This document shows positions 1 through 64,000 of a stretch of 64,000 nucleotides of DNA, piece after piece. The first letter of the stretch is position 1, and each line of letters starts with the position of its first letter. The DNA is from Xylona heveae TC161 (Eukaryota; Ascomycota; Xylonomycetes; Xylonales; Xylonaceae), in the NCBI RefSeq assembly GCF_001619985.1, contig NW_017264193.1:625726-689725 (forward strand), given 5' to 3'. The notes under the pieces are model-generated. The model saw nothing but the letters and a program-made list of their open reading frames with translations. It was not told the origin of the DNA and made no database searches. The position numbers and the translations under genes were made by a program.

Positions 1-1691
1 TCCTGACTGCAACACTTTAGAGTATTCGCAATAGCTTTCAATATTCTCGATGCAGTCGAACCATATCACCAGCATTTTTCGTTACGAAATTACACCCTGC
101 AATACCCCTACGCGGTGCACGAGCGCGTGCCGGTCCCGCTGGTTGTCTTGGTCGCCATCGTATGCCCAATTGTCATTATCGCCATTATCACTCTGGTGAT
201 CGACGGTCTTTTCTCACACGACAAATCCATTGCTCCTTCTAATAACGGCAAAAGATTTCTCGGAGGCAAATACCGCTTCAAGGACCGGTTATGGGAATTC
301 AATTGCGGCGTACTCGGCTTGCTCCTCTCCGAAGCCGCGGCCTTCACCATCACCGGCGCATTGAAAAATGCCACTGGCAAACCTCGACCTGACCTCATTG
401 ATCGGTGCAAGCCCAATGTTCAGACTGATCCGCAGCCCTTCGGACTCAGCAACATTACCATCTGCACCCAAACCGACCATGCCATCCTCAAAGACGGCTT
501 CAGGAGCTTTCCCTCCGGCCACAGCAGCTGTACGCAATTCTACCCTAATATCTCCGCCAGGCCAACCCACCTTCCTTTCCGCTTTTAAACCCTTTACTAA
601 TACTAGTCCTCCAAAAAGCTGCTTTCGCCGGTCTGTTCTTCCTATCCCTCTATCTCGCCGGCAAACTCCACGTGCTCGACAACCGCGGCGAAGTGTGGAA
701 GACTCTCATCGTACTCATCCCTACTCTCGGCGCCGCCCTGATCGCCGACTCTCGCATCATGGACGCTCGACACCATCCATTCGACGTCATCACCGGCAGC
801 CTCATCGGTATCGTCGTCGCATGGTGTGCATACCGGCAATACTTCCCTCCTCTCAAGGAGTCATGGCGTAAAGGCCGCGCCTATCCCATTCGCAGTTGGG
901 GCCGGGAACCCGTTCAGCCCGAAGACCCGAACTTTGCATCCCCTCCTGCGACACGATACGATAATGTTGGCGTCGAACCCCTTCGTCCCGCGGTGACCCA
1001 ACCCGCGGACGAAGAACGGCCATACACTTCCTCTACTGCAGTGCCTACAATCACTTCAGACGCGCCCACCGAGCAGAATGTTTTCCGTCAACAGATTCGC
1101 GACTCGCAGCGAAAACGCAACCAAGCTCAGCTTCCCGCAATGGCCCAGCGCATGCCCTCGTCAAATTACTCGCAATCCGTCATTGCGCGGTCTAATACCG
1201 AGTATTCCTCTGTTGCCGGCGGAGGCGGAACAAGTCGTCGCAACCGATTTGTGTCTGACGATTATTCTTCCTCGGAGGATGAAGAGGGCAGTACAAACTG
1301 GGAGGCGTATGAGATGCAGCAACCTCAGAACCCGTTTGCAAAGTATAATATCGGTTCGAACCCGTATGATCCGCGACTCTCCCAGGTGCCGGAACATGAC
1401 GATACGGCGTATCATTCCCAGTCCCAAGCTCCCATCCCGCCGCCTCACTCTTCCTCAGCTGGTGCGGGACTAGGTGCCACTACTGTGCAAGTCTCTTCGC
1501 CGCCGCCGCCAAGATTAGCCTCCCCGCCTTCTGTCCTCCAAGCGCAATCTACTGCCTTTTCGCATCCTCACCCCGGTCCGCTGGACGAAGCGGACATGGC
1601 CGACTTGTCGCAAGCGCATCATGCGAGGACATCATCTGGTGATCAACATTCTCGTGGTGTGCAGCTGGTTGAGACATATGCGCCTCGATAA
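1..1691 (+). CDS. PAP2-family lipid phosphatase (DPP1-type), 5' end outside the window
   Basis: An integral membrane phosphatase expected to remove phosphate from diacylglycerol pyrophosphate, phosphatidate and related lipids. All three PAP2 signature motifs are visible: KNATGKPRP (about 364-390), PSGHSS before the intron, and SRIMDARHHPFDV (about 751-789). An 89-bp intron (530-618, GT..AG) joins GHSS to SAFAGLFFLS and restores the frame through the second half of the phosphatase core. The first exon in the window appears to begin after an AG at 33-34, so upstream exons with the first membrane helices lie outside. After the core comes a long hydrophilic tail of roughly 260 residues rich in Ser, Pro and Gln, with an acidic patch SSSEDEEG; it looks disordered and is longer than in yeast Dpp1. 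The stop is at 1689-1691. The family call is firm; the substrate is inferred. Confidence 0.88.
530..618 (+). other. Intron in the PAP2 phosphatase gene
   Basis: The donor GTACGC and the acceptor AAAAAG flank a stretch that breaks the frame. Removing it joins the GHSS motif to the next conserved helix. Confidence 0.85.
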
Positions 1692-2002
1692 TCAATCAGC
1701 ACAGGAGATCTCTTGGATCACGACTGCAGGAATAGAGCCAGAGATCTGTTTCCATTTCAATGGTTAAACGCGCAATGTATTTAGGAAAGGGACAGGATCG
1801 TGGACAAGTATTGGCATTTAGAGGCGTTCTTTCGAAATCCTGCGATAGGCATTCAAAAATTTAATGTTTTGTCTTTTTTAACAACCAGTAAAATAAATCA
1901 ATTGCAGTGTTGATTAAATCAATAAGGTCTCTCTACGCAAAACAAACACCTCTACCCTTCCCCAATCGATACCACTCCCCCGAAAAGAATTCCAACTATT
2001 GC
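1692..2002. other. Short convergent intergenic region
   Basis: Holds the 3' ends of two convergent genes. It is AT-rich with T runs near 1870-1880; I see no gene. Confidence 0.7.
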
Positions 2003-4411
2003 TTACCTTACCCTGGTTGGTAATATGCCCTCGATTGTCCACCCGTACTGAAGATACCCCGTTCTATCCCAGAAATTACCTCTCGACTTCGTGAATCCGC
2101 GTTTGCTGCTACTACTGCCGCTGTCGCTGACGCTGGAGGGGCTAAGATTTCGACCAGGAAGGCCATCATTGTCCACAATGGGGCTAGCGAAATGGACATG
2201 TTCATCGCCACTGCGGCGGCTACGGCGAGCGTTACGACGTCGTTGAGCGGACACAGCAGAAGTCACAAGAGGTTTTGCATCGTCCGCAAACTCGGCGACT
2301 TCGTTGGCAAAATCAGCTGAGCTACCATCATCCTCTGAAGTCGTGAGAGCCCTGAGCTCCTGAAGAAAGAGCGGGTTGACAGGTTGGTATCCCGATTTAA
2401 AAAAGGCGTTGAAAAATGGACGCCATTGCTGCTGCGAAAGTTGCTCTTGCTCCTCCCTCTCTTCTTCCTCTTGCGCTTCCACATCCTGCATTTCCTCGTC
2501 CGAAAGGTCTATAGGGAGCAGTTGGTCCCCGGAGTCACTTGACATTTCCACGTCCGGGTCATTCGGATCGTAGGCTGAAGACCTCTCGGTTGAAACCGCA
2601 GAAGATTCGTCATCAGACGGGCTTTCGGTATACTGTGGCGCGACCCAACGCGGGCCATAGCGTTGCTCAAATTCGTCTCGAGTATCTGGAATATAAACGT
2701 CACGCTCAAAAAGGTCGTAAATGGTCTGCAAGGGATTATCCCACTGCCGCCACCAGTCTCTGAGATTCCCAGGAACGTCTTCAATTGTCACATCGTCGAG
2801 CTCGCCATCGAATCGCTTCGATAAAAAGAAGAAGAGAAAGATGAAAATATCGTCGTCGCGTTCGACTGTTTGACGATACTCTCTCCAGACACGCCATAGA
2901 TGAGCTGGCATCCCATGCGGTCTCGCATCCTGTGTGGGACCACTACCCGACGACCACGACTCGTGATCTGTACTGCGAATCCACTCATCAAAGTTGCCTT
3001 CAAGCCAAGTATAGGCATCATCGAACCAGAATCCCTCCTCAGCTTCGGGCGGGTCGTTATCCTGTTCCATCGGATAGAGTCGAAATCGCCGGCCCTCAGT
3101 CGTAGATGGGTCTGTCGCCCAGAGAGCGCCCGCAGCGGCAGCACTGGCGCGGCGTTCCCGTGTCTCTTCTTCCTCGGTATCGAGACGGGCTTGGTGGCGT
3201 AATGCCCTTTGCCGGAGTTCGGGCGGAAAGATATACTGCGTGTTCACGTACCGCATGTCAACATTTAGGATGTTGATGAAATCTTCGTAAGCATCATGAT
3301 CCAGTTGTCTCTCGGTTCTGTGATACTCTCTGTTGATATTAGAGCCAGGGACATCGAGTATCATCTTCTTGAGTATAGGTCCTGGATCATGCCGACAAAA
3401 GGGACACGGGAACGAAACTTTTTCGTCAGAGTCCCAGTACCCAAACAGACATTCCGTATGGCCAAAATGTCCACAATGGAGTTCCATGATTAATTCACCG
3501 GGAAGTAATGGTTCCAAGCAAGCACCGGCACAATCAACTCCGCTGAGATGGATTTCGCGCTTGAATCGAACATCCAGTGCCCGGTTAACTGTTTCCCTTT
3601 CGCACCACTGGACAAGAAGATCGGTAATCAGCGGCCGAATCTCGCCCTCGCCGTCGTCGCGGACAAGGAAAAGCTGTTTCCAGGGACGCTTGAAACCATG
3701 TTGCCGTAGCTGCCGTATCCAGAATGAGCTCCGTTCCGCTTCGTTGATGGATTGGATAACTTCAAGCGCATAGTCTTGTCGAGAGAATTCGCTGAGCTTT
3801 ATCCTTTTCCAGATGACACAATCTTCAACATGTGTGCGCTGCATCTTTTGCTCAAAGTAAAATTCCGCTTCGCACAGCTGCAGCAATGGCCGCCACGAGT
3901 CGTACTCCGAAGGAATTTCAGAGATTTGGACCCAACCAAGCGTCTTTCGAAGTTGCACAATTAGTTCTTTGAAAAGTTCCACAAATATCCTATTATCCTC
4001 ATTCACGAGGAGAATATCATAGCCTTTTGGAAGACGCTCCCTTTCGTTTTCACAAAGTCTTCTAGCGAATATGGCGATGGCATCAAGCTTCCCCCGAAGA
4101 TCTAGAATGTCTTGCGTTCTTTCCTGGAGGCGAGGAAGCAACGATCCTCGGTGAAGCAGGCTAAGCCACGACCGAAACCAGTCAAAGGTCAGTTGAAATT
4201 CTGGGAGGTCCAGATTTCGGCCATCTGGGTCAGGAACTAGAGCGAGTTGCGGCTGCTCTGGCCTCAGGAATCTCAGAATCCGGAGTACAACTAGAAATTT
4301 ATTTCGATATTCTGCCTGATCGGCCGTGACCGGATCCTTGAAGAGAAACCTGTATTCATCAGGGTATTTTTGATGAGGAAAAAGATACCACAAATCGATT
4401 ACTGGATCCAT
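2003..4411 (-). CDS. RING-finger protein, probable E3 ubiquitin ligase, about 802 aa
   Basis: A large, mostly hydrophilic protein of one exon. The start is the ATG at 4411 (MDPVIDLWYL); the frame is open further upstream but without an ATG. A RING-H2-like zinc site spans about residues 292-341: CAGAC, then CGHFGHTEC, then CPFC. The second and third parts follow the C-x-H-x2-H-x2-C and C-x2-C spacing. The first pair is C-x3-C, one residue longer than the usual C-x2-C. The N-terminal 290 residues are alpha-helical in character. The C-terminal 300 contain acidic tracts (EEEEREEQEQ) and an RRRNARRSRR basic patch. Possible donors (GTAAGG/GTAAGC) lie immediately before the stop, so an extra short 3' exon is possible. 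I do not recognise an ortholog; ubiquitin ligase activity is inferred from the RING only. Confidence 0.75.
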   Translation of the reverse strand: MDPVIDLWYLFPHQKYPDEYRFLFKDPVTADQAEYRNKFLVVLRILRFLRPEQPQLALVPDPDGRNLDLPEFQLTFDWFRSWLSLLHRGSLLPRLQERTQDILDLRGKLDAIAIFARRLCENERERLPKGYDILLVNEDNRIFVELFKELIVQLRKTLGWVQISEIPSEYDSWRPLLQLCEAEFYFEQKMQRTHVEDCVIWKRIKLSEFSRQDYALEVIQSINEAERSSFWIRQLRQHGFKRPWKQLFLVRDDGEGEIRPLITDLLVQWCERETVNRALDVRFKREIHLSGVDCAGACLEPLLPGELIMELHCGHFGHTECLFGYWDSDEKVSFPCPFCRHDPGPILKKMILDVPGSNINREYHRTERQLDHDAYEDFINILNVDMRYVNTQYIFPPELRQRALRHQARLDTEEEETRERRASAAAAGALWATDPSTTEGRRFRLYPMEQDNDPPEAEEGFWFDDAYTWLEGNFDEWIRSTDHESWSSGSGPTQDARPHGMPAHLWRVWREYRQTVERDDDIFIFLFFFLSKRFDGELDDVTIEDVPGNLRDWWRQWDNPLQTIYDLFERDVYIPDTRDEFEQRYGPRWVAPQYTESPSDDESSAVSTERSSAYDPNDPDVEMSSDSGDQLLPIDLSDEEMQDVEAQEEEEREEQEQLSQQQWRPFFNAFFKSGYQPVNPLFLQELRALTTSEDDGSSADFANEVAEFADDAKPLVTSAVSAQRRRNARRSRRSGDEHVHFASPIVDNDGLPGRNLSPSSVSDSGSSSSKRGFTKSRGNFWDRTGYLQYGWTIEGILPTRVR

Positions 4412-4825
4412 GTTTGCTCCCGTATTCGAAACTGGGCAGTGAAGTGCTTCGTTCAGTCGAAGCTGTTCCCTTGAGAAAAGGTGAGAGGTTGGCGACTCCA
4501 GCAATTATTTTTGTCGAGAAACTCCAACTTCAACCACAGCGAGACTGAAGTGCTTTGAGGGCCACATCCATGTAGCCAATTAGTGGTGAATGACATTGGA
4601 ATCAAACCTGGGCAGGCCCTTGAATTATGACAAAGACAAATCAATCGGGTACGTAGAATTTCTTTGTTCGGGTTACGACTTTCCGAGCTACTTTGGCGAT
4701 TAGCGCTGCCTCGCGAAACAAAGACAGCAGTTAATTCTTCGTCGGCTATTCGAGATGATCTGCTTCATATCTGTCGGTGCAAGCTCCCGGAATGAGCAAA
4801 TTGAATTGGTACGTGTTTTCAACCC
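4412..4825. other. Intergenic region between two minus-strand genes
   Basis: Should contain the promoter of the RING gene and the 3' end of the PIG-S gene. No further gene is visible. Confidence 0.6.
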
Positions 4826-6708
4826 TCAAATCGTTTGCCTTTGCCGCCTTTGGCGCAAAACTCTTTTAAGTTCTTTTAGAGCACCCATTATCAATGGGAC
4901 ACCGACTGGGCCGAGCAAAGGTAAATACACGGCGACTTTGTGTTCATCAGGAAAATAAACCTGACCGACCATGCTTTTCTCGAAAAAGCCTCGCTCTGCT
5001 TCCGCCTCGGCAATTCGCCCATGCTGTAAAGCGCCCCGAAATCTTCCCTCACGAAGGTCATCACAGGCATTATTTAGGTGGGTAATTGTAGACTCGACCG
5101 AGGATGCGACAGTCTCAGGAATCGCAATGGACGGCAGAGCTTGTGTTAAACGAGCTAAAGCGCCAAGTGTTGAGGACGCCGAAAAGATGAGCGACGCGGT
5201 TTGCACTCTTGTCATTGTCAATAGGCGGAGTGGTAGCGATGACGGCGACTGCGGGCTGCCTAAAAGAGAAAGTAGTTGATGAGAGAAGACGGCTAAGGCA
5301 GGGCGCAAATCCTCCTTTGTCAAGTGCTCTGGGATGCGAGGCCGAGAAGTGTTGGCGGTCGGTGGATTCAAGATTGAAACTCCTCCCCATTGTGGAATCA
5401 GCCAACTGCTTGCCCCGTTATTTCCTACCACCAAGGGGGCCTTATCCTCCGCTGGAACGTAGAGGATAAAATTCACAGTAGGGCCTGTGCCTATGCTTGG
5501 ACTGAGCGGCCATTCAGCAGCATTGATGAAGCCGCTCAAGTCTTCTCGGCGTAAGGTCCAAGCTCCCAACTCCGCATCAAATCTTGGCTCTTGTACAGAC
5601 GGGGAAAATGACGCGTATAACTGGACCTGTGTATCGATAGTGAAATTGCTAAGGGGATCTAGAGCCTCGAGCAGAGGTGACAAGTATTCCTCGAGAGCAG
5701 CCTCGATGTCCCATGACGATGGGACAGAATTCGGAGAGAATAATGAGAGCGTGAGGTGATATGTAGGAGAAGATTTGAAAGATCTCGTTGACCGTCTCTC
5801 AATATTGGCGGTAAGATTCGGCGAGAGAGAACGTATCAGTGAAGGTCGCTGCTCACGACTGGTAGCAGAACCGAATTGTGAATGCGGAGAATTGGCCGCA
5901 GAAGCTGGAGCACCAGCTGAAATCCCACTGTTTGCGGAAAGCATATATGCAATCGTTGCTTGTTCCTCCGCAAATATATTCTGCAGAGTATCGGCAATGA
6001 AACTGGCCAAAGGAGAAGAAGAAGAGGAGGTTGGAGGAATCTGATTATTCGTATAGTAAACATCAAGGGTAGGGGAGTCCGGCTGCAATTCTGCACGAGG
6101 CGAAGATCCTGCTTCTCCTTGAAGCAGCCGAATAAGCAGCGCAACATCCCCTTCACCTTCGTTGGTCGTTTGAGAATCATTCTCTGTTAAGTTGTCCGAG
6201 TCACTGGCTGGCGGCGATGATAAAGAATCTTGAGTCAAGGATAGGCGTAGATGATGCGCAGAAAATTCATTGAGATCATCAAGAGCATGCTGTGTCGTTC
6301 GTAGCAGGTGTTGCGCATCTGCTTCCGCCAGAGAAGGCGTTTCAATCAGTATCTGGAGGGGAAAGACAGGTCTGCAAGCCTGCGCGCCTGGTTGTTAGTG
6401 ACTAATAATTCTTGAAGATTTGTCAATTCATGATGGGAGAGATGAACCTTTCCATCCGCCCATTCCATCATCTCTTGCAAGGGCAAGTCTGCTCGGTATA
6501 TGCTCGTTGTAATCCACCATGTGGGCAACCCTAGAAAAATTACCACCGCCCAAAAAGAGAGAATGACAAAGGCACGTAATCGAACGCTCTCTGCTTTCTC
6601 GGGCGGAGGCGTCTTCTTCGCAAATGCAATGCTTTTTAGAGTTTTGGGCGTCCCATTCTCTTCTTGCGGCGTCGCTGTAGGCGGTTCATTCTCCTTGACC
6701 GACGCCAT
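4826..6708 (-). CDS. GPI17: GPI transamidase subunit PIG-S / Gpi17, about 604 aa
   Basis: A subunit of the ER GPI transamidase, which replaces the C-terminal signal of precursor proteins with a GPI anchor. Exon 1 is 6708-6448 (87 codons, start ATG at 6708) and exon 2 is 6379-4826. A 68-bp intron (6447-6380) has a weak donor GTTCAT but a good CTAAC branch region. Joining gives WADGK|ACRPVFPL, the expected PIG-S N-terminal sequence. The N-terminal membrane helix is at about residues 46-66 (ILSFWAVVIFLGLPTWW). A C-terminal helix follows the conserved DEHKVAVYLPLLGPVGVPL stretch. This two-helix, large-lumenal-loop layout and the length match fungal PIG-S. It is divergently arranged with a very-long-chain acyl-CoA synthetase gene 643 bp away. 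Confidence 0.92.
6380..6447 (-). other. Intron in the PIG-S gene (weak donor)
   Basis: Read on the minus strand it begins GTTCAT and ends GCGCAG, with CACTAAC before the acceptor. Exon 1 is an exact multiple of three, and the joined protein matches the family, so the join is likely despite the poor donor. Confidence 0.75.
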
Positions 6709-7351
6709 GTTGACTCTAAACAGCTACTAACACGATCAAACAAGGACCAATTGATTAGAGCTCCCCACGCAATGCTTGCAAAGTAATATAAATGGGCATC
6801 CAATAGATATTGTCTGCTTTAGTAGTTGAATCTGAGTTCATGCATGCCCGAAGATTGTTCGGGCTCTCTCAGGGGAGTTGGGATATTGAATTGGCTTGAG
6901 TGGCCTTACTGCACCTAACTGCTGCTTACCGCAACAAGAACATATATTAGTCAGGTGACCGCGCGACAAAACGCGTCTTTCTCTGAGTCTCAGCCCGTGG
7001 GTCTCAGAAGTTCAAATGTGCATGACTATGCGTTAACCAAAAGATGATGCCGCATGCAAATGCAATTCCACGGCCTTCGTAAGCAACGGCAGGCCTGTCC
7101 AAATGTTCTGTTCATTTGCCTGGGGATTACCACCTCTGATGCTGCGCTTGAGAATCGACGCGACTCATTACAGTATCGGTCTCGGCTAATATTGTCTCCG
7201 ACAACCGAGGAGAATTACCGCAAAACAACGCCATGACGAAACAGGTGATACTGCGACTCCATGTGTTATTTGACCCTCTGATACTTTTCCCCGTTGATTG
7301 CATCGCTATTTAGTATCAATGGATACTTGATTTAGTAGGATATAGCAGACA
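6709..7351. promoter_or_regulatory. Shared divergent promoter region of PIG-S and the acyl-CoA synthetase gene
   Basis: A 643-bp gap with start codons pointing away at both ends, so it must hold both promoters. A CCGAGG hexamer lies at 7205-7210. No gene is visible. Confidence 0.65.
7205..7210 (+). promoter_or_regulatory. CCGAGG: candidate FarA/FarB fatty-acid response site
   Basis: The hexamer CCGAGG (reverse complement CCTCGG) lies 142 bp upstream of the acyl-CoA synthetase ATG. CCTCGG is the known core of FarA/FarB sites in Aspergillus fatty-acid genes. A six-base match occurs often by chance, so only its location makes it plausible. Confidence 0.35.
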
Positions 7352-9526
7352 ATGCCAGGTTTGTTTCAATGCTAAATGTGGATGGATTCTTATCTGTGCT
7401 AACTTCTCACAGTTCCTCTTGCCCTTGCTGCACCGGCAGCTGCGGCATTCCTGGCATATCTAAATGCTCGTATTGGCTTGAGCTACGACCTGGTGCTTAT
7501 CTCCTCTTTCCTCCGAGGAACATTGCGATGGCGTCTTGCGGAGCTTCAGAACCGTGTAAACTTGTTTTACCTTCTTGAACGCCACGCTCTCTCTCGACGT
7601 TCTGCAAATAAGACTTTCTTCTGCTTTGAAGGCCGCGAATGGACATACAAGGAGACGTACGAGATCACATTAAAGTATGGGACATGGCTGAAAAATAAAC
7701 ATGGCATAAAGCCTCGAGAGATTGTGGCCATGGACTTTATGAACTCGCCCGAATTTATCTTCCTTTGGCTGGGACTGTGGAGTATTGGCGCACAACCCGC
7801 GTTCATCAACTACAATCTCGGCGGCCAGCCGCTCCTACACTGCGTCAGAACATCGACGGCACGATTGCTACTGGTGGATGAAAATGTCCGAGAAAAAATC
7901 ACCCCAAATGTTCTTGATGAACTCTCTTCGCCCTCCTTTCGTGAGAACGGCGGCCCAACCGAGGTGGCCTTCTTTGACGCTGCGGCGATCTCGGAAATTG
8001 AGAGCACACAGGGAATCAGAGTGCCTGACGAGGCTCGTGAGTGGGCAAAACCAGAGGATATGGCTATTTTAATATATACCAGCGGCACCACTGGATTACC
8101 GAAGCCCGCTGTGGTAGGATGGTACAAGCTAATTCTGGGAGGCACATTTTGCTCTCTATGGACAACCGTACGAGCAGATGATAGAATATACACAGTATGT
8201 CCTGTCGATACAGTTACTCTTCCTCCTGTTCTTCTTCTTTTGCTTTTTCGTCTTGGCATGGTCAACTGACAATTCTCTCTAGTGCATGCCTCTGTACCAT
8301 TCCTCAGCCGTCGTGCTGGGCTTCGGCACAACCCTCCACGCCGGCACCTCCATTTGCATTGGCCGCAAATTCTCTACCAGGACGTTTTGGAAGGAAGTGC
8401 GACAGTCAAACTCCACCGTCATACAGTACGTTGGTGAAACGTGCCGATATCTCCTTGCTGCGCCTCCCGAGATTGATCCCGAAACTGGCGAATGCCTGGA
8501 CTCGAAAAATAATGTTCGATTAGCATTTGGCAACGGTCTGCGCCCTGACGTCTGGGAGAAATTCAAGACCCGGTTCGGTATAGATGCCATTGGAGAATTC
8601 TATGCCGCGACTGAAGGCATGTCTGGCGCATGGAACCTGTCCCGAAACGACTTCACCCGCGGCGCAATTGGGCGCAACGGCCTCTTGGCTCTGATGCTTC
8701 TGGGATATACCGTGACAGTAGTCAAAATAGACTGGGAGACGGAGCAGCCTTGGCGAGACCCCAAAACCGGTCTGTGCCGGAAAGCCGACACGAACGAGCC
8801 CGGAGAGCTACTCTACTATGTCAAAGCGAAGCAGATTGGCAAGACATACCAGGGCTACTTCAACGACACCAAAGCCAGCAATAGCAAGATTTTACGCAAC
8901 GTCCTGAACGAAGGCGATGCGTGGTTCCGCACGGGTGATGTCGTCAGATGGGATGCCGAAGGACGATGGTACTTTCACGATCGAATAGGGGATACATTCC
9001 GATGGAAGAGCGAAAACGTTTCAACTACCGTACGTTACAGTTCTCCTTTAGACCAGCCTTATCGTTTATCATTAATCATTTATCATTTAATTCCCATCTT
9101 ACCATTCCCTCCTCTTTCGCCTCACGCTAACCCCTTCATTTATAGGAAGTCTCCGCTCTCCTAGGCCACCACCCATCTGTCCTCGAAGCCAGCGTCTACG
9201 GCGTCGCTCTCCCCAACCACGACGGCCGAGCAGGCTGCGCGGCTCTCGTCCTCTCCGAACCGCCGTCCCCCAAACTCCTCTCGTCGCTCGCTGAACATAA
9301 TCTCTCCTCTCTCCCGCGCTATGCCGTTCCTCTCTTCCTCCGCATCACATCTTCAATCCAAACTACCGGCACGAATAAACATCAAAAGCACGTCTTGCGT
9401 AAAGTTGGTGTCGATCCCGCAAATGTTCCGTCTACTGATCAACTCTACTGGCTTCGCGATGGGACGTATGTTCCTTTTGGCGCGCGGCAGTGGAAGGAGA
9501 TCAGTGGAGGCGCGGTCAAGCTGTGA
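7352..9526 (+). CDS. Fat1-type very-long-chain acyl-CoA synthetase / fatty acid transporter, 638 aa
   Basis: An AMP-forming enzyme that couples (very) long-chain fatty acids to CoA, and in yeast Fat1 also aids uptake. The exons are 7352-7358, 7413-8194, 8283-9029 and 9146-9526; together they form a clean 639-codon frame. The first coding exon is only 7 nt (ATGCCAG) and reads MPVPLALAAPAAAAFL after splicing, giving a hydrophobic N-terminus. The AMP-binding loop YTSGTTGLPKPAV is near residue 230. The FATP/VLACS region GDTFRWKSENVSTTEV spans the last intron. The protein ends in VKL, close to the IKL of yeast Fat1 and to a weak type 1 peroxisomal signal. Length and motifs fit the Fat1/FATP family. 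Fungi carry several paralogs, so I give no symbol. Confidence 0.92.
7359..7412 (+). other. Intron 1 of the acyl-CoA synthetase gene
   Basis: The donor GTTTGT follows a 7-nt coding exon; the acceptor is CACAG. The splice joins ATGCCAG to TTCCTCTT and opens the conserved N-terminal frame. Confidence 0.8.
8195..8282 (+). other. Intron 2 of the acyl-CoA synthetase gene
   Basis: GTATGT..CTAG, 88 bp. It contains an in-frame stop. Removal joins DRIYT to CMPLYHSSA, an acyl-CoA synthetase motif. Confidence 0.9.
9030..9145 (+). other. Intron 3 of the acyl-CoA synthetase gene
   Basis: GTACGT..TATAG, 116 bp. Removal joins SENVSTT to EVSALLGHH inside the C-terminal motif of the family. Confidence 0.9.
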
Positions 9527-11145
9527 TCATGACCGCTTCCATCCCTTTACTCTTCCATTTCTTCACCGCCTTTGTATAATCAAGAAGCCCTCGGTTAACC
9601 TGATTTAATCCGATCTCCCTAGCGTTAAGTACTCAAGGGCATATTACGGGTTGTATTCACCATGTGTTCATCCAGCGCAATCTATAGATTTATTTTTGAT
9701 AGATGACATACCACTTTCATAATTTTCTTTTTTCTCTCTTTTTATTTATAGGGCACAAACTAATTTTGAGCGTACAAACTACATATTAGACTGCATAGAC
9801 TTCTGAAACCATAGACATGAGACAATTACTTAATATCACCGACTTACTTTTGCTACCTACCTACCTATGTAGTATCTAGTATCACTGATTCAACACAAGA
9901 ACCCCTCTAGTAGTCTCCTGCTAAAAACCTTTCTCGGGAACGTTGGATTCGACGAAAAGAACTTCTCCTTCATGCGGACTAAAGGCTACGTAGCATTAGA
10001 TTCCTTGGTGCGAAGTTATCGAAAAGTAAATTGTCGGAGTCAACAGGCTGGCAAAGGGGAAAAGAGTATTGTATTGACGTTTGGGTGGTCTACCTAAAGT
10101 TAAGTGGTAGGCCAGGGGGAAACGGGAGAGAGAAAAACAAATAAACGGGGTAGAGCATTTTATTGAGTTTTACTGGGAACTGGGAGCGGGGGGAAGTTTG
10201 CAAGAGACTGGGAGACGAGAGACATAAGAAATGGACAAAGACAAAGTTGAAGGGGAGGCAAAGGAAGGGAAAAAAGGAACTGGGAAGGAAATGTGCTTGT
10301 TGAATGTTTTACGTGAGAAAATAACGCGAGGGAGAAAAAAAGGAAGATGAGAGAACATGGAGTCGTGAGATGGACTAGAACAAAGACATGGAAAGGCAAG
10401 GTGAAGTGAGGAGAAAGAAACGTGTGATAAAGAAATAAGAAAAGAAAAATGACAAGTTGAATGAGAATACATATGCAAGAAACGGGACATGTGTAAATGT
10501 GCAGCTGTTCTTGAATTTGGATTTCTTTGACAAATAGACACTCATCGGAAAGGACAAAGGATGAATGACGACAGCAAACTAGACTAGGCTGGCCTGTGCA
10601 AGAAAACCTTGACAATGTTCAACATGACCCAATCTTAGTATCCTGATGTGTAGTATGTATCAAATTGTAGAATCTATTGCCTGAGAGTAGCTTGACAGGC
10701 TATCACTGACAGCTTGAGTGGTGCATTGCGGATAGTTTGTTAACGGGTTGCCCGGTTGAGTAACCAAACTCAACAAAGATGAACAGGCACCAATGGTACA
10801 TTAGACAATTGAAAATTTCCAAGTACTTTCTGCTGCGAACAAGAATCGTCAAATGATGTGATAGGCCGGTTGTTGGCCAAACATGAGTTGGCAGCATGCA
10901 TGAAGATTCTGGAAGTTTTCAACGCTCAAATTTCAGACCAGAACGCAAGAACCATGTTGATGTCGAATCAGAGCAGATCAAACAAGGCCAGTGCTGAATG
11001 ACCTGTTGAGTAGTTGCAGAAAAATGGACGAACAAAACAAGACATCGCTCGTGAACGTGGTATCAAATCTCATTGATTCGTAAACTCGTTTCGCATAAAT
11101 CTTCCAGGTCATCGACGCTTCCAAGAGGATCTGCTCATGCAGTAT
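9527..11145. other. Convergent intergenic region, about 1.6 kb
   Basis: Lies between two convergent 3' ends. It is purine-biased on the plus strand from about 10030 to 10470 and holds a short CTAC repeat near 9853. Open frames on the minus strand here are low-complexity, Phe/Ser/Leu-rich readings of this bias and not convincing genes. Confidence 0.6.
9853..9867. repeat. Short (CTAC)n microsatellite
   Basis: Three to four CTAC units. Similar CCTA-type repeats occur in several other gaps of this window. Confidence 0.7.
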
Positions 11146-14100
11146 CTAAGTTTGATCTGGGAGTTCCGGATTTGCCTGGTTGAACTGATCACGCTGGCTA
11201 AACTGGGTAATAGGCAGAAAGGTTAGAGGTAATCAAGCAGTATGTGGTTTGATCAATACTTACCTTGTAATAATCCGTCGTTCTGGTCATGTTTGCGTGC
11301 ATTTCGTTCATTTTACGTCCAATGCCGTTGTGGACCTTGGCCAGCTTACGGAATGACTCTCGCTGCACCCGACGGCGCGGGTAATATTCAGCAGCGCTCA
11401 TTTCCGCAACAGCATCTTCATCAATAAGTTCTCCAGCTTGTTTGTGGGGCGTTGTTGGCACAGAACTATGTGAATTTTCAGAATAGTCATAATAGTCAGG
11501 AGTCTGAACGCTACTATTTGGTTCCATAGACTCGATGACGTCTCTGACTGTCGATAGAGCCTCCGACCGCTCCGCACTGTCCTCGATTCCAAGAGACCCA
11601 ACAATTTCTCTAGCAACGGTGGAGGCAGAGTCATCAAAGCTGGTAGACGTGTCGAGATTAGATAGCGCTGGATGGCCCTCCAATTCGTATCTAACTGGGG
11701 ATTTTCCTCTATCAGCTTGGTTGGTGGACGTCCCATCGTACCCCTGAGAATCAGAGCTCTCAGGCTCTTGAATAGGAACTGTGTCTTCAACCACATCGTT
11801 CAGGGTGGGCCGAGCTAGTTGTCTTCGAGGCGGTACATTGTCGGATTCGACATTCACAGGAAAGCGATTAGAGGGACGCCTCGAAGGATTTGACGTCGCG
11901 ACTGTATTTCGGCGAATAAGCGTGTGAGGCTCATCAACGTACGAAAAGTCTTCATCCTCGATTTGATTTTGAGCTGGAGGTGCGTGAACAGCGACATTGT
12001 GACCATTAGAGGCACTACTCTCAGTCTGATTCTTCTCAATATTAAAGGTTTGAGAAGGTGCAGCCTTTACTTTTTTTGGAGATTTGAAAACCTCCTCACT
12101 GTTCTGAGTTATCGAAGCCTCAACATAATTTGGGCTCTGTGGAGTCAAATTGTTCAATGACTGCAGTGCAAGCGTTTTACTTTTACCTTTGAATGTAAAA
12201 GTTTCGGCCTGGCTCCGAAGTATTTCTTGCTTTAATATCTCTTCACCGTGATTGACACGATATTCGCTGGGCGACTCCCGCACATCTGCTCCACTCATGG
12301 TAGGAGGTTGAACCCTTCCCATGGTCCCTCCACTGCGGTCGGAGGCAGCAAAGGATGATCGTGGGCCCGTATTGTTGAACCCACCAAACATGCCGCCACC
12401 ATGAACCCCATCCGTTTGACCCATCAAGCCGTGTCGCTTCAATTGCGAGGTCGAAGGTCTCGGGTTCACAGTATTCCGGCGCTCTAAGGAAGACTTGGAA
12501 GCATTTGACCTATGGCCTGAAACACTCTGTGTGCGGATGCTGTGCGCGCGAAAGCTTCCAGGAGGGTCTTGCCAGCTGCGTGTGTCTTCTGTCGGAGGCT
12601 GCCAGGTGGACTGAATAGTCCAGCAATGACTCATATGATGGACAGCGTCTTCAAGCTGTTGTGGCATCCACTGCCCTAGTCCATATACCGATGCGTTCAA
12701 AAAGTATTTTACGCCCTCAGTATGGCGAAGACCGGGCGTGTCGACCGACACAGCAGCCAATGTCTGCAATATTCCATAGATGGCGGCCCATCTTCCACGG
12801 CGGGCCTCATGGGGATCCAGATCAGTGGCGTAGTCTGTCTTTTCGAAATTGATAAAAGCGTCGACCAGGGGATTAGAAATGACTTTTGACGGCACGAGGT
12901 CAATATTGCTTGCCTCGATGTATGACAACAGTGCGCGTGAGTTGGACAGACTTCGTTCATCATCAATGTCCATTCGTCCCTTTGATCCGGCATCTGGTGG
13001 TAGCAGTTTCGCCTGAGGAGGCACCAATGGATAAGGGTTCGGAATGTGCGGGAAATTGTTCAGATTATCGAATCTCACCAACATGTCGGTGAGTGGCAGA
13101 TCCTCGCTGTCAGCCTGAAACATATATTTGCTGTTGTGCAATATTTGCCACTTGCGGCCACTGCGCTCCTCTACGCAATCCCATCCGACTTCTCGATCCA
13201 CCAAAAAGTCAAACAATGCGCCAAAGTCGGCTTGAAGGCGTCGCACTATCTGCCTGTTGAGCCAGCTGATCGCTCCACGTTCCTTCATCGGCGGCCAGAC
13301 GCCATAGACTGATGAATAGTATTTGAGAAAGAACTCTCTGCACCTTTCATATGCGGCCTTTGATTGAGAGGGAGACTTTTGGACAGCTACACTCTTTTTG
13401 TCTTTCTCTGGCTCTTCAATCCACATTCCAGAATAGTCAAAATCTTCCAAAAGCCTTGCAGCTTCCTTGACACGAATCCGAAGCTTATCAGCCCGGTATT
13501 GAATTTGTCTTCTTGTGGACGCATTAACACCCAGTTTGGCCAGAACGAGCTCGCTCTGGTCGTCATGCATGCCAACACAATGAACAAAAGCCTCTCTGAA
13601 GCCAGAAACGTAGCAGATCTCCTCGCTTTCGCTCCATTTCAAGAAGCTTGCGGCTCTCCCAAAATCAGCCCTCACATCGTCTAGATTGCTTTTTTCTAGC
13701 CAATCAATTATTCTTGCCACATTCGCATTTGGAATCTCAACAGTCGGAGGAAGGTAATTGTCAAGGCGCTCAAGAAGACCAGGCAAGATGTCGCTGTATT
13801 TGAGACCCACCATGGAGTTTACTCCTTGAAGAAGGCCAAAAACGTTGCGTGTCGTCAGATGTTGGCTAATCTTTTCCTTTGGCGACAGTTTGCTCCCGCA
13901 AAATATGAAGATTTCATAGGTTGCTTGCAGCTCATGGTCACTGCTTATCGCCACGGATGTGTGCGGCGTTGAGGTGTTAAGACTATTCCGTCCTCCAGTT
14001 GGAAGAGCTCCGCTGTGTGGACGTCGTGGCGAAGCAGAACTGGCCATTGAGCTCCGCGATACAAATGTTGCAGATGAGAACGTGGTCGGCAAATTTTCAA

Positions 14101-14925
14101 AATCATTGTAAGTATTATGCTTATAGCCTTCGTCCAAGCACGCATTGAAGAAAGGAGAATTGAGCTTTCTCAACTCAGAGGAGTGTAGACGAAAGCTGGG
14201 TCCTGGGCCCCGCGCATCTAATCGGTCGAAGCTCAAGTACACTATGGTGTCACCCGTTTCATCCCATAGCTCAGGGTCCTATCTCAGATTAGAAAGCTAA
14301 CCCCTAGAACTATAGATATCCTTTTACTTACCTTTATCATGCTTTGCCAAAAGCTGCAAGCACCATCGGGACCAAATCTTTTGATTTTATAGCGCGCATA
14401 GAAATTATCAGACTCGTCAGCCATGAGATCCGGGCGTTCATAAAATGATTTATGTCTGGTAAGTGTGCGTTGAAGCTCAAAAGAAAAATCGTCTGCCATC
14501 GGAGACGGAAAAGGGTTGGATTCTGACCGGAGAACAGACATCTCAACCGCTTTCTCCTTTGACTTTCCTCCGGAAAAAGTTGCCGCAAGCTTATGTCTGA
14601 TCTTTTCACTGTTGCCATCCATAAAAGCTCGCAGTCTGCTTTTCTTGTGAGTCGTTCTTCCGCTCACGGTGGCAGCCGGAGTCGGTACAATGGCGTTGTT
14701 GAGCACATAGCCTGCTCCTGATGGGGCTGGGACCCACGATGCGTGCGTTGGTGAATTCAACGGCTCTGAGAATTGAGGAAGAGAGCCAGGGGCCTCCAGC
14801 TCATCATCAGAGACGTATCCGAACAATAGATCAGCTGAGCTTGTGGTAGCACCAGCGAGTGGAGTTGGGCCCACGTCGTTCACTTCGGCCTTTTTCTTGC
14901 GCACATACGCGCTCCTACCTGACAT
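11146..14925 (-). CDS. Large uncharacterised fungal protein, about 1221 aa
   Basis: Exons on the minus strand are 14925-14332, 14278-11264 and 11202-11146; introns are 53 bp (donor GTAAGT) and 61 bp (donor GTAAGT, acceptor CCCAG). Phases agree exactly. The start is ATG at 14925 (MSGRSAYVRKKK). Splicing joins SMIK to DPELWDETGDTIVYLSF, and YYK to a short tail FSQRDQF. After a disordered first 200 residues comes a structured part with VYLSF..RGPGPSFRLHS, weakly reminiscent of BTB-like fungal proteins. A helical centre follows (YSGMWIEEPEKDKK, then REFFLKYYSSVYGVWPP). The last 450 residues are Ser/Asn/Pro-rich and probably disordered. No signal peptide or membrane helix is seen. I do not recognise a family with a known role. 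The exon structure is well supported; the function is unknown. Confidence 0.8.
11203..11263 (-). other. Last intron of the 1221-aa protein gene
   Basis: 61 bp, GTAAGT..CCCAG on the minus strand. It leaves a 57-nt terminal exon that ends at a TAG at 11146-11148. Confidence 0.75.
14279..14331 (-). other. First intron of the 1221-aa protein gene
   Basis: 53 bp, GTAAGT..GATAG on the minus strand. Exon 1 is exactly 198 codons and the next exon continues in phase 0. Confidence 0.8.
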
Positions 14926-15337
14926 TGCGTAGAGCCGTTCTGGTGAAGGGAGGAAAAGACACAGAACAGATACTGGTAGTTGATGCAAGCAAGACTAACG
15001 CTAGGGGAAAGAAGAAAACTCGGAGGTGAAGAAAGAAGGTAAGGGTTGGGTGTTGAAAGTGAAGAAGAGTGAAAAATAACAACAAAGAGCGAGAGTATAA
15101 GCTGAGCTCAGTTGCCACGGGGAGTCGGGGTCATCAAGTAGTGATCTTAGGAGGCTCAAAACAAAGGCTATGACCAAGCACCAAATATTCACTGCTGCAT
15201 GAAAAGCTGTACGCAAAGAACCTGAACAGAGAAGACCGCACAAGAGTTTTGACACGGGGTTTTTTGTAATAGTAATGCAAATTATGCAAATAATATGTGA
15301 TGGAAATTGAAGTAATTCATACATGGTAATAACATTC
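14926..15337. other. Upstream region of the 1221-aa protein gene
   Basis: Expected promoter and 5' leader of the minus-strand gene ending at 14925. It is pyrimidine-rich on that strand close to the ATG. No other gene is seen. Confidence 0.5.
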
Positions 15338-15622
15338 TCACCTCTTGCATGTCCAGCCTGCTGTGGTGACTACCGGGATCCCTACTAACACCCACCGGCG
15401 CGCATGGTTCGGGCCATACCCTCCCGCATCTGTAGTATGAGCCAGCAAGCCCAGAGTCCATCTTGGGACAATTGACCCTTTCGGTTCAAGGCCAAGAAAT
15501 CCAGGATGCCGCTGCTGCAGTACCCTAATGATGCTATTGATGATCGGGCAGATCAGACCAGGGGCCATCAGGACGACAAAAGATTCAGACGAAAAGGGCA
15601 TAGAGCTTTGATGGGCCGACAT
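15338..15622 (-). CDS. Possible small hypothetical protein, 94 aa
   Basis: An ATG-started frame with a moderately hydrophobic first half (VLMAPGLICPIINSII) and a basic second half (YGPNHARRWVLVG). A GTGAGA donor overlaps the stop region, so it could continue into another exon. I do not recognise it. It may be a real short gene, a remnant or chance; only the clean ATG frame and non-repetitive composition support it. Confidence 0.25.
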   Translation of the reverse strand: MSAHQSSMPFSSESFVVLMAPGLICPIINSIIRVLQQRHPGFLGLEPKGSIVPRWTLGLLAHTTDAGGYGPNHARRWVLVGIPVVTTAGWTCKR

Positions 15623-16359
15623 GGCTATGCAGCCACAACGTTCAGTTAAGTCCCCCTTCTAAGGTGTTGCATTTTGGCCGAAACCATCAATCAACGAACT
15701 TGACAAGCCTGGCGGCGGATTGAATAGTGGAAAGTTCAAAGGTCCGGGGTAAAGCGCCGTCGGGGAGTCCTTGGCTCGATTGGCAGGTGTCGGCTGAAAG
15801 ATCCGTAAGGGCAGCCATAGAAGCACGGGGCGCTTTCGGATATGCAGCAAAGATTGGGAACAACGATTGAACAAAGAAAAGCTTTGAGGAATGGATGATG
15901 TATTGGATAGAGTCTAGGAGCTAGGTATGTAGCCATTCTGGTCCTTTTTATAGGTAATCTAGTTGCTCACTAAAATAGAGACATTGTTTCCTGCTACAAA
16001 CATTTCCCTTGCCGATAAGACGATCATGCTCTCCCAAAACTAGAAACTATATAGGTATTACACATTCAGTATAGTTATACATTCAGTATATACATCGGGA
16101 CACTAATTGATTTCAGCGACATGAACCAGCAGTGATGAATAAATTACTCTGTACTCTCTGACGGTTGAGCTAATGTATAAGTTGCCACGTGCAAAGACTC
16201 AACCAGACATCCGCACGAAGCTGCTCTCACGGAACAAGCAATTATTATAAGCTTGATGTGGGATAATTATGCATGCCAGGATCTGCGTTTAGCCCTTCCC
16301 CTTTAACAGAACCTCCTCCATAGAAGCATATCATTAAAGTCCATCATCTTCTAAACGGT
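15623..16359. other. Intergenic region
   Basis: No convincing gene. Short minus-strand frames near 15660-15936 lack any recognisable feature. The stretch near 16050-16090 is AT-rich. Confidence 0.5.
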
Positions 16360-17250
16360 ATGCAGCTCACCATTTTCATCAACGTACTCCGTCACGATCA
16401 AGTCCCCCCCTTATCCTCACCGATGTCTTCTCCCTTTAGCAACAGAAATTTCCGTGGCATACTCATATATACCAAGTGATCAATACACACTTTTTGGCCA
16501 AAGATGATGCCGCTTCGAAAATTTGGAATTGCTGCCTGCGATGCAACCATTGCCACCGCGAAAATCGCGACTGCCTCGTTGCTCAGGGCAACAACGGACT
16601 GGATCTGCACATGGAGCCTGTCCAATGAACGATACGGATCATGTTTGTTCCTCCTTCAAAAAGTCACGGAATTCTTGCGGGAACAGATCATCTGTAATGA
16701 CAGTTGAACGGGCGCCCGTGTCCCAAATCATCAATTGGTTGTCCAACTTGCACACGGAGTCCTCGCTGCCAGCGTCGAGTCCTTCAATTCGTAAATTGTG
16801 GGAGCCAGCCATCTTCGAGCTCGGCTTTGATCCTCACATATGGTTGACGCCATGGTTTTTTTCGCCTCTTCCTTCCTAGCTGCTGCGAAGCGATTCTCAG
16901 AAGGCTGAGGGAAAGAATTTCCTGATTCCAGGACGGCGCTGCTTTGTATTTCTGCTCCAGCAGGCTCGTTTTCGGAGATGAGATTTGGTTGATTTCTTGC
17001 ATGCTCCAAAGAGCAAGCTCCCTGCGCCGCTGCGGTAAATCTCTAGAAGTTGCAGATGGTGGTAGTAACAAGAACTTCTCGTCTATATCGCCGAGTGAGT
17101 TCCCCACGGCATATATCGCCCCCTTCCAGGTAGACAATGCGGGCATGGTGACAGACAGGTCATTGTACTTTCTGTTCATGTCCGTTGTGAGCTCCCGGAG
17201 CACATCTAGGATGCCGCGTATCTGCTGTCATGAAGTTCTGCTGATGATGA
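16360..17250 (-). pseudogene. Decayed gene with a retropepsin-like aspartyl protease signature
   Basis: Several overlapping minus-strand frames carry pieces of what looks like one protein. The first piece is a helical N-terminal part (about 16784-17203). It is followed by a piece with WDTGARSTVIT, the D-T/S-G-A signature of retropepsin-like proteases (near 16700-16740). The last piece, with hydrophobic strands such as VAIFAVAMVA and CIDHLVYMS, lies at 16398-16600. No single frame holds all of them and the whole looks broken, with about two or three breaks. No reverse transcriptase, integrase or terminal repeats are seen nearby, so it is either a decayed host gene with a retropepsin-like domain or a small relic of a retroelement. 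A. sequence error in one place cannot be excluded. Confidence 0.5.
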
Positions 17251-18925
17251 GCAATATGGTTGTTTATGCTGAGTATCGTTTAGTTAGAGATAGTGTATAA
17301 TACTCGAGCGATGAGGCAGAGTTGCTGGTTTTTATACCCGTCTCAGGTGTCTAGCAGGAACGGTGAACGTTGGCCAGAGCACACAGGACTTGTTTACGTT
17401 TCTTAGAAAACAAAAATGGCAATAATCTTCATTAGTTATCAATCTTGGTTGTTTGAAGTAGCATATGATGATATGAGATTTGACCCGGTCAAGGATTTCA
17501 TTTCCGTTTTGAACCGATATAAGAGGAAATGATGAAAGAGATTCAGACAGTTTCAAGATCGAATAGGAAATTGTTTAAAAGGTGTCATCTCGGAATAACA
17601 AGAGATCTTAGTATATGATACTGGATTGGTCTCCATCGGTATAGTTTACTTGTTCTTTCGAGAGGCGTTCCAGAGAGGTAATATATATCGTGGGACGGTG
17701 AAGGTGAATATTCACCTGGCGGGCCAGGCAGACTTTTAACTACAGACAGTGAAGCGGTAGCGCGACTCGGATAGCTTTCTCCCCTATAGATCCTGATCTA
17801 GTTAATCATTGTCGCTTGTCTTCACTATACAGTCTTCACTATACAGTGTTATATTACAGATGAATCCTGCGGTAACTTTCAGCACTGCCAATCGAATTTT
17901 GGCTAAGGTATAACATTGGCTTCACAGTGATAATTGATACAACAGCGCTACCCCGATTCCATCTTATCTTGGACGCGGTATTATGTCAGCTTATGGTTTG
18001 TGAGGGAGGCAGAGAACTGTCATGGCGGGATCGATCGATATGGACCCACGGTTCGCTGCCTGAGCGCTGCCCGCCGAAACCTTGTTTTCTCTATTTGGTA
18101 CACAAGCTGTTCAGAACAGAAACAAGTTACTGGCATCGTCGATTGATCACAGAGCTTCTACGCCTCAATTCGGAGAGCCTCAAGATCAAGCAAGAGACAA
18201 GCTGAGCAATTAGACTCCGGCAACATGGGCCAGCTTGAATAAATACAGGAAAGGGTAGATATATTCACAGCATCAAGCTTTTCGGACAGCATCGTTGCGC
18301 GATCACTTCTCAAGAAGTTTACGCTGTAACTAACTTTTGCATGAGCTTACGATGTACTTTATATGCGACATCAAAAGTATAACCCAAGCCGGGACGATAA
18401 TGATGATGATAATGGGTGTTCGTGGTCTCGAGTATCTGCATCCCGTGTGGTTTTGACCAACCACGATGCGAATTGACCAGCCACCCCAACCACCTGTTTC
18501 TTGCTCGCCCAGCCAGCCTTCTCATTTCCCCTCATGCGCGCTGACGCTGCTGCGTCACTTACAGCTGCCAGGATGTAGCCCTGGCGTCTTTTCCCTTTTC
18601 CCTTTTCCCTTTTCTTCCTTGATTTTTCCTCTTCTTCCTCTTTGTCCCATCTTTCCCTTTTGCGTTGATCGTCTCGTTATACATTTTCGCATATGATCCG
18701 GTGAACGTGCATATCCAAACATTGCCAACGCCAGCGATATATTGTACGTATCAAATTGCAATGCACGAATTTTTCATAACCCGAAGGAAAATAAGCTAAC
18801 GAATACGCAGGCACTGGGACAATAGAATTGGATAAGCTCCGACAATATCTTCCCTGCGATAGCTCCAAACATTTTCGCTTCAACCTCCCGACCAGCTCAC
18901 TTAATCCAACACATTACCGTCCAAA
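17251..18925. other. Intergenic region, about 1.7 kb
   Basis: AT-rich with short direct repeats such as the duplicated TCTTCACTATACAG near 17818-17845. A pyrimidine-rich block precedes the MARVEL-like gene. Open frames here start without ATG or are short. Confidence 0.55.
18588..18613. repeat. Tandem TTTTCCC repeat
   Basis: About three and a half units of a 7-bp pyrimidine repeat, roughly 320 bp upstream of the membrane protein ATG. It is probably part of a pyrimidine-rich core promoter. Confidence 0.7.
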
Positions 18926-19561
18926 ATGCTGCGCGGACTTGTATTCACCTTCTGGCGGCTGCTAGAAATCATCACTCTGATTCCCACTTTGGGGATGCTA
19001 GCCTGGTTCGTGCACGGCTTTGTCGCCTCGAACCAGCTCACGCCAGACTATATCCTGGTGCTGTTCATTGCCAGCGTCCTGGCCACCGCATGGGCGATTG
19101 CAACACTATTCGCCTATCACCGGGCCAGCCATTCTCCCTTTTTCGTCAGCATCATCGATCTTGGCTTCGTAGGCACCTTCATCGCCGGCGTGTATCTGCT
19201 GCGCGGCGTCACGCACGTGAGCTGCCACAGCTGGACGTCCGGGCCCTTGTATTTCAGTCTGGGCCCCTTTGGATACTATGGCCGGCAATCGGGCAATTCG
19301 TGGTCGTTTCACATCAACAAGTCGTGCGCGATGCTCAAGGCCTGTTTTGCCTTTGGCATCATGAACTGCATCTTCTTTTTCGTCACGGCGCTGATTGCCC
19401 TGCTGTTCCATGACAACAACCGCGCCCGCGAGGAGGTCGTCGTCAAGCGCGAACGCGTCTCCCGTCATGGTCACCGCCGGAGCCACTCCCGCAGCAACTA
19501 TGGCGCATATCCGGACCGCCGCTCGTCGCACCGGAGCACCCGTCGTCAGTATTACGTCTGA
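18926..19561 (+). CDS. Four-helix membrane protein, MARVEL-like, 211 aa
   Basis: A single exon with ATG in the context CCAAAATG. Four hydrophobic segments lie at about residues 8-28, 42-63, 73-95 and 134-160. The cysteines between helices 3 and 4 (SCHSW and NKSCAM) are consistent with an external loop. The spacing resembles the MARVEL domain of fungal non-classical export and eisosome-associated proteins. The tail (about 165-211) is hydrophilic and very basic, with RHGHRRSHSRS and SSHRSTRRQYYV, and probably lies in the cytosol. The specific role is unknown. The coding region is GC-rich compared with its flanks, which helps define its borders. Confidence 0.75.
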   Translation: MLRGLVFTFWRLLEIITLIPTLGMLAWFVHGFVASNQLTPDYILVLFIASVLATAWAIATLFAYHRASHSPFFVSIIDLGFVGTFIAGVYLLRGVTHVSCHSWTSGPLYFSLGPFGYYGRQSGNSWSFHINKSCAMLKACFAFGIMNCIFFFVTALIALLFHDNNRAREEVVVKRERVSRHGHRRSHSRSNYGAYPDRRSSHRSTRRQYYV

Positions 19562-21008
19562 TCTGACTTGGACTTAACCAGAAAATCAGGCCCTTCTCGG
19601 GCTCATGGATTTCGACGAATCCACCCTATTTCTCTTTTTTTTTTCATTCTTATTTTTATTCTTATTTTTTTTATACGTCCAAATAATGTTGTCTTTGCGA
19701 CGAACCCATGGTTCATCTGACGAAAACGATTCTCTTTTTTCTTATCATTTACATTTCCGGAGAAGGAAATATTAATGTCGAACGATGATGAGCGATGATA
19801 ATACGACACGGCATGAACCTGTCTAGACTCACTCTCATAGTCTTTCAGGATGTCGAATTCCTGAAAATTCTGTTATCTCATTCTTGCCTCCTCTTCTCCT
19901 CTTCTCCTCTTCTTCTTTTCTCTTCTTGTCCTTCTAAATATGCTGAGATATCCCTTTGCCGAGCTTCTCCAACGCTCCGTTGCTTTAGTCCCAATTAACT
20001 TTTCTTCCCCCCTCCTTTTTTATTTTGTTATTTTTCCTCTCCTTTTTCGTCTGTCCTATCTCATGTCCTTATCTTCTATACTCTCAATCACAGGCTACGA
20101 CAGCAATACTTTACTTCTGTCAATTTTACCTCTATCAGATTTTACCTGAATTCTAATACATACTTTTCTCCGTGACCTCGAAAAGATGGAATCTGAAGCC
20201 AGGACCCCATGATGCCATGATGCCATGATGCCAAGAAACAAGCAACAGGCAACATGTGACGTTTTGTAGCAAGCAGCTGGCAAAGAAGTACTCCGTACTT
20301 GGAGCCAGCCAGGGTTGCAGGCCAGTATATAACCAGGTCACATACCTTAACATACCTTACCTACCTTACTCTCGAAAGTTACCCAGTTCAGGTACGAAGT
20401 AATTCAATGATACCACTCACACCAGACAAACAAAAACGCTAAAGCGAAATGAACAAACATCTCAGACACATAGTAGGATTAGCTTAGTACATGCATAATC
20501 TAATCTATGACTCGCGCTCATCTACCCATCTCTTTTTCGGCATAATCTACTCTGTACTTTACATCGAACAATGCTATTCTAGCTGATGCCTGGCGTACCA
20601 ATCACGTTCCCGCTTCCGCATTTCTATATGCGAGAGGTCGCTTTGGGTTGTTCCTCCCAGAGTTGAGACGTCAAGATTTAACAAAACCCCTCCTTCAATT
20701 CTTTCTCGTCCTGCCTGATCATTAGGTCTGGACGGGGTCTCATATCAGGACCATGACCTGCTGGAGTGTATCGTGGCGTGGAAGTAGCTCTGGATATCGT
20801 GACGTATTGCCTCCGGCAGTAATGGCCTGCGTCGGCGCTTTTGATGAGACGGCGTGCATACATTGCAGTATCGCAGCGTTGATGGGATTCAGTGTCAGGG
20901 CCAGGGTTTGTTTGGCACTGGCGTAAAGGTCCTGCGAGGCTGCGTGGCTATGCTGCAATCGGGAAAGAAGAGGACAGCAATATCGTTGCAATGAACAATA
21001 GAGCCCAC
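19562..21008. other. Convergent intergenic region, about 1.45 kb
   Basis: Holds the 3' ends of two convergent genes. It includes T-rich and CTCCTCTT-rich tracts (19620-20050), a 3-copy 8-bp repeat at 20207-20230 and a GTACTCCGTAC palindrome at 20288-20298. No gene is seen. Confidence 0.6.
20207..20230. repeat. Three tandem copies of CCATGATG
   Basis: A perfect 8-bp unit repeated three times. Confidence 0.85.
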
Positions 21009-22685
21009 TCAGCTGACGAGCCTCTTGAAAACATGCTTCATCCTGATCGACCACCGTTTCCGTTCCCGGGGCGCTTCCTCCTCATTGGCCTGGGCGGCTC
21101 TTCTCTCAATCTCATCCAATCCCGTCGTGAGATCCATCTCTGACGCTCTGACAAACCTGCTCTTCTTGCCAACTTTAAAGGCCGTAAAGACCACAACGAA
21201 CACGCCAATGGGCAGATAATTGCCAAAGAACTGGGTAGTGTCCCACTTGCCCTTTCTAAAGACGGGCCAGCCGCTGAACAGCAGCACCGAGGAGATGACG
21301 ACGATGATCCAGTAGGCGCCAACACATGTAAATCGATTCTTAAAGGGTAAGGATGCGCGACTGATGCCCTGGGCATTCATGCCCGCGCGGAAGCGGAGGT
21401 AGGTGACGGCAATGCAGAGCCAAGTAATGATTCCCGCTAGAGCGGTGAGTTGGAGGAAAAAGTTGAAAACGCTGGTCGAACTCGACCCGACTGCCAAAAA
21501 AGCTAGCAGGCTCATGGCCCACGTGGCCAGGACAGCAAGCCAGGGGGATCCCCAAGTGGTAGTCTTTGAAAAGACGTTCGGCGCGAAGCCCGTGCCTGCC
21601 ATGGAATGGAGAGTTCGCGAAGCGGTGTAAATATCTGACACGGTGGCAGAGACGGCGGACGTGATGATGCAAGCGTTTATGATACTGGGGAGTGCTTTGA
21701 TGCCGGCCTGCTGAATCGCAATGACATAGGGACTGGCAGAGGCCGTGGAAGATGAGCCCAGGCGAGAGTCGTCGGATGGCACAATGAGGCTGACGCAAAA
21801 GGCGCCCAAAAAGTAAAAAAGGAGAACACGGATCCACGTCGCCCGCAACGCGGTGGGCAGGATCTTGCGAGGGTTACGGGTCTCGGCCGAGGCCAGGGCC
21901 AGCATCTCAGCGCCAATCGACGAGAAGGAGGCCGTGGTCAGGCCGGAAAAGAAACCTAGGAAGCGTCCCAGCGAGCCGCCTATCCCTTCATACTGCACAA
22001 AGGGGCCTGGGTTTTTCCAGTACCTGAAGCCAATGTAGTCGTGGCTTGGACCTCCGCCGGCGTCGAGAACGATGGACAGGATAATCAGTCCGACAATGGT
22101 GATGACCTTGATTGTGGACATGTAGAACTCGACCTCTGCATACAGCCGCGGACCACAGAGGTTGACTGCCAGAGCGAGTGCGAGACAGAGCGCTATCCAC
22201 ACGCCGCCAGGGACGGATTGGGTCCAGTACGTGACGAGCACGGCGACGGCTGACGTTTCGGCAGCTGCAATCAACGCCCAGCAGTACCAGTAGTTCCAAG
22301 ACATGGCCGCAGAAAGTGCCGGGTCAACAAAACGTCCGGAGAGTCTCAGGTGGGCGCCCACGACGGGCAGATATGTCACCATCTCGCCGACGCACAGCAT
22401 GACGCAGAAGACGACGGAGCATATCACGACATAACCCAAAACCAAACCGACAGGTCCCGCAGTAGTAAGCGCTGAGCCAATGCCCAAGAAGATGCCTGTG
22501 CCAATGACCGAGCCCAGACTGATGAACGTGAGGTGACGACTATTGAGCTTCTGGTGGAGGCCTTCGGTACTATTGTGGTGCTGGCTCTCCAATTGCGTTC
22601 CATCTTCGATATAGCCCAGGTCGAAGCTGTCAGGGTCACCCTCTTTCCCCGGCGGAGGAGCATTCTTCTTCAAGTCGGTTGCCAT
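21009..22685 (-). CDS. Amino-acid permease of the APC superfamily (YAT type), 558 aa
   Basis: A plasma membrane amino-acid/proton symporter by family. A single exon starts at ATG 22685. The cytosolic N-terminus ends in LNSRHLTFISLGSVIGTGIFLG, the conserved first helix of yeast-type permeases with its substrate-backbone-binding GTG. About 12 hydrophobic segments follow, with family motifs such as GEMVTYLP in helix 3 and FFSGLTTASFSSIGAEM in helix 6. The N-terminal and C-terminal tails are hydrophilic, and the C-terminal tail is Lys/Arg-rich. Length is normal (about 550 aa). A TATAAA lies 136-141 bp upstream on the coding strand (22821-22826). Substrate range cannot be read from the sequence. 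Confidence 0.93.
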   Translation of the reverse strand: MATDLKKNAPPPGKEGDPDSFDLGYIEDGTQLESQHHNSTEGLHQKLNSRHLTFISLGSVIGTGIFLGIGSALTTAGPVGLVLGYVVICSVVFCVMLCVGEMVTYLPVVGAHLRLSGRFVDPALSAAMSWNYWYCWALIAAAETSAVAVLVTYWTQSVPGGVWIALCLALALAVNLCGPRLYAEVEFYMSTIKVITIVGLIILSIVLDAGGGPSHDYIGFRYWKNPGPFVQYEGIGGSLGRFLGFFSGLTTASFSSIGAEMLALASAETRNPRKILPTALRATWIRVLLFYFLGAFCVSLIVPSDDSRLGSSSTASASPYVIAIQQAGIKALPSIINACIITSAVSATVSDIYTASRTLHSMAGTGFAPNVFSKTTTWGSPWLAVLATWAMSLLAFLAVGSSSTSVFNFFLQLTALAGIITWLCIAVTYLRFRAGMNAQGISRASLPFKNRFTCVGAYWIIVVISSVLLFSGWPVFRKGKWDTTQFFGNYLPIGVFVVVFTAFKVGKKSRFVRASEMDLTTGLDEIERRAAQANEEEAPRERKRWSIRMKHVFKRLVS

Positions 22686-24980
22686 TGTCCTCTATCAACA
22701 CTTTTCCCACGCAAGAAAAGAACTGATCGCGTTAATTTCTCATGGAAATTGAGTTGAAATGAACTTATGGGGAGAAGAGCTTGAATTAATGACAGCGCAT
22801 CCGTCTGCCCCTCGGACGCATTTATAACAGGCCCGGCCAAAGTTGGCATCTTTCAGTCTCCACCCCTGGATCTTCCATCAGGTAACTCCGTACATAAACC
22901 TTCCATCTTTTTTCCCATTCTCCTCGTAAATGTGTAACATACTCCACACATGGGAGCTCTCCACTAATTCGACATGGGTCTTTTGATAAGAGTAGAGTGC
23001 GGGAACGTTGTGAGTTGGGATATCCCGGCGAGCATTGAGGTCTTGACCTACACTAGGCTCGGGTTGTGAGAAGCAAATTGTCAACAGTATGTGTGTACCT
23101 GAGCCACCCGCCTTATTGACCCCTGAAAATGGGGTCAAAGCCGACTGTACCCGCGGAAATGCCATGGAAAAGCGCCCCGAGCCCGCGAGCCCCGAGCCAT
23201 TCCGCCGCACATTTGATACTGAAAGACCCCGGCCATTCCCGAAGTCGGAAATATTCTTTTAAGTTGCTGATCAATGGCGTATTCCCTGTCGCCAATTCCT
23301 CCATATTGTTGCTTTCCGTTTGTCCCGCCCCCGCTATCAACGGAGTAGAAATTATATGACGTACATAGCTTGGTTGGAATCCTATCTCAGATAGGCATTG
23401 ACATTTCCTTAGATTCAGTTATGACACACCCGCGGAGTCTGCTTAGTCATTTCGCAAACGCCTCTGTAGGGGCAGTGGCCTCCGTCCCAAGACGATCTGT
23501 CTTTTCTTTTTGTCACTGTTCTGTCATTATTTAAAGGATCATATAAATCCATCTTATTATCGTCCATATTCCTGGCTATGCATTGCATTCTGGAATAAAC
23601 ATTAGGTCAAGCCCCCTCGCCCGTTCATCAACCCCGCACAAATCCTTGTCTTGTCCCGCTTCACCTCGCTTGACAGTCAAGCCCAAACCAGAAACGGCCT
23701 AAGCTACTCTATTCCCCCTATCCTCTTTCTATCTGACTCTTCCCGCATTTGGCCTCCCTGCCTGCCTGACAAGTTTGTGTCGTAATTCGTCACCGGAGCA
23801 TTTCCTGCTGGAGCCAGTTGCTGTCTTCCCCGGGTTTTTAACCAACTCAAGGTATACCTTGGCAAAGTCTGGGGACGGGTAGAGAGGGAGGGGAACCGGG
23901 GCGGCGGGGGGTTGATGGTAGTTTATTCCTACTGTGCCACAGTATACACAGTACAGCGTTCAGAACAAAAGCTCAAGTTACAGTACACTTTGCTCGGCAG
24001 CATTTTCCGCAGCTGTACGGAGGTAAACGGTGTACTCTGTAGCGGTCAATGGCGGTATACGTGGGGTACGTGGGGCATAAATCATCCCCACATCGATTGG
24101 ATCCCCCTTCCCCGCACATTCTTTTTCTTGTTAGTAGGGACTTCAAAGTCAATTGACACTTTGCACTTTTGATGCCGCGCTACCTATACCCTAAATAAAT
24201 TATGTGTAGGGCAGTACCTTATCCCTTCATAATTTGGGTTAATCATTACTGAGGTATACATACCCTATAAAATGGCATTCTGACACAACTATTGTCCAGA
24301 GCATATAATCTATATCTACACTTCTGACAATAGTACCATCATGCATCGGTCAGGGAGTCTGATGAAACACTATTTGATTTTTGCATGCATGCAAATTATA
24401 CCTGGCAACCTTTCTCTTGCTTTGATTTTAGCGGCGGGAACAAGAAAGCTAATGGGACCATGTTTAGCAGCACACATCATGATGATGGAAGGCCCCAATC
24501 AAACGTCACACGACCACAAGCGGGCCAGTTGTCAACGAGGACATTCAGCGCGGACACTTTGTCGTCTTGTGTTCACCTTTTAGCTGAAGTCATGACGAAG
24601 TCACAAGTTCTGAGAAGAAGGTAAGTTAAAAATTGTTTGCAATTCATGACTAGTAGTACCTATGCCAAAAGCCTGCCCCCAAAATTCTGTCTTGTCCAAT
24701 TCCTATCGTTTTCTCAAAAAAACAAACCAGTAGAGGTGAGAAGCAGAAAGACCAAAAAACTCCGCGCTCTAGACTTTCAGCGCATAAGCGCCGTGTCGTA
24801 GCTATCTGATGTTCATGTGTGACAAGTGCCAAGACATAAGTTTACAGGGAAGACAGACGGGACGTGGGAAGGAAACATATGGGTATACCAACCACCAAGA
24901 AGACTTGGGTCGACGAGGTGCCCTTATCGGAAAAGAAAAAAGTGAACAATAAAAGAGAAAAGGAGAGAAGAGAGAGGCGA
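22686..24980. other. Intergenic region, about 2.3 kb
   Basis: Contains the permease promoter at its left end (TATAAA at 22821-22826 on the minus strand) and the 3' end of the hexose transporter at its right. Several GTGGGG/CCCCAC motifs cluster near 24061-24095. Short frames such as an 80-codon plus-strand frame at 24341 show no recognisable protein. Confidence 0.55.
22821..22826 (-). promoter_or_regulatory. TATA box candidate of the amino-acid permease gene
   Basis: TATAAA on the minus strand, about 136 bp before the ATG at 22685. Confidence 0.4.
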
Positions 24981-26672
24981 TTAGACCTTTTCGGAAAGGC
25001 CGGGAACATCGACATGCTCGGTATGAGCAATTGACTTCTTGCGTTGGACATCGGCCTCGATGTCGGCAAGGGTGTGAGTGCGGGTATTGACACCGGTGTC
25101 CTGGACTTCTTGGAAGGAGATGGTAGGGACGAAGCCTTTGCTGTGCCACGCGTGGCCGACCTTGGCGTAGAGCTCGTCAACTTGCTCGAGCGACAGGCCC
25201 TTGGTCTCGTAGATGAAGAACCAGACAAAGACGATGCAAACGCCGCAGCAACTGCCCCAAATGAAGAAGACCTTTGAACCCAACCCGGCATCGCCAGGAC
25301 CGCTATCAACGAGGTAAGGAGTCGCATAGGCAATAGCCCAGTTGAGCAGCCAGTTCGAAGCGGTGGTCATGGAGAGCGACTTGGCGCGCACCTTGAGCGG
25401 GAAGAGCTCACCAGTCACAACCCAGGCGCAAGGTCCCCAGGAACACGCAAAGAAGAAGATATAGATGCAGACAAAGGCGATGAGCACCTTGTTGGCAACA
25501 AGTGAACTCGTCGTCGTGCCGACAATGGCAATAATGAACTGGCAGATAAACATTCCAATGGCACCAAAGAGCAACAGAGGACGACGACCCCATTTCTCGA
25601 CCAGGTACAGGCCAGGAACGGTGGAGACGACATTGACAATGGATGTAATCAGATTGATAATAAAAGGGTTGTGGATTCCCGAGTTCTTGAAGAATGAAGT
25701 GCCATAGTAGAAGATAAAATTGACACCAGTCAGCTGCTGGAGGGCTTGAAGACTGCAACCGGTAAGGAGACGCTTGCGTAGATTGCCCTTGAAGCAGTCG
25801 AGGTAGGTGGCCTTGCCCAGCGACATTTCGTACTGGTGGTTGGCTTGGATTTCTCCAAGCTCCTCCACAAGAGCGGGGTGGTCCATGTCGAGTCGTCGGA
25901 GTCTGGAAAGTGCCTTGCACGCCTTGGTGTGCTTGCCTTTCTTGACGAGGAACCTGGGGGTCTCGGGGAGGAACAGCATGCCACTAATGATGATGAGAGC
26001 CCAGGCAAACTGCACAGCGATCGGGATCCGATAGGATCCGGTGTCTGTACGGTTCTTTGTGGCATTGTCGACAATAGACGCGAGGAGAAGACCAATAGTA
26101 ATGGCCCATTGATAGGCGCCCACAACTGTGCCACGGATCCACTTGGGAGCAGTCTCAGACTGATATAGAGGAACTAAAATGTTGTTAGTACGAGAATCTT
26201 TGGAAATGGGTGAGAGCATGCGGGATTCGCAAATGAAGAACGTACTTAAAGCAGATACCAGACCGACACCATAACCAGCAAAGAATCGGCCAGCCACGAA
26301 CATTGGGATAGCGGTTGAGGCAGTCTGAAGAATGACACCGAGGATAAACACCCAGCTGGATGCAATCAACGCAAGACGACGTCCCATGAAGTCAGCAAAT
26401 GGGGCGGCGGTCAGGGCACCGAAAAAAGTGCCAGCAGAAAGAATAGACACAATTTCAGAAGACTGGCTTGCCGTAACATCGGGAAGACCGTCCTTGGGAT
26501 TGATGTGTCCAGTGGAGAATTGCTTTCGCCATGCATCCATAGCAAGGATGCCGCCAATGGTACCGGTATCATATCCAAAAAGGATACCTCCAAAGGCAAC
26601 AAAGAGACCGATTAAGATAGCCGGCAAAGCCGAGCCCGCCGAGCCCTCGGGCTTCTTAAGCATGAAACCCAT
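24981..26672 (-). CDS. MFS hexose (monosaccharide) transporter, about 539 aa
   Basis: A 12-helix sugar/proton symporter of the plasma membrane. Sugar-porter signatures are present in order: FGYDTGTIGG in helix 1, FADFMGRRLAL after helix 2, PETPRFLV in the central loop, QQLTGVNFIFYYG in helix 7, EKWGRRPLL, and YETKGLSLEQVDELY after helix 12. Exon 1 is 26672-26246 and exon 2 is 26173-24981. Between them lies a 72-bp intron (GTACGT donor, TACTAAC branch site, TTTTAG acceptor). It is a multiple of three and has no in-frame stop, so an unspliced frame is also open; removing it gives SALIPLYQSETAPKW, the family consensus. The start at 26672 is an ATG; a second ATG lies nine bases downstream. High-affinity glucose transport is likely but inferred. 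Confidence 0.92.
   Translation of the reverse strand: MGFMLKKPEGSAGSALPAILIGLFVAFGGILFGYDTGTIGGILAMDAWRKQFSTGHINPKDGLPDVTASQSSEIVSILSAGTFFGALTAAPFADFMGRRLALIASSWVFILGVILQTASTAIPMFVAGRFFAGYGVGLVSALSTFFICESRMLSPISKDSRTNNILVPLYQSETAPKWIRGTVVGAYQWAITIGLLLASIVDNATKNRTDTGSYRIPIAVQFAWALIIISGMLFLPETPRFLVKKGKHTKACKALSRLRRLDMDHPALVEELGEIQANHQYEMSLGKATYLDCFKGNLRKRLLTGCSLQALQQLTGVNFIFYYGTSFFKNSGIHNPFIINLITSIVNVVSTVPGLYLVEKWGRRPLLLFGAIGMFICQFIIAIVGTTTSSLVANKVLIAFVCIYIFFFACSWGPCAWVVTGELFPLKVRAKSLSMTTASNWLLNWAIAYATPYLVDSGPGDAGLGSKVFFIWGSCCGVCIVFVWFFIYETKGLSLEQVDELYAKVGHAWHSKGFVPTISFQEVQDTGVNTRTHTLADIEADVQRKKSIAHTEHVDVPGLSEKV
26174..26245 (-). other. Stop-free 72-bp intron in the hexose transporter gene
   Basis: GTACGT donor, TACTAAC branch point and TTTTAG acceptor on the minus strand. 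It keeps the frame if retained, adding 24 residues between helices 4 and 5. Confidence 0.88.
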
Positions 26673-29600
26673 CTTGAAGCCTTAAGACAAATGTCCTGGG
26701 ACAAGTTTTATGGGTGAAGGAGAGTGATAATTATGATTTGCGCGTATATGAGACAATGCCACAGTTGTTGTATGTCAAGACAGCAGTGGAATCCCTCTCG
26801 ACGAGAGAAAGTCCTTGACTTTTCTGCAGCAACGATGATGAATGATTGGAGCAATCTCCGCAGGGATGTGGTGTTATTTAAGTACTTTCCACTGTGTGGA
26901 GGAGTGGGGCCTGGACTGAACCCATTAGAAAAACCTGGGGAAGGCACAACGGACTCCCAACTGCCTCTATCGGAGCAAGTCCGCAAGCTGCCAAGGGACG
27001 CGCTTGCGATAGATGCAGAAGGAACGGAACAGTGTCAGTCTGGACATCACTGCAAAATGGACTTTCTCCAGTCTCGACTCCGTCAGGTCATGGCCGGAGA
27101 TGTGTTGATAGGAGACGGTCGAGGAGCCGTCTCGCTGCCTAAACCTAATATACATCTAGAGTCAAAGTTTATTTGAGAGTTAGTGTCGTTTCAGTCAAGT
27201 TGGCGACTCTGAGAGCTCTCACAAGGAGGCATAGGGTGGTAGTCGACACCATCTCGAAATCATCACCCCAGAAGCTTTAGAGCCAATTCGTCCCAGAGCT
27301 TAGTTCTTTCGAACCAAAGGCAAATCTCCGTGTTTGGAGCTGCTGTTGGTGGCTGCAGGAAAAACAACCACGGACGACGAAGGCTAGTAAACCATTATCG
27401 GCAGACCAGTGCTATGGCCAGGCCCATGTGGTGGTTTGATCGCGAGACACGCCTGTCCAGAAACAGGAAAGGTTTGAGGGATCACCATGCGAATGAGAGA
27501 CGTGCCATCCGTCTCCCCGTCTTCTGAGGATGTGGATGCCACGCACCGTTTCTTCCTCGAGGTAGTTAGGTGGACTAGCAAACGCTGAATGCGTTCGCTC
27601 AACGGATTCACCTCGCAAATAGTTCATCGGGGTACTGTCTTCTTCTGGCATTGGGCTCGGACTGAGAACTTTGCTGAGAGCGGGACAGATTACGCAACGA
27701 GCCGAATATGATATTCGCAACAGGAATTTCAAATGGTCCATTGCTGTGCATATCCTTCTGGGCACAGAATTGATTTGCCAAAGCCTCAGGAATTACAAGG
27801 CGGCATTTGCAGGTCCCACCATCTTTAATGATAGGTCCTCATTGCAATTTTATCTGTGGCGGAGAGCAAATGTTCTCTTTTCTGGCGTAGTTCGAGCAAT
27901 AACGCAGACAAGTCTGCCTGGCAGAGTTAAAACCAACGGGGGCCGCTGCGGAGAAACCAATAATGGAACGGCACACAGCGAGAGACACGGCGCAGAGAAA
28001 GGTAGGTTGCCGCATCACGCGCATTCGGGCCTTTGGCGCTCCAAAACCATCACGGCTGTAAGGGATAACCAAAGTTCGTTCTCCCAAACCTACAGAGTCT
28101 GAAGCGAGAAGCCGTATTGCCAAGCCTCACAAACGTTCGGCAACTAACTCAGTAGGCAATCGCCCTTTTGCAGCCGCTTGCTCGCTACAGCGCGCCACAA
28201 TTCCGGGGCGAACCCCAGATTCTGTGGTCAATGGCGCGGTGGCGGTCGAGCGATCCGACCAGCGCGTGGTTTGGAGATTAAGGTGGGTGTGGCAAGTAGT
28301 CGAACCCTTCGAATTCCTCCCTCCGCTTTCTCTGCATCGTTCCATTTCCACCAATCAATCCATGTGACCTTGACTTAGACTTTCAACAGGTTTGTCGGTT
28401 TTGATCGGTCGATGAAGCCGTGTGCAGATGCCGGAAAAGAAATGGATGCCAACACCATCACGGCCGTCATCGCCCCACACTTGCCCGTCCATGATCTGCG
28501 CCAAGTTAGTATCGTGTTCGTGCGTGCAAGATCTGCACCAGGATCTATCCTGACTTTGATCCGCGACCCCCCAGTAATAGCAGGGTTAGCTTCATGATTC
28601 AGATGTAGAGTCCCCTTCAGTGACCTCCCCCTGTCCCGCAATGATACCACCAGACCTTGACCTAAAATTTGCGCTGGTAACATTGTTTTCTGGCATCATT
28701 TCATCCTGCTTGACGAGAAGAAAGAAACCATGCTCATCTAGAAGCTTGCTGAGTGCGGAATTGACCTGAACAAAACAAAACATTTCTCCAAATCTCAGGC
28801 ATGAACGCCTCCAGTGAGCACAATTGTGAGCCTTGTTCGAATCCTTCGTTTCTTCGCCGTTTTCGGGCTGAGAATTCTATTTTCACCATTCACTATTCGC
28901 ATGAAAGATTTTGCTAATTCATTAGACCCCTATTGTTTTCTCCTCGTCTAATGCACATTTATTGTGCACACCCTTTTCAACCTGACGATCTTTTTTGTTG
29001 GTGGGATGGCAATGATAGCGCTGTTCCAAGCAGACGAAAAGACTTACCTACCTAGGTCAAGTCATATTAGCGTAGCCGTTCGTTCTTGTGGCGACAGGCT
29101 TGTTTCCCCATGAAGTTGGACGGGTGGAAAATGCCAGAGATCCAGGCTGCCCTCTCGACCACCCTCCATCATAGGGTCTGGATTCTTTCAACATCAGGAA
29201 CCAGGCACCACCGTCAGCACCCGGCGAGCCCTATGGAGTTCCTGCACCACTTGTCGGAACCAAATGAAAGCTGACGTGCCACGACGATCTGGGACGTAAC
29301 AGGATAACGGCTGACGCCCCGTCGATATCTCAGAAAGATATCGAGAAACTGTGGCGTTTGTTGGACGATAATACAGTCGGATAGGCAAAACGTTGTGAGT
29401 AGTGTGCAGTTTGTCCAAGAACAGCCTATTTCCGCCACATCCCCCAGTGGATGTTCCGACACAACCATGGAGACGCAGCGCGGAGAGATGTCCCAGAAGC
29501 CTCCCGGAAGCTCACTATCGACCCAATGAGTAAGCGTGGTCCTGGTTTGGAGTGATCATATTCTACATACCAGATTGTTGAATCCACCATAGTACGGTAG

Positions 29601-30111
29601 CTTCTAAAGTCGTGGCCGTGATAATAGGCAGCGATGCGAGGCATCGTTCTCTATCGATGATTAGAGGAGTTGAAGGCGGTCCTTTTGCCCACTTTCAATC
29701 GGCCGTAGCTTTCACAGGGATCATAGCTCACAGCTACTGCGTTCTCCTTTGGCATTCATTCGACTCAAAGCCCGCGAGATCCCACCTTTCCCAAAGTCAT
29801 CGCCGAAATTGACATTTACCTTCTCTGACTCCCTTTGTGTGTTCACTTTGATCGCGTCCTTTGAGTTATCTTGCTTTTGCTGTCCTCCAAATGTTCTTTG
29901 TTCTCGGTTCAGCTGGCGTTGCCTTCTTTGTTCGTGGAATTAATCGGGGTCTAACCTCCATCATGACTTACACAAACGAGCATCCTCCCGGTTCTCCATC
30001 TATAGATGAAGTCTTCTTGATCTGAAGTTCCTTGAAGTTTTGCGAATTACTTCTCTCCTGCAAATTCTTTTGTCGAGATACCTTTGCACACGTAGGGTAA
30101 TTTATACGAAG
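26673..30111. other. Large gene-poor region, about 3.4 kb
   Basis: Lies between the divergent starts of the hexose transporter and the F-box/LRR-like gene. Apart from the CreA-like cluster and a pyrimidine-rich stretch before 30112, I find no supported gene. Frames at 27412-27765 and 27671-28102 lack an ATG. One at 28375-28683 has an ATG but no recognisable feature. Confidence 0.5.
26896..26940. promoter_or_regulatory. Cluster of CreA-like sites upstream of the hexose transporter
   Basis: Three matches to the CreA consensus SYGGRG lie within 45 bp: GTGGAG at 26896, GTGGGG at 26904 and CTGGGG at 26935. They are about 225-270 bp before the ATG. CreA mediates glucose repression in moulds. The consensus is degenerate, so the clustering and position are the main support. 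Confidence 0.4.
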
Positions 30112-33100
30112 ATGAACATAACTCCTCAGACAAGGCGCCGAAATCGGCTTCCTCGCGATCGTGCCCGCGAGAAATTCCAAGAGTTGCTGGATAAGAATCC
30201 GCAAATGACCCTGATAGAGCAACTTCAAAATTATTATCCTCATGGCGAAGACCAGGGGCCGCTGTTCATGCAGATTTTAAACGACTATGTACTGGAGTCC
30301 CAGAAACTCAATTAAAACGCTGTCGACGTCACAAATTCGAACTTCTTTTTTGCTAATTCTAATATCTTAGGTGCCTGTTGCTCAGATTCGATCCTTGCTC
30401 TTCAACCGTTATACCCGTGCTGCAGCTGAGCCAGTGTTGTGGGCTCGCATTGACTTATCATTCGATTCCATATTCGAGGGCCAGAGCGCAAAGGGCCAGT
30501 TTGAGGCCTTCTTTGATAGTATTGAAGCAAGGAGAAAGACGGATAGCTGGCATCCGGAATGGATACAAGAGATTTCAATCCATGATAGTCCGCTAATGAC
30601 AGCACGATCTAGACTGTCTGCTCACAATATCCACGCGTGGAACTGGAAATTTGGGGCCCTGGTGAAAGAGTTTTCGGCGCTCAGATCTTTTACGTACGTA
30701 GGAGAATATTCTAGATTTCCACCTTTTTATTATAGTAGGATTACTATACAAAGCTGGTGCTAACGCCTGTTACTACAGATGGAATTCGACGATCCCGTTC
30801 AGCCCGGCACTTCTAGAATCTCTTGGCGACGACCTGACATGTTTGCGAGAATGCCAATTTATTATTCACTCGACGATGGCGACTAGATTGTGCGAAGGCC
30901 AATATATTCTGATAGGCGATAAAGAACAAGATGCCCAGGAGATGAAACCGAGTTCGTCAAAGGCTACATCGCGTCCTGATAAACGCAAGCTCTCTGTTCT
31001 AAGCGATATTGTGCTCTTGGAGGCGACATCTTTGCATGTGTCTAGGCTTGCTAGAGTAATAGGCAGGTACTTTGATAATGTTCGCGATGTCCGCATCTTT
31101 GGAGACCTTAGCCATGCTGGCCGCCAGAGAGCCGCTGACGATGCTACGCCTCTCCCATCCCGCAGTCAAAGCGATTTGTCTTTGCCTCCAAGTCAAATAC
31201 AAGCGCCCGGCACTATATCCGTCCAGCGGCTTTCCCTTGTCGGCCTTGGCATTGCAGCAAAATACATAGTTTCGGCCCTTATTCCTCAGGATCTCATAGA
31301 TTTGAAGATTGATCATTGTGTTGTCTTGCGCCATATTCTTCAGCCTCTGACTGGGAAGGCGGCAAATCTTGGCGGGTTCGACGTTCACTTGCCTGATATT
31401 CATGATTATCCCGACACTGAACGTGGTCCGCAAAAACAAGACCAAATGGCCGTTTGCAACTTTCTCCGATCTGGTACATGCCGGCTGAAAGCGCTTCAAA
31501 TCTGTGGGCAATTTACTTCTGACAACTTTCTCCCCGGCAACATTGGAGAAATTGACAACAACGTGGGTCAGGGATGGAGCTGGAGAGCACTGAATCAGAA
31601 AGCGCAGCTATTTTCAGCAATTCAGGCACATTTGCCATGGTTGGAACAGCTTTCCGTCATTGATGGGTTCAATTATGAGTTTACCCAGTTTACTGTGGAG
31701 GAAATGAGGGAGATTGGACTTTGCGCACCGCGTCTAATCGACTTTCGATTTCGTGCAACACCCGCGTGGCCAGGACCGGGGCGAGAACAAGCTCTGCTAG
31801 TAAGTTACCAGTTGCAAACACTGGGCCTCCATATCCAGTCTACCAATATTTAATGCTCTGTGATCATTATCACCTCTTTACACTGCACAACTAATTATTT
31901 ATGTAGTCTTACCTCTCGACTGTCCTGCCCTATCTGCAACAGGTTCATTGCATTGGGCTCTTCGGAAATACATTTGTGCCAGATATATCTGAATTCGAGC
32001 AAAACTACCATCAAGACGACAAAGACAAATCCAACATCAATGTTTTTGACATTTACCAGAAGTCTAATTTTGACTTTTCGCACTATGCCCAACTTATTCG
32101 ACGTGAAATAGTCGCAACTGTGGCAGCAGTCAAAGCAGCTCATCCAGGTATGCAGCTTCGATTACTAGGATACGAAGAGGCAGCGTCTCAGTGGCCGGCC
32201 CCGTTTCTCCAACTTTTGGAATCATTGGATCCCTCTTCACAACAGATCATCACTCCCGGCAAAGGGGTTACTCCTTCAGGGCTTTGGAAAAGCCCTAAAT
32301 CCCCTGTCGCTGCACTGTCTGCGGCCGCCGCCGCGTCTAGCGCAGCCTTTGCCAGTACTACCCCCAGCAACCCTCCTGTGAAAGGTGGTTTGTCTGTGTT
32401 GAACTCCGGCAAAAGTTCATTATTGTCCTCCTTCTTGAACTTCACCAGGTCGCCGCTCAAACGTTCTAATTTTACTATGCCTGCCTTTCTCAATATGAAC
32501 CCACTACTGGGGCGAGACAGTAATCAGCCTCCACGGCGGGGATCACTACCCGGCGATCTGCTCTCCTCTGGCGTACCCTCAGCCCTGGAGTTTTCATCAT
32601 CTACGCTGGTGGCCTTTACCGCGGGATCACAGCAGCCCTCTGCTTCTCTCGCTCCAGCAGGCACTGATCATCGTGCTCCACTAGTTGTCCCTATGAAGCG
32701 TTCGAAAGACCATGGCCAAGCAACACCCAGCACCAAGAAACCAAAAACTCGAGATGCAGCTCGTCAGCCAGTGAAGTCCGTACCCCGAACCCCGCAAACC
32801 CCTCCAAATCAGACAAGTTCTCCTGAGACGACAACTAAAAAACTCACCGATGAAGAGAAATTTGCGCATCTGCGTACCTATTTCCTCAAAGCCCAAGAAT
32901 ACGCTGACGCCAACCCTTCGCATGAATGGTATTGGGTCGTTACTCCCACACCTCAGCTTCTTCCTATTCCGGGCAGTACGTTCCCATCTCAATCCACCGA
33001 TACCACAATAACAACAACATCTTCATCATCATCATATCACACGCCACGAAGTCAGCCCAGTCTACATGCCTACAGCAACAATCCGCAAACCCCACCATCT

Positions 33101-33545
33101 CGACCAGCGGCCCAGGTTCCAAAGACCCCACCAAACGCATTCAGCAGTCCCGGTGGGACCTTGACACGTACGCCCTCGACTCTACGTACGCCATCAGCGC
33201 CAGGAACGGGGTCGCGGTTGCAGCCAGGATCTGGAACAGGAACGTCCCCATATGCGACTACTGCTCCGACGCAGGATAGACTCGCAGAGACAAGTCCTTT
33301 CTTTCGTAACGGATCCCAGGGCATCAGACTCCTGGCACATATTCGCGGTGGCGATGGTGGTGATCCCGCGACTGACCCCGCGACTGACCCCGCTGTCGTT
33401 AATACAAGCGCTGGAATAACCTCAGGTAGTAACACCGACGGTGTTGTCCGTCGCTCAACAAGACCGGCTAGACATTCGAGAAATACTCGGACGAATAGAA
33501 ACACGAAGAATGCAGGCGAAGGCGGTGCCGGTTCGTCAACAGCAC

Positions 33546-33576
<31 letters not shown>

Positions 33577-33769
33577 ATCAGGAAGCAGAGCAGGCGGACC
33601 AGGAAGAGCAAGAGGAGCCGTGGCCACGGGAAGCGGAAACGGGTGGCTCTTTCAGGAACATCTTCGCGGGTATGCAATCATGCTGGGGATCAAGCAGCGC
33701 GGGGTGGAGCGAAGAAGACGTGTCGCCGCTGGGGTTGGGGCTAGGAGTAAGAGTAGGCGGCGGTGGTAG
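30112..33769 (+). CDS. Uncharacterised protein: F-box/LRR-like N-terminal half, disordered C-terminal half, about 1127 aa
   Basis: Exons are 30112-30288, 30371-30693, 30779-31799 and 31907-33769; all phases agree (59, then 448 codons, then the rest). The donors are GTACTG, GTACGT and GTAAGT. The first half resembles fungal F-box/leucine-rich proteins: FNRYTRAAAEPVLWARI, then strand-like repeats such as VQRLSLVGLGIAAKYIVSALIP and YLSTVLPYLQQVHCIGLFG. The last of these appears only after splicing exon 3 to exon 4. No clear F-box is seen at the N-terminus, so an upstream exon or divergence is possible. From about residue 620 it is Ser/Pro/Thr-rich, with a KPKTRDAARQP basic patch, a DPAT repeat and an alanine run encoded by GCT repeats (about 33548-33570). 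Substrate recognition for ubiquitination is only a guess. Confidence 0.68.
33548..33571 (+). repeat. Coding (GCT)n trinucleotide repeat
   Basis: About eight GCT codons in a row encode polyalanine in the disordered tail of the F-box/LRR-like protein. Confidence 0.75.
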
Positions 33770-33961
33770 TGTTTGCGGGTTTTTGTACGGGTATTTGTGT
33801 CGTTAACGGACGATTATTAGGTTGATGTCCTTTTCAATCTGATTATCTAAATTTATTTGTTTTTGTTTTTATATTTTCATCTTTATCTTCATTTATTTTT
33901 TTATTTTGTTTTATTATATTTTTATGTCGCTCTCTTTTTTTTATTTTAATCCTTACATTTG

Positions 33962-33987
33962 TTTTTTTTTTTTTTTTTTTTTTTTTT
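33962..33987. repeat. Poly(T) run, 26 nt
   Basis: An uninterrupted T tract in the shared 3' region. Confidence 0.9.
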
Positions 33988-34351
33988 GATTTATCGATTT
34001 ATTTATCTTTACTTTTCACCCTTCTACTTTTTTTACTATTTCGTATTTCTCTTAGATTAGCTTGCCTTTATAGAAATGACCGATCCCGATATTTGCTTCA
34101 TGCAGCGATTTAAGTGTATAAACTACTGTACACCAACGGTTCTGGACATGGGACACTGTATTTGAACACCACGATCAGCGTTCACAATATCGATACGGAT
34201 ACAAATATCACGTAGAACCAAGCGGTATCAAAAGGGGTTTGAATCGGTTTTAAAACGGGACAAACTGCCCGTCGGTTTTTTTTTCAATGCCATTAATCTA
34301 AGGTATGCTTCTCATGACACTAGGTTATCAGGTTGCCAGGTTGCCCATGCA

Positions 34352-34352
34352 A

Positions 34353-34383
<31 letters not shown>
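34352..34383. repeat. (CT)n microsatellite
   Basis: About 32 bases of CT dinucleotides with one interruption. Confidence 0.9.
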
Positions 34384-34432
34384 GACATAAACCCCTTCCC
34401 CCCTAAACATTTGTAACCTAAGGTATTCAAAA

Positions 34433-34463
34433 TACCTACCTACCTAGATACCTACCTAGATAC
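34433..34463. repeat. TACC/TAGA tetranucleotide repeat
   Basis: Degenerate tandem TACC with TAGA insertions, immediately after the 3' end of the minus-strand aldolase gene. Confidence 0.8.
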
Positions 34464-34474
34464 CCAAGGTGCCG

Positions 34475-35698
34475 TTATAAACTCTTCTCCAGCTCAACCA
34501 GTTCCTCAAACGCCTCGACAATCTCGCGCACTTCACCCTTGCCCCACCTTGGCAGCGGCCGGCGCGCGTATCCTCCATAGCCGAAGAAGGTCTGCAGCGC
34601 GGCTTTGGTACCGATGATGCCGCCCCTGATTGCGGCCCAGTCGCCGCGCGCTACGACGGCTTGGAGTTTACGCGCTTCTTGGATCTGGCCTGACGCATAG
34701 AGATCAATGAGTCGCGCGCAGGCTTTTGGTGCAATGTTGCCTAGCCCGCTGATGGTGCCCGACCCGCCGGCAATGAGCGCTTGGAGGGTGAAATCGGCGG
34801 AGCCGCCGAGACACATGAACTTTTGCGTTGACGATGTTGGTGATGATGATGGAGATGCAGACAAAGAAGAAGAAGAGCAAGGACTCCAAGCGCCCGTGGC
34901 TTCGGCAATACGGAGCAACTTCCCCGTATTTCCACAGGTCAGCTTACATCCGACAATGTTAGGATGGTTCGCGAGACTGATAATGGCATCGGAGTCAAGG
35001 TCCGTGCCGCTGACTGCGCCGGGGTAGTTATATATGAGAATGGGGATTGGGGAAGCAGTGGCGACGTCGGTGAAAAACTGAATGAGAGCGTCTGTTGAGA
35101 GAAAGGGCTTGTAATATGATGGGGGCAAGACCAGGGCATAGTCGCCGCCGGACTCGAGCGCTTCGTGGCACAGCTCGATGGTCTCGCGGGTAGATTGGGC
35201 GCCGCAGCCGACGATAATGGGTAATGTAGAAAACCCAGCAGCATCGAGAGCAGAACGGGTGACGCGGGTGACGGTGCGGCGTTCAGAGTGCGTGAGATGC
35301 ACGGCCTCGCCGTTGGAGCCCTGGGTGGTGATGCCTGCGACGCCGGCCCGGGCGAGGCGGACGGCGTGCTGCGATATCACTGGGATATCGAGGTCTTCGG
35401 TGACAGGGTCAAAGAAGACGACGGTGGGCACATACGCGCCTAGAACAAGGGGCCGCGTTGGGCTGGAGTGAGAGACTAGGGTAGGCTTTGATGAAGTGGT
35501 GGTAGTGGAGGTGTCGTAAGTGGGTTTGAGTTTGGAGGCCGAGGCTAGGGTATAAGGAGATGAGGAAGAGGAAGATAAAGGAAACCCATTGGTGGCAGGC
35601 TTATTGCCGTTTCGAGACCCGTGGGACAAGGAAGAGCCGTTGGGGAATCTTGGAGTGTAGTCACCAGCTGGTGACGAGGTATCTTTGTGGGGAGCCAT
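34475..35698 (-). CDS. DapA/HOGA1-family aldolase (dihydrodipicolinate synthase-like), 407 aa
   Basis: A class I TIM-barrel aldolase or lyase that forms a Schiff base with an oxo acid. The start is ATG at 35698; the frame is open upstream but without an ATG. The oxo-acid-binding loop GSNGE, the catalytic tyrosine in IYNYPGAV (about residue 224) and the Schiff-base lysine in VGCKLTCGN (about residue 252) are all visible. Fungi use the alpha-aminoadipate route for lysine, so the enzyme is unlikely to make dihydrodipicolinate; 4-hydroxy-2-oxoglutarate or a sugar-acid derivative is more likely. Oddities are a Ser/Thr-rich N-terminal extension of about 85 residues and a Ser-rich insert (CSSSSLSASPSSSP) in the barrel after the lysine strand. 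It is GC-rich and intronless. Confidence 0.88.
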   Translation of the reverse strand: MAPHKDTSSPAGDYTPRFPNGSSLSHGSRNGNKPATNGFPLSSSSSSPYTLASASKLKPTYDTSTTTTSSKPTLVSHSSPTRPLVLGAYVPTVVFFDPVTEDLDIPVISQHAVRLARAGVAGITTQGSNGEAVHLTHSERRTVTRVTRSALDAAGFSTLPIIVGCGAQSTRETIELCHEALESGGDYALVLPPSYYKPFLSTDALIQFFTDVATASPIPILIYNYPGAVSGTDLDSDAIISLANHPNIVGCKLTCGNTGKLLRIAEATGAWSPCSSSSLSASPSSSPTSSTQKFMCLGGSADFTLQALIAGGSGTISGLGNIAPKACARLIDLYASGQIQEARKLQAVVARGDWAAIRGGIIGTKAALQTFFGYGGYARRPLPRWGKGEVREIVEAFEELVELEKSL

Positions 35699-38600
35699 GA
35701 CGAAAGAATCGAACCTTTTCCCAGTGCACTCCAATACAGTTTAAAGCAAGAAATAGAAGACGGATGAAACACCAAAAAAATGGAATGGACGGATTTGGAA
35801 ATGAAGATTGAAAGCGAAATGCAGCCAATTGAGAGCTAAAAGGACAGCCAAATCACAAAGAAGATGAAAAGACCTGAGCGTAACAAAGAGAAAAAGAAGA
35901 GTCAAAGGAAGAGAAGCTGCCACTGCGGGATTGATGAGAGATTAAATACTCAACCATACGAGCTGCACAGGGCTTCCCATGGAGATGCAGGGATGAGGTA
36001 AGAGAAACGAGTGTCGGAGTGGCAGAGCAGATGAAGAGTAAACGGAGGGATCGTATTTTGATTGAGGCTGAAGTTGGGTTCGCCATTCATCTCTCACAAA
36101 CCGGGGCCACGAGGCCCCCAGCCAAAGTTGTGCAGCGGTATGACGACGGTTGGTCAAGACCTAGATCATCAGATCATGCCCGCTAGGTTAGTCAAAGAAT
36201 ACATGATGAACGTCAAGTCCTCTTGGGTTTAGCTCTGGGGGAGATCGTCAAGAAGACCAAAATACCAAGAATCTGTCTGCCTGGCCGAAGCAACTAGTCT
36301 CTTAACACACTCACACTCCCAAGCGCTTCCCCATTCCCCTCTTGCTCCCTTTTAGATTGATCGTTTCTCTCTGTTTTGGGGGCTGAAGACACCGGGCATT
36401 TTCCTGCCACGGAGTGTTGAGAATAGCGTACAGATTCAGCCCGAATCCAGCGCCACATGTGATCAAGGCACACCGGTAAGCGACATTCTAGGGGGCGTCC
36501 TTTGGGTCCGGCCCAGCTGAACGCTGGAGTTTCTCGAATAGAGTTACCAGGAACAGACCCTGGAGTAAGCAAAAAAAAAAAAAAAAACCATAACTAAGAC
36601 GGTTTAGAATAACCCTTCGCGTGGCCCAGGGTCAGTGGCACACTACCCCGGGAATTCGGCGCCAGAGCCAGAACAATGGGAAAAAGATCAATCAAAGGTG
36701 GTGGATGTTCGCCCGTCCAAAGAAGTGGGGGTGCCTGGTGGCAAAAGATGGAAGAAAACAAGGCATGCAGGACGACAAAAGAGGAGCTGACTCGCGTGGA
36801 CAAGGAAACGGATGAACCTCTAAACTCCATCTCACCCCGTTGACCCTCCCCCACCTGGAGGGGTCGTTAGATATACCGGCTAACTACGGTACCTACTTGG
36901 TAAGAACCCCCATCTCTTTCCAGCGTGGGGGTAAACCACATGTGGGGGTAAGTTGAAAGAAGAGGAGTGCAAGGATGCCATGATTCTGCTTGGGCCAAAT
37001 TTCGTAACCATAAGGTAGCTTTCTCTGATGCCGGGGACATCAATGGTCTGGTCCATAATACCCGTAATCTTTGCATCTCTAATCACATTTGCACAAAAAG
37101 GGCCCCAGATTTTGCCGGAGGGTTCTCCGTGCACTCGGGCCTTCTCATTCCATGGATGTTGCTCAGGACGTTTCAAAGGCGAGGGGTCAGCCGGGCATCC
37201 CACTTTGGAAGGAATATCCTGGTCATCATGATGATGCTTAGACGCAACGACACATCAAATCACACCTATGGATAATACTGCCGTGAGCCCTTTCATTAGC
37301 AATCTCCGTATTCAACTGCTCAATTCGGATCAGAAGCGACCACTTTATACCGCGGGTTTCTCTCGGGCCATATTGCCCCCCACTCAGCGCCACCTCCACA
37401 TAATGCGTCCCCACACAAGCAGCCATTGCACCAGGCCTCCGACGTTTTGCACAGGTCAGCGTCATCGCGGCTAGCTGCAGCATTATCGTGGTTGTTCAAT
37501 CGGAATGACCGATCACACATTCTGCATTCGCCCATTGTCCCTCGTCCTCATACACTAACGTGGCCTCTCAGTTATATCCCGTGCTATTGAAGATGCTTTC
37601 TTCGTGCTCGCATCGTCTGTTTCACTCGCATAATGCCGGCGTCGCTGATCCGCCCTTAATTTTGCCCCAAGAACCTTAAAACACTCAACCCATCATCAAG
37701 CGTGGAGAAGGGGAAATAAAACCCCCTCGGGCTGGAAGGGACCGAACCGAACCTCGACGACCCGCTCTCACTGCTTTTTCGTTACAAGTATTATCTCCGA
37801 GTCCAAAAGCCCGATCAATCTACATGCAAATAATGAATCCAACCCATGCGCAATCTCACCTGCATAGCGCTGTCAGCCCATCCTTGCAGAGTAATCATAT
37901 ACAAAATTGCATCCCAAGCCAAATGACAAGAGCAAAACAAACAAATTACCTAATGTTCCCCATTGTCTGCACATTTTCCACAATGCAATGATGCTCCCTT
38001 TTTATTAGCATTTCTTTCTCATCTTCGCATTGGCTTTTTGCGTTGATTTTCGTTCCAACCATTACCTGATGCTTTTGTCATATGCCCTGGAATACATCAC
38101 TGAGGCACTTCGCCACGAGACCTGCTTCGTGGCCCGTGACAATCCAACAATTGGTGTCTGTGTGACAAAGCTTACCACCCCGCATTGACAGGCCCCATAA
38201 GTATCTCCATCAGGTCCAATTATCCCAGATAATGTCTCAGACTCCAGGTCCATAATGCTTCTAGCTCATTCGACAAGTTCAAATGTTCTCTGGAGCAGAA
38301 GGTACAAATCATCCCCATTGGTCCATTGCCGATGGTACCCTGGATCTGTCTCATAATACTGATTGGGACAGGCGGGTAGAGATGCTGCGCAATGACTACC
38401 CCAGTCCCCCCCTTTGCGTTTATTTCAACTGAATGTGGCGCGGCTTCCGCAGATTCTCCTTTTGTTTTCTTTCCCGCCCCTGAAGACCGAGGGGGTGATC
38501 ACTTGTTCTGCACTATGTCCCTTGTCGCAATCAAATCTGGTTTTGAACTTGCTACAAAGACAGTAAAATGAATTGGGTGAATTACACCGAGTTTAATGCG

Positions 38601-38744
38601 GTAGTATTCTGCTTCTTCCATTGTTCCAATCAACCGTTGATTCCTCTTGTGCGAAAGATATCATGGTTGCAGTTATTTCTCTTTGTCTGCATTGTTGAAA
38701 TTTGTTGGATTACATATTGGCTGATATTTTCCCCCTCCCGCTCT
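35699..38744. other. Large gene-poor region, about 3 kb
   Basis: Starts with the aldolase promoter and ends at the 3' end of PFA4. It holds a 17-nt A run (36571-36587) and a few GTACC motifs. No open frame here looks like a protein; several lack an ATG. Confidence 0.5.
36571..36587. repeat. Poly(A) run, 17 nt
   Basis: An uninterrupted A tract in the gap upstream of the aldolase gene. Confidence 0.9.
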
Positions 38745-40343
38745 CTAAGATGCCTTTTGCGCGTTCTTGCGCTTTTTGAGCAATTCTGCCAGCGGAATAT
38801 TGTCCTCGTCGTAGAACTCTGCCGCTTCGTCCACTCCGAAATCTGCTAGACGATCCCCATCGCGGTTTCGCCAGCCTTCCTCGCCACTTTCGTCCTCACT
38901 AGGAGAATCCCGGTCTTCTTTCCGCTTGCCACTACGGTCATACCTTTTGTGGAATCGCGCCCGCCGATACACAGGGCTTTCTCTCCTTTCCAAGTCCTCT
39001 CTTTGGCGTTGCTTGAATGCTTCTAATGATAGCGAGCTTCCAGATTCATCCTTATAAGTGAATGCGTTTTGTGGGTTTGACGGAATAGGTGTTCGAGGCA
39101 TGCGATCAGGATCAGGCGGCGGCCATGTAACGGAAGGGTCTATGGCACAATAGGATAAGTAAAAGTCCTAATAATATCACGAACATAAACTCATACCTTC
39201 AAATCCATTTACTTCAAACTCCAGACCGCTGTCCAGAGTAGGGGTGCTGGAAAATGGCCAGAACCAGGCGAGTATCTGTGCATTTTACATTAGTCACGTT
39301 ACCATCGTCCGTGGAAGCAGAGTTACATTTGAAGTTCCTCCCATGTTTTGCTTAAAGTTTTTCCAGATTCCAATGTCATATGGAAATTCCTGTTTTTTAA
39401 TCTTGATCTTGGTGCCATCCGGCCCATCTAGGTATCCGCCAAGAGCTTTGGCCCGACGTAGCAAGATGCCATGTCTTGACTTTTCCCAACTCTCAATAGT
39501 TGTCGTGTTAGATCCGAGACTCCATATTGCACGAAATAATAGGATAGTAAGGACAAATAATGTGAACGAATTAACGGAAAAAAGGACAAGAAGATGGGAC
39601 AGCTGAAGTATAGATGGGCCAAAATACTGCAGGGAATCATTGTATCAGCGCAGAGCATTATGACGTTTCACTCACAGCACTTACGCTCGGAAGATCTCTA
39701 GAATCCCATATCCATTTCGCTCTGATACAGATGAAATACTCCAAATAGGACATGGATGTCACCGCGTAGAAAACGAATCGCATAAAATGAGGAATCGTTG
39801 TATGCGAGACACAGTTTGAAGTCCACGGGCAGTGATGATCCATTTTTGGAATGCATCTGAGATGACAATCAATTAGTCCAACGGCTGAGGGACCAGCGAG
39901 TGGATGAGGAGTAATATTAAGTACCGTTTGCATTGCTTACAATGGTGAGCACGCGGCGGTTTCGGCGCTTCGCATTTCCTGCACCAACGTCCTTTGCGAG
40001 TTTGTATATCTGAGGTTCCAGTTGGCGAGGATTTGACTTCCCCCATATCCACTGGTTCCAGGTTTGTTGTGTTTGGACCTTTCGCGTCTGCTACGGTTGA
40101 ACTTAAACCCTTGGACAAGACTGCCGTGGGCCAATCCTTTGGAATTTTCCCAGGGTCGATGTAACAAGTTCTTGCGTAGCATACCCAGATACAGGCCACA
40201 ACTAAGTTGAAAATCACATATTGGTCCTTTTCTAGGGGTCCAGGTTCAATATAGTGAAAGAGTATCTGCGACGAGTACGCAAGAAATGCAATGAGTAGAG
40301 ATACTCCGGGTATGGCAAGGCTGGAGAGTGGTGGCAGCTCCAT
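38745..40343 (-). CDS. PFA4: Palmitoyltransferase PFA4 (DHHC type), 454 aa
   Basis: An ER-membrane S-palmitoyltransferase. In yeast, Pfa4 palmitoylates chitin synthase Chs3 and is needed for its exit from the ER. Five exons (40343-39925, 39856-39685, 39626-39327, 39275-39197, 39139-38745) add up to 455 codons in phase. Two N-terminal helices are followed by a DPG motif (IDPGKIP). The Cys-rich domain spans about residues 121-162, and its splice joins CKQCKR to CIPKMDHHCPWTSNCV with the catalytic Cys near 149. Two more helices follow, then a TTxE motif (TTIE). The PFA4-typical PYDIGIWKNFKQNMGG, WFWPFSSTP, GLEFEVNGFEDPS and TWPPPDPDRMPR stretches identify the subfamily. The charged C-terminal tail is cytosolic. 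It is tandem with the Skt5-like gene, about 0.8 kb away. Confidence 0.95.
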
Positions 40344-41177
40344 GTTTAATTTGGAGTCGAGGTGCCAGCACCCAAACGGTCTCACGCCAGCAATAAGATA
40401 TGGCTGAAAGTTGTGTAAAGATATTGTTTGTGCGTTGACATCAAGAGTGATCTAGCTCCGACGTCTTCCGGCTCCCTTGAGCTCGCTGCACCACTGTCTT
40501 TGCTACTCAACCATCGCCAGCCTGCAACAAAGTGAAAGAGATAACAGGAAGAATAATCAAGTTCCAGGACTCTAATGGTCTGTCCCGCCTGACTGAAGAC
40601 GTGAAATATTTTTCTTTTTACCCTTTGAGCAGCAATATCAGACCTAGGGACTTTTGAATGATCGAGGACATGTCGTCCCTCGAGTTCGCTTAAATGCGGG
40701 ATGTTCCTGCAGAACCGGGGCAATCGGGTTCCAGCAAAGGCCGATTTCTCCGGTGGGGAGATGTAGGTCAACGGTCAAAGATGTTATATAGTTAAAATAC
40801 CGTCCATTGGGCCAGTCAACGATTCAGACCCATGACATTCGGCACTGCATAGACCCTAAAAAATTATACATGAGCGGCATAGGATGAGGTCAGAATCTAA
40901 TTAAGGCTGCCAATCCAATTGGATCCAAAGAAGAACAACATCTCCCTAAGAGCGTTGAAAATGCTAACGCCCTCTTTCAACGCCAAAATTCCCGAAGAAA
41001 TGCAATGCAACCTGCTATCCAAGTCAAACGCATACTGCGTAACATCATCGCAACAAAAAAATTAAACCGCTCGCAACGCACACATATTCAAAGTCAAATG
41101 AGAACCCAACGCTGCAATGCTGTCGTGCCAAAAACAGCCAACCCCCTCCCAGAAAAATATCCACAAGGAAATCACTT
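40344..41177. other. Intergenic region between the Skt5-like gene and PFA4
   Basis: Holds the PFA4 promoter and the 3' end of the Skt5-like gene. A 129-codon minus-strand frame here begins with TTG and matches nothing known to me; it is probably leader sequence. Confidence 0.6.
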
Positions 41178-43438
41178 TTACATAATGATACAATTCTTAC
41201 CATCGGCCACCTGTTCCGTGCCGGTTGCGTCGCCTGCTTTACTTTTACTCTTGTCTCCAGCACTGGGCATAGCTTTGTCCGTCTCGCCAGAGGCCGCTGC
41301 TTGGATAATTGCTAGGCGTTGTTTTGCCCGTTCATCCCCATGACTTGCGGCCTTGACATACCATACATTCGCGTCAAGTGTGTCTCGACGGCATCCAATG
41401 CCCATTTCTTTAAAGTAGCCGACCGCATACTCGGCTTTTGGGTACAGTCCTAGACGGATTGGAAGTCAGCTTTCGTCATTCAGTACAAGGCAGACAGAGC
41501 GAACTAACCAGTTTCAGCTGATTTTCTAGCCCATTCGTATGCTTCATTCTCGTCCTTGTCTAGAACAGGCTCTGCGCCGATCATATACCACGCACAAAGA
41601 GCCATCATTGCCAGAGGATGTCCTCGTTGAGCGGCACAGTTGTAAAAGTGAACGCTAAGCGCCGGATCGCGAGGGCAGCCAAGTTGCCCATATTCATAGG
41701 CTTCGCCCAGCCGAAACCCAGCTTCTGCGTGACCCAGATCCGCTGATTGGGTGAAAAGCTGGGCCGCATATGCCTCGTCCTTGAAAATATCGGGGCCATA
41801 GCCTGTTTCATGTAGTATCGCCAACTCGTAGGGTGCAGAGTTATATTGCACGTCAGCGGATTCTGCCGCTCTTTTCAGCCATTTGATTCCTTCGCGATAG
41901 CGTTTTCCAAGGCCCATGTCGCCAGACAAGCACGCTTTGCCAAGCCGTAACATTGCGCCCGGATGGGATTTAGATGCAGATTGGCGATAGAACTGTTCGG
42001 CTTTGGCGGGATCTCTTCGACAGCCCCATCCAAATTCATAGCACAAAGCAGCTCGATAACCGGCTTCAGCATGTCCATGCTTGCTGGCGGCAACAAAAAG
42101 CGGAAAGGCTTTCTCGTAATCTTCTTGGTCCTTATTAAAGATGCCAGACGCATAGCCGTCCGCCAAGTAGTACTGAGCGAATGGATAGCTGCGATCAGAC
42201 AGTTTCTGCAATATTTGGCGAGCTTCGCGGAGGTATTCAGCCCTAGTGGCTACTGGTGAGGATTTGTCAGCCTCTTGGCTGTCCGTGCTCTTCGTGGTCG
42301 ATGTCGAGGTCTGAGCAGCTAACTCTTGAGCAGAATTAGTTAGAAAAAGAGCAAATTCGTATTGAACCGAGGGTTCGTTCGTCTTTTTTACATTCGCGCG
42401 GTACATCTCAATCGTCTTCTTGGTGTCCAGTAAGGAGGCATTCTTCCCTACCACATTTCGAAGGTGGGAATTATCCAGGCTGGCAGGACCTGGGGCATGT
42501 TGAGGGTAGGAACCATTCAGTAAATCTATATACGAGACCGGTCGGCTATTCGCAGAGCCGTCGGACAGACCCCTTATGGTACTGGGAGATCCTTTGGGGT
42601 GAGGAGAGCGTGAGCGACTATGCGCACTCAGGTTTGAGCCCAATGAAGCAACTGATGCAGGGCGAGCCAGCGAGGCTCTCGCTTGTTGTGTGCTCGATGG
42701 TGCCAACCGTTGATTCTGCTGAGATCTTCTTTCACTTGAAGAGGACCCGGGTGATTCAGGAGCTTTCCCCTTCGCTCCGCTCTGTACGGCCCGACCGCGC
42801 GCTCCTGCGCTTGATGTATTGTCCGTGGAACTCTGCTGGTGATGGTACTGGAGTGGAACGTATATCTGTGGTGGGTCCGTCCTTTCTCTAATGCTTTCGT
42901 GGGAAGATTGCATAGATTGGCCTGAAGCAGCATCTTCCCGAGATTCCCGTGGAGACTCTGAGCCCTGGCTGTCAACAGAAGAGAAGACAGCGGATTGAGG
43001 CTCATGCACACTTCCTGAGACATATCTCGTCTCACCTTGGCGGAGCGGAATAGATTTCGTTGGTCCTGCAAAATGTTCCGACACTTCGCTTTGTGGAGAT
43101 CCATAAATGCCTATAGTATTCCCATTTGTCTGGCGCGGAGCTTTGCGCATCGCATGAGAATCGAAGCCTGTAGAAGGTGTTCTCGAATGAGATACTTCAT
43201 AATGGTACTCTTTGCGCGGAGGCGATTGAGGCTGAGCTTGAATGCGGCTCGGTGAGAGGACCCTACCAACGTTTCGGGAAGGAGATGCCTGCTGTTCCTG
43301 CACTGTGAAGTTTTCCTTTGTTGAGTCTACGTCCCTTGTTGGAGATGAAAGCGGGCGTTTGCTCTGGTGTGCGCCTTGTCCTTCGCCAGAAACGGAGCTC
43401 CGGGAAGCCTTGATATTTGAATCGCTTTTCTGGTTCAT
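41178..43438 (-). CDS. SKT5: Chitin synthase activator, Skt5/Chs4-like, 733 aa, C-terminal CaaX
   Basis: A Sel1-repeat scaffold that in yeast activates and positions the Chs3 chitin synthase. Exon 1 is 43438-41509 and exon 2 is 41449-41178; the 59-bp intron splits a Gly codon (SAETG|LYPKAEY). The start is the first ATG in frame (MNQKSDSN). Residues 1-390 are Ser/Pro/Gln-rich and probably disordered. About seven Sel1 repeats run from about 390 to 680 (e.g. AGYRAALCYEFGWGC, AGFRLGEAYEYGQLGC, AEYAVGYFKEMGIGC). The protein ends in NCIIM, a classical farnesylation CaaX box, and yeast Skt5 ends in a similar prenylated box. It is a neighbour of PFA4 and of the class IV chitin synthase. Paralogs exist in moulds, so orthology to Skt5 rather than a sister activator is likely but not proven. 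Confidence 0.9.
41450..41508 (-). other. Intron in the Skt5-like gene
   Basis: 59 bp, GTTAGT..TCTAG on the minus strand. It is needed to reach the last Sel1 repeat and the CaaX box. Confidence 0.88.
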
Positions 43439-45535
43439 TTTCAGACGATTACTGGTCAGAAGTATTTCGGGTACCTCGCAGTCGTCGTGATAACAGGCAG
43501 AGGTTTCGCTTTCTCTATTTGAAATAGGTTCTGCGTTGGGAGCTCGAGTCGGACTACTGTTGGTGGCGGATATAATCAGCCAAATAATCCTGGCGGCTCG
43601 CAGGTGTAAATTCAACAGCAGTCATACGCAAAAGTGCACCGTCTACTGAGGAACACGCTTTGCTGGGAAAGGCGTGCAGCAAGGGTCAAATAATCTGCAC
43701 TCGGAACCCCAGGGTAAAACCAAGGGTGTGACGACGTATGCTCTGTATAGAGGTATGCCTACCTACCTAGATCAACTCCGACATCCGAATCTTAGCGCCG
43801 CGAAAAAGCGGATTTGCCTGGTCTCTTCAATTCAGGAACCACAGAGTCTAACCATTGCTTTCGGGGCCGATCAACCCTTTACCAAACTGTCACAAGTGTG
43901 ATCAATGAATAAAGAGTGGGTGACAAGGTGTAGGGTTGATTAGTGACGCGAGGCGCAGCCGTAAATGGTGGACCCTGGGGCAGTAGTATTATGGGCCCGA
44001 AAGACTTATAGACAGCCGAGCCAAGTGCTAGCGCAACATGCGGCGTGAGCTAGAAAGCAGATTGAGAAGTTGAATCAACTCGTGATCAAAAAGAGAGAGA
44101 AGGCAACTGCTTTTGTTGAAAGATATTGGGGGGCAGGAAACAAAGCGGACGGGGACTCTTAGGCCACACGCTGATCTATTAGATATCAAACGGCTTTCTG
44201 ACGAATGTGAACCTTTAGTCAGCAAAACGACATGGGAGATTCTCTGCGGATGAGGGGCTTTCGTCTACCTTTACCGTAATAGCGGTTCGGACAAAGGAGA
44301 GGATGATAAAAGGGCGTATATACGGAGGGGGGCTGTTTTGTACAAGACGGGGCTGGTGTAGGAAAATGAGACCTGTCCAGCCAAAAACTAAACAAAGTAG
44401 CTGGCTCAGGAGTGGCACCAGAATAACAACACAGCCATAAGGGAGACAATGAGACAGATTTGGATCAAGAGAGCCTTTAGGGTAGGTACGAACTGAGAGC
44501 GCACCTACCCTACAAGCCAAAGAACCGCGGTGCTGAGATGACGCCAAGTAGGTGTGAGAATGCGCGAGTGCGTGCGTGTGGGCGGGAGCCACTCGGCGAT
44601 CCCATAAGATCGAGAAGGAGGGTTACTATAATGGGCAACAGTTGTACCGTGTACCTGTACGCTTGCACGCACTTCATACACTTCAAATGTGCTCTTTTGC
44701 AGCCAGTGAATCTTTACCTAAACTAGATCACGCATGTGCTCATTATTCTAAACTTTTATGCGCTGATGAATTTTCTTCTGTGCATTTTTGTCCAAGTATT
44801 TCGTCAAAGATCACTACCTAATGTTGGTTTGGGGATTGAAATTGTTCGTCCACTTGAGTCAATGTACCTTGGACCTTCTCCCAGCTAAGGGCTAGTGCAA
44901 GGGGAAAACTTTTCGAGAAGACGAGGGGCCGATGAGCACGCTCTCTCGTCCCATGGCTGCCACACGTTTTTCCTCGTCCTTCTTTTTCTGGGGCTGGAAG
45001 ACCGTGCTCACCACGACCGGAAACCAACCACCCGGCTCCTCTCTCACTCAAACCCTGAGCCTTCCAGCCCGTCCGCCTCCAGGGTCTCAATAATCCATCA
45101 TCTTGTTACGTAAGGCCCTCTTCTTTCAGCGCGCCACGTTCTTGCCGAATAGGGCCTTTATATTGCTCGTCGTGACCCGTCAAATCAAATCAATACCAGT
45201 CACATGGAAAATATTTGGACGCTCAAGGGCGGTTTGAGACCCATGATCCAGAACCAGAAGCCTCACAGGGGCAAATAAGCCATCTAGCGAAGACATCATG
45301 TCAATAGTACTTAACACTTTTTTATGGGGCTTGAAAGGGTCACTGGACGATTTTAAAGAGTTATACCCGTAACTTACCTAGTAGCTTGCCGGATGAGTCG
45401 GATTGTACGCGAGAAGCGCCAGCCTCGTATCCCCTTAGTTGTGCACATTTAACCATAAGGTCCTCAACCTCTCTTTAAATCCATTGCGTACCTCTGTACA
45501 AATTTGTACGTATTAAGACTTTCAGCCTAGCCCAT
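43439..45535. other. Intergenic region upstream of the Skt5-like gene, about 2.1 kb
   Basis: Contains the Skt5-like promoter, a CCTA-type repeat near 43757-43772 and mixed sequence. No supported gene; frames near 44215-44592 lack an ATG. Confidence 0.55.
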
Positions 45536-46234
45536 TTACCTTGCATTTTCAACTCGAGAAGCATGCCATCTCCAACGATGAAAGGGAGCAGCATGTCCCT
45601 TGTTATCTGCTATCATCGATGGCCTTGTAATCAATTTCTCCATGACAAGAGCAGGAAAAGACGGAAAGGCGGCCATCTTGCTTTGCGGCATGCCTTTCGT
45701 GAGCACGGATACCCGTAGATCATATAGCTGCGACAGATCTGCGTCAACAAACACCAACTTTCTCTGGGTTTGGGGAAAAGCACTCAAAATGGATGGGCTT
45801 TTTGGTGAATGGTTGGCCGACGCTACAAGGATGGGAGAAGTTTCCTCGGCAACGTCATGTTTCCTGATATAGTAGTCAGGCTTACGAGATTTCTTCCCGT
45901 CCACTTTAGTGGATTTAAATGGGTCAGGTGCGCGGCGTATGGATGTAGCGAGACTTCTGCTAAAGTGGTCAAAAAGGCCACTACACTCGTACAGATACCT
46001 AATTCGAGTTAGACCGAGCGGCGATGCCTCGTTCCGCCCGCTGGAGGCATTCGTTCTGAGACCGACGCGCATCGCTGTTGTCTTCCAATTTTCCCCCCAC
46101 AACAAAGGCCCTTTTCCTAGAAAAAAAAATAGGAACTTCTGAGTACAGTAGAGATAGGACCACCCGAATAGAGCCTTCGGACGTAAGGTACTCGTAGTGA
46201 AGTCTTTCTTTTGGTGCCGCGGATATTCAGCCAT
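45536..46234 (-). CDS. Hypothetical protein, 232 aa, unrecognised
   Basis: An ATG-started, uninterrupted minus-strand frame in the long gap between the Skt5-like and chitin synthase genes. Its length is more than expected by chance in non-coding DNA of this composition. It is basic (RRAPDPFKSTKVDGKKSRKPDYYIRK is near its middle, shown here only by its charge pattern: many Lys and Arg) with a Phe-rich patch near the N-terminus (KFLFFFLGKG). No domain, signal peptide or obvious splice site is seen. It could be a lineage-specific gene or a non-coding stretch inside the upstream region of the chitin synthase gene. Confidence 0.3.
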   Translation of the reverse strand: MAEYPRHQKKDFTTSTLRPKALFGWSYLYCTQKFLFFFLGKGPLLWGENWKTTAMRVGLRTNASSGRNEASPLGLTRIRYLYECSGLFDHFSRSLATSIRRAPDPFKSTKVDGKKSRKPDYYIRKHDVAEETSPILVASANHSPKSPSILSAFPQTQRKLVFVDADLSQLYDLRVSVLTKGMPQSKMAAFPSFPALVMEKLITRPSMIADNKGHAAPFHRWRWHASRVENAR

Positions 46235-47048
46235 CGGACACTTCCCAAACTAGGGCGTAGCGTTGAACCCCTCGAGCCACTACAAACTGCACTGTGCACT
46301 CGCAGTGATCTTCGATTGGCTCAGACTGAAAGCCATTTCCATTTGCGTCCTGCCCTCACCCTGCGAGCATCTAAGCAGACTCAAAACACTTGCGTCAAAA
46401 AATATCCTCACGAACGGTCTACCAACACTTGGGCGTGCGATTTGACTGCAGCTCAAGTCATTTTCCCTGTTGGCCTGATACGCCTCATTAGTCCTCATCG
46501 CCGGTATTGACCTCTGGGAGGCACTGACGGTAGAGCGATCGCCGTTTACGAGTTCGGACCTTTGTTGCGATGATTGCATTACCGGTCGGCGGACATTAGA
46601 CCACATTCGAAACGGGAATACTCCTTGCGCTATTCAAAGACTGTATATTTCCTGATCTGCTGTTTCAACCTCCGGCACTTTGAAGAGTCCTTCGTCGTCT
46701 GCATTGACTTCTGCCGCCTGCGGCGGCAGCGTCTCTTCATCTTCACTTCTGGTCTCCACAACAGTGATTCAAGTCATACGCTACCCTAAATAATTTTGGA
46801 CAAGGGAACGCTAGAGAAAGGGTGGATACAAATCAGAATAAGTCGACGGTAAGTAAACAAAGAATTGATTCTGGCCGATGGATTTCTTCTCAAAGTGCTG
46901 TGGAATGTCTGCTCTTACATCATTGCCAAGGAGCGTATTGAAAGGCAGAAGAAAATCGCATTCTTCGCGTGGAGTGGCTGCAGACAAGCGTTGGTCTCCA
47001 CGTGTGGGTTTGGAATGTGGCTGACGATTTCGCCTCAAGGTATCAATA
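46235..47048. promoter_or_regulatory. Upstream region of the class IV chitin synthase gene
   Basis: Expected promoter and 5' leader of the plus-strand chitin synthase gene. I see no clear TATA box and no other gene. Confidence 0.45.
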
Positions 47049-50000
47049 ATGGCGAGCCCGCAGAAACCTGACCCGACCTCACCACGCCGGCGGCAGCATC
47101 ATCACCATCATCATCGGCATCACTCTTCCGCCGCCTTGTCCCATGGACGGTCTCGCAGTAACGATGTGGAAGCTGGCGGTTACTCGCCGCCGAGAGGCTC
47201 TCGAAGAGACCCGTATGCCTACCAACCTGCTTCTCCCGGCACACTTCCGGGTGACAGAGATCCTATTATGATGGCTTCATCAGGACCGCCTGTTGAGCTG
47301 GGCCGGAAACGCAGCTTGATACGACCGGAGCGGAACCGGATTGACCGTGACCATCCCAATTATCACTATCGCCAGCACGCACAAAATATGAACTTTATGC
47401 CCTCCACTACCGGTAATGATCCCTTAATCGATGAGCATGAGGAGGAAGCTCTGAGTTCGACAAGCACTGAAATGGCAAGCCTCAATCGTCCAGGTCAAGC
47501 AGCTCCTGTTGGCGTGGCCTATTCCGACAGCTCGCCTTCGAGAAGCGATTATGGGCATCAAAGAGGGGAAAGCGATCCTGTTCCACCTGGAAAATTGAAA
47601 AGAAGAGAGAGGAAAAAACAGCAGAAACAGCAGGAGGCGGTAACCCCGCCCAGCCTATGGAACATCTACTGTCATTTGATCACTTTCTGGTGTCCGGATG
47701 TTGTTCTAGGCTGCTTTGGAATGCCCGCAAAGGCGCAAAAACGAGCATGGAGAGAGAAAATGGGTCTGATCAGCATCATTCTCTTGATTGGCACGTTTGT
47801 TGGCTTCCTTACTTTCGGATTTACTGAAGTCGTCTGCGGGTCGGCGCCTGCACGTATGAAGGTCAATCATGTTGAAGCCGGATATATGATTTTCCACGGC
47901 AGCGCCTATGATCTGTCCAAGTCGAAACATCCTCCAGCTCGAGGAATCCCTGAAAATGCAAACGTGCTCTACGACCTTCCTGAGAAACACGGCGGGCAGG
48001 ATGGCAGCTTTCTCTTCCAGAACGTCAACGGAGCCTGTAAGGGCCTGATTACAAAAGCCAAGGGGTCAGACGTTCCTTCGAATTCGAATGGCGAGCTGGC
48101 TTGGTATTTCCCCTGCAACACATTCAATCAGGACGGCTCCAGCAAACCCAATACGACGGATCCATATTACCTAGGGTACGCTTGCCATACAACAGCCAAT
48201 AGTCGTAAAGCATTCTATGATCTCAAGAGCTCGGGGCAAGTCTACTTTACGTGGGATGATATAAAGAATTCCAGTCGGAATTTGATGGTTTACTCTGGTG
48301 ATGTTTTGGATCTTGATTTATTACAATGGTTCAACACATCTGAAGTGTCATACCCGGCACAGTTTGATGACCTGCGCAAGAATCCAGCCGTCCGAGGGAC
48401 AGATGTGACTCGAGCTTTTCAGGCCAGCTCAACCGACAAGCATCTTGCCAGCTGCTTGACAGAGATTATCAGAGTGGGATCTATCGACACCGAGACTGTG
48501 GGCTGCATTGCATCCAAGGTTGTTCTTTATGTGTCTTTGATCTTTATTCTCTCAATCGTCGTATCAAAATTTGTTCTCGCAGTAGCCTTTGGCTGGTTTC
48601 TCAGTCGACGCTATGTCGCAAATGGGATGGGTGTTTCTAAAAAGCGAAATCAAGAAATTGAAGACTGGACTGAAGATATTTACCAACCTCCGCCCAGATA
48701 TGGCGATACTATGGTTGGCGGGCCAGATAAGGGCGGCAAACGTGGCAGTACCTTACTTCCGAAGACGTCAAGATTCACCAGCCCTTACGCTGTTGAGAAT
48801 GTCGCAAAGAAACAACGTCCTACGCCAACGACGATGGCTAGCCAGAGCTCAACAGCTCGTCTCCTGGCCAATCAGCCAATGTATAGCCAAACGGATGGGA
48901 GTCAAGGAAATTTGTCCGATCCAACTAGCAAGCTCTCTCACGGCACAAGTAGGTCCAGCCTTATGCTCTCACAAGCTCCGGAAACAAGATTCTCTGCTCT
49001 AATGAGCGATGTGGATGCGGTTGGCCCTACAGGGTTCATTCACGAGAACGTCGTACCTCAACCCCCTCCAGAATGGCAGCCATTTGGATATCCCCTGGCT
49101 CATACCATTTGTTTGGTTACCGCATATTCCGAGGGTGTTGAAGGTTTACGGACGACGCTTGACTCGCTGGCCACTACCGATTATCCTAATAGCCACAAAG
49201 CGCTCTTGATCATTTGCGACGGCATCATCAAGGGCCACGGAGAAACAATGTCTACGCCCGATGCTGCGTTGAGTATGCTAAAAGATCACGCTGTTTTGCC
49301 GGACGAAGTGCAGCCTTATTCCTACGTTGCTGTGGCTGGTGGTTCAAAGAGACATAATATGGCAAAAGTATACGCTGGCTTTTATGACTACGGAGAGGAT
49401 TCGGTCGTCCCTGCGGACAGACAACAGAGAGTTCCCATGATGGTTGTGGTGAAATGCGGGACGCCCCAGGAAGCTGAGCAAGCTAAGCCTGGAAACCGAG
49501 GCAAGCGTGACAGCCAGATCATCATCATGTCATTCCTTCAGAAGGTCATGTTCGACGAAAGAATGACGGAACTTGAATACGAAATGTTCAATGGTCTTTG
49601 GCGCATTACCGGTATCAGCCCTGATTTCTATGAAATTATGCTCATGGTCGATGCGGACACCAAAGTTTTCCCCGATTGCTTAACGCATATGGTTTCTGCT
49701 ATGGTTACTGACCCGGAGGTTATGGGTTTGTGTGGAGAGACCAAGATTGCGAATAAGACTCAGAGTTGGGTGTCCATGATTCAGGTTTTCGAGTATGTAT
49801 TGACTCTTTTGCGGCTTTGGGGAAAAAAGAAGAAGTGGAAGAAGCTAACACTGGGATATAGGTACTTTATCTCTCACCACCAAGCGAAGTCGTTTGAGTC
49901 AGTGTTTGGTGGTGTCACCTGTTTGCCTGGCTGTTTCTGCATGTATCGCATCAAAGCGCCAAAAGGAGGCCAGAATTATTGGGTTCCAATCTTGGCCAAC

Positions 50001-50898
50001 CCCGATGTGGTCGAGCATTATTCCGAGAACGTCGTCGACACTCTTCACAAGAAGAATCTTCTCCTTCTGGGTGAGGATCGTTATCTTTCGACTCTGATGT
50101 TGAAGACATTCCCGAAGCGGAAGCAAATTTTTCTTCCTCAGGCCGTCTGTAAGACTGTCGTACCGGACAAGTTCATGGTGCTTCTCTCTCAACGCCGACG
50201 CTGGATTAATAGTACGGTGCACAACCTCATGGAACTTGTGTTGGTCAGGGACCTGTGCGGGACGTTTTGCTTTAGCATGCAATTTGTCGTCTTCATTGAA
50301 TTGATTGGCACGCTGGTCCTACCCGCTGCCATCTCCTTTACCGTGTATCTGAGTAAGTCAACATGCAGGCGAGGTCTCTGAGGTGCCATGTTGCTGATCT
50401 GACCGTCCACAGTCGTCATATCCTTTGTGAGGAAGCCAGTTCCTGTCATTCCGCTTACGCTCCTCGCACTCATCCTTGGACTTCCTGGTATTCTGATTGT
50501 ACTGACAGCGCATCGGCTGTCTTACATCTTGTGGATGTTGATTTATTTGATTTCTTTACCAATCTGGAACTTTGTCTTGCCGACATATGCCTATTGGAAG
50601 TTTGATGATTTCAGTTGGGGAGACACCCGCAAGACGGCGGGAGAGACGAAGAAGGGGGATGGTCACGATACTGTTCAAGGCGAGTTTGACAGCAGCAAAA
50701 TTACAATGAAGCGATGGGCCGACTATGAACGAGGTGAGTGAGAGAGAGGATTGCCTGAGGAGCAGCAGTCCAAACCCCTTTTGCTAATCCGAGATTTTCA
50801 CTACAGAGCGACGTAGTCGAGCGACGACCAGCGTTGGATGGTCACAGCCATCTGGTTCGACTTCAGGCTGGCCCTCGCAGCATCACGGCTACGACTAA
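47049..50898 (+). CDS. CHS3: Class IV chitin synthase (Chs3 type), 1215 aa
   Basis: A membrane glycosyltransferase that polymerises UDP-GlcNAc into wall chitin. Exons are 47049-49792, 49862-50352, 50413-50733 and 50807-50898 (1216 codons with stop). The disordered N-terminus has a natural run of six histidines (residues 17-22). Membrane helices lie near 237-258 and 490-515, with an extracytosolic segment between them. The GT2 catalytic core follows: [11 protein letters not shown], then [14 protein letters not shown] near 985 and QRRRW near 1024. Further helices follow to about 1140. The gap between the first two helices and the lack of a myosin motor place it in class IV. The first intron (69 bp, GTATGT) is stop-free and in frame; removing it restores [11 protein letters not shown]. 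The Skt5-like activator and PFA4 lie upstream on the other strand. Confidence 0.95.
49793..49861 (+). other. Stop-free 69-bp intron in the chitin synthase gene
   Basis: GTATGT donor, GCTAAC branch site and ATATAG acceptor. It keeps the frame if retained, adding 23 Lys/Leu-rich residues inside the catalytic core, where the family has none. Confidence 0.88.
50353..50412 (+). other. Second intron of the chitin synthase gene
   Basis: 60 bp, GTAAGT..CACAG. Joining gives [15 protein letters not shown] through a membrane helix. Confidence 0.9.
50734..50806 (+). other. Third intron of the chitin synthase gene
   Basis: 73 bp, GTGAGT..TACAG, with TGCTAAT upstream of the acceptor. It joins DYER to ERRSRATTS and leads to the TAA at 50896-50898. 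Confidence 0.88.
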
Positions 50899-53104
50899 AT
50901 ACCTTTTCGACTTACGACAAGACTTTTTTTTTTTTCATGTGAAAAATATTTTCTTACGACATGCATAGTGGCGTCCCAGTCTGCATTATATTCGAGAGCA
51001 TGAGCATCTCTAGGTTGCTGTTTCCTTTTGTGGGCTTGTATCATCTGCCATCTTCGCATTCGGCAAACTCTTGCACAAGGACAAGAAAGTCTCAGCGACT
51101 CCTCATTACAATTCTTATCATATGTTGTTGTCGCAGCACATAAGAAATTTTCCTAATATGTTCTCATAGCTCTCATATTTTTCTTAGCCTTGTAATTAAT
51201 TAGACGAGTAAATGCACATATATCGAATCATGAAAATTTTATTTCATTGTTTCTTCGTATTTGCGTTCATGGCAATTCCAGCTCGAAAGCGCCCACTGCG
51301 CTTTTTATGGTCAGTGAGTTGTCTGCGAGGGGCGGTAGTGCAGGCATGATGCCCATCGGTACATTCGTAAACGTTGTGTAAGTACAGTGCATATAGATTC
51401 CTTCTTTCTAGAATCGTAAGTAATGATAACTACCTTAAGGAAGGTCAAGCATAAATGTGAGCTGGAAAGCTGATAGAGCTGTAGGTTTAAGTTAGGCATG
51501 GTTTTATGCAAGCATGCCTGGTGCTCGGTTACTATTTGGACATTATCTTTCGGTTAGTATATGTTACCTCTGTATTGAGAGTCAAATGAGATGTGTCAAA
51601 TATCACTTATGCAGTGCCCTTGCAGTACCTTTTTGTGTGCTTTGCTTTTGCAGTTATTTCATTCCGAAAGGGTGCACGCATCCGAGGAATAAGATTTCTC
51701 CCTTGAGATTCATTGGCTATTGTGGGTTGGAGGTTCCTGTGGGAAAAACCGGGACATGGCCTTTGTGCAACCACTCTGGGCCAGGTGATTGGGCTTCGAC
51801 CCAGAGTGCAAGGTACCATGATGTACAGCTGTCAGGGACAAGCAGCTGAAGAGCATGAGAGATGATGCAAGAGCTACTTCCATGTACTGTAGCTGTATCA
51901 TTTTCTGTACATGACGCCACGAACACCCTGACAGGCCCCCGGCCAACACACAGGCGAACGCTCTCGCCAGCCGAGTTCAGGTGAGTACGACAGTGAGTTA
52001 GGGAAAAGGGGAAAATACAGCATACAAAAGCGTCTGTAAAAGGCAAAAGAAGGTTAAAAACTGGGGTGAGGTGGCAGACAAGGGCACAGAAGCGTGTCTC
52101 GCCATGAGGGCCCGTTGAACTGTCTTCCCCCCCCCCTCCCCGTCTTCCCCCCCGAAAGAAAAAAAAAATGTGCCGTACTTTGACAGCGTGAAGCGGGCAA
52201 CCTTCTATGATACAACCAGAAAATCAGTGAATACCTGAGTCTTCCTGGGCCCTTTTGCCATTATCATTCCTCCACTTTTCTTTTCCCGCCTCCTCCTTAC
52301 CTTGACAACGCCCCATCCAAAAATAAAAAAGAAAACATCACGCCCGTTTCTTTTCATGTTCTTTGCCACGTGCTGCTTGATACACCCCCCTTACTGCTCC
52401 ACAACCAAAAAGGGCTGGCTATCGCTCGCATATTCCGCCGCCCGGCTGGCCAATCTCATGAGAAAGAGCCTGCTGTAGTATTGGCATTTTATCCCCCGAG
52501 ACTGCCCGCTTGCTGAACCCCCCACCATTTTAACTGACAGCCGGCGGCCCACGCGTGCACCGTCGCCGATTATAGAGCCCGTCTCTAGTCGGGCCTCTAC
52601 CTTTGTCACCTTGTAAATCATAGCCCAAGCGGCTCTGTTCGAACCTCTTCGAAAGAGTGGCCCCGCGGATAGATCGCTTGCGCCGCCTCTCGTATCAGCA
52701 CTCGCTCCCGCTTCGCCTTGCCCAGCCCGAAACCCCACCTCATCTCAACGCTCTTGGACTACGGCCAAGGAGCCTTTGTCAAGCTTCAAACGTCCGTTTG
52801 CTTTTTGCAAATATCGCTTTGCTTCTGTTAGCTTGCTTGCGCATTTGCATTGAGATTTTAGGCTCACCGATTCTCTTCTTAGCTCATTGCTTCGGCTGGC
52901 TCGAATCGTCTCCTTCAGGGTGGATCCCTCCGGAGAAGGAAGCGTGGATCACTCATTGCTAGGCTTCACCCATTGACTCACATCGCTTCGCCTGGGCTCA
53001 CGCGCAGGGAACCCATCGCTCAGTGTTGCTGATAGGGTCATATTGCTTCTGAATCTCTCGCTGTGCACGCCCAGCCTCATGTCATCATAACATCCAATCG
53101 TCCT
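50899..53104. other. Intergenic region, about 2.2 kb
   Basis: The 3' region of the chitin synthase gene, then the leader of the WD40-like gene. It contains C-runs near 52127-52154 followed by an A-run. Short frames (51514-51849, 52391-52738, 52657-52962) look non-coding or lie in leader sequence. Confidence 0.55.
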
Positions 53105-56017
53105 ATGCCCGACCGTTGCAGGCGGTCTAGTCTCCGTGCTGGTCCTTGGTCTGCAGACATCCATAAGTCCCTAAACTCGGGCGTTTCCTCGCAGAGAAGT
53201 GCTGGCGAGTCCAGCTCTCCACCTGGTGTGCGGCCTACCTCAGGCCGATTCGAAAGCGTTGAGGATACCCGAATAGCGCAAATGTCGAATGCGACACCCG
53301 GCTGTCCAGACTACCCTGGGGGTTCCATCTTGCCATCTGCACAGCAATACCAGCGTCAGCAGGATCAGCCACAGGAGAACACTCGACCAAGAGTGGTGGA
53401 GATCAACTACAATTTTGGCCGTCGGAATAGTCATCTACAAGAAATCGATTTCCCGCATACCAATCTGAACGCCAATGGGCAGTACCCTCGAGCCGCTCCA
53501 GACAACTCGCGTTTGACTACGTTGCATCCTCATCCAGCCAACAGTGAACTGCGACCAGATGACTCGATAATAAAGTACCAAGTTGACAACTCGGTGATGG
53601 ATCTTGGTGCTCGCCCGAACGACCCGAGCAGTCGTGATTGTGAAGATATGGGCTCCTTTTCCACTTCTGAAAGTGAATGCGATGAACACGATCATCAGTT
53701 GGCAGGCTATCTGAGCAGTGGAGATGAAGGTGCGGGTGGTGTCTCCCTATCTCTAGATGATGTCGACATGGACGTGGAGATGAGTGGAGGCGTGGGCGCC
53801 GGTTTTGGTGGCTTCTTCACTGGTGATAGCGATGGCGACGAAAGGTCATTTGCGTCACCGTCATCTCAGGCGATTTCGTTTCAGTCCGTGGCTCAAGTGC
53901 TGGCGCAGCAAGAACCTGTTTTTGCGTCGCTCTTGGGTGACGAGATGGGAGATCAGTATAGCTCTACGTCCGAAAGCCTGTCATCAGAGGAGCTCGAGCG
54001 CGAGCTCGAACGCTATTTCGACCCAGATGCCCCAGCTCAGGCGGCTTCACTATCGTCGCTCCCATCCCTTGGGAACTTTACCCCTCCCAACGTATCGTCC
54101 GGTTCGGCAATGGCTGACAATGGACTCTTCTTCCCTCCAAGCAATCCTAGTTCTGATGGACCGGGCCATGGAAACAGTTCTTTTTCACAACCTCTGGAAC
54201 AGTCATCGATACCTGGGGTGATGGCTGGCATAACTCATCAAGCGGTTCCTGGCCTTTCATTTTCAACCCCAATGGCCGAGTTTGAATCTTCGTCCGAATT
54301 GAGTGATGCAGAGAGCGACAGTGCTGTCGAATATGATTCACCATCCGCCATGCCGCTGCCGGAGCCTGCTTCAATCGCCCCCTTTCTTGGCCCAATAGCA
54401 ATGCAGTCTTCGATCAACCTTCCTCTCACTTGGCCCACAGGCATTCTCGATGATGATGGGGCAGAGCAAGAACTCGAAGCTTACCCTTTCGAAGATCTTG
54501 AGCGCAACCCGGACGTTTGCAAGTTCCTCGAAACCTGGAGAGTCCACCATGGGCTTCGACATCCGGACTTTGCACCAGTCGGCCCAGATGCTTTACATGC
54601 TAAACATTGGACAAGGCCAGTTGAGATTACTCGCGATGATCTACAGGGCGACCGATTTGACGCTCAGGGCATCAACTGGGAAAGACTTGGTACAACGAGA
54701 AGTGCTGCCCGGCAAGCTCGCGGCAAGCTTTACACAAATTATACGAACCTTAGAAATGTGTACCCGTCCAAGGTTTGTTACAACGGATTTTGCATTCTTC
54801 ATCCTGAGCCAAAGCTAACCTGAATCGTTTTGGTGCAGTATGCTCAAGATCTTCCTGAAACAGAAAACTTTTTCCAATTTCGGCGCATGGATACCACGAA
54901 GCACCCTTCCCTGACTCATTTTCAACTTCGGAACCTAATATGTGCATCATCGAAAAATGACGTGTACTACGCCGGCAAGTCGAGAGTCTATAGCATGAAT
55001 CCGAGCATTCAAAAGGAAACTTGTGTGATGGATCTTACGAAACCTTCTATCAGTACTATTTACCCTGGCGGGCTTCGAATCTCGACCATATCGGCGAGTG
55101 ACGGAGTTTTGATTGCCGGCGGGTTTGGTGGTGAATATGCAATGACCACCTTGCATTCCAATTATGATGAAGCTCATGTGGAAGGGCTCGTGAGCCGGGA
55201 TGACAAGGGCATTACAAACCACGTTCATACATTTCTTGATCGCTTCAACTCACACCCGAATGCCGTTTTCTCCTCGAATGATGGCAAGATTCGCGTGCTT
55301 GATTGCTATTCCAACAGATTCATTCGAGAGCATTCTTACGGATATCCCATCAATTGCTCCGCAACGAGTCCAGACGGCCGCTTGCGGGTCGTCGTCGGAG
55401 ACGACACTGCTGTGACAATTAGCGATGCTGAGACTGGCGAAACGATTGAAGCACTTCGGGGCCACCGTGATTACGGTTTTGCTTGCGCGTGGGCCGATGA
55501 TGGAATCCATGTTGCCACGGGGAATCAGGATACGCAAGTGTACATTTATGATGCTCGAATGTTCCGTCATCCTCTGCAGATAATTGCATCTGAAATGGCC
55601 GGGGTTCGTGCTCTCCGCTTCTCTCCGGTCGGAGGCGGGCGGCGTGTTCTTCTCATGGCCGAGCCAGCCGATATCGTTTCCGTTGTAGATGCAGAATCTT
55701 TTACAAGTAAGCAAAAACTGGATCTGTTTGGAGAGATTGGCGGCATCAGCTTCACCCCAGATGGTTCCGAGTTCTTCGTTGCGAACACGGACGAAAAGTT
55801 TGGCGGGATTATGGAGTATGAGCGTGTTGGCTACGGGGCACAGTACGGCATGAAGTACACACGACAGCGGGAAATTGAAGATTGCGGAGATGCATACTGG
55901 GATGAAAAGGACTTTGAATGGATCCCTGACGATGCCCTCTCCGACGACGATCGTGTCAAGCGAGCTGGTGCGCATCGTAGCCGTCGCGGCCTCGATCTAG
56001 GAAACCTGGTGTACTAG
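53105..56017 (+). CDS. WD40-repeat-like protein with acidic disordered N-terminus, about 948 aa
   Basis: Exon 1 is 53105-54772 and exon 2 is 54839-56017. The 66-bp intron (GTTTGT..TGCAG) joins VYPSK to YAQDLPETENFFQF. The start is the first ATG of the open frame (MPDRCRRSS); a later ATG at 53283 is an alternative. The first 460 residues are Ser-rich and acidic (SSEELERELERYFDPD, LSDAESDSAVEYD). The second half contains beta-propeller strands: SNDGKIRVLDCY, SPDGRLRVVVGDDTAVTISDAETGE, GHRDYGFACAWADDGIHVATGNQDTQVYIYDAR. These resemble WD40 repeats, although few end in canonical WD. The C-terminus is charged. Fungal genomes carry such conserved proteins, but I cannot name its function. No membrane helix or signal peptide is seen. 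Confidence 0.82.
54773..54838 (+). other. Intron in the WD40-like gene
   Basis: 66 bp, GTTTGT..GTGCAG, with AGCTAACC as branch site. Exon 1 is exactly 556 codons. Confidence 0.85.
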
Positions 56018-58878
56018 GGCCCGCGCGAGGTGATTCGCAATTTCACTATTTCTGCCGCCGTCCGGCCCACCACCTCCCCTTACGCTCTCAATCGCCGTCG
56101 CACACTCTTGCGTTGCTGGACGCATTTCTTTACAAAATTTCGATCGCGTATATCGGTCGATTACAGATGTTGATGTTTATCACGAGCAGATTAAATACCC
56201 AATCGCATGACGCTTTACACGACTTTTACGCTTTCCTTTGTCTTATCTTTTTTTAGTTCCCAGCTTCTCACGCCATCACAGCCCTTCTCGAACATGTATC
56301 TCACACTATCGAAGAGGATCGTTGAGTTCAAGCTTCAATTCCCATCATTTCGGCATTTGCAGCCACGGGCGCATGCAATTCTGTCTCATTCGAGACCTGC
56401 TCATTTCAGAGACTTTTCTATTTCGGTTACCTTTATTTTTTTTCTTACTTCTCCGTCTTCCTTTGTCGTCCTTCTTCGTTCCTCTTGTCTTATTCCTCTC
56501 TACGGTCACAGTCAATGACTTTTCCCTTTTTCGTCCTTCTTCTGTGCTCATCTAGGGCGGGGTTCGTTGGTTTCGGATCGGGTCGGCCGTTTCTCTATTG
56601 GCATGCTTCTCTCTACTATGGCGTTTGTAGTCTGTGATCTCTCACTACTGCTTTCGAATTGCGGCTGTTGGAGATTATCTGATTAGGAAAAGCCGGCACA
56701 TTTATTGCTGTTTTGCGCCACCATTTCCCCCTATTTTCATCGGTGTTTATTGTTCATTCTCTAACAAGCTCACTCTCCGAGCCTCTTTTCATCTTCTTCT
56801 TCACCTTTTACTACTCCCTCTTCCCCATTCTCTCTCTCTCTTTATTCTCCCGCATCATTCCTGTCTTGCCATGGACTGTACAGCATTTGCGAATGGATAT
56901 AGTACGCGCAACGAAGGGAGCTGAGATCTTAAATGATGTTATGTCCATGTTCTTTAAGATAGAACTAGTACACTTTATGATTAATGCTTTATGATCATGT
57001 GCAAAATATTCAAAGTAACCTGGCATAAATTGAAACTCCCTGTCACGGGAGGTTTTGACGATTTTCCCCGGGGTTTGGTATTGCGTTGAAGTATTGACTG
57101 GGAGGAAGTAGTCGCGGGAAATCCGCCACATGCATAGTCGACGTGGGAACGATAGGGGTACACCTCACATGCATGATTGACCCCTGATGTGGGGAAGGTA
57201 TAATAGTGCACATGTTCCGTGCAGCAAGCAATCATTTACTGTAATTGCGCTTGCTGGATCTGGCCGACATCCGATGGAGCATCGACCTCTTATAGTGTAC
57301 AGACTAAGCAGCTACAGGTACAAATCCAGCCAAAGGACATAAGGGGTAACGTTGTTGATAGCTTGTAAAGCTGTCCCGATCAGGCTGCGAGCTCGTCTAT
57401 CTTTTCGTCTACTAAAAGGTAACTACCGTGACGTCGATTTACATCAATAATGACCTCGTTGCCGAAGATGATGTCGGAAGGAAGTATTTTGAAAGAAGCA
57501 TCACACCCCCTTGTGCAGCACTCTTAGAGTGGTCTTTTTTTTCTTTGATCATAATTAATTCTTGTAACTGATGGCAATGCTCAATGAGAGCTTTGAGGGG
57601 TGCGCGCTTTTTTCCAGGGCGTCTTGAGTCAGGATGAGTTCAAAAAGGCTGTGGTTCGTGTAGGTTAAATTACGCTCTCCTTTTAGATTCATTTGATCCA
57701 CTTGCTCCAAGCCCTCACTAAGCTCAATTAGGCAAAACCGCACCTCATGCTCATCTCCCTCGCTCAGCCAACCGCCAAACTAACCAGACGCCGTCTGAAT
57801 GTCACAAAGATGGATTGAAAGAATCCTTTCGTCTCCATACCTCTTATCGGCCCTGCTTCTTTGCTTTGTTCACGAAAGCGATTAGATGCCGGAGCTGAGA
57901 CCTGCTGCTTGGCCCAAACTTGCTCGCTCGGCAGCTAGGCATGGATTGCAAAATTGTCATCGGCAGAGTGATCATCAAACTATGGGATTAGCTCGTTGGT
58001 CGCGCTTGCCTTTTGGTGACACGATCACGACCATATGTCTCATTCATGTCTTTGGCGCCACGCCTCGCTTGGATTTCTGGCCTGATGGCGCCAGTATTCT
58101 ATGAACCAGACACACTGACTGAATTGAACAGAATCACCCCTCTTCAAATTGGATACTATGTGTTTGATGACGGCTCGGGTCGCTGAACAGCAGGAACTCT
58201 CTGGTTTGTGATGTGCGCGCTGTTGGTGCGAGGTGCGAGGTGATATGAGTTTTTGGAAAGCGCAACGGCAGCAATTGACGCGAGTGGCTTTTTTCCCTTG
58301 ATGGAGCACCTTTCTGACTTTCCCCTCCTTTTTTTCCCCTCTAGCCCCGGCACTCCCCTACCACGGCCCTACGCCGTCATGGATCGGCCCCTGAGCTAGA
58401 ATGATAGGTCCTCAGACCTTCACAGGCCCTTTTGCTTGGCCGATAATCTTCTATGGCTTTGGAAGCAGCAGCAGCTGCTGCTGCTGCTGTTGGTGCTAGC
58501 TTCTCAGGCAGTGGACAGTGCCTCCACCACCTCCAAGACCATACATACCCTTTTTCTCCCTCTCCCTTCTGCTTTTTCACACTCACTGGCACTCCGTCGC
58601 GTCTCATCACTCCTTTGTGGGCGCCTGTTGCTCTTCAGCATTCAAGCTCTAGTCATTCTTTAATCCAGTGATTATTCTTAGTCGAATATACTGCCCTCAT
58701 TCTTTTTTGGCAGGCGTTCCCTTATCCAATCGTTTTTCTTGAGTGCGATATCGGACCGTGACAAGCTTTGTGCTGCTGTCAATCAGTATCAATTCACCCG
58801 CGATTGAATTTGAGCGAAAGCGAGAAAAAAAAAAAAAGAAGCTGAACGAAGGGCCTCCATTTGAGCGGACGTGATAAG
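56018..58878. other. Intergenic region, about 2.9 kb
   Basis: The first 900 bases are strongly pyrimidine-biased on the plus strand. The end holds the leader of the GH17 gene, including a CAG/GCT repeat inside a 72-codon ATG-started frame (58453-58671). No other gene is supported; the small minus-strand frame at 57555-57743 has no features. Confidence 0.55.
58453..58671 (+). other. Upstream ORF of 72 codons with polyalanine run
   Basis: An ATG-started frame with eight alanines in a row (GCA/GCT codons), ending 207 bp before the GH17 start codon. It would be an upstream ORF if the leader is long, or chance; no independent evidence of translation. Confidence 0.25.
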
Positions 58879-60737
58879 ATGAGACTTCCATTTGCCGGTC
58901 TCGCCATCTCGGCGCTGCTGGGATCTTCTGCGGCTGCTTCTATTCACGAGCGCCGTCACAACCATGCGCACTTCCATCGCAGCCCCGAGGAAGCTGTTTC
59001 TGTGGCCACGGCTACCGAGGAGGTTTCCTATGTTTACACCACCTTTGTCTCCACCTGGTATGGAGAACCAGGCTGTAAGTGGATTGTCTGACATGGCTCA
59101 TGTTGGATTTGGATTTTCCGATATTGAAAAAAATTAAGGACAACAAACTAATGGAATTTTCAATAGTGGTTCAGCCTTCCACCGTGACAGAGACGACCTC
59201 CTCGTTGACCACGACCATTCTTAAGCCTACTGGCACTTCATACTACACCGCCACCGTGACGGTCAGACCTGTCAACAGTTCCACTGCCTCGCCTTCCTCG
59301 ACGCAGTCTGTCCCCGCGTCCTCTGCGAGCAGCAGCTCCTTCTCTTCCTCCTCTTCTGTCGCCTCCAGCGCCCCGGCCAGCTCCTCGGTCGCTCCTTCTT
59401 CTTCTTATTCCTCTATCTCCAGCTCCGCGGTTGCTGCTTATTCTTCTTCTTCTTCTTCCTCTGCCGTCTCCTCGAGTCCCAGCGCCAGCTCCGCTCCCGC
59501 ATCGTCTTCCGCTTCTTCCAGCCCAGCTTCTTCAAGCAGCAGCGCTTCTTTCTCCTCTTCCGTCCCTGCGTCTTCTTCCACCTCCGTCGGCTTCGCTGGC
59601 GCCAAGGCCGCCTTCAATGCTGCCGGTGATTCTCAGGCCAGCTCTAGCTCCTCCTCCTCTACCCCCTCTTCCTCGTCCTCCTCTTCCAGCTACGTAGCTT
59701 CTCCCAGCCCGACCTCGTTCGCCACCAGCTACACTAAATCTGCTGCCTCTTCATCGGCCGTGACTTCAGCCTCCACCTCCACTTCCACCACCTCCTCCTC
59801 ATCCTCTTCTTCTCCCTCCGCCTCATCCAACCCCGGCACCATCAGCTCCAACGGCAACCAATGGGCCATCACCTACACCCCCTACGACTCCAACGGGGGC
59901 TGCAAGGACGCTGGCACCGTCGCCAGCGACATCTCCGCCGTCAAGCAAGCCGGCTTCACCTCTGTGCGAGTCTACAGCACCGACTGCAGCACGCTGGCCC
60001 ACGTCGGCTCCGCCGCGCGCCAGAACGGCCTCAAGCTGGTCCTCGGCATCTTCATCTCATCCTCGGGCATCTCCGGCGCCGGCGACCAGGTCTCCGCCAT
60101 CGAAGACTGGGCCCAGTGGGACCTCACCGAGCTCATCGTCATCGGCAACGAGGCCGTGTTTAACGGCTACGTCTCCGCCTCCGACCTCGCCGGCTTCATC
60201 ACCTCCACCAAATCCCAGTTCCAGCGCGCCGGCTACTCGGGCCCCGTCACCACCACCGAGCCCCTCAATGTCCTCCAGTCCAACGCCGACACCTTCTGCA
60301 ATGCGGTTGATGTCATCTCCTCTAACCTCCACCCCTTTTTCAACTCCCAGGTCTCTGCCGACAAGGCCGGCAGCTTCGTCGCCTCCCAGTTCCACGTCCT
60401 CGAGCAGCTCTGCCCCAATAAGCCCGCGTATAACCTCGAGACTGGCTGGCCCTCGTACGGCACCTCGAGTAATGGCGCCGCCGTCCCCGGTGAGCAGGAG
60501 CAAAAGACGGCCATTGCGGCCATTGCCAATGCCGCTGGAAGCAGGAGTGTCATGTTTTCGTTTGAGTAAGTTTTTCCCCCTCATTTCTCCATTTCTCCAT
60601 TTCTCTCCCTCCCTGGCCCATCTTGCGTCATAGTATCAGACCGGACTAACATTGTTTTTACTAGAAACGACATGTGGAAGCAGCCGGGCGAGTTTGGCGT
60701 CGAGCGTTCGTGGGGCTGCCACACGCTCTTTGGATAG
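58879..60737 (+). CDS. Secreted GH17 wall glucanase, Scw11-like, 555 aa
   Basis: A cell-wall glucan-modifying enzyme of family GH17 (endo-beta-1,3-glucanase or transglycosylase). Exons are 58879-59074, 59167-60565 and 60665-60737 (556 codons with stop). A signal peptide covers about residues 1-20 (LPFAGLAISALLGSSAAA). A short conserved block YVYTTFVSTWYGEPG follows. A Ser/Ala/Thr-rich linker of roughly 190 residues is probably heavily O-glycosylated. The catalytic domain begins at about 295 (WAITYTPYDSNGGCKD). The acid/base Glu is in IGNEAVFNGY (about 394) and the nucleophile Glu in ETGWPSYG (about 490). The tail is NDMWKQPGEFGVERSWGC and there is no GPI-anchor signal, so it is secreted or covalently wall-bound. 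Domain order fits the Scw11 group; whether it acts in cell separation is inferred. Confidence 0.92.
59075..59166 (+). other. First intron of the GH17 gene
   Basis: 92 bp, GTAAGT..AATAG, with ACTAAT near the 3' end. It joins WYGEPG to LVQPSTVTE. Confidence 0.85.
60566..60664 (+). other. Second intron of the GH17 gene
   Basis: 99 bp, GTAAGT..ACTAG, with GACTAAC branch site. It joins MFSFE to NDMWKQPGE. Confidence 0.88.
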
Positions 60738-61133
60738 ATTGCGGCTATACGTTAGTCTGTTCTCGTCTGTCCATGTTTCGCCGTCTAGAGCGAACAGTCC
60801 TACCAGTGTTCGTGCTCTTGAATCTTGCGAAACTTGGAGATTGAGTAACACTTTTGTAGCTCTTGGTACAACTTTATTACCCCTGTTTTTTTAATTTTTC
60901 ATTTTTAAATATAATTTTATATACCTACATGTATATTTCTATCATTTTCATTCCCTTTTCAGCTCAATTAAAAGTGATAATTTAAAGTGATGATTCGTTA
61001 TACAGCAGTGTTTTTCTTGCTTGGTTGTGAAAATATGTAAAAGACACTAAATAGGAAATGCAATACACTGGACAACTAGATAGCCATGCGCATGCAATCT
61101 GCAACTCTCACGGCCATTCCTCCGTAGCTAAAT
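60738..61133. other. Convergent AT-rich intergenic region
   Basis: Shared 3' ends of two convergent genes; T-rich near 60885-60930. No gene. Confidence 0.65.
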
Positions 61134-62159
61134 CTAGCTCAAAAATTTACTGGCCAGACTCATCAATCCTCCCGCACCGCCCTGTCCGCCAGCGCCCATC
61201 TGGTTCTTGGCGTACATTTTAAACGCCATCTCCGCTGCAGACGTGATTACGCTCTGCTTGTCCGTACCCGCAGAGACGTTGCCCTGGGCGCTCTGCTGCT
61301 CAAACAGTTTCTCCGCCTGGGCCATGGCCATGCCGATAAACTCGTTCTTGGATCCGCTGGACCCTTGCTGGCCCGACGTGAACATTTTGAGGGCTTGCAT
61401 GGCTGCTGCCGCGCCCAGGCCGTTGCTACCGGCACTACTGCCACTACCTCCGGCACCGCCGCCACTGCCACCGCCGTATACATTCTGGTGGTGCTCGACA
61501 GCTTGTTGCTCATCGAGCGGCGAGTTGGCAATATGCTGCTTGTTGTTGTTCAAGAACGAGAGCGCTTGGCTGAACAAGTTGCTGCTGTCTCCGCCACCAC
61601 CGCTGTGGCGCTGCGCGTGCTGTGCGGCGCTGCTAAAGTCGTCGTCATCATTGTTGTTGTTATTGTTGTAGTCCGAGGGTCCTGAGCCGGGATGGCTAGG
61701 GTAGCCGTAGGATGTGCCCGTGTTGGAAGGCATATCGTTGTACGAGGGCCTGTCATTGTAGTTGGACCTGTCGTTGTGACTGGGTCTGTCGTTGTAACTG
61801 GGCCTGTCATTGTAATTGGACCGGTCGTCGTAGTTGTTCCGGTCATTGTAATTGGACCTGTCGTTATACGATGTTCTGTCGTTGTAGCTGTCCCGCTCAT
61901 CGTACTGGGAATCGTAGCCTCCTCGACCACCAGATCCAGCACCGCCAGACCTGCCGTAGCTCGAGTCCGTGGTGCTATTGTATCCGCCCCGACCGTCGGG
62001 TCCGGTAGCAGCAGACCGGTCGTCAAAAGCGTTGGACGAGTCATAGTAGTTGTCACGGCCACGGTTTCCACCGCCGCCGTATTCAGAGTCGTCTCCGCGG
62101 CGGCCGTATCCGCCGTCATTGGAGCCAGAGCCGTAGCCGTACTGGTCGTTGTAAGACAT
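61134..62159 (-). CDS. Gly/Asn/Tyr-rich 'beta-flanking'-type protein with YNDR repeats, 341 aa
   Basis: A single exon from ATG 62159. The first 60 residues are Gly/Tyr/Asp/Arg-rich. About residues 89-142 consist of roughly nine or ten tandem six-residue units of the form xYNDRx (SYNDRT, NYNDRN, SYNDRP and similar), followed by N- and D-runs. The second half has a more ordered helical part (LFSQALSFLNNNKQHIA, AAAAMQALKMFTSG, KNEFIGMAMAQAEKLFEQQ, VITSAAEMAFKMYAKNQMG) and a glycine-rich end. This layout fits a fungal family often named beta-flanking protein, whose function is not known to me. The composition resembles prion-like, phase-separating proteins; that is inference from composition only. 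Confidence 0.85.
   Translation of the reverse strand: MSYNDQYGYGSGSNDGGYGRRGDDSEYGGGGNRGRDNYYDSSNAFDDRSAATGPDGRGGYNSTTDSSYGRSGGAGSGGRGGYDSQYDERDSYNDRTSYNDRSNYNDRNNYDDRSNYNDRPSYNDRPSHNDRSNYNDRPSYNDMPSNTGTSYGYPSHPGSGPSDYNNNNNNDDDDFSSAAQHAQRHSGGGGDSSNLFSQALSFLNNNKQHIANSPLDEQQAVEHHQNVYGGGSGGGAGGSGSSAGSNGLGAAAAMQALKMFTSGQQGSSGSKNEFIGMAMAQAEKLFEQQSAQGNVSAGTDKQSVITSAAEMAFKMYAKNQMGAGGQGGAGGLMSLASKFLS
61733..61894 (-). repeat. Coding 18-bp minisatellite (YNDR repeat)
   Basis: About nine imperfect copies of an 18-bp unit. On the plus strand each contains the core GTCGTTGTA or GTCATTGTA. Confidence 0.85.
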
Positions 62160-62829
62160 GATTGGTTTGTTTGTATGTGTTAAGGTGTGGTCGGGTGTCT
62201 TTTGTCTGTGTTTTGTCGTACGCGTTGTTGTTGTGAGCGTGGATGAGTGGTCGGGTGTCTTTTATTTGTGTTTTCTTTTCTCTCCTCTCCCTTTTCGGTG
62301 CTCTTATTTTTTAGGCTGCTGGGATTTTCTCCTTTGTGTACTCTTGTTTTCTAGGCTCCTAAAATGTACATCCAACGTCAGTTATATATCGTCCTTCCAG
62401 ACAAGCGCGATCGAGACGTCATGATAAGGTGTTTGTGTTTTGGGCGAGCTGACGTACTGTACCGTACCTGAGCTAACTTAAGTGACGTAATTACCTAGTG
62501 TACTACTGAGTTGCAGTTTCGTACCGGTTTACGCGTAGAATGAACCTCCGTTAGAAGGTGTCTGAAAGATGCAGTAGATTCAGCTTTACAATCCAGGATA
62601 ATCTGGTGAGAGTTTTGCCGATTTGAAAGGAAAGTGACAAAACGATGGATTGAGTATTGACTATTGAAGCGGTGGGGGAGCAGCTGAGCAGCAGAGCAGC
62701 AAGGCTGAGGCGAGGAGGGGCAGGTTCGCTAATGACGACCCGAAACCGAGGCGACCACGTAGGCGGTGTGACATCCAAGGACAAGAGGACGACACAAGGG
62801 CAAAGTGGGGTTCTAGTTCAGGGGGCCTT

Positions 62830-62840
62830 TACGGAGTACT
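62830..62840. repeat. TACGGAGTACT dispersed palindrome-like motif
   Basis: A reverse-complement match to the GTACTCCGTAC element at 20288; related copies lie at 22885 and 24014. Confidence 0.5.
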
Positions 62841-63300
62841 TAGTTGCCCTATACGCACGGGTATGAATAACCCTATCATCCCGTATCCCGTAAATCAGAC
62901 TTTTACCAAAAGATACCTTACTTTATACTCCAATTACACGGGGTTATGTTAGACAGTTTTTGCATCTCTGCTTGAGGTCTCTCCGCTGGTTTACATCCTG
63001 TGAGCTTCTTGTCACCGAATGAAGCTCAGGGCAGCAATTGACTCGATTTGTCCCACAGTATTATACCTCTGTAGATTTTACCATACCATGATAAATTGAC
63101 CGAGGACTACCATACCGTAATAAACGATATATGGGAATTGCTTATAATGGATTTTCCAGTACAGCTTCATATCACTCCTGGCCAAGGCCAGGCACAAGAA
63201 AGGCATAGCAGTTCAGCTCGGGTAGTTCCAGCTAAAGGTAATAATTGCTCTCGGAGTTAGGTATAGTAGCTTCTTATGTAAAACATTTGCAGCAGTCAAT

Positions 63301-63323
63301 TACCTACCTACCTACCTACCTAC
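63301..63323. repeat. (TACC)n microsatellite
   Basis: About six perfect or near-perfect TACC units. Confidence 0.9.
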
Positions 63324-63693
63324 GTAGTAGTAAGCAGAGCATGGGCTGGATGAAGGCACGCCAATGTGGAGCGGTGTACTTGGTAAGTAGCAGACGAGTC
63401 ATAGCGAGGAGGCCAAGCTGGGTTTCGACTCACTCTTACATTCAGCCTCGCACCACAGAGTACTCACCATGGTGACTACCACAGTAGAGTACAGTCTATG
63501 AATGAATAATGAATGAATTGAAATGCAGATTAACCAAGTAACGGTGTTAATTTTAAGATAAGAAGTACATGTTTATATTAGATTCTATTGTATAATTAAT
63601 GCCGTTCTAAACGAATGTATCGTTCCCATTCCCATCATGCAAGATGTTAAATGCTTCATGAAAAGAAAAATAATTAAATATCGTAAATGAAAA

Positions 63694-63736
63694 AGAAGAA
63701 GAAGAAGAGGAAGAAGAAGAAGAAGCAGAGGAAGAA
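63694..63736. repeat. (GAA)n purine repeat
   Basis: A GAA/GAG-rich tract of about 43 bases. Confidence 0.85.
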
Positions 63737-64000
63737 AAATATCATCAGTCAGAATGATTCCTTGCTCTCCTGATTGCATGTCCGTGGCATTAGCTCGTTG
63801 CCTTGGGACAATATTATTCGTAGCCATTAATAATAATTATCTCCTCATACCGTATAGCCATATGATAGCGACCAAAAGAAATTAGAGAAAGAGATGATGA
63901 ATATCTGTATATGCATCAATGTTGAGCGAGAGAAGATGGCGAGATGGAAAATTCCAAGTCAGAAGAAAAGAAAATGTTGCAACGCCTGGCACCGTATATG

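Follow-up and report, generated by a model that had tools for sequence, protein, structure and literature searches.

A probable class IV chitin synthase gene cluster in Xylona heveae, with a PFA4-type palmitoyltransferase gene behind the activator gene

Introduction

The genes for class IV chitin synthases of filamentous ascomycetes have been described as members of a gene cluster. In six Aspergillus genomes (A. fumigatus, A. clavatus, A. nidulans, A. oryzae, A. terreus, and N. fischeri), an activator gene and the class IV synthase gene are adjacent and divergent (Pacheco-Arjona & Ramirez-Prado 2014, PMC4141765). The same report places the activator gene within the class IV blocks of F. graminearum, F. 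oxysporum, F. verticillioides, C. globosum, N. crassa, and P. anserina, where adjacency is left unstated. A myosin, designated class V or class i, is part of the Aspergillus cluster, and transcript levels of the synthase, activator, glucanase, and kinase genes are associated in A. oryzae (PMC4141765). A core of chsD, FPWD (a WD40 gene), the activator gene, and a GH17 glucanase gene has been described in several Pezizomycotina classes (Guerriero et al. 2016, PMC4964407). The core described outside Aspergillus names no myosin. From this literature, the linkage of activator and synthase is conserved. A second system close to the subject of this study is the Chs3 route, in which palmitoylation by Pfa4 is required for Chs3 to leave the ER of yeast (PMC7389182). 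Likewise, the palmitoylation and localization of Chs3 in C. neoformans depend on Pfa4.

Here, we analyze a 64-kb stretch of DNA from Xylona heveae, hereafter the window. A sequence-only reading had placed a PFA4-like gene, an Skt5-like activator gene, and a chitin synthase gene side by side in it, and had taken their clustering as unusual for a housekeeping pathway. Gene identities, gene order, and protein domains come from our own analysis of the window, whereas conservation, co-expression, the interaction of CSA-1 with CHS-4, and the action of Pfa4 on Chs3 are taken from the literature; synteny beyond the window is drawn from published reports and locus-tag numbers. Our analysis indicates, with a probability of roughly 0.87, that the window holds the known wall cluster of filamentous ascomycetes, composed of a class IV synthase gene, a head-to-head Skt5-type activator gene, and FPWD-like and GH17-type genes downstream, with a PFA4-type gene behind the activator.

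Results

The features of the locus are collected in Table 1. Gene models and Pfam domains confirm the coordinates, strands, and order that the sequence-only reading gave for the PFA4-like, Skt5-like, and synthase genes. Its tandem arrangement of PFA4 and activator on the minus strand, with the synthase divergent across a gap of 3.6 kb, was borne out by measurement (3,610 bp). The PFA4-type and activator genes are 834 bp apart. Two codon-use scans reveal no coding-like codon use anywhere in the gap between activator and synthase. The sole listed stretch of at least 150 aa within it (45539-46249, minus strand) was considered as a hidden gene and rejected, as it scores negative for coding. The adjacent and divergent placement of activator and class IV synthase is that of the published Pezizomycotina class IV CHS cluster.

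Table 1. Features of the X. heveae locus, in window coordinates
Feature	Position	Strand	Details
PFA4-type DHHC palmitoyltransferase gene (probable)	38745..40343	minus	5 exons, 454 aa; Pfam DHHC PF01529
Skt5/Chs4-like chitin synthase activator	41178..43438	minus	1 intron (41508-41450), 733 aa; Sel1, CaaX
Divergent intergenic region, activator to synthase	43439..47048	.	3,610 bp
Class IV (Chs3-type) chitin synthase	47049..50898	plus	2 introns (50353-50412, 50734-50806), 1,238 aa
WD40 gene, candidate FPWD	53036..56014	plus	start codon not assigned within the open stretch; putative 66-bp intron (54773-54838)
GH17-type glucanase	59079..60566	plus	open stretch, start not fixed; phmmer match to 4wtp
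Gly-rich DUF7721 protein, candidate beta-flanking (bf) gene	61137..62261	minus	Pfam PF24845, E 1e-28

The synthase was assigned by domain content, motifs, and length. A Pfam scan of its first exon gives Chitin_synth_2 (PF03142) at E 6e-228 and the CHS4-like domain PF22997 at E 4e-32, and does not find a myosin domain. The protein carries the motifs QVFEY, EDR, and QRRRW, and its length is close to the 1,235 aa of N. crassa CHS-4, a class IV enzyme (PMC7389182). Chitin_synth_2, the QXXEY/EDRXL/QXRRW motifs, a length of about 1,235 aa, and the absence of a myosin motor domain, features by which a class IV enzyme is recognized, thus coincide in this protein. A cytochrome-b5-like domain is given for the division 2 synthases of N. 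crassa, including CHS-4, from CDD/FungiDB (PMC7389182). PF00173, the cytochrome-b5-like family, is absent from the six families at E up to 1 in the Pfam scan that gave the two synthase domains. This absence speaks against the domain here, though not decisively, as the N. crassa call was made by a different method. Against solved structures, a stretch of the synthase gives weak matches to three chitin synthase sequences (best E 2e-7). Cysteines 208, 215, and 222 precede the first predicted membrane helix (240-258) and are possible lipidation sites.

The neighboring protein on the minus strand has the architecture of an Skt5/Chs4 activator. A low-complexity N-terminus is followed by Sel1 repeats, and the protein ends in the CaaX box CIIM. 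Pfam recognizes the repeats at E 3e-29; exon 1, the part scanned, has five such stretches at E up to 1. The two features that define Skt5/Chs4 proteins, Sel1 repeats and a C-terminal CaaX farnesylation box, are therefore both present, as the sequence-only reading had described. A search of solved structures with this protein yields 15 distinct matches, none bearing the name of a fungal Chs4.

Skt5 homologs occur in multiple copies in filamentous ascomycetes; N. crassa has three (PMC7389182), and the A. nidulans regulators include at least AN1554 and AN3122. The protein could consequently be a paralog that serves another synthase, which would make its pairing with the class IV gene meaningless. 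We consider this very improbable on two grounds. The first is structural. In CSR-3, an Skt5 paralog examined for its part in cell fusion, the Sel1 repeats are followed by a long domain, whereas here they are followed by a short tail without such a domain. The second is positional. In N. crassa, the homolog CSA-1 (NCU09322) has a tag near that of chs-4 (NCU09324), and a review describes it as an interaction partner of CHS-4 (PMC7389182). AN1554 of A. nidulans, annotated with "regulation of chitin synthase activity", is next-numbered to AN1555, which is the class IV gene chsD, and AN1555 is in turn number-adjacent to AN1556, the FPWD locus (PMC4964407). Similarly, Afu8g05620, described by activator orthologs although its source names it chs3, is next-numbered to Afu8g05630, which is the class IV gene chsF. 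The activator of X. heveae fits the CSA-1/AN1554/Afu8g05620 type in position and architecture, with position read from locus-tag numbers, which are not maps. By analogy with the interaction reported for CSA-1, the activator probably serves the class IV synthase. The sequence-only reading had named a paralog that does not serve this enzyme as grounds for giving up its proposal, and the N. crassa interaction makes such a case unlikely.

The third gene encodes a DHHC protein with an intact catalytic DHHC motif (Pfam PF01529, E 9e-33). Its gene model comprises exons at 40343-39925, 39856-39685, 39626-39327, 39275-39197, and 39139-38745, with in-frame GT-AG introns. Eight solved structures match the protein, with human DHHC20 at the top (E 7e-20). 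The Pfam scan gives no ankyrin match of the kind expected from AKR1. The protein has PFA4-like PWTxNC and PHFxRF features, and on these sequence features it is a probable member of the PFA4 subfamily. Scans of viral contigs with the synthase, activator, and PFA4 proteins, and of prokaryote genome contigs with the synthase and PFA4 proteins, yield no relative, as expected for a fungal locus.

The sequence-only reading described a cluster of three genes. All three are real, but they are only part of the cluster in the window: downstream of the synthase there are also a WD40 gene resembling FPWD and a gene of GH17 type. The WD40 protein scores 36 bits against the generic WD40 model (cutoff 27). 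Compared with named propeller families, it matches several below their own cutoffs, most of them far below, the best being THOC3 (E 2e-15). The proposed intron keeps the reading frame. By its position and domain, the gene is a candidate for FPWD. The GH17-type protein has no match in the Pfam scan. By phmmer, it matches the solved beta-1,3-glucanosyltransferase 4wtp at E 1e-6, and its IGNEA and ETGWPS regions are aligned. We take 4wtp to be a GH17 enzyme and these two regions to hold the catalytic glutamates. An FPWD-type WD40 gene together with a nearby GH17 glucanase gene, the combination by which the published cluster is recognized, is thus found downstream of the synthase. Farther along lies a candidate for the published bf gene, the DUF7721 gene, whose Gly-rich product recalls the Gly-rich stretches reported for bf (PMC4964407). 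An exact search of all six frames of the window does not find the myosin P-loop motif, although a motif interrupted by an intron would escape such a search. A second, loose myosin pattern has one match (29781, minus strand), which lies in a stop-broken stretch. The kinase and PP2A of the Aspergillus block are not among the 20 ORFs scanned, which cover part of the window.

Discussion

Our studies place the locus within a described family of gene clusters. The sequence-only reading had called the clustering unusual. For these fungi, however, a synthase paired with its activator is already known and not out of the ordinary, because conserved clustering with some co-expression has been published (PMC4141765, PMC4964407). 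The main idea is therefore already in print, and the third neighbor, PFA4, may alone be new. The suggestion that the arrangement reflects selection for linkage or co-regulation holds in part. It agrees with the conserved clustering of synthase and activator and with the co-expression in print, but a unit that includes PFA4 finds no support beyond the window in the papers and locus-tag numbers examined. Expression data in print give a mixed picture. In conidia, chsD and AN1554 are both upregulated, yet so are 14 of the 15 other chitin genes in a list of 17.

PFA4 could genuinely belong to the cluster, with selection maintaining the linkage so that the proteins are produced jointly, perhaps via shared chromatin or promoter regulation. 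The short distance between PFA4 and activator in the window is consistent with this explanation, as is the action of Pfa4 on the class IV enzyme Chs3 in C. neoformans. A further hint comes from F. oxysporum, in which the PFA4-like gene FonPAT1 (FOXG_11304) is next-numbered to the myosin-1 gene FOXG_11305 (PMC9927311). Because a myosin belongs to the Aspergillus cluster, this adjacency in numbers suggests that PFA4 may stem from the same ancestral block as the class IV cluster. Other observations make membership doubtful. Neither cluster paper contains the string "palmitoyl" in its main text (PMC4141765, PMC4964407), although a palmitoyltransferase might appear in their figures or supplements. 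In N. crassa, PFA-4 is NCU02118, a number far from NCU09322 and NCU09324 (PMC7389182). Pfa4 also has many other substrates; 72 proteins are Pfa4-enriched in C. neoformans, and the Pfa4 of U. virens acts on the MAP kinase UvSlt2. The effects of deleting pfa4 and chs3 in C. neoformans are incompletely congruent, and calcofluor staining of chitin in the pfa4 mutant is without significant change. In F. oxysporum, the putative substrates of the Swf1-like FonPAT2 include a chitin synthase of unstated class, FOXG_19023; the same is not shown for FonPAT1 (PMC9927311). Finally, expression of the cluster genes is not uniform, as wall stress in A. nidulans lowers AN1554 and raises AN1556; the text of that paper leaves AN1555 unmentioned.

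We favor as quite likely the explanation that the adjacency of PFA4 is a neutral accident of lineage, alongside a synthase-activator cluster that is otherwise conserved. The distant tag of the N. crassa PFA4 gene points in this direction (PMC7389182), as does F. oxysporum, where the next-numbered gene seen beside PFA4 is myosin-1 (PMC9927311). Moreover, the genes of the Chs3 route are numerous, so for one of them to adjoin the synthase-activator pair somewhere would not be improbable. A myosin, however, ties the F. oxysporum PFA4 neighborhood to the Aspergillus cluster and hints at an old linkage rather than a recent accident. A literature search by Aspergillus locus tags did not place PFA4, although papers naming a single tag could be missed in this way. 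No PFA4 gene number appears in passages from the AkrA paper and the melanin palmitoylation paper. These data suggest that the PFA4 linkage is most likely a lineage-specific or patchy neighborhood rather than an established functional unit. A further reading appears unlikely, namely that some Pezizomycotina conserve PFA4 in the class IV cluster as a component missed so far, with enzyme, ER-exit lipid modifier, and farnesylated activator co-regulated.

From the parallel with yeast and Cryptococcus, a route can be proposed for the encoded proteins. The palmitoyltransferase would lipidate the synthase, allowing the latter to leave the ER. The farnesylated activator would then bind and activate the synthase at the plasma membrane and septum, and the activated enzyme would produce part of the wall chitin. 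By the same analogy, we infer that these proteins may act on one another in X. heveae.

The locus is one more instance of a published gene cluster for housekeeping wall synthesis, with PFA4 flagged as a possible extra member. If PFA4 proves to be conserved there, the cluster would bring together the enzyme and its two lipid-dependent regulators, and would allow the trafficking of chitin synthase to be studied as a co-inherited unit.

Comparison with known systems brings out what is shared and what is particular to this locus. The yeast naming rule puts YOL003C and YBL061C on different chromosomes. These are the genes for Pfa4 and Chs4, respectively, and the yeast Chs3 route shares with the window the three protein types Pfa4, Chs4/Skt5, and Chs3 (PMC7389182). 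With the FPWD-chsD cluster, the locus has in common the activator, the class IV synthase, a WD40 gene, and a GH17-type glucanase gene (PMC4964407). In A. nidulans, bf and FPWD are in tight linkage (PMC4964407), whereas here the GH17-type gene separates the WD40 and DUF7721 genes. The Aspergillus class IV cluster and the locus share an adjacent, divergent synthase and activator with a cell wall glucanase gene nearby; the former also has a myosin, a kinase, and PP2A (PMC4141765), and in X. heveae a PFA4-type gene adjoins the activator.

Palmitoylation Candidates and Flanking Genes

The class IV (Chs3-type) chitin synthase (47049-50898) carries three closely spaced cysteines, at residues 208, 215, and 222, N-terminal to the first predicted membrane helix. 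Judged from the protein sequence, these residues are possible palmitoylation sites. Amino acid permeases are listed among Pfa4 substrates in one review, and the window, which encodes such a permease, therefore contains a further possible Pfa4 substrate class. Its presence in the same window as PFA4, the gene for a DHHC palmitoyltransferase of probable PFA4 type, is probably a coincidence. A further cell-surface pathway gene, encoding PIG-S, lies ~32 kb away from PFA4.

Additional genes recognized in the window
Feature	Position	Strand	E value
PIG-S, GPI anchor pathway	4829-6394	-	6e-149
AMP-binding enzyme, split across more than one open stretch	7403-9517	+	
Amino acid permease	21012-22691	-	2e-120
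Sugar-type MFS transporter (Sugar_tr)	24984-26681	-	1e-128

A codon-use scan detected no coding-like open reading frame over threshold in two long stretches, 14995-18800 and 27200-30700. These stretches are either gene-poor or occupied by genes with many short exons.

Comparison with Known Clusters

The conserved neighbors in the published Pezizomycotina cluster around the class IV synthase gene chsD include an MFS transporter, according to the account of Guerriero et al. (PMC4964407). The sugar-type transporter at 24984-26681 may correspond to it. In Aspergillus, the cluster around the class IV synthase is described as including a myosin (PMC4141765), and the locus tags given for Fusarium oxysporum PFA4-like FonPAT1 (FOXG_11304) and myosin-1 (FOXG_11305) are consecutive (PMC9927311). 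Together, the consecutive numbering and the Aspergillus myosin hint at an ancestral linkage between PFA4 and myosin.
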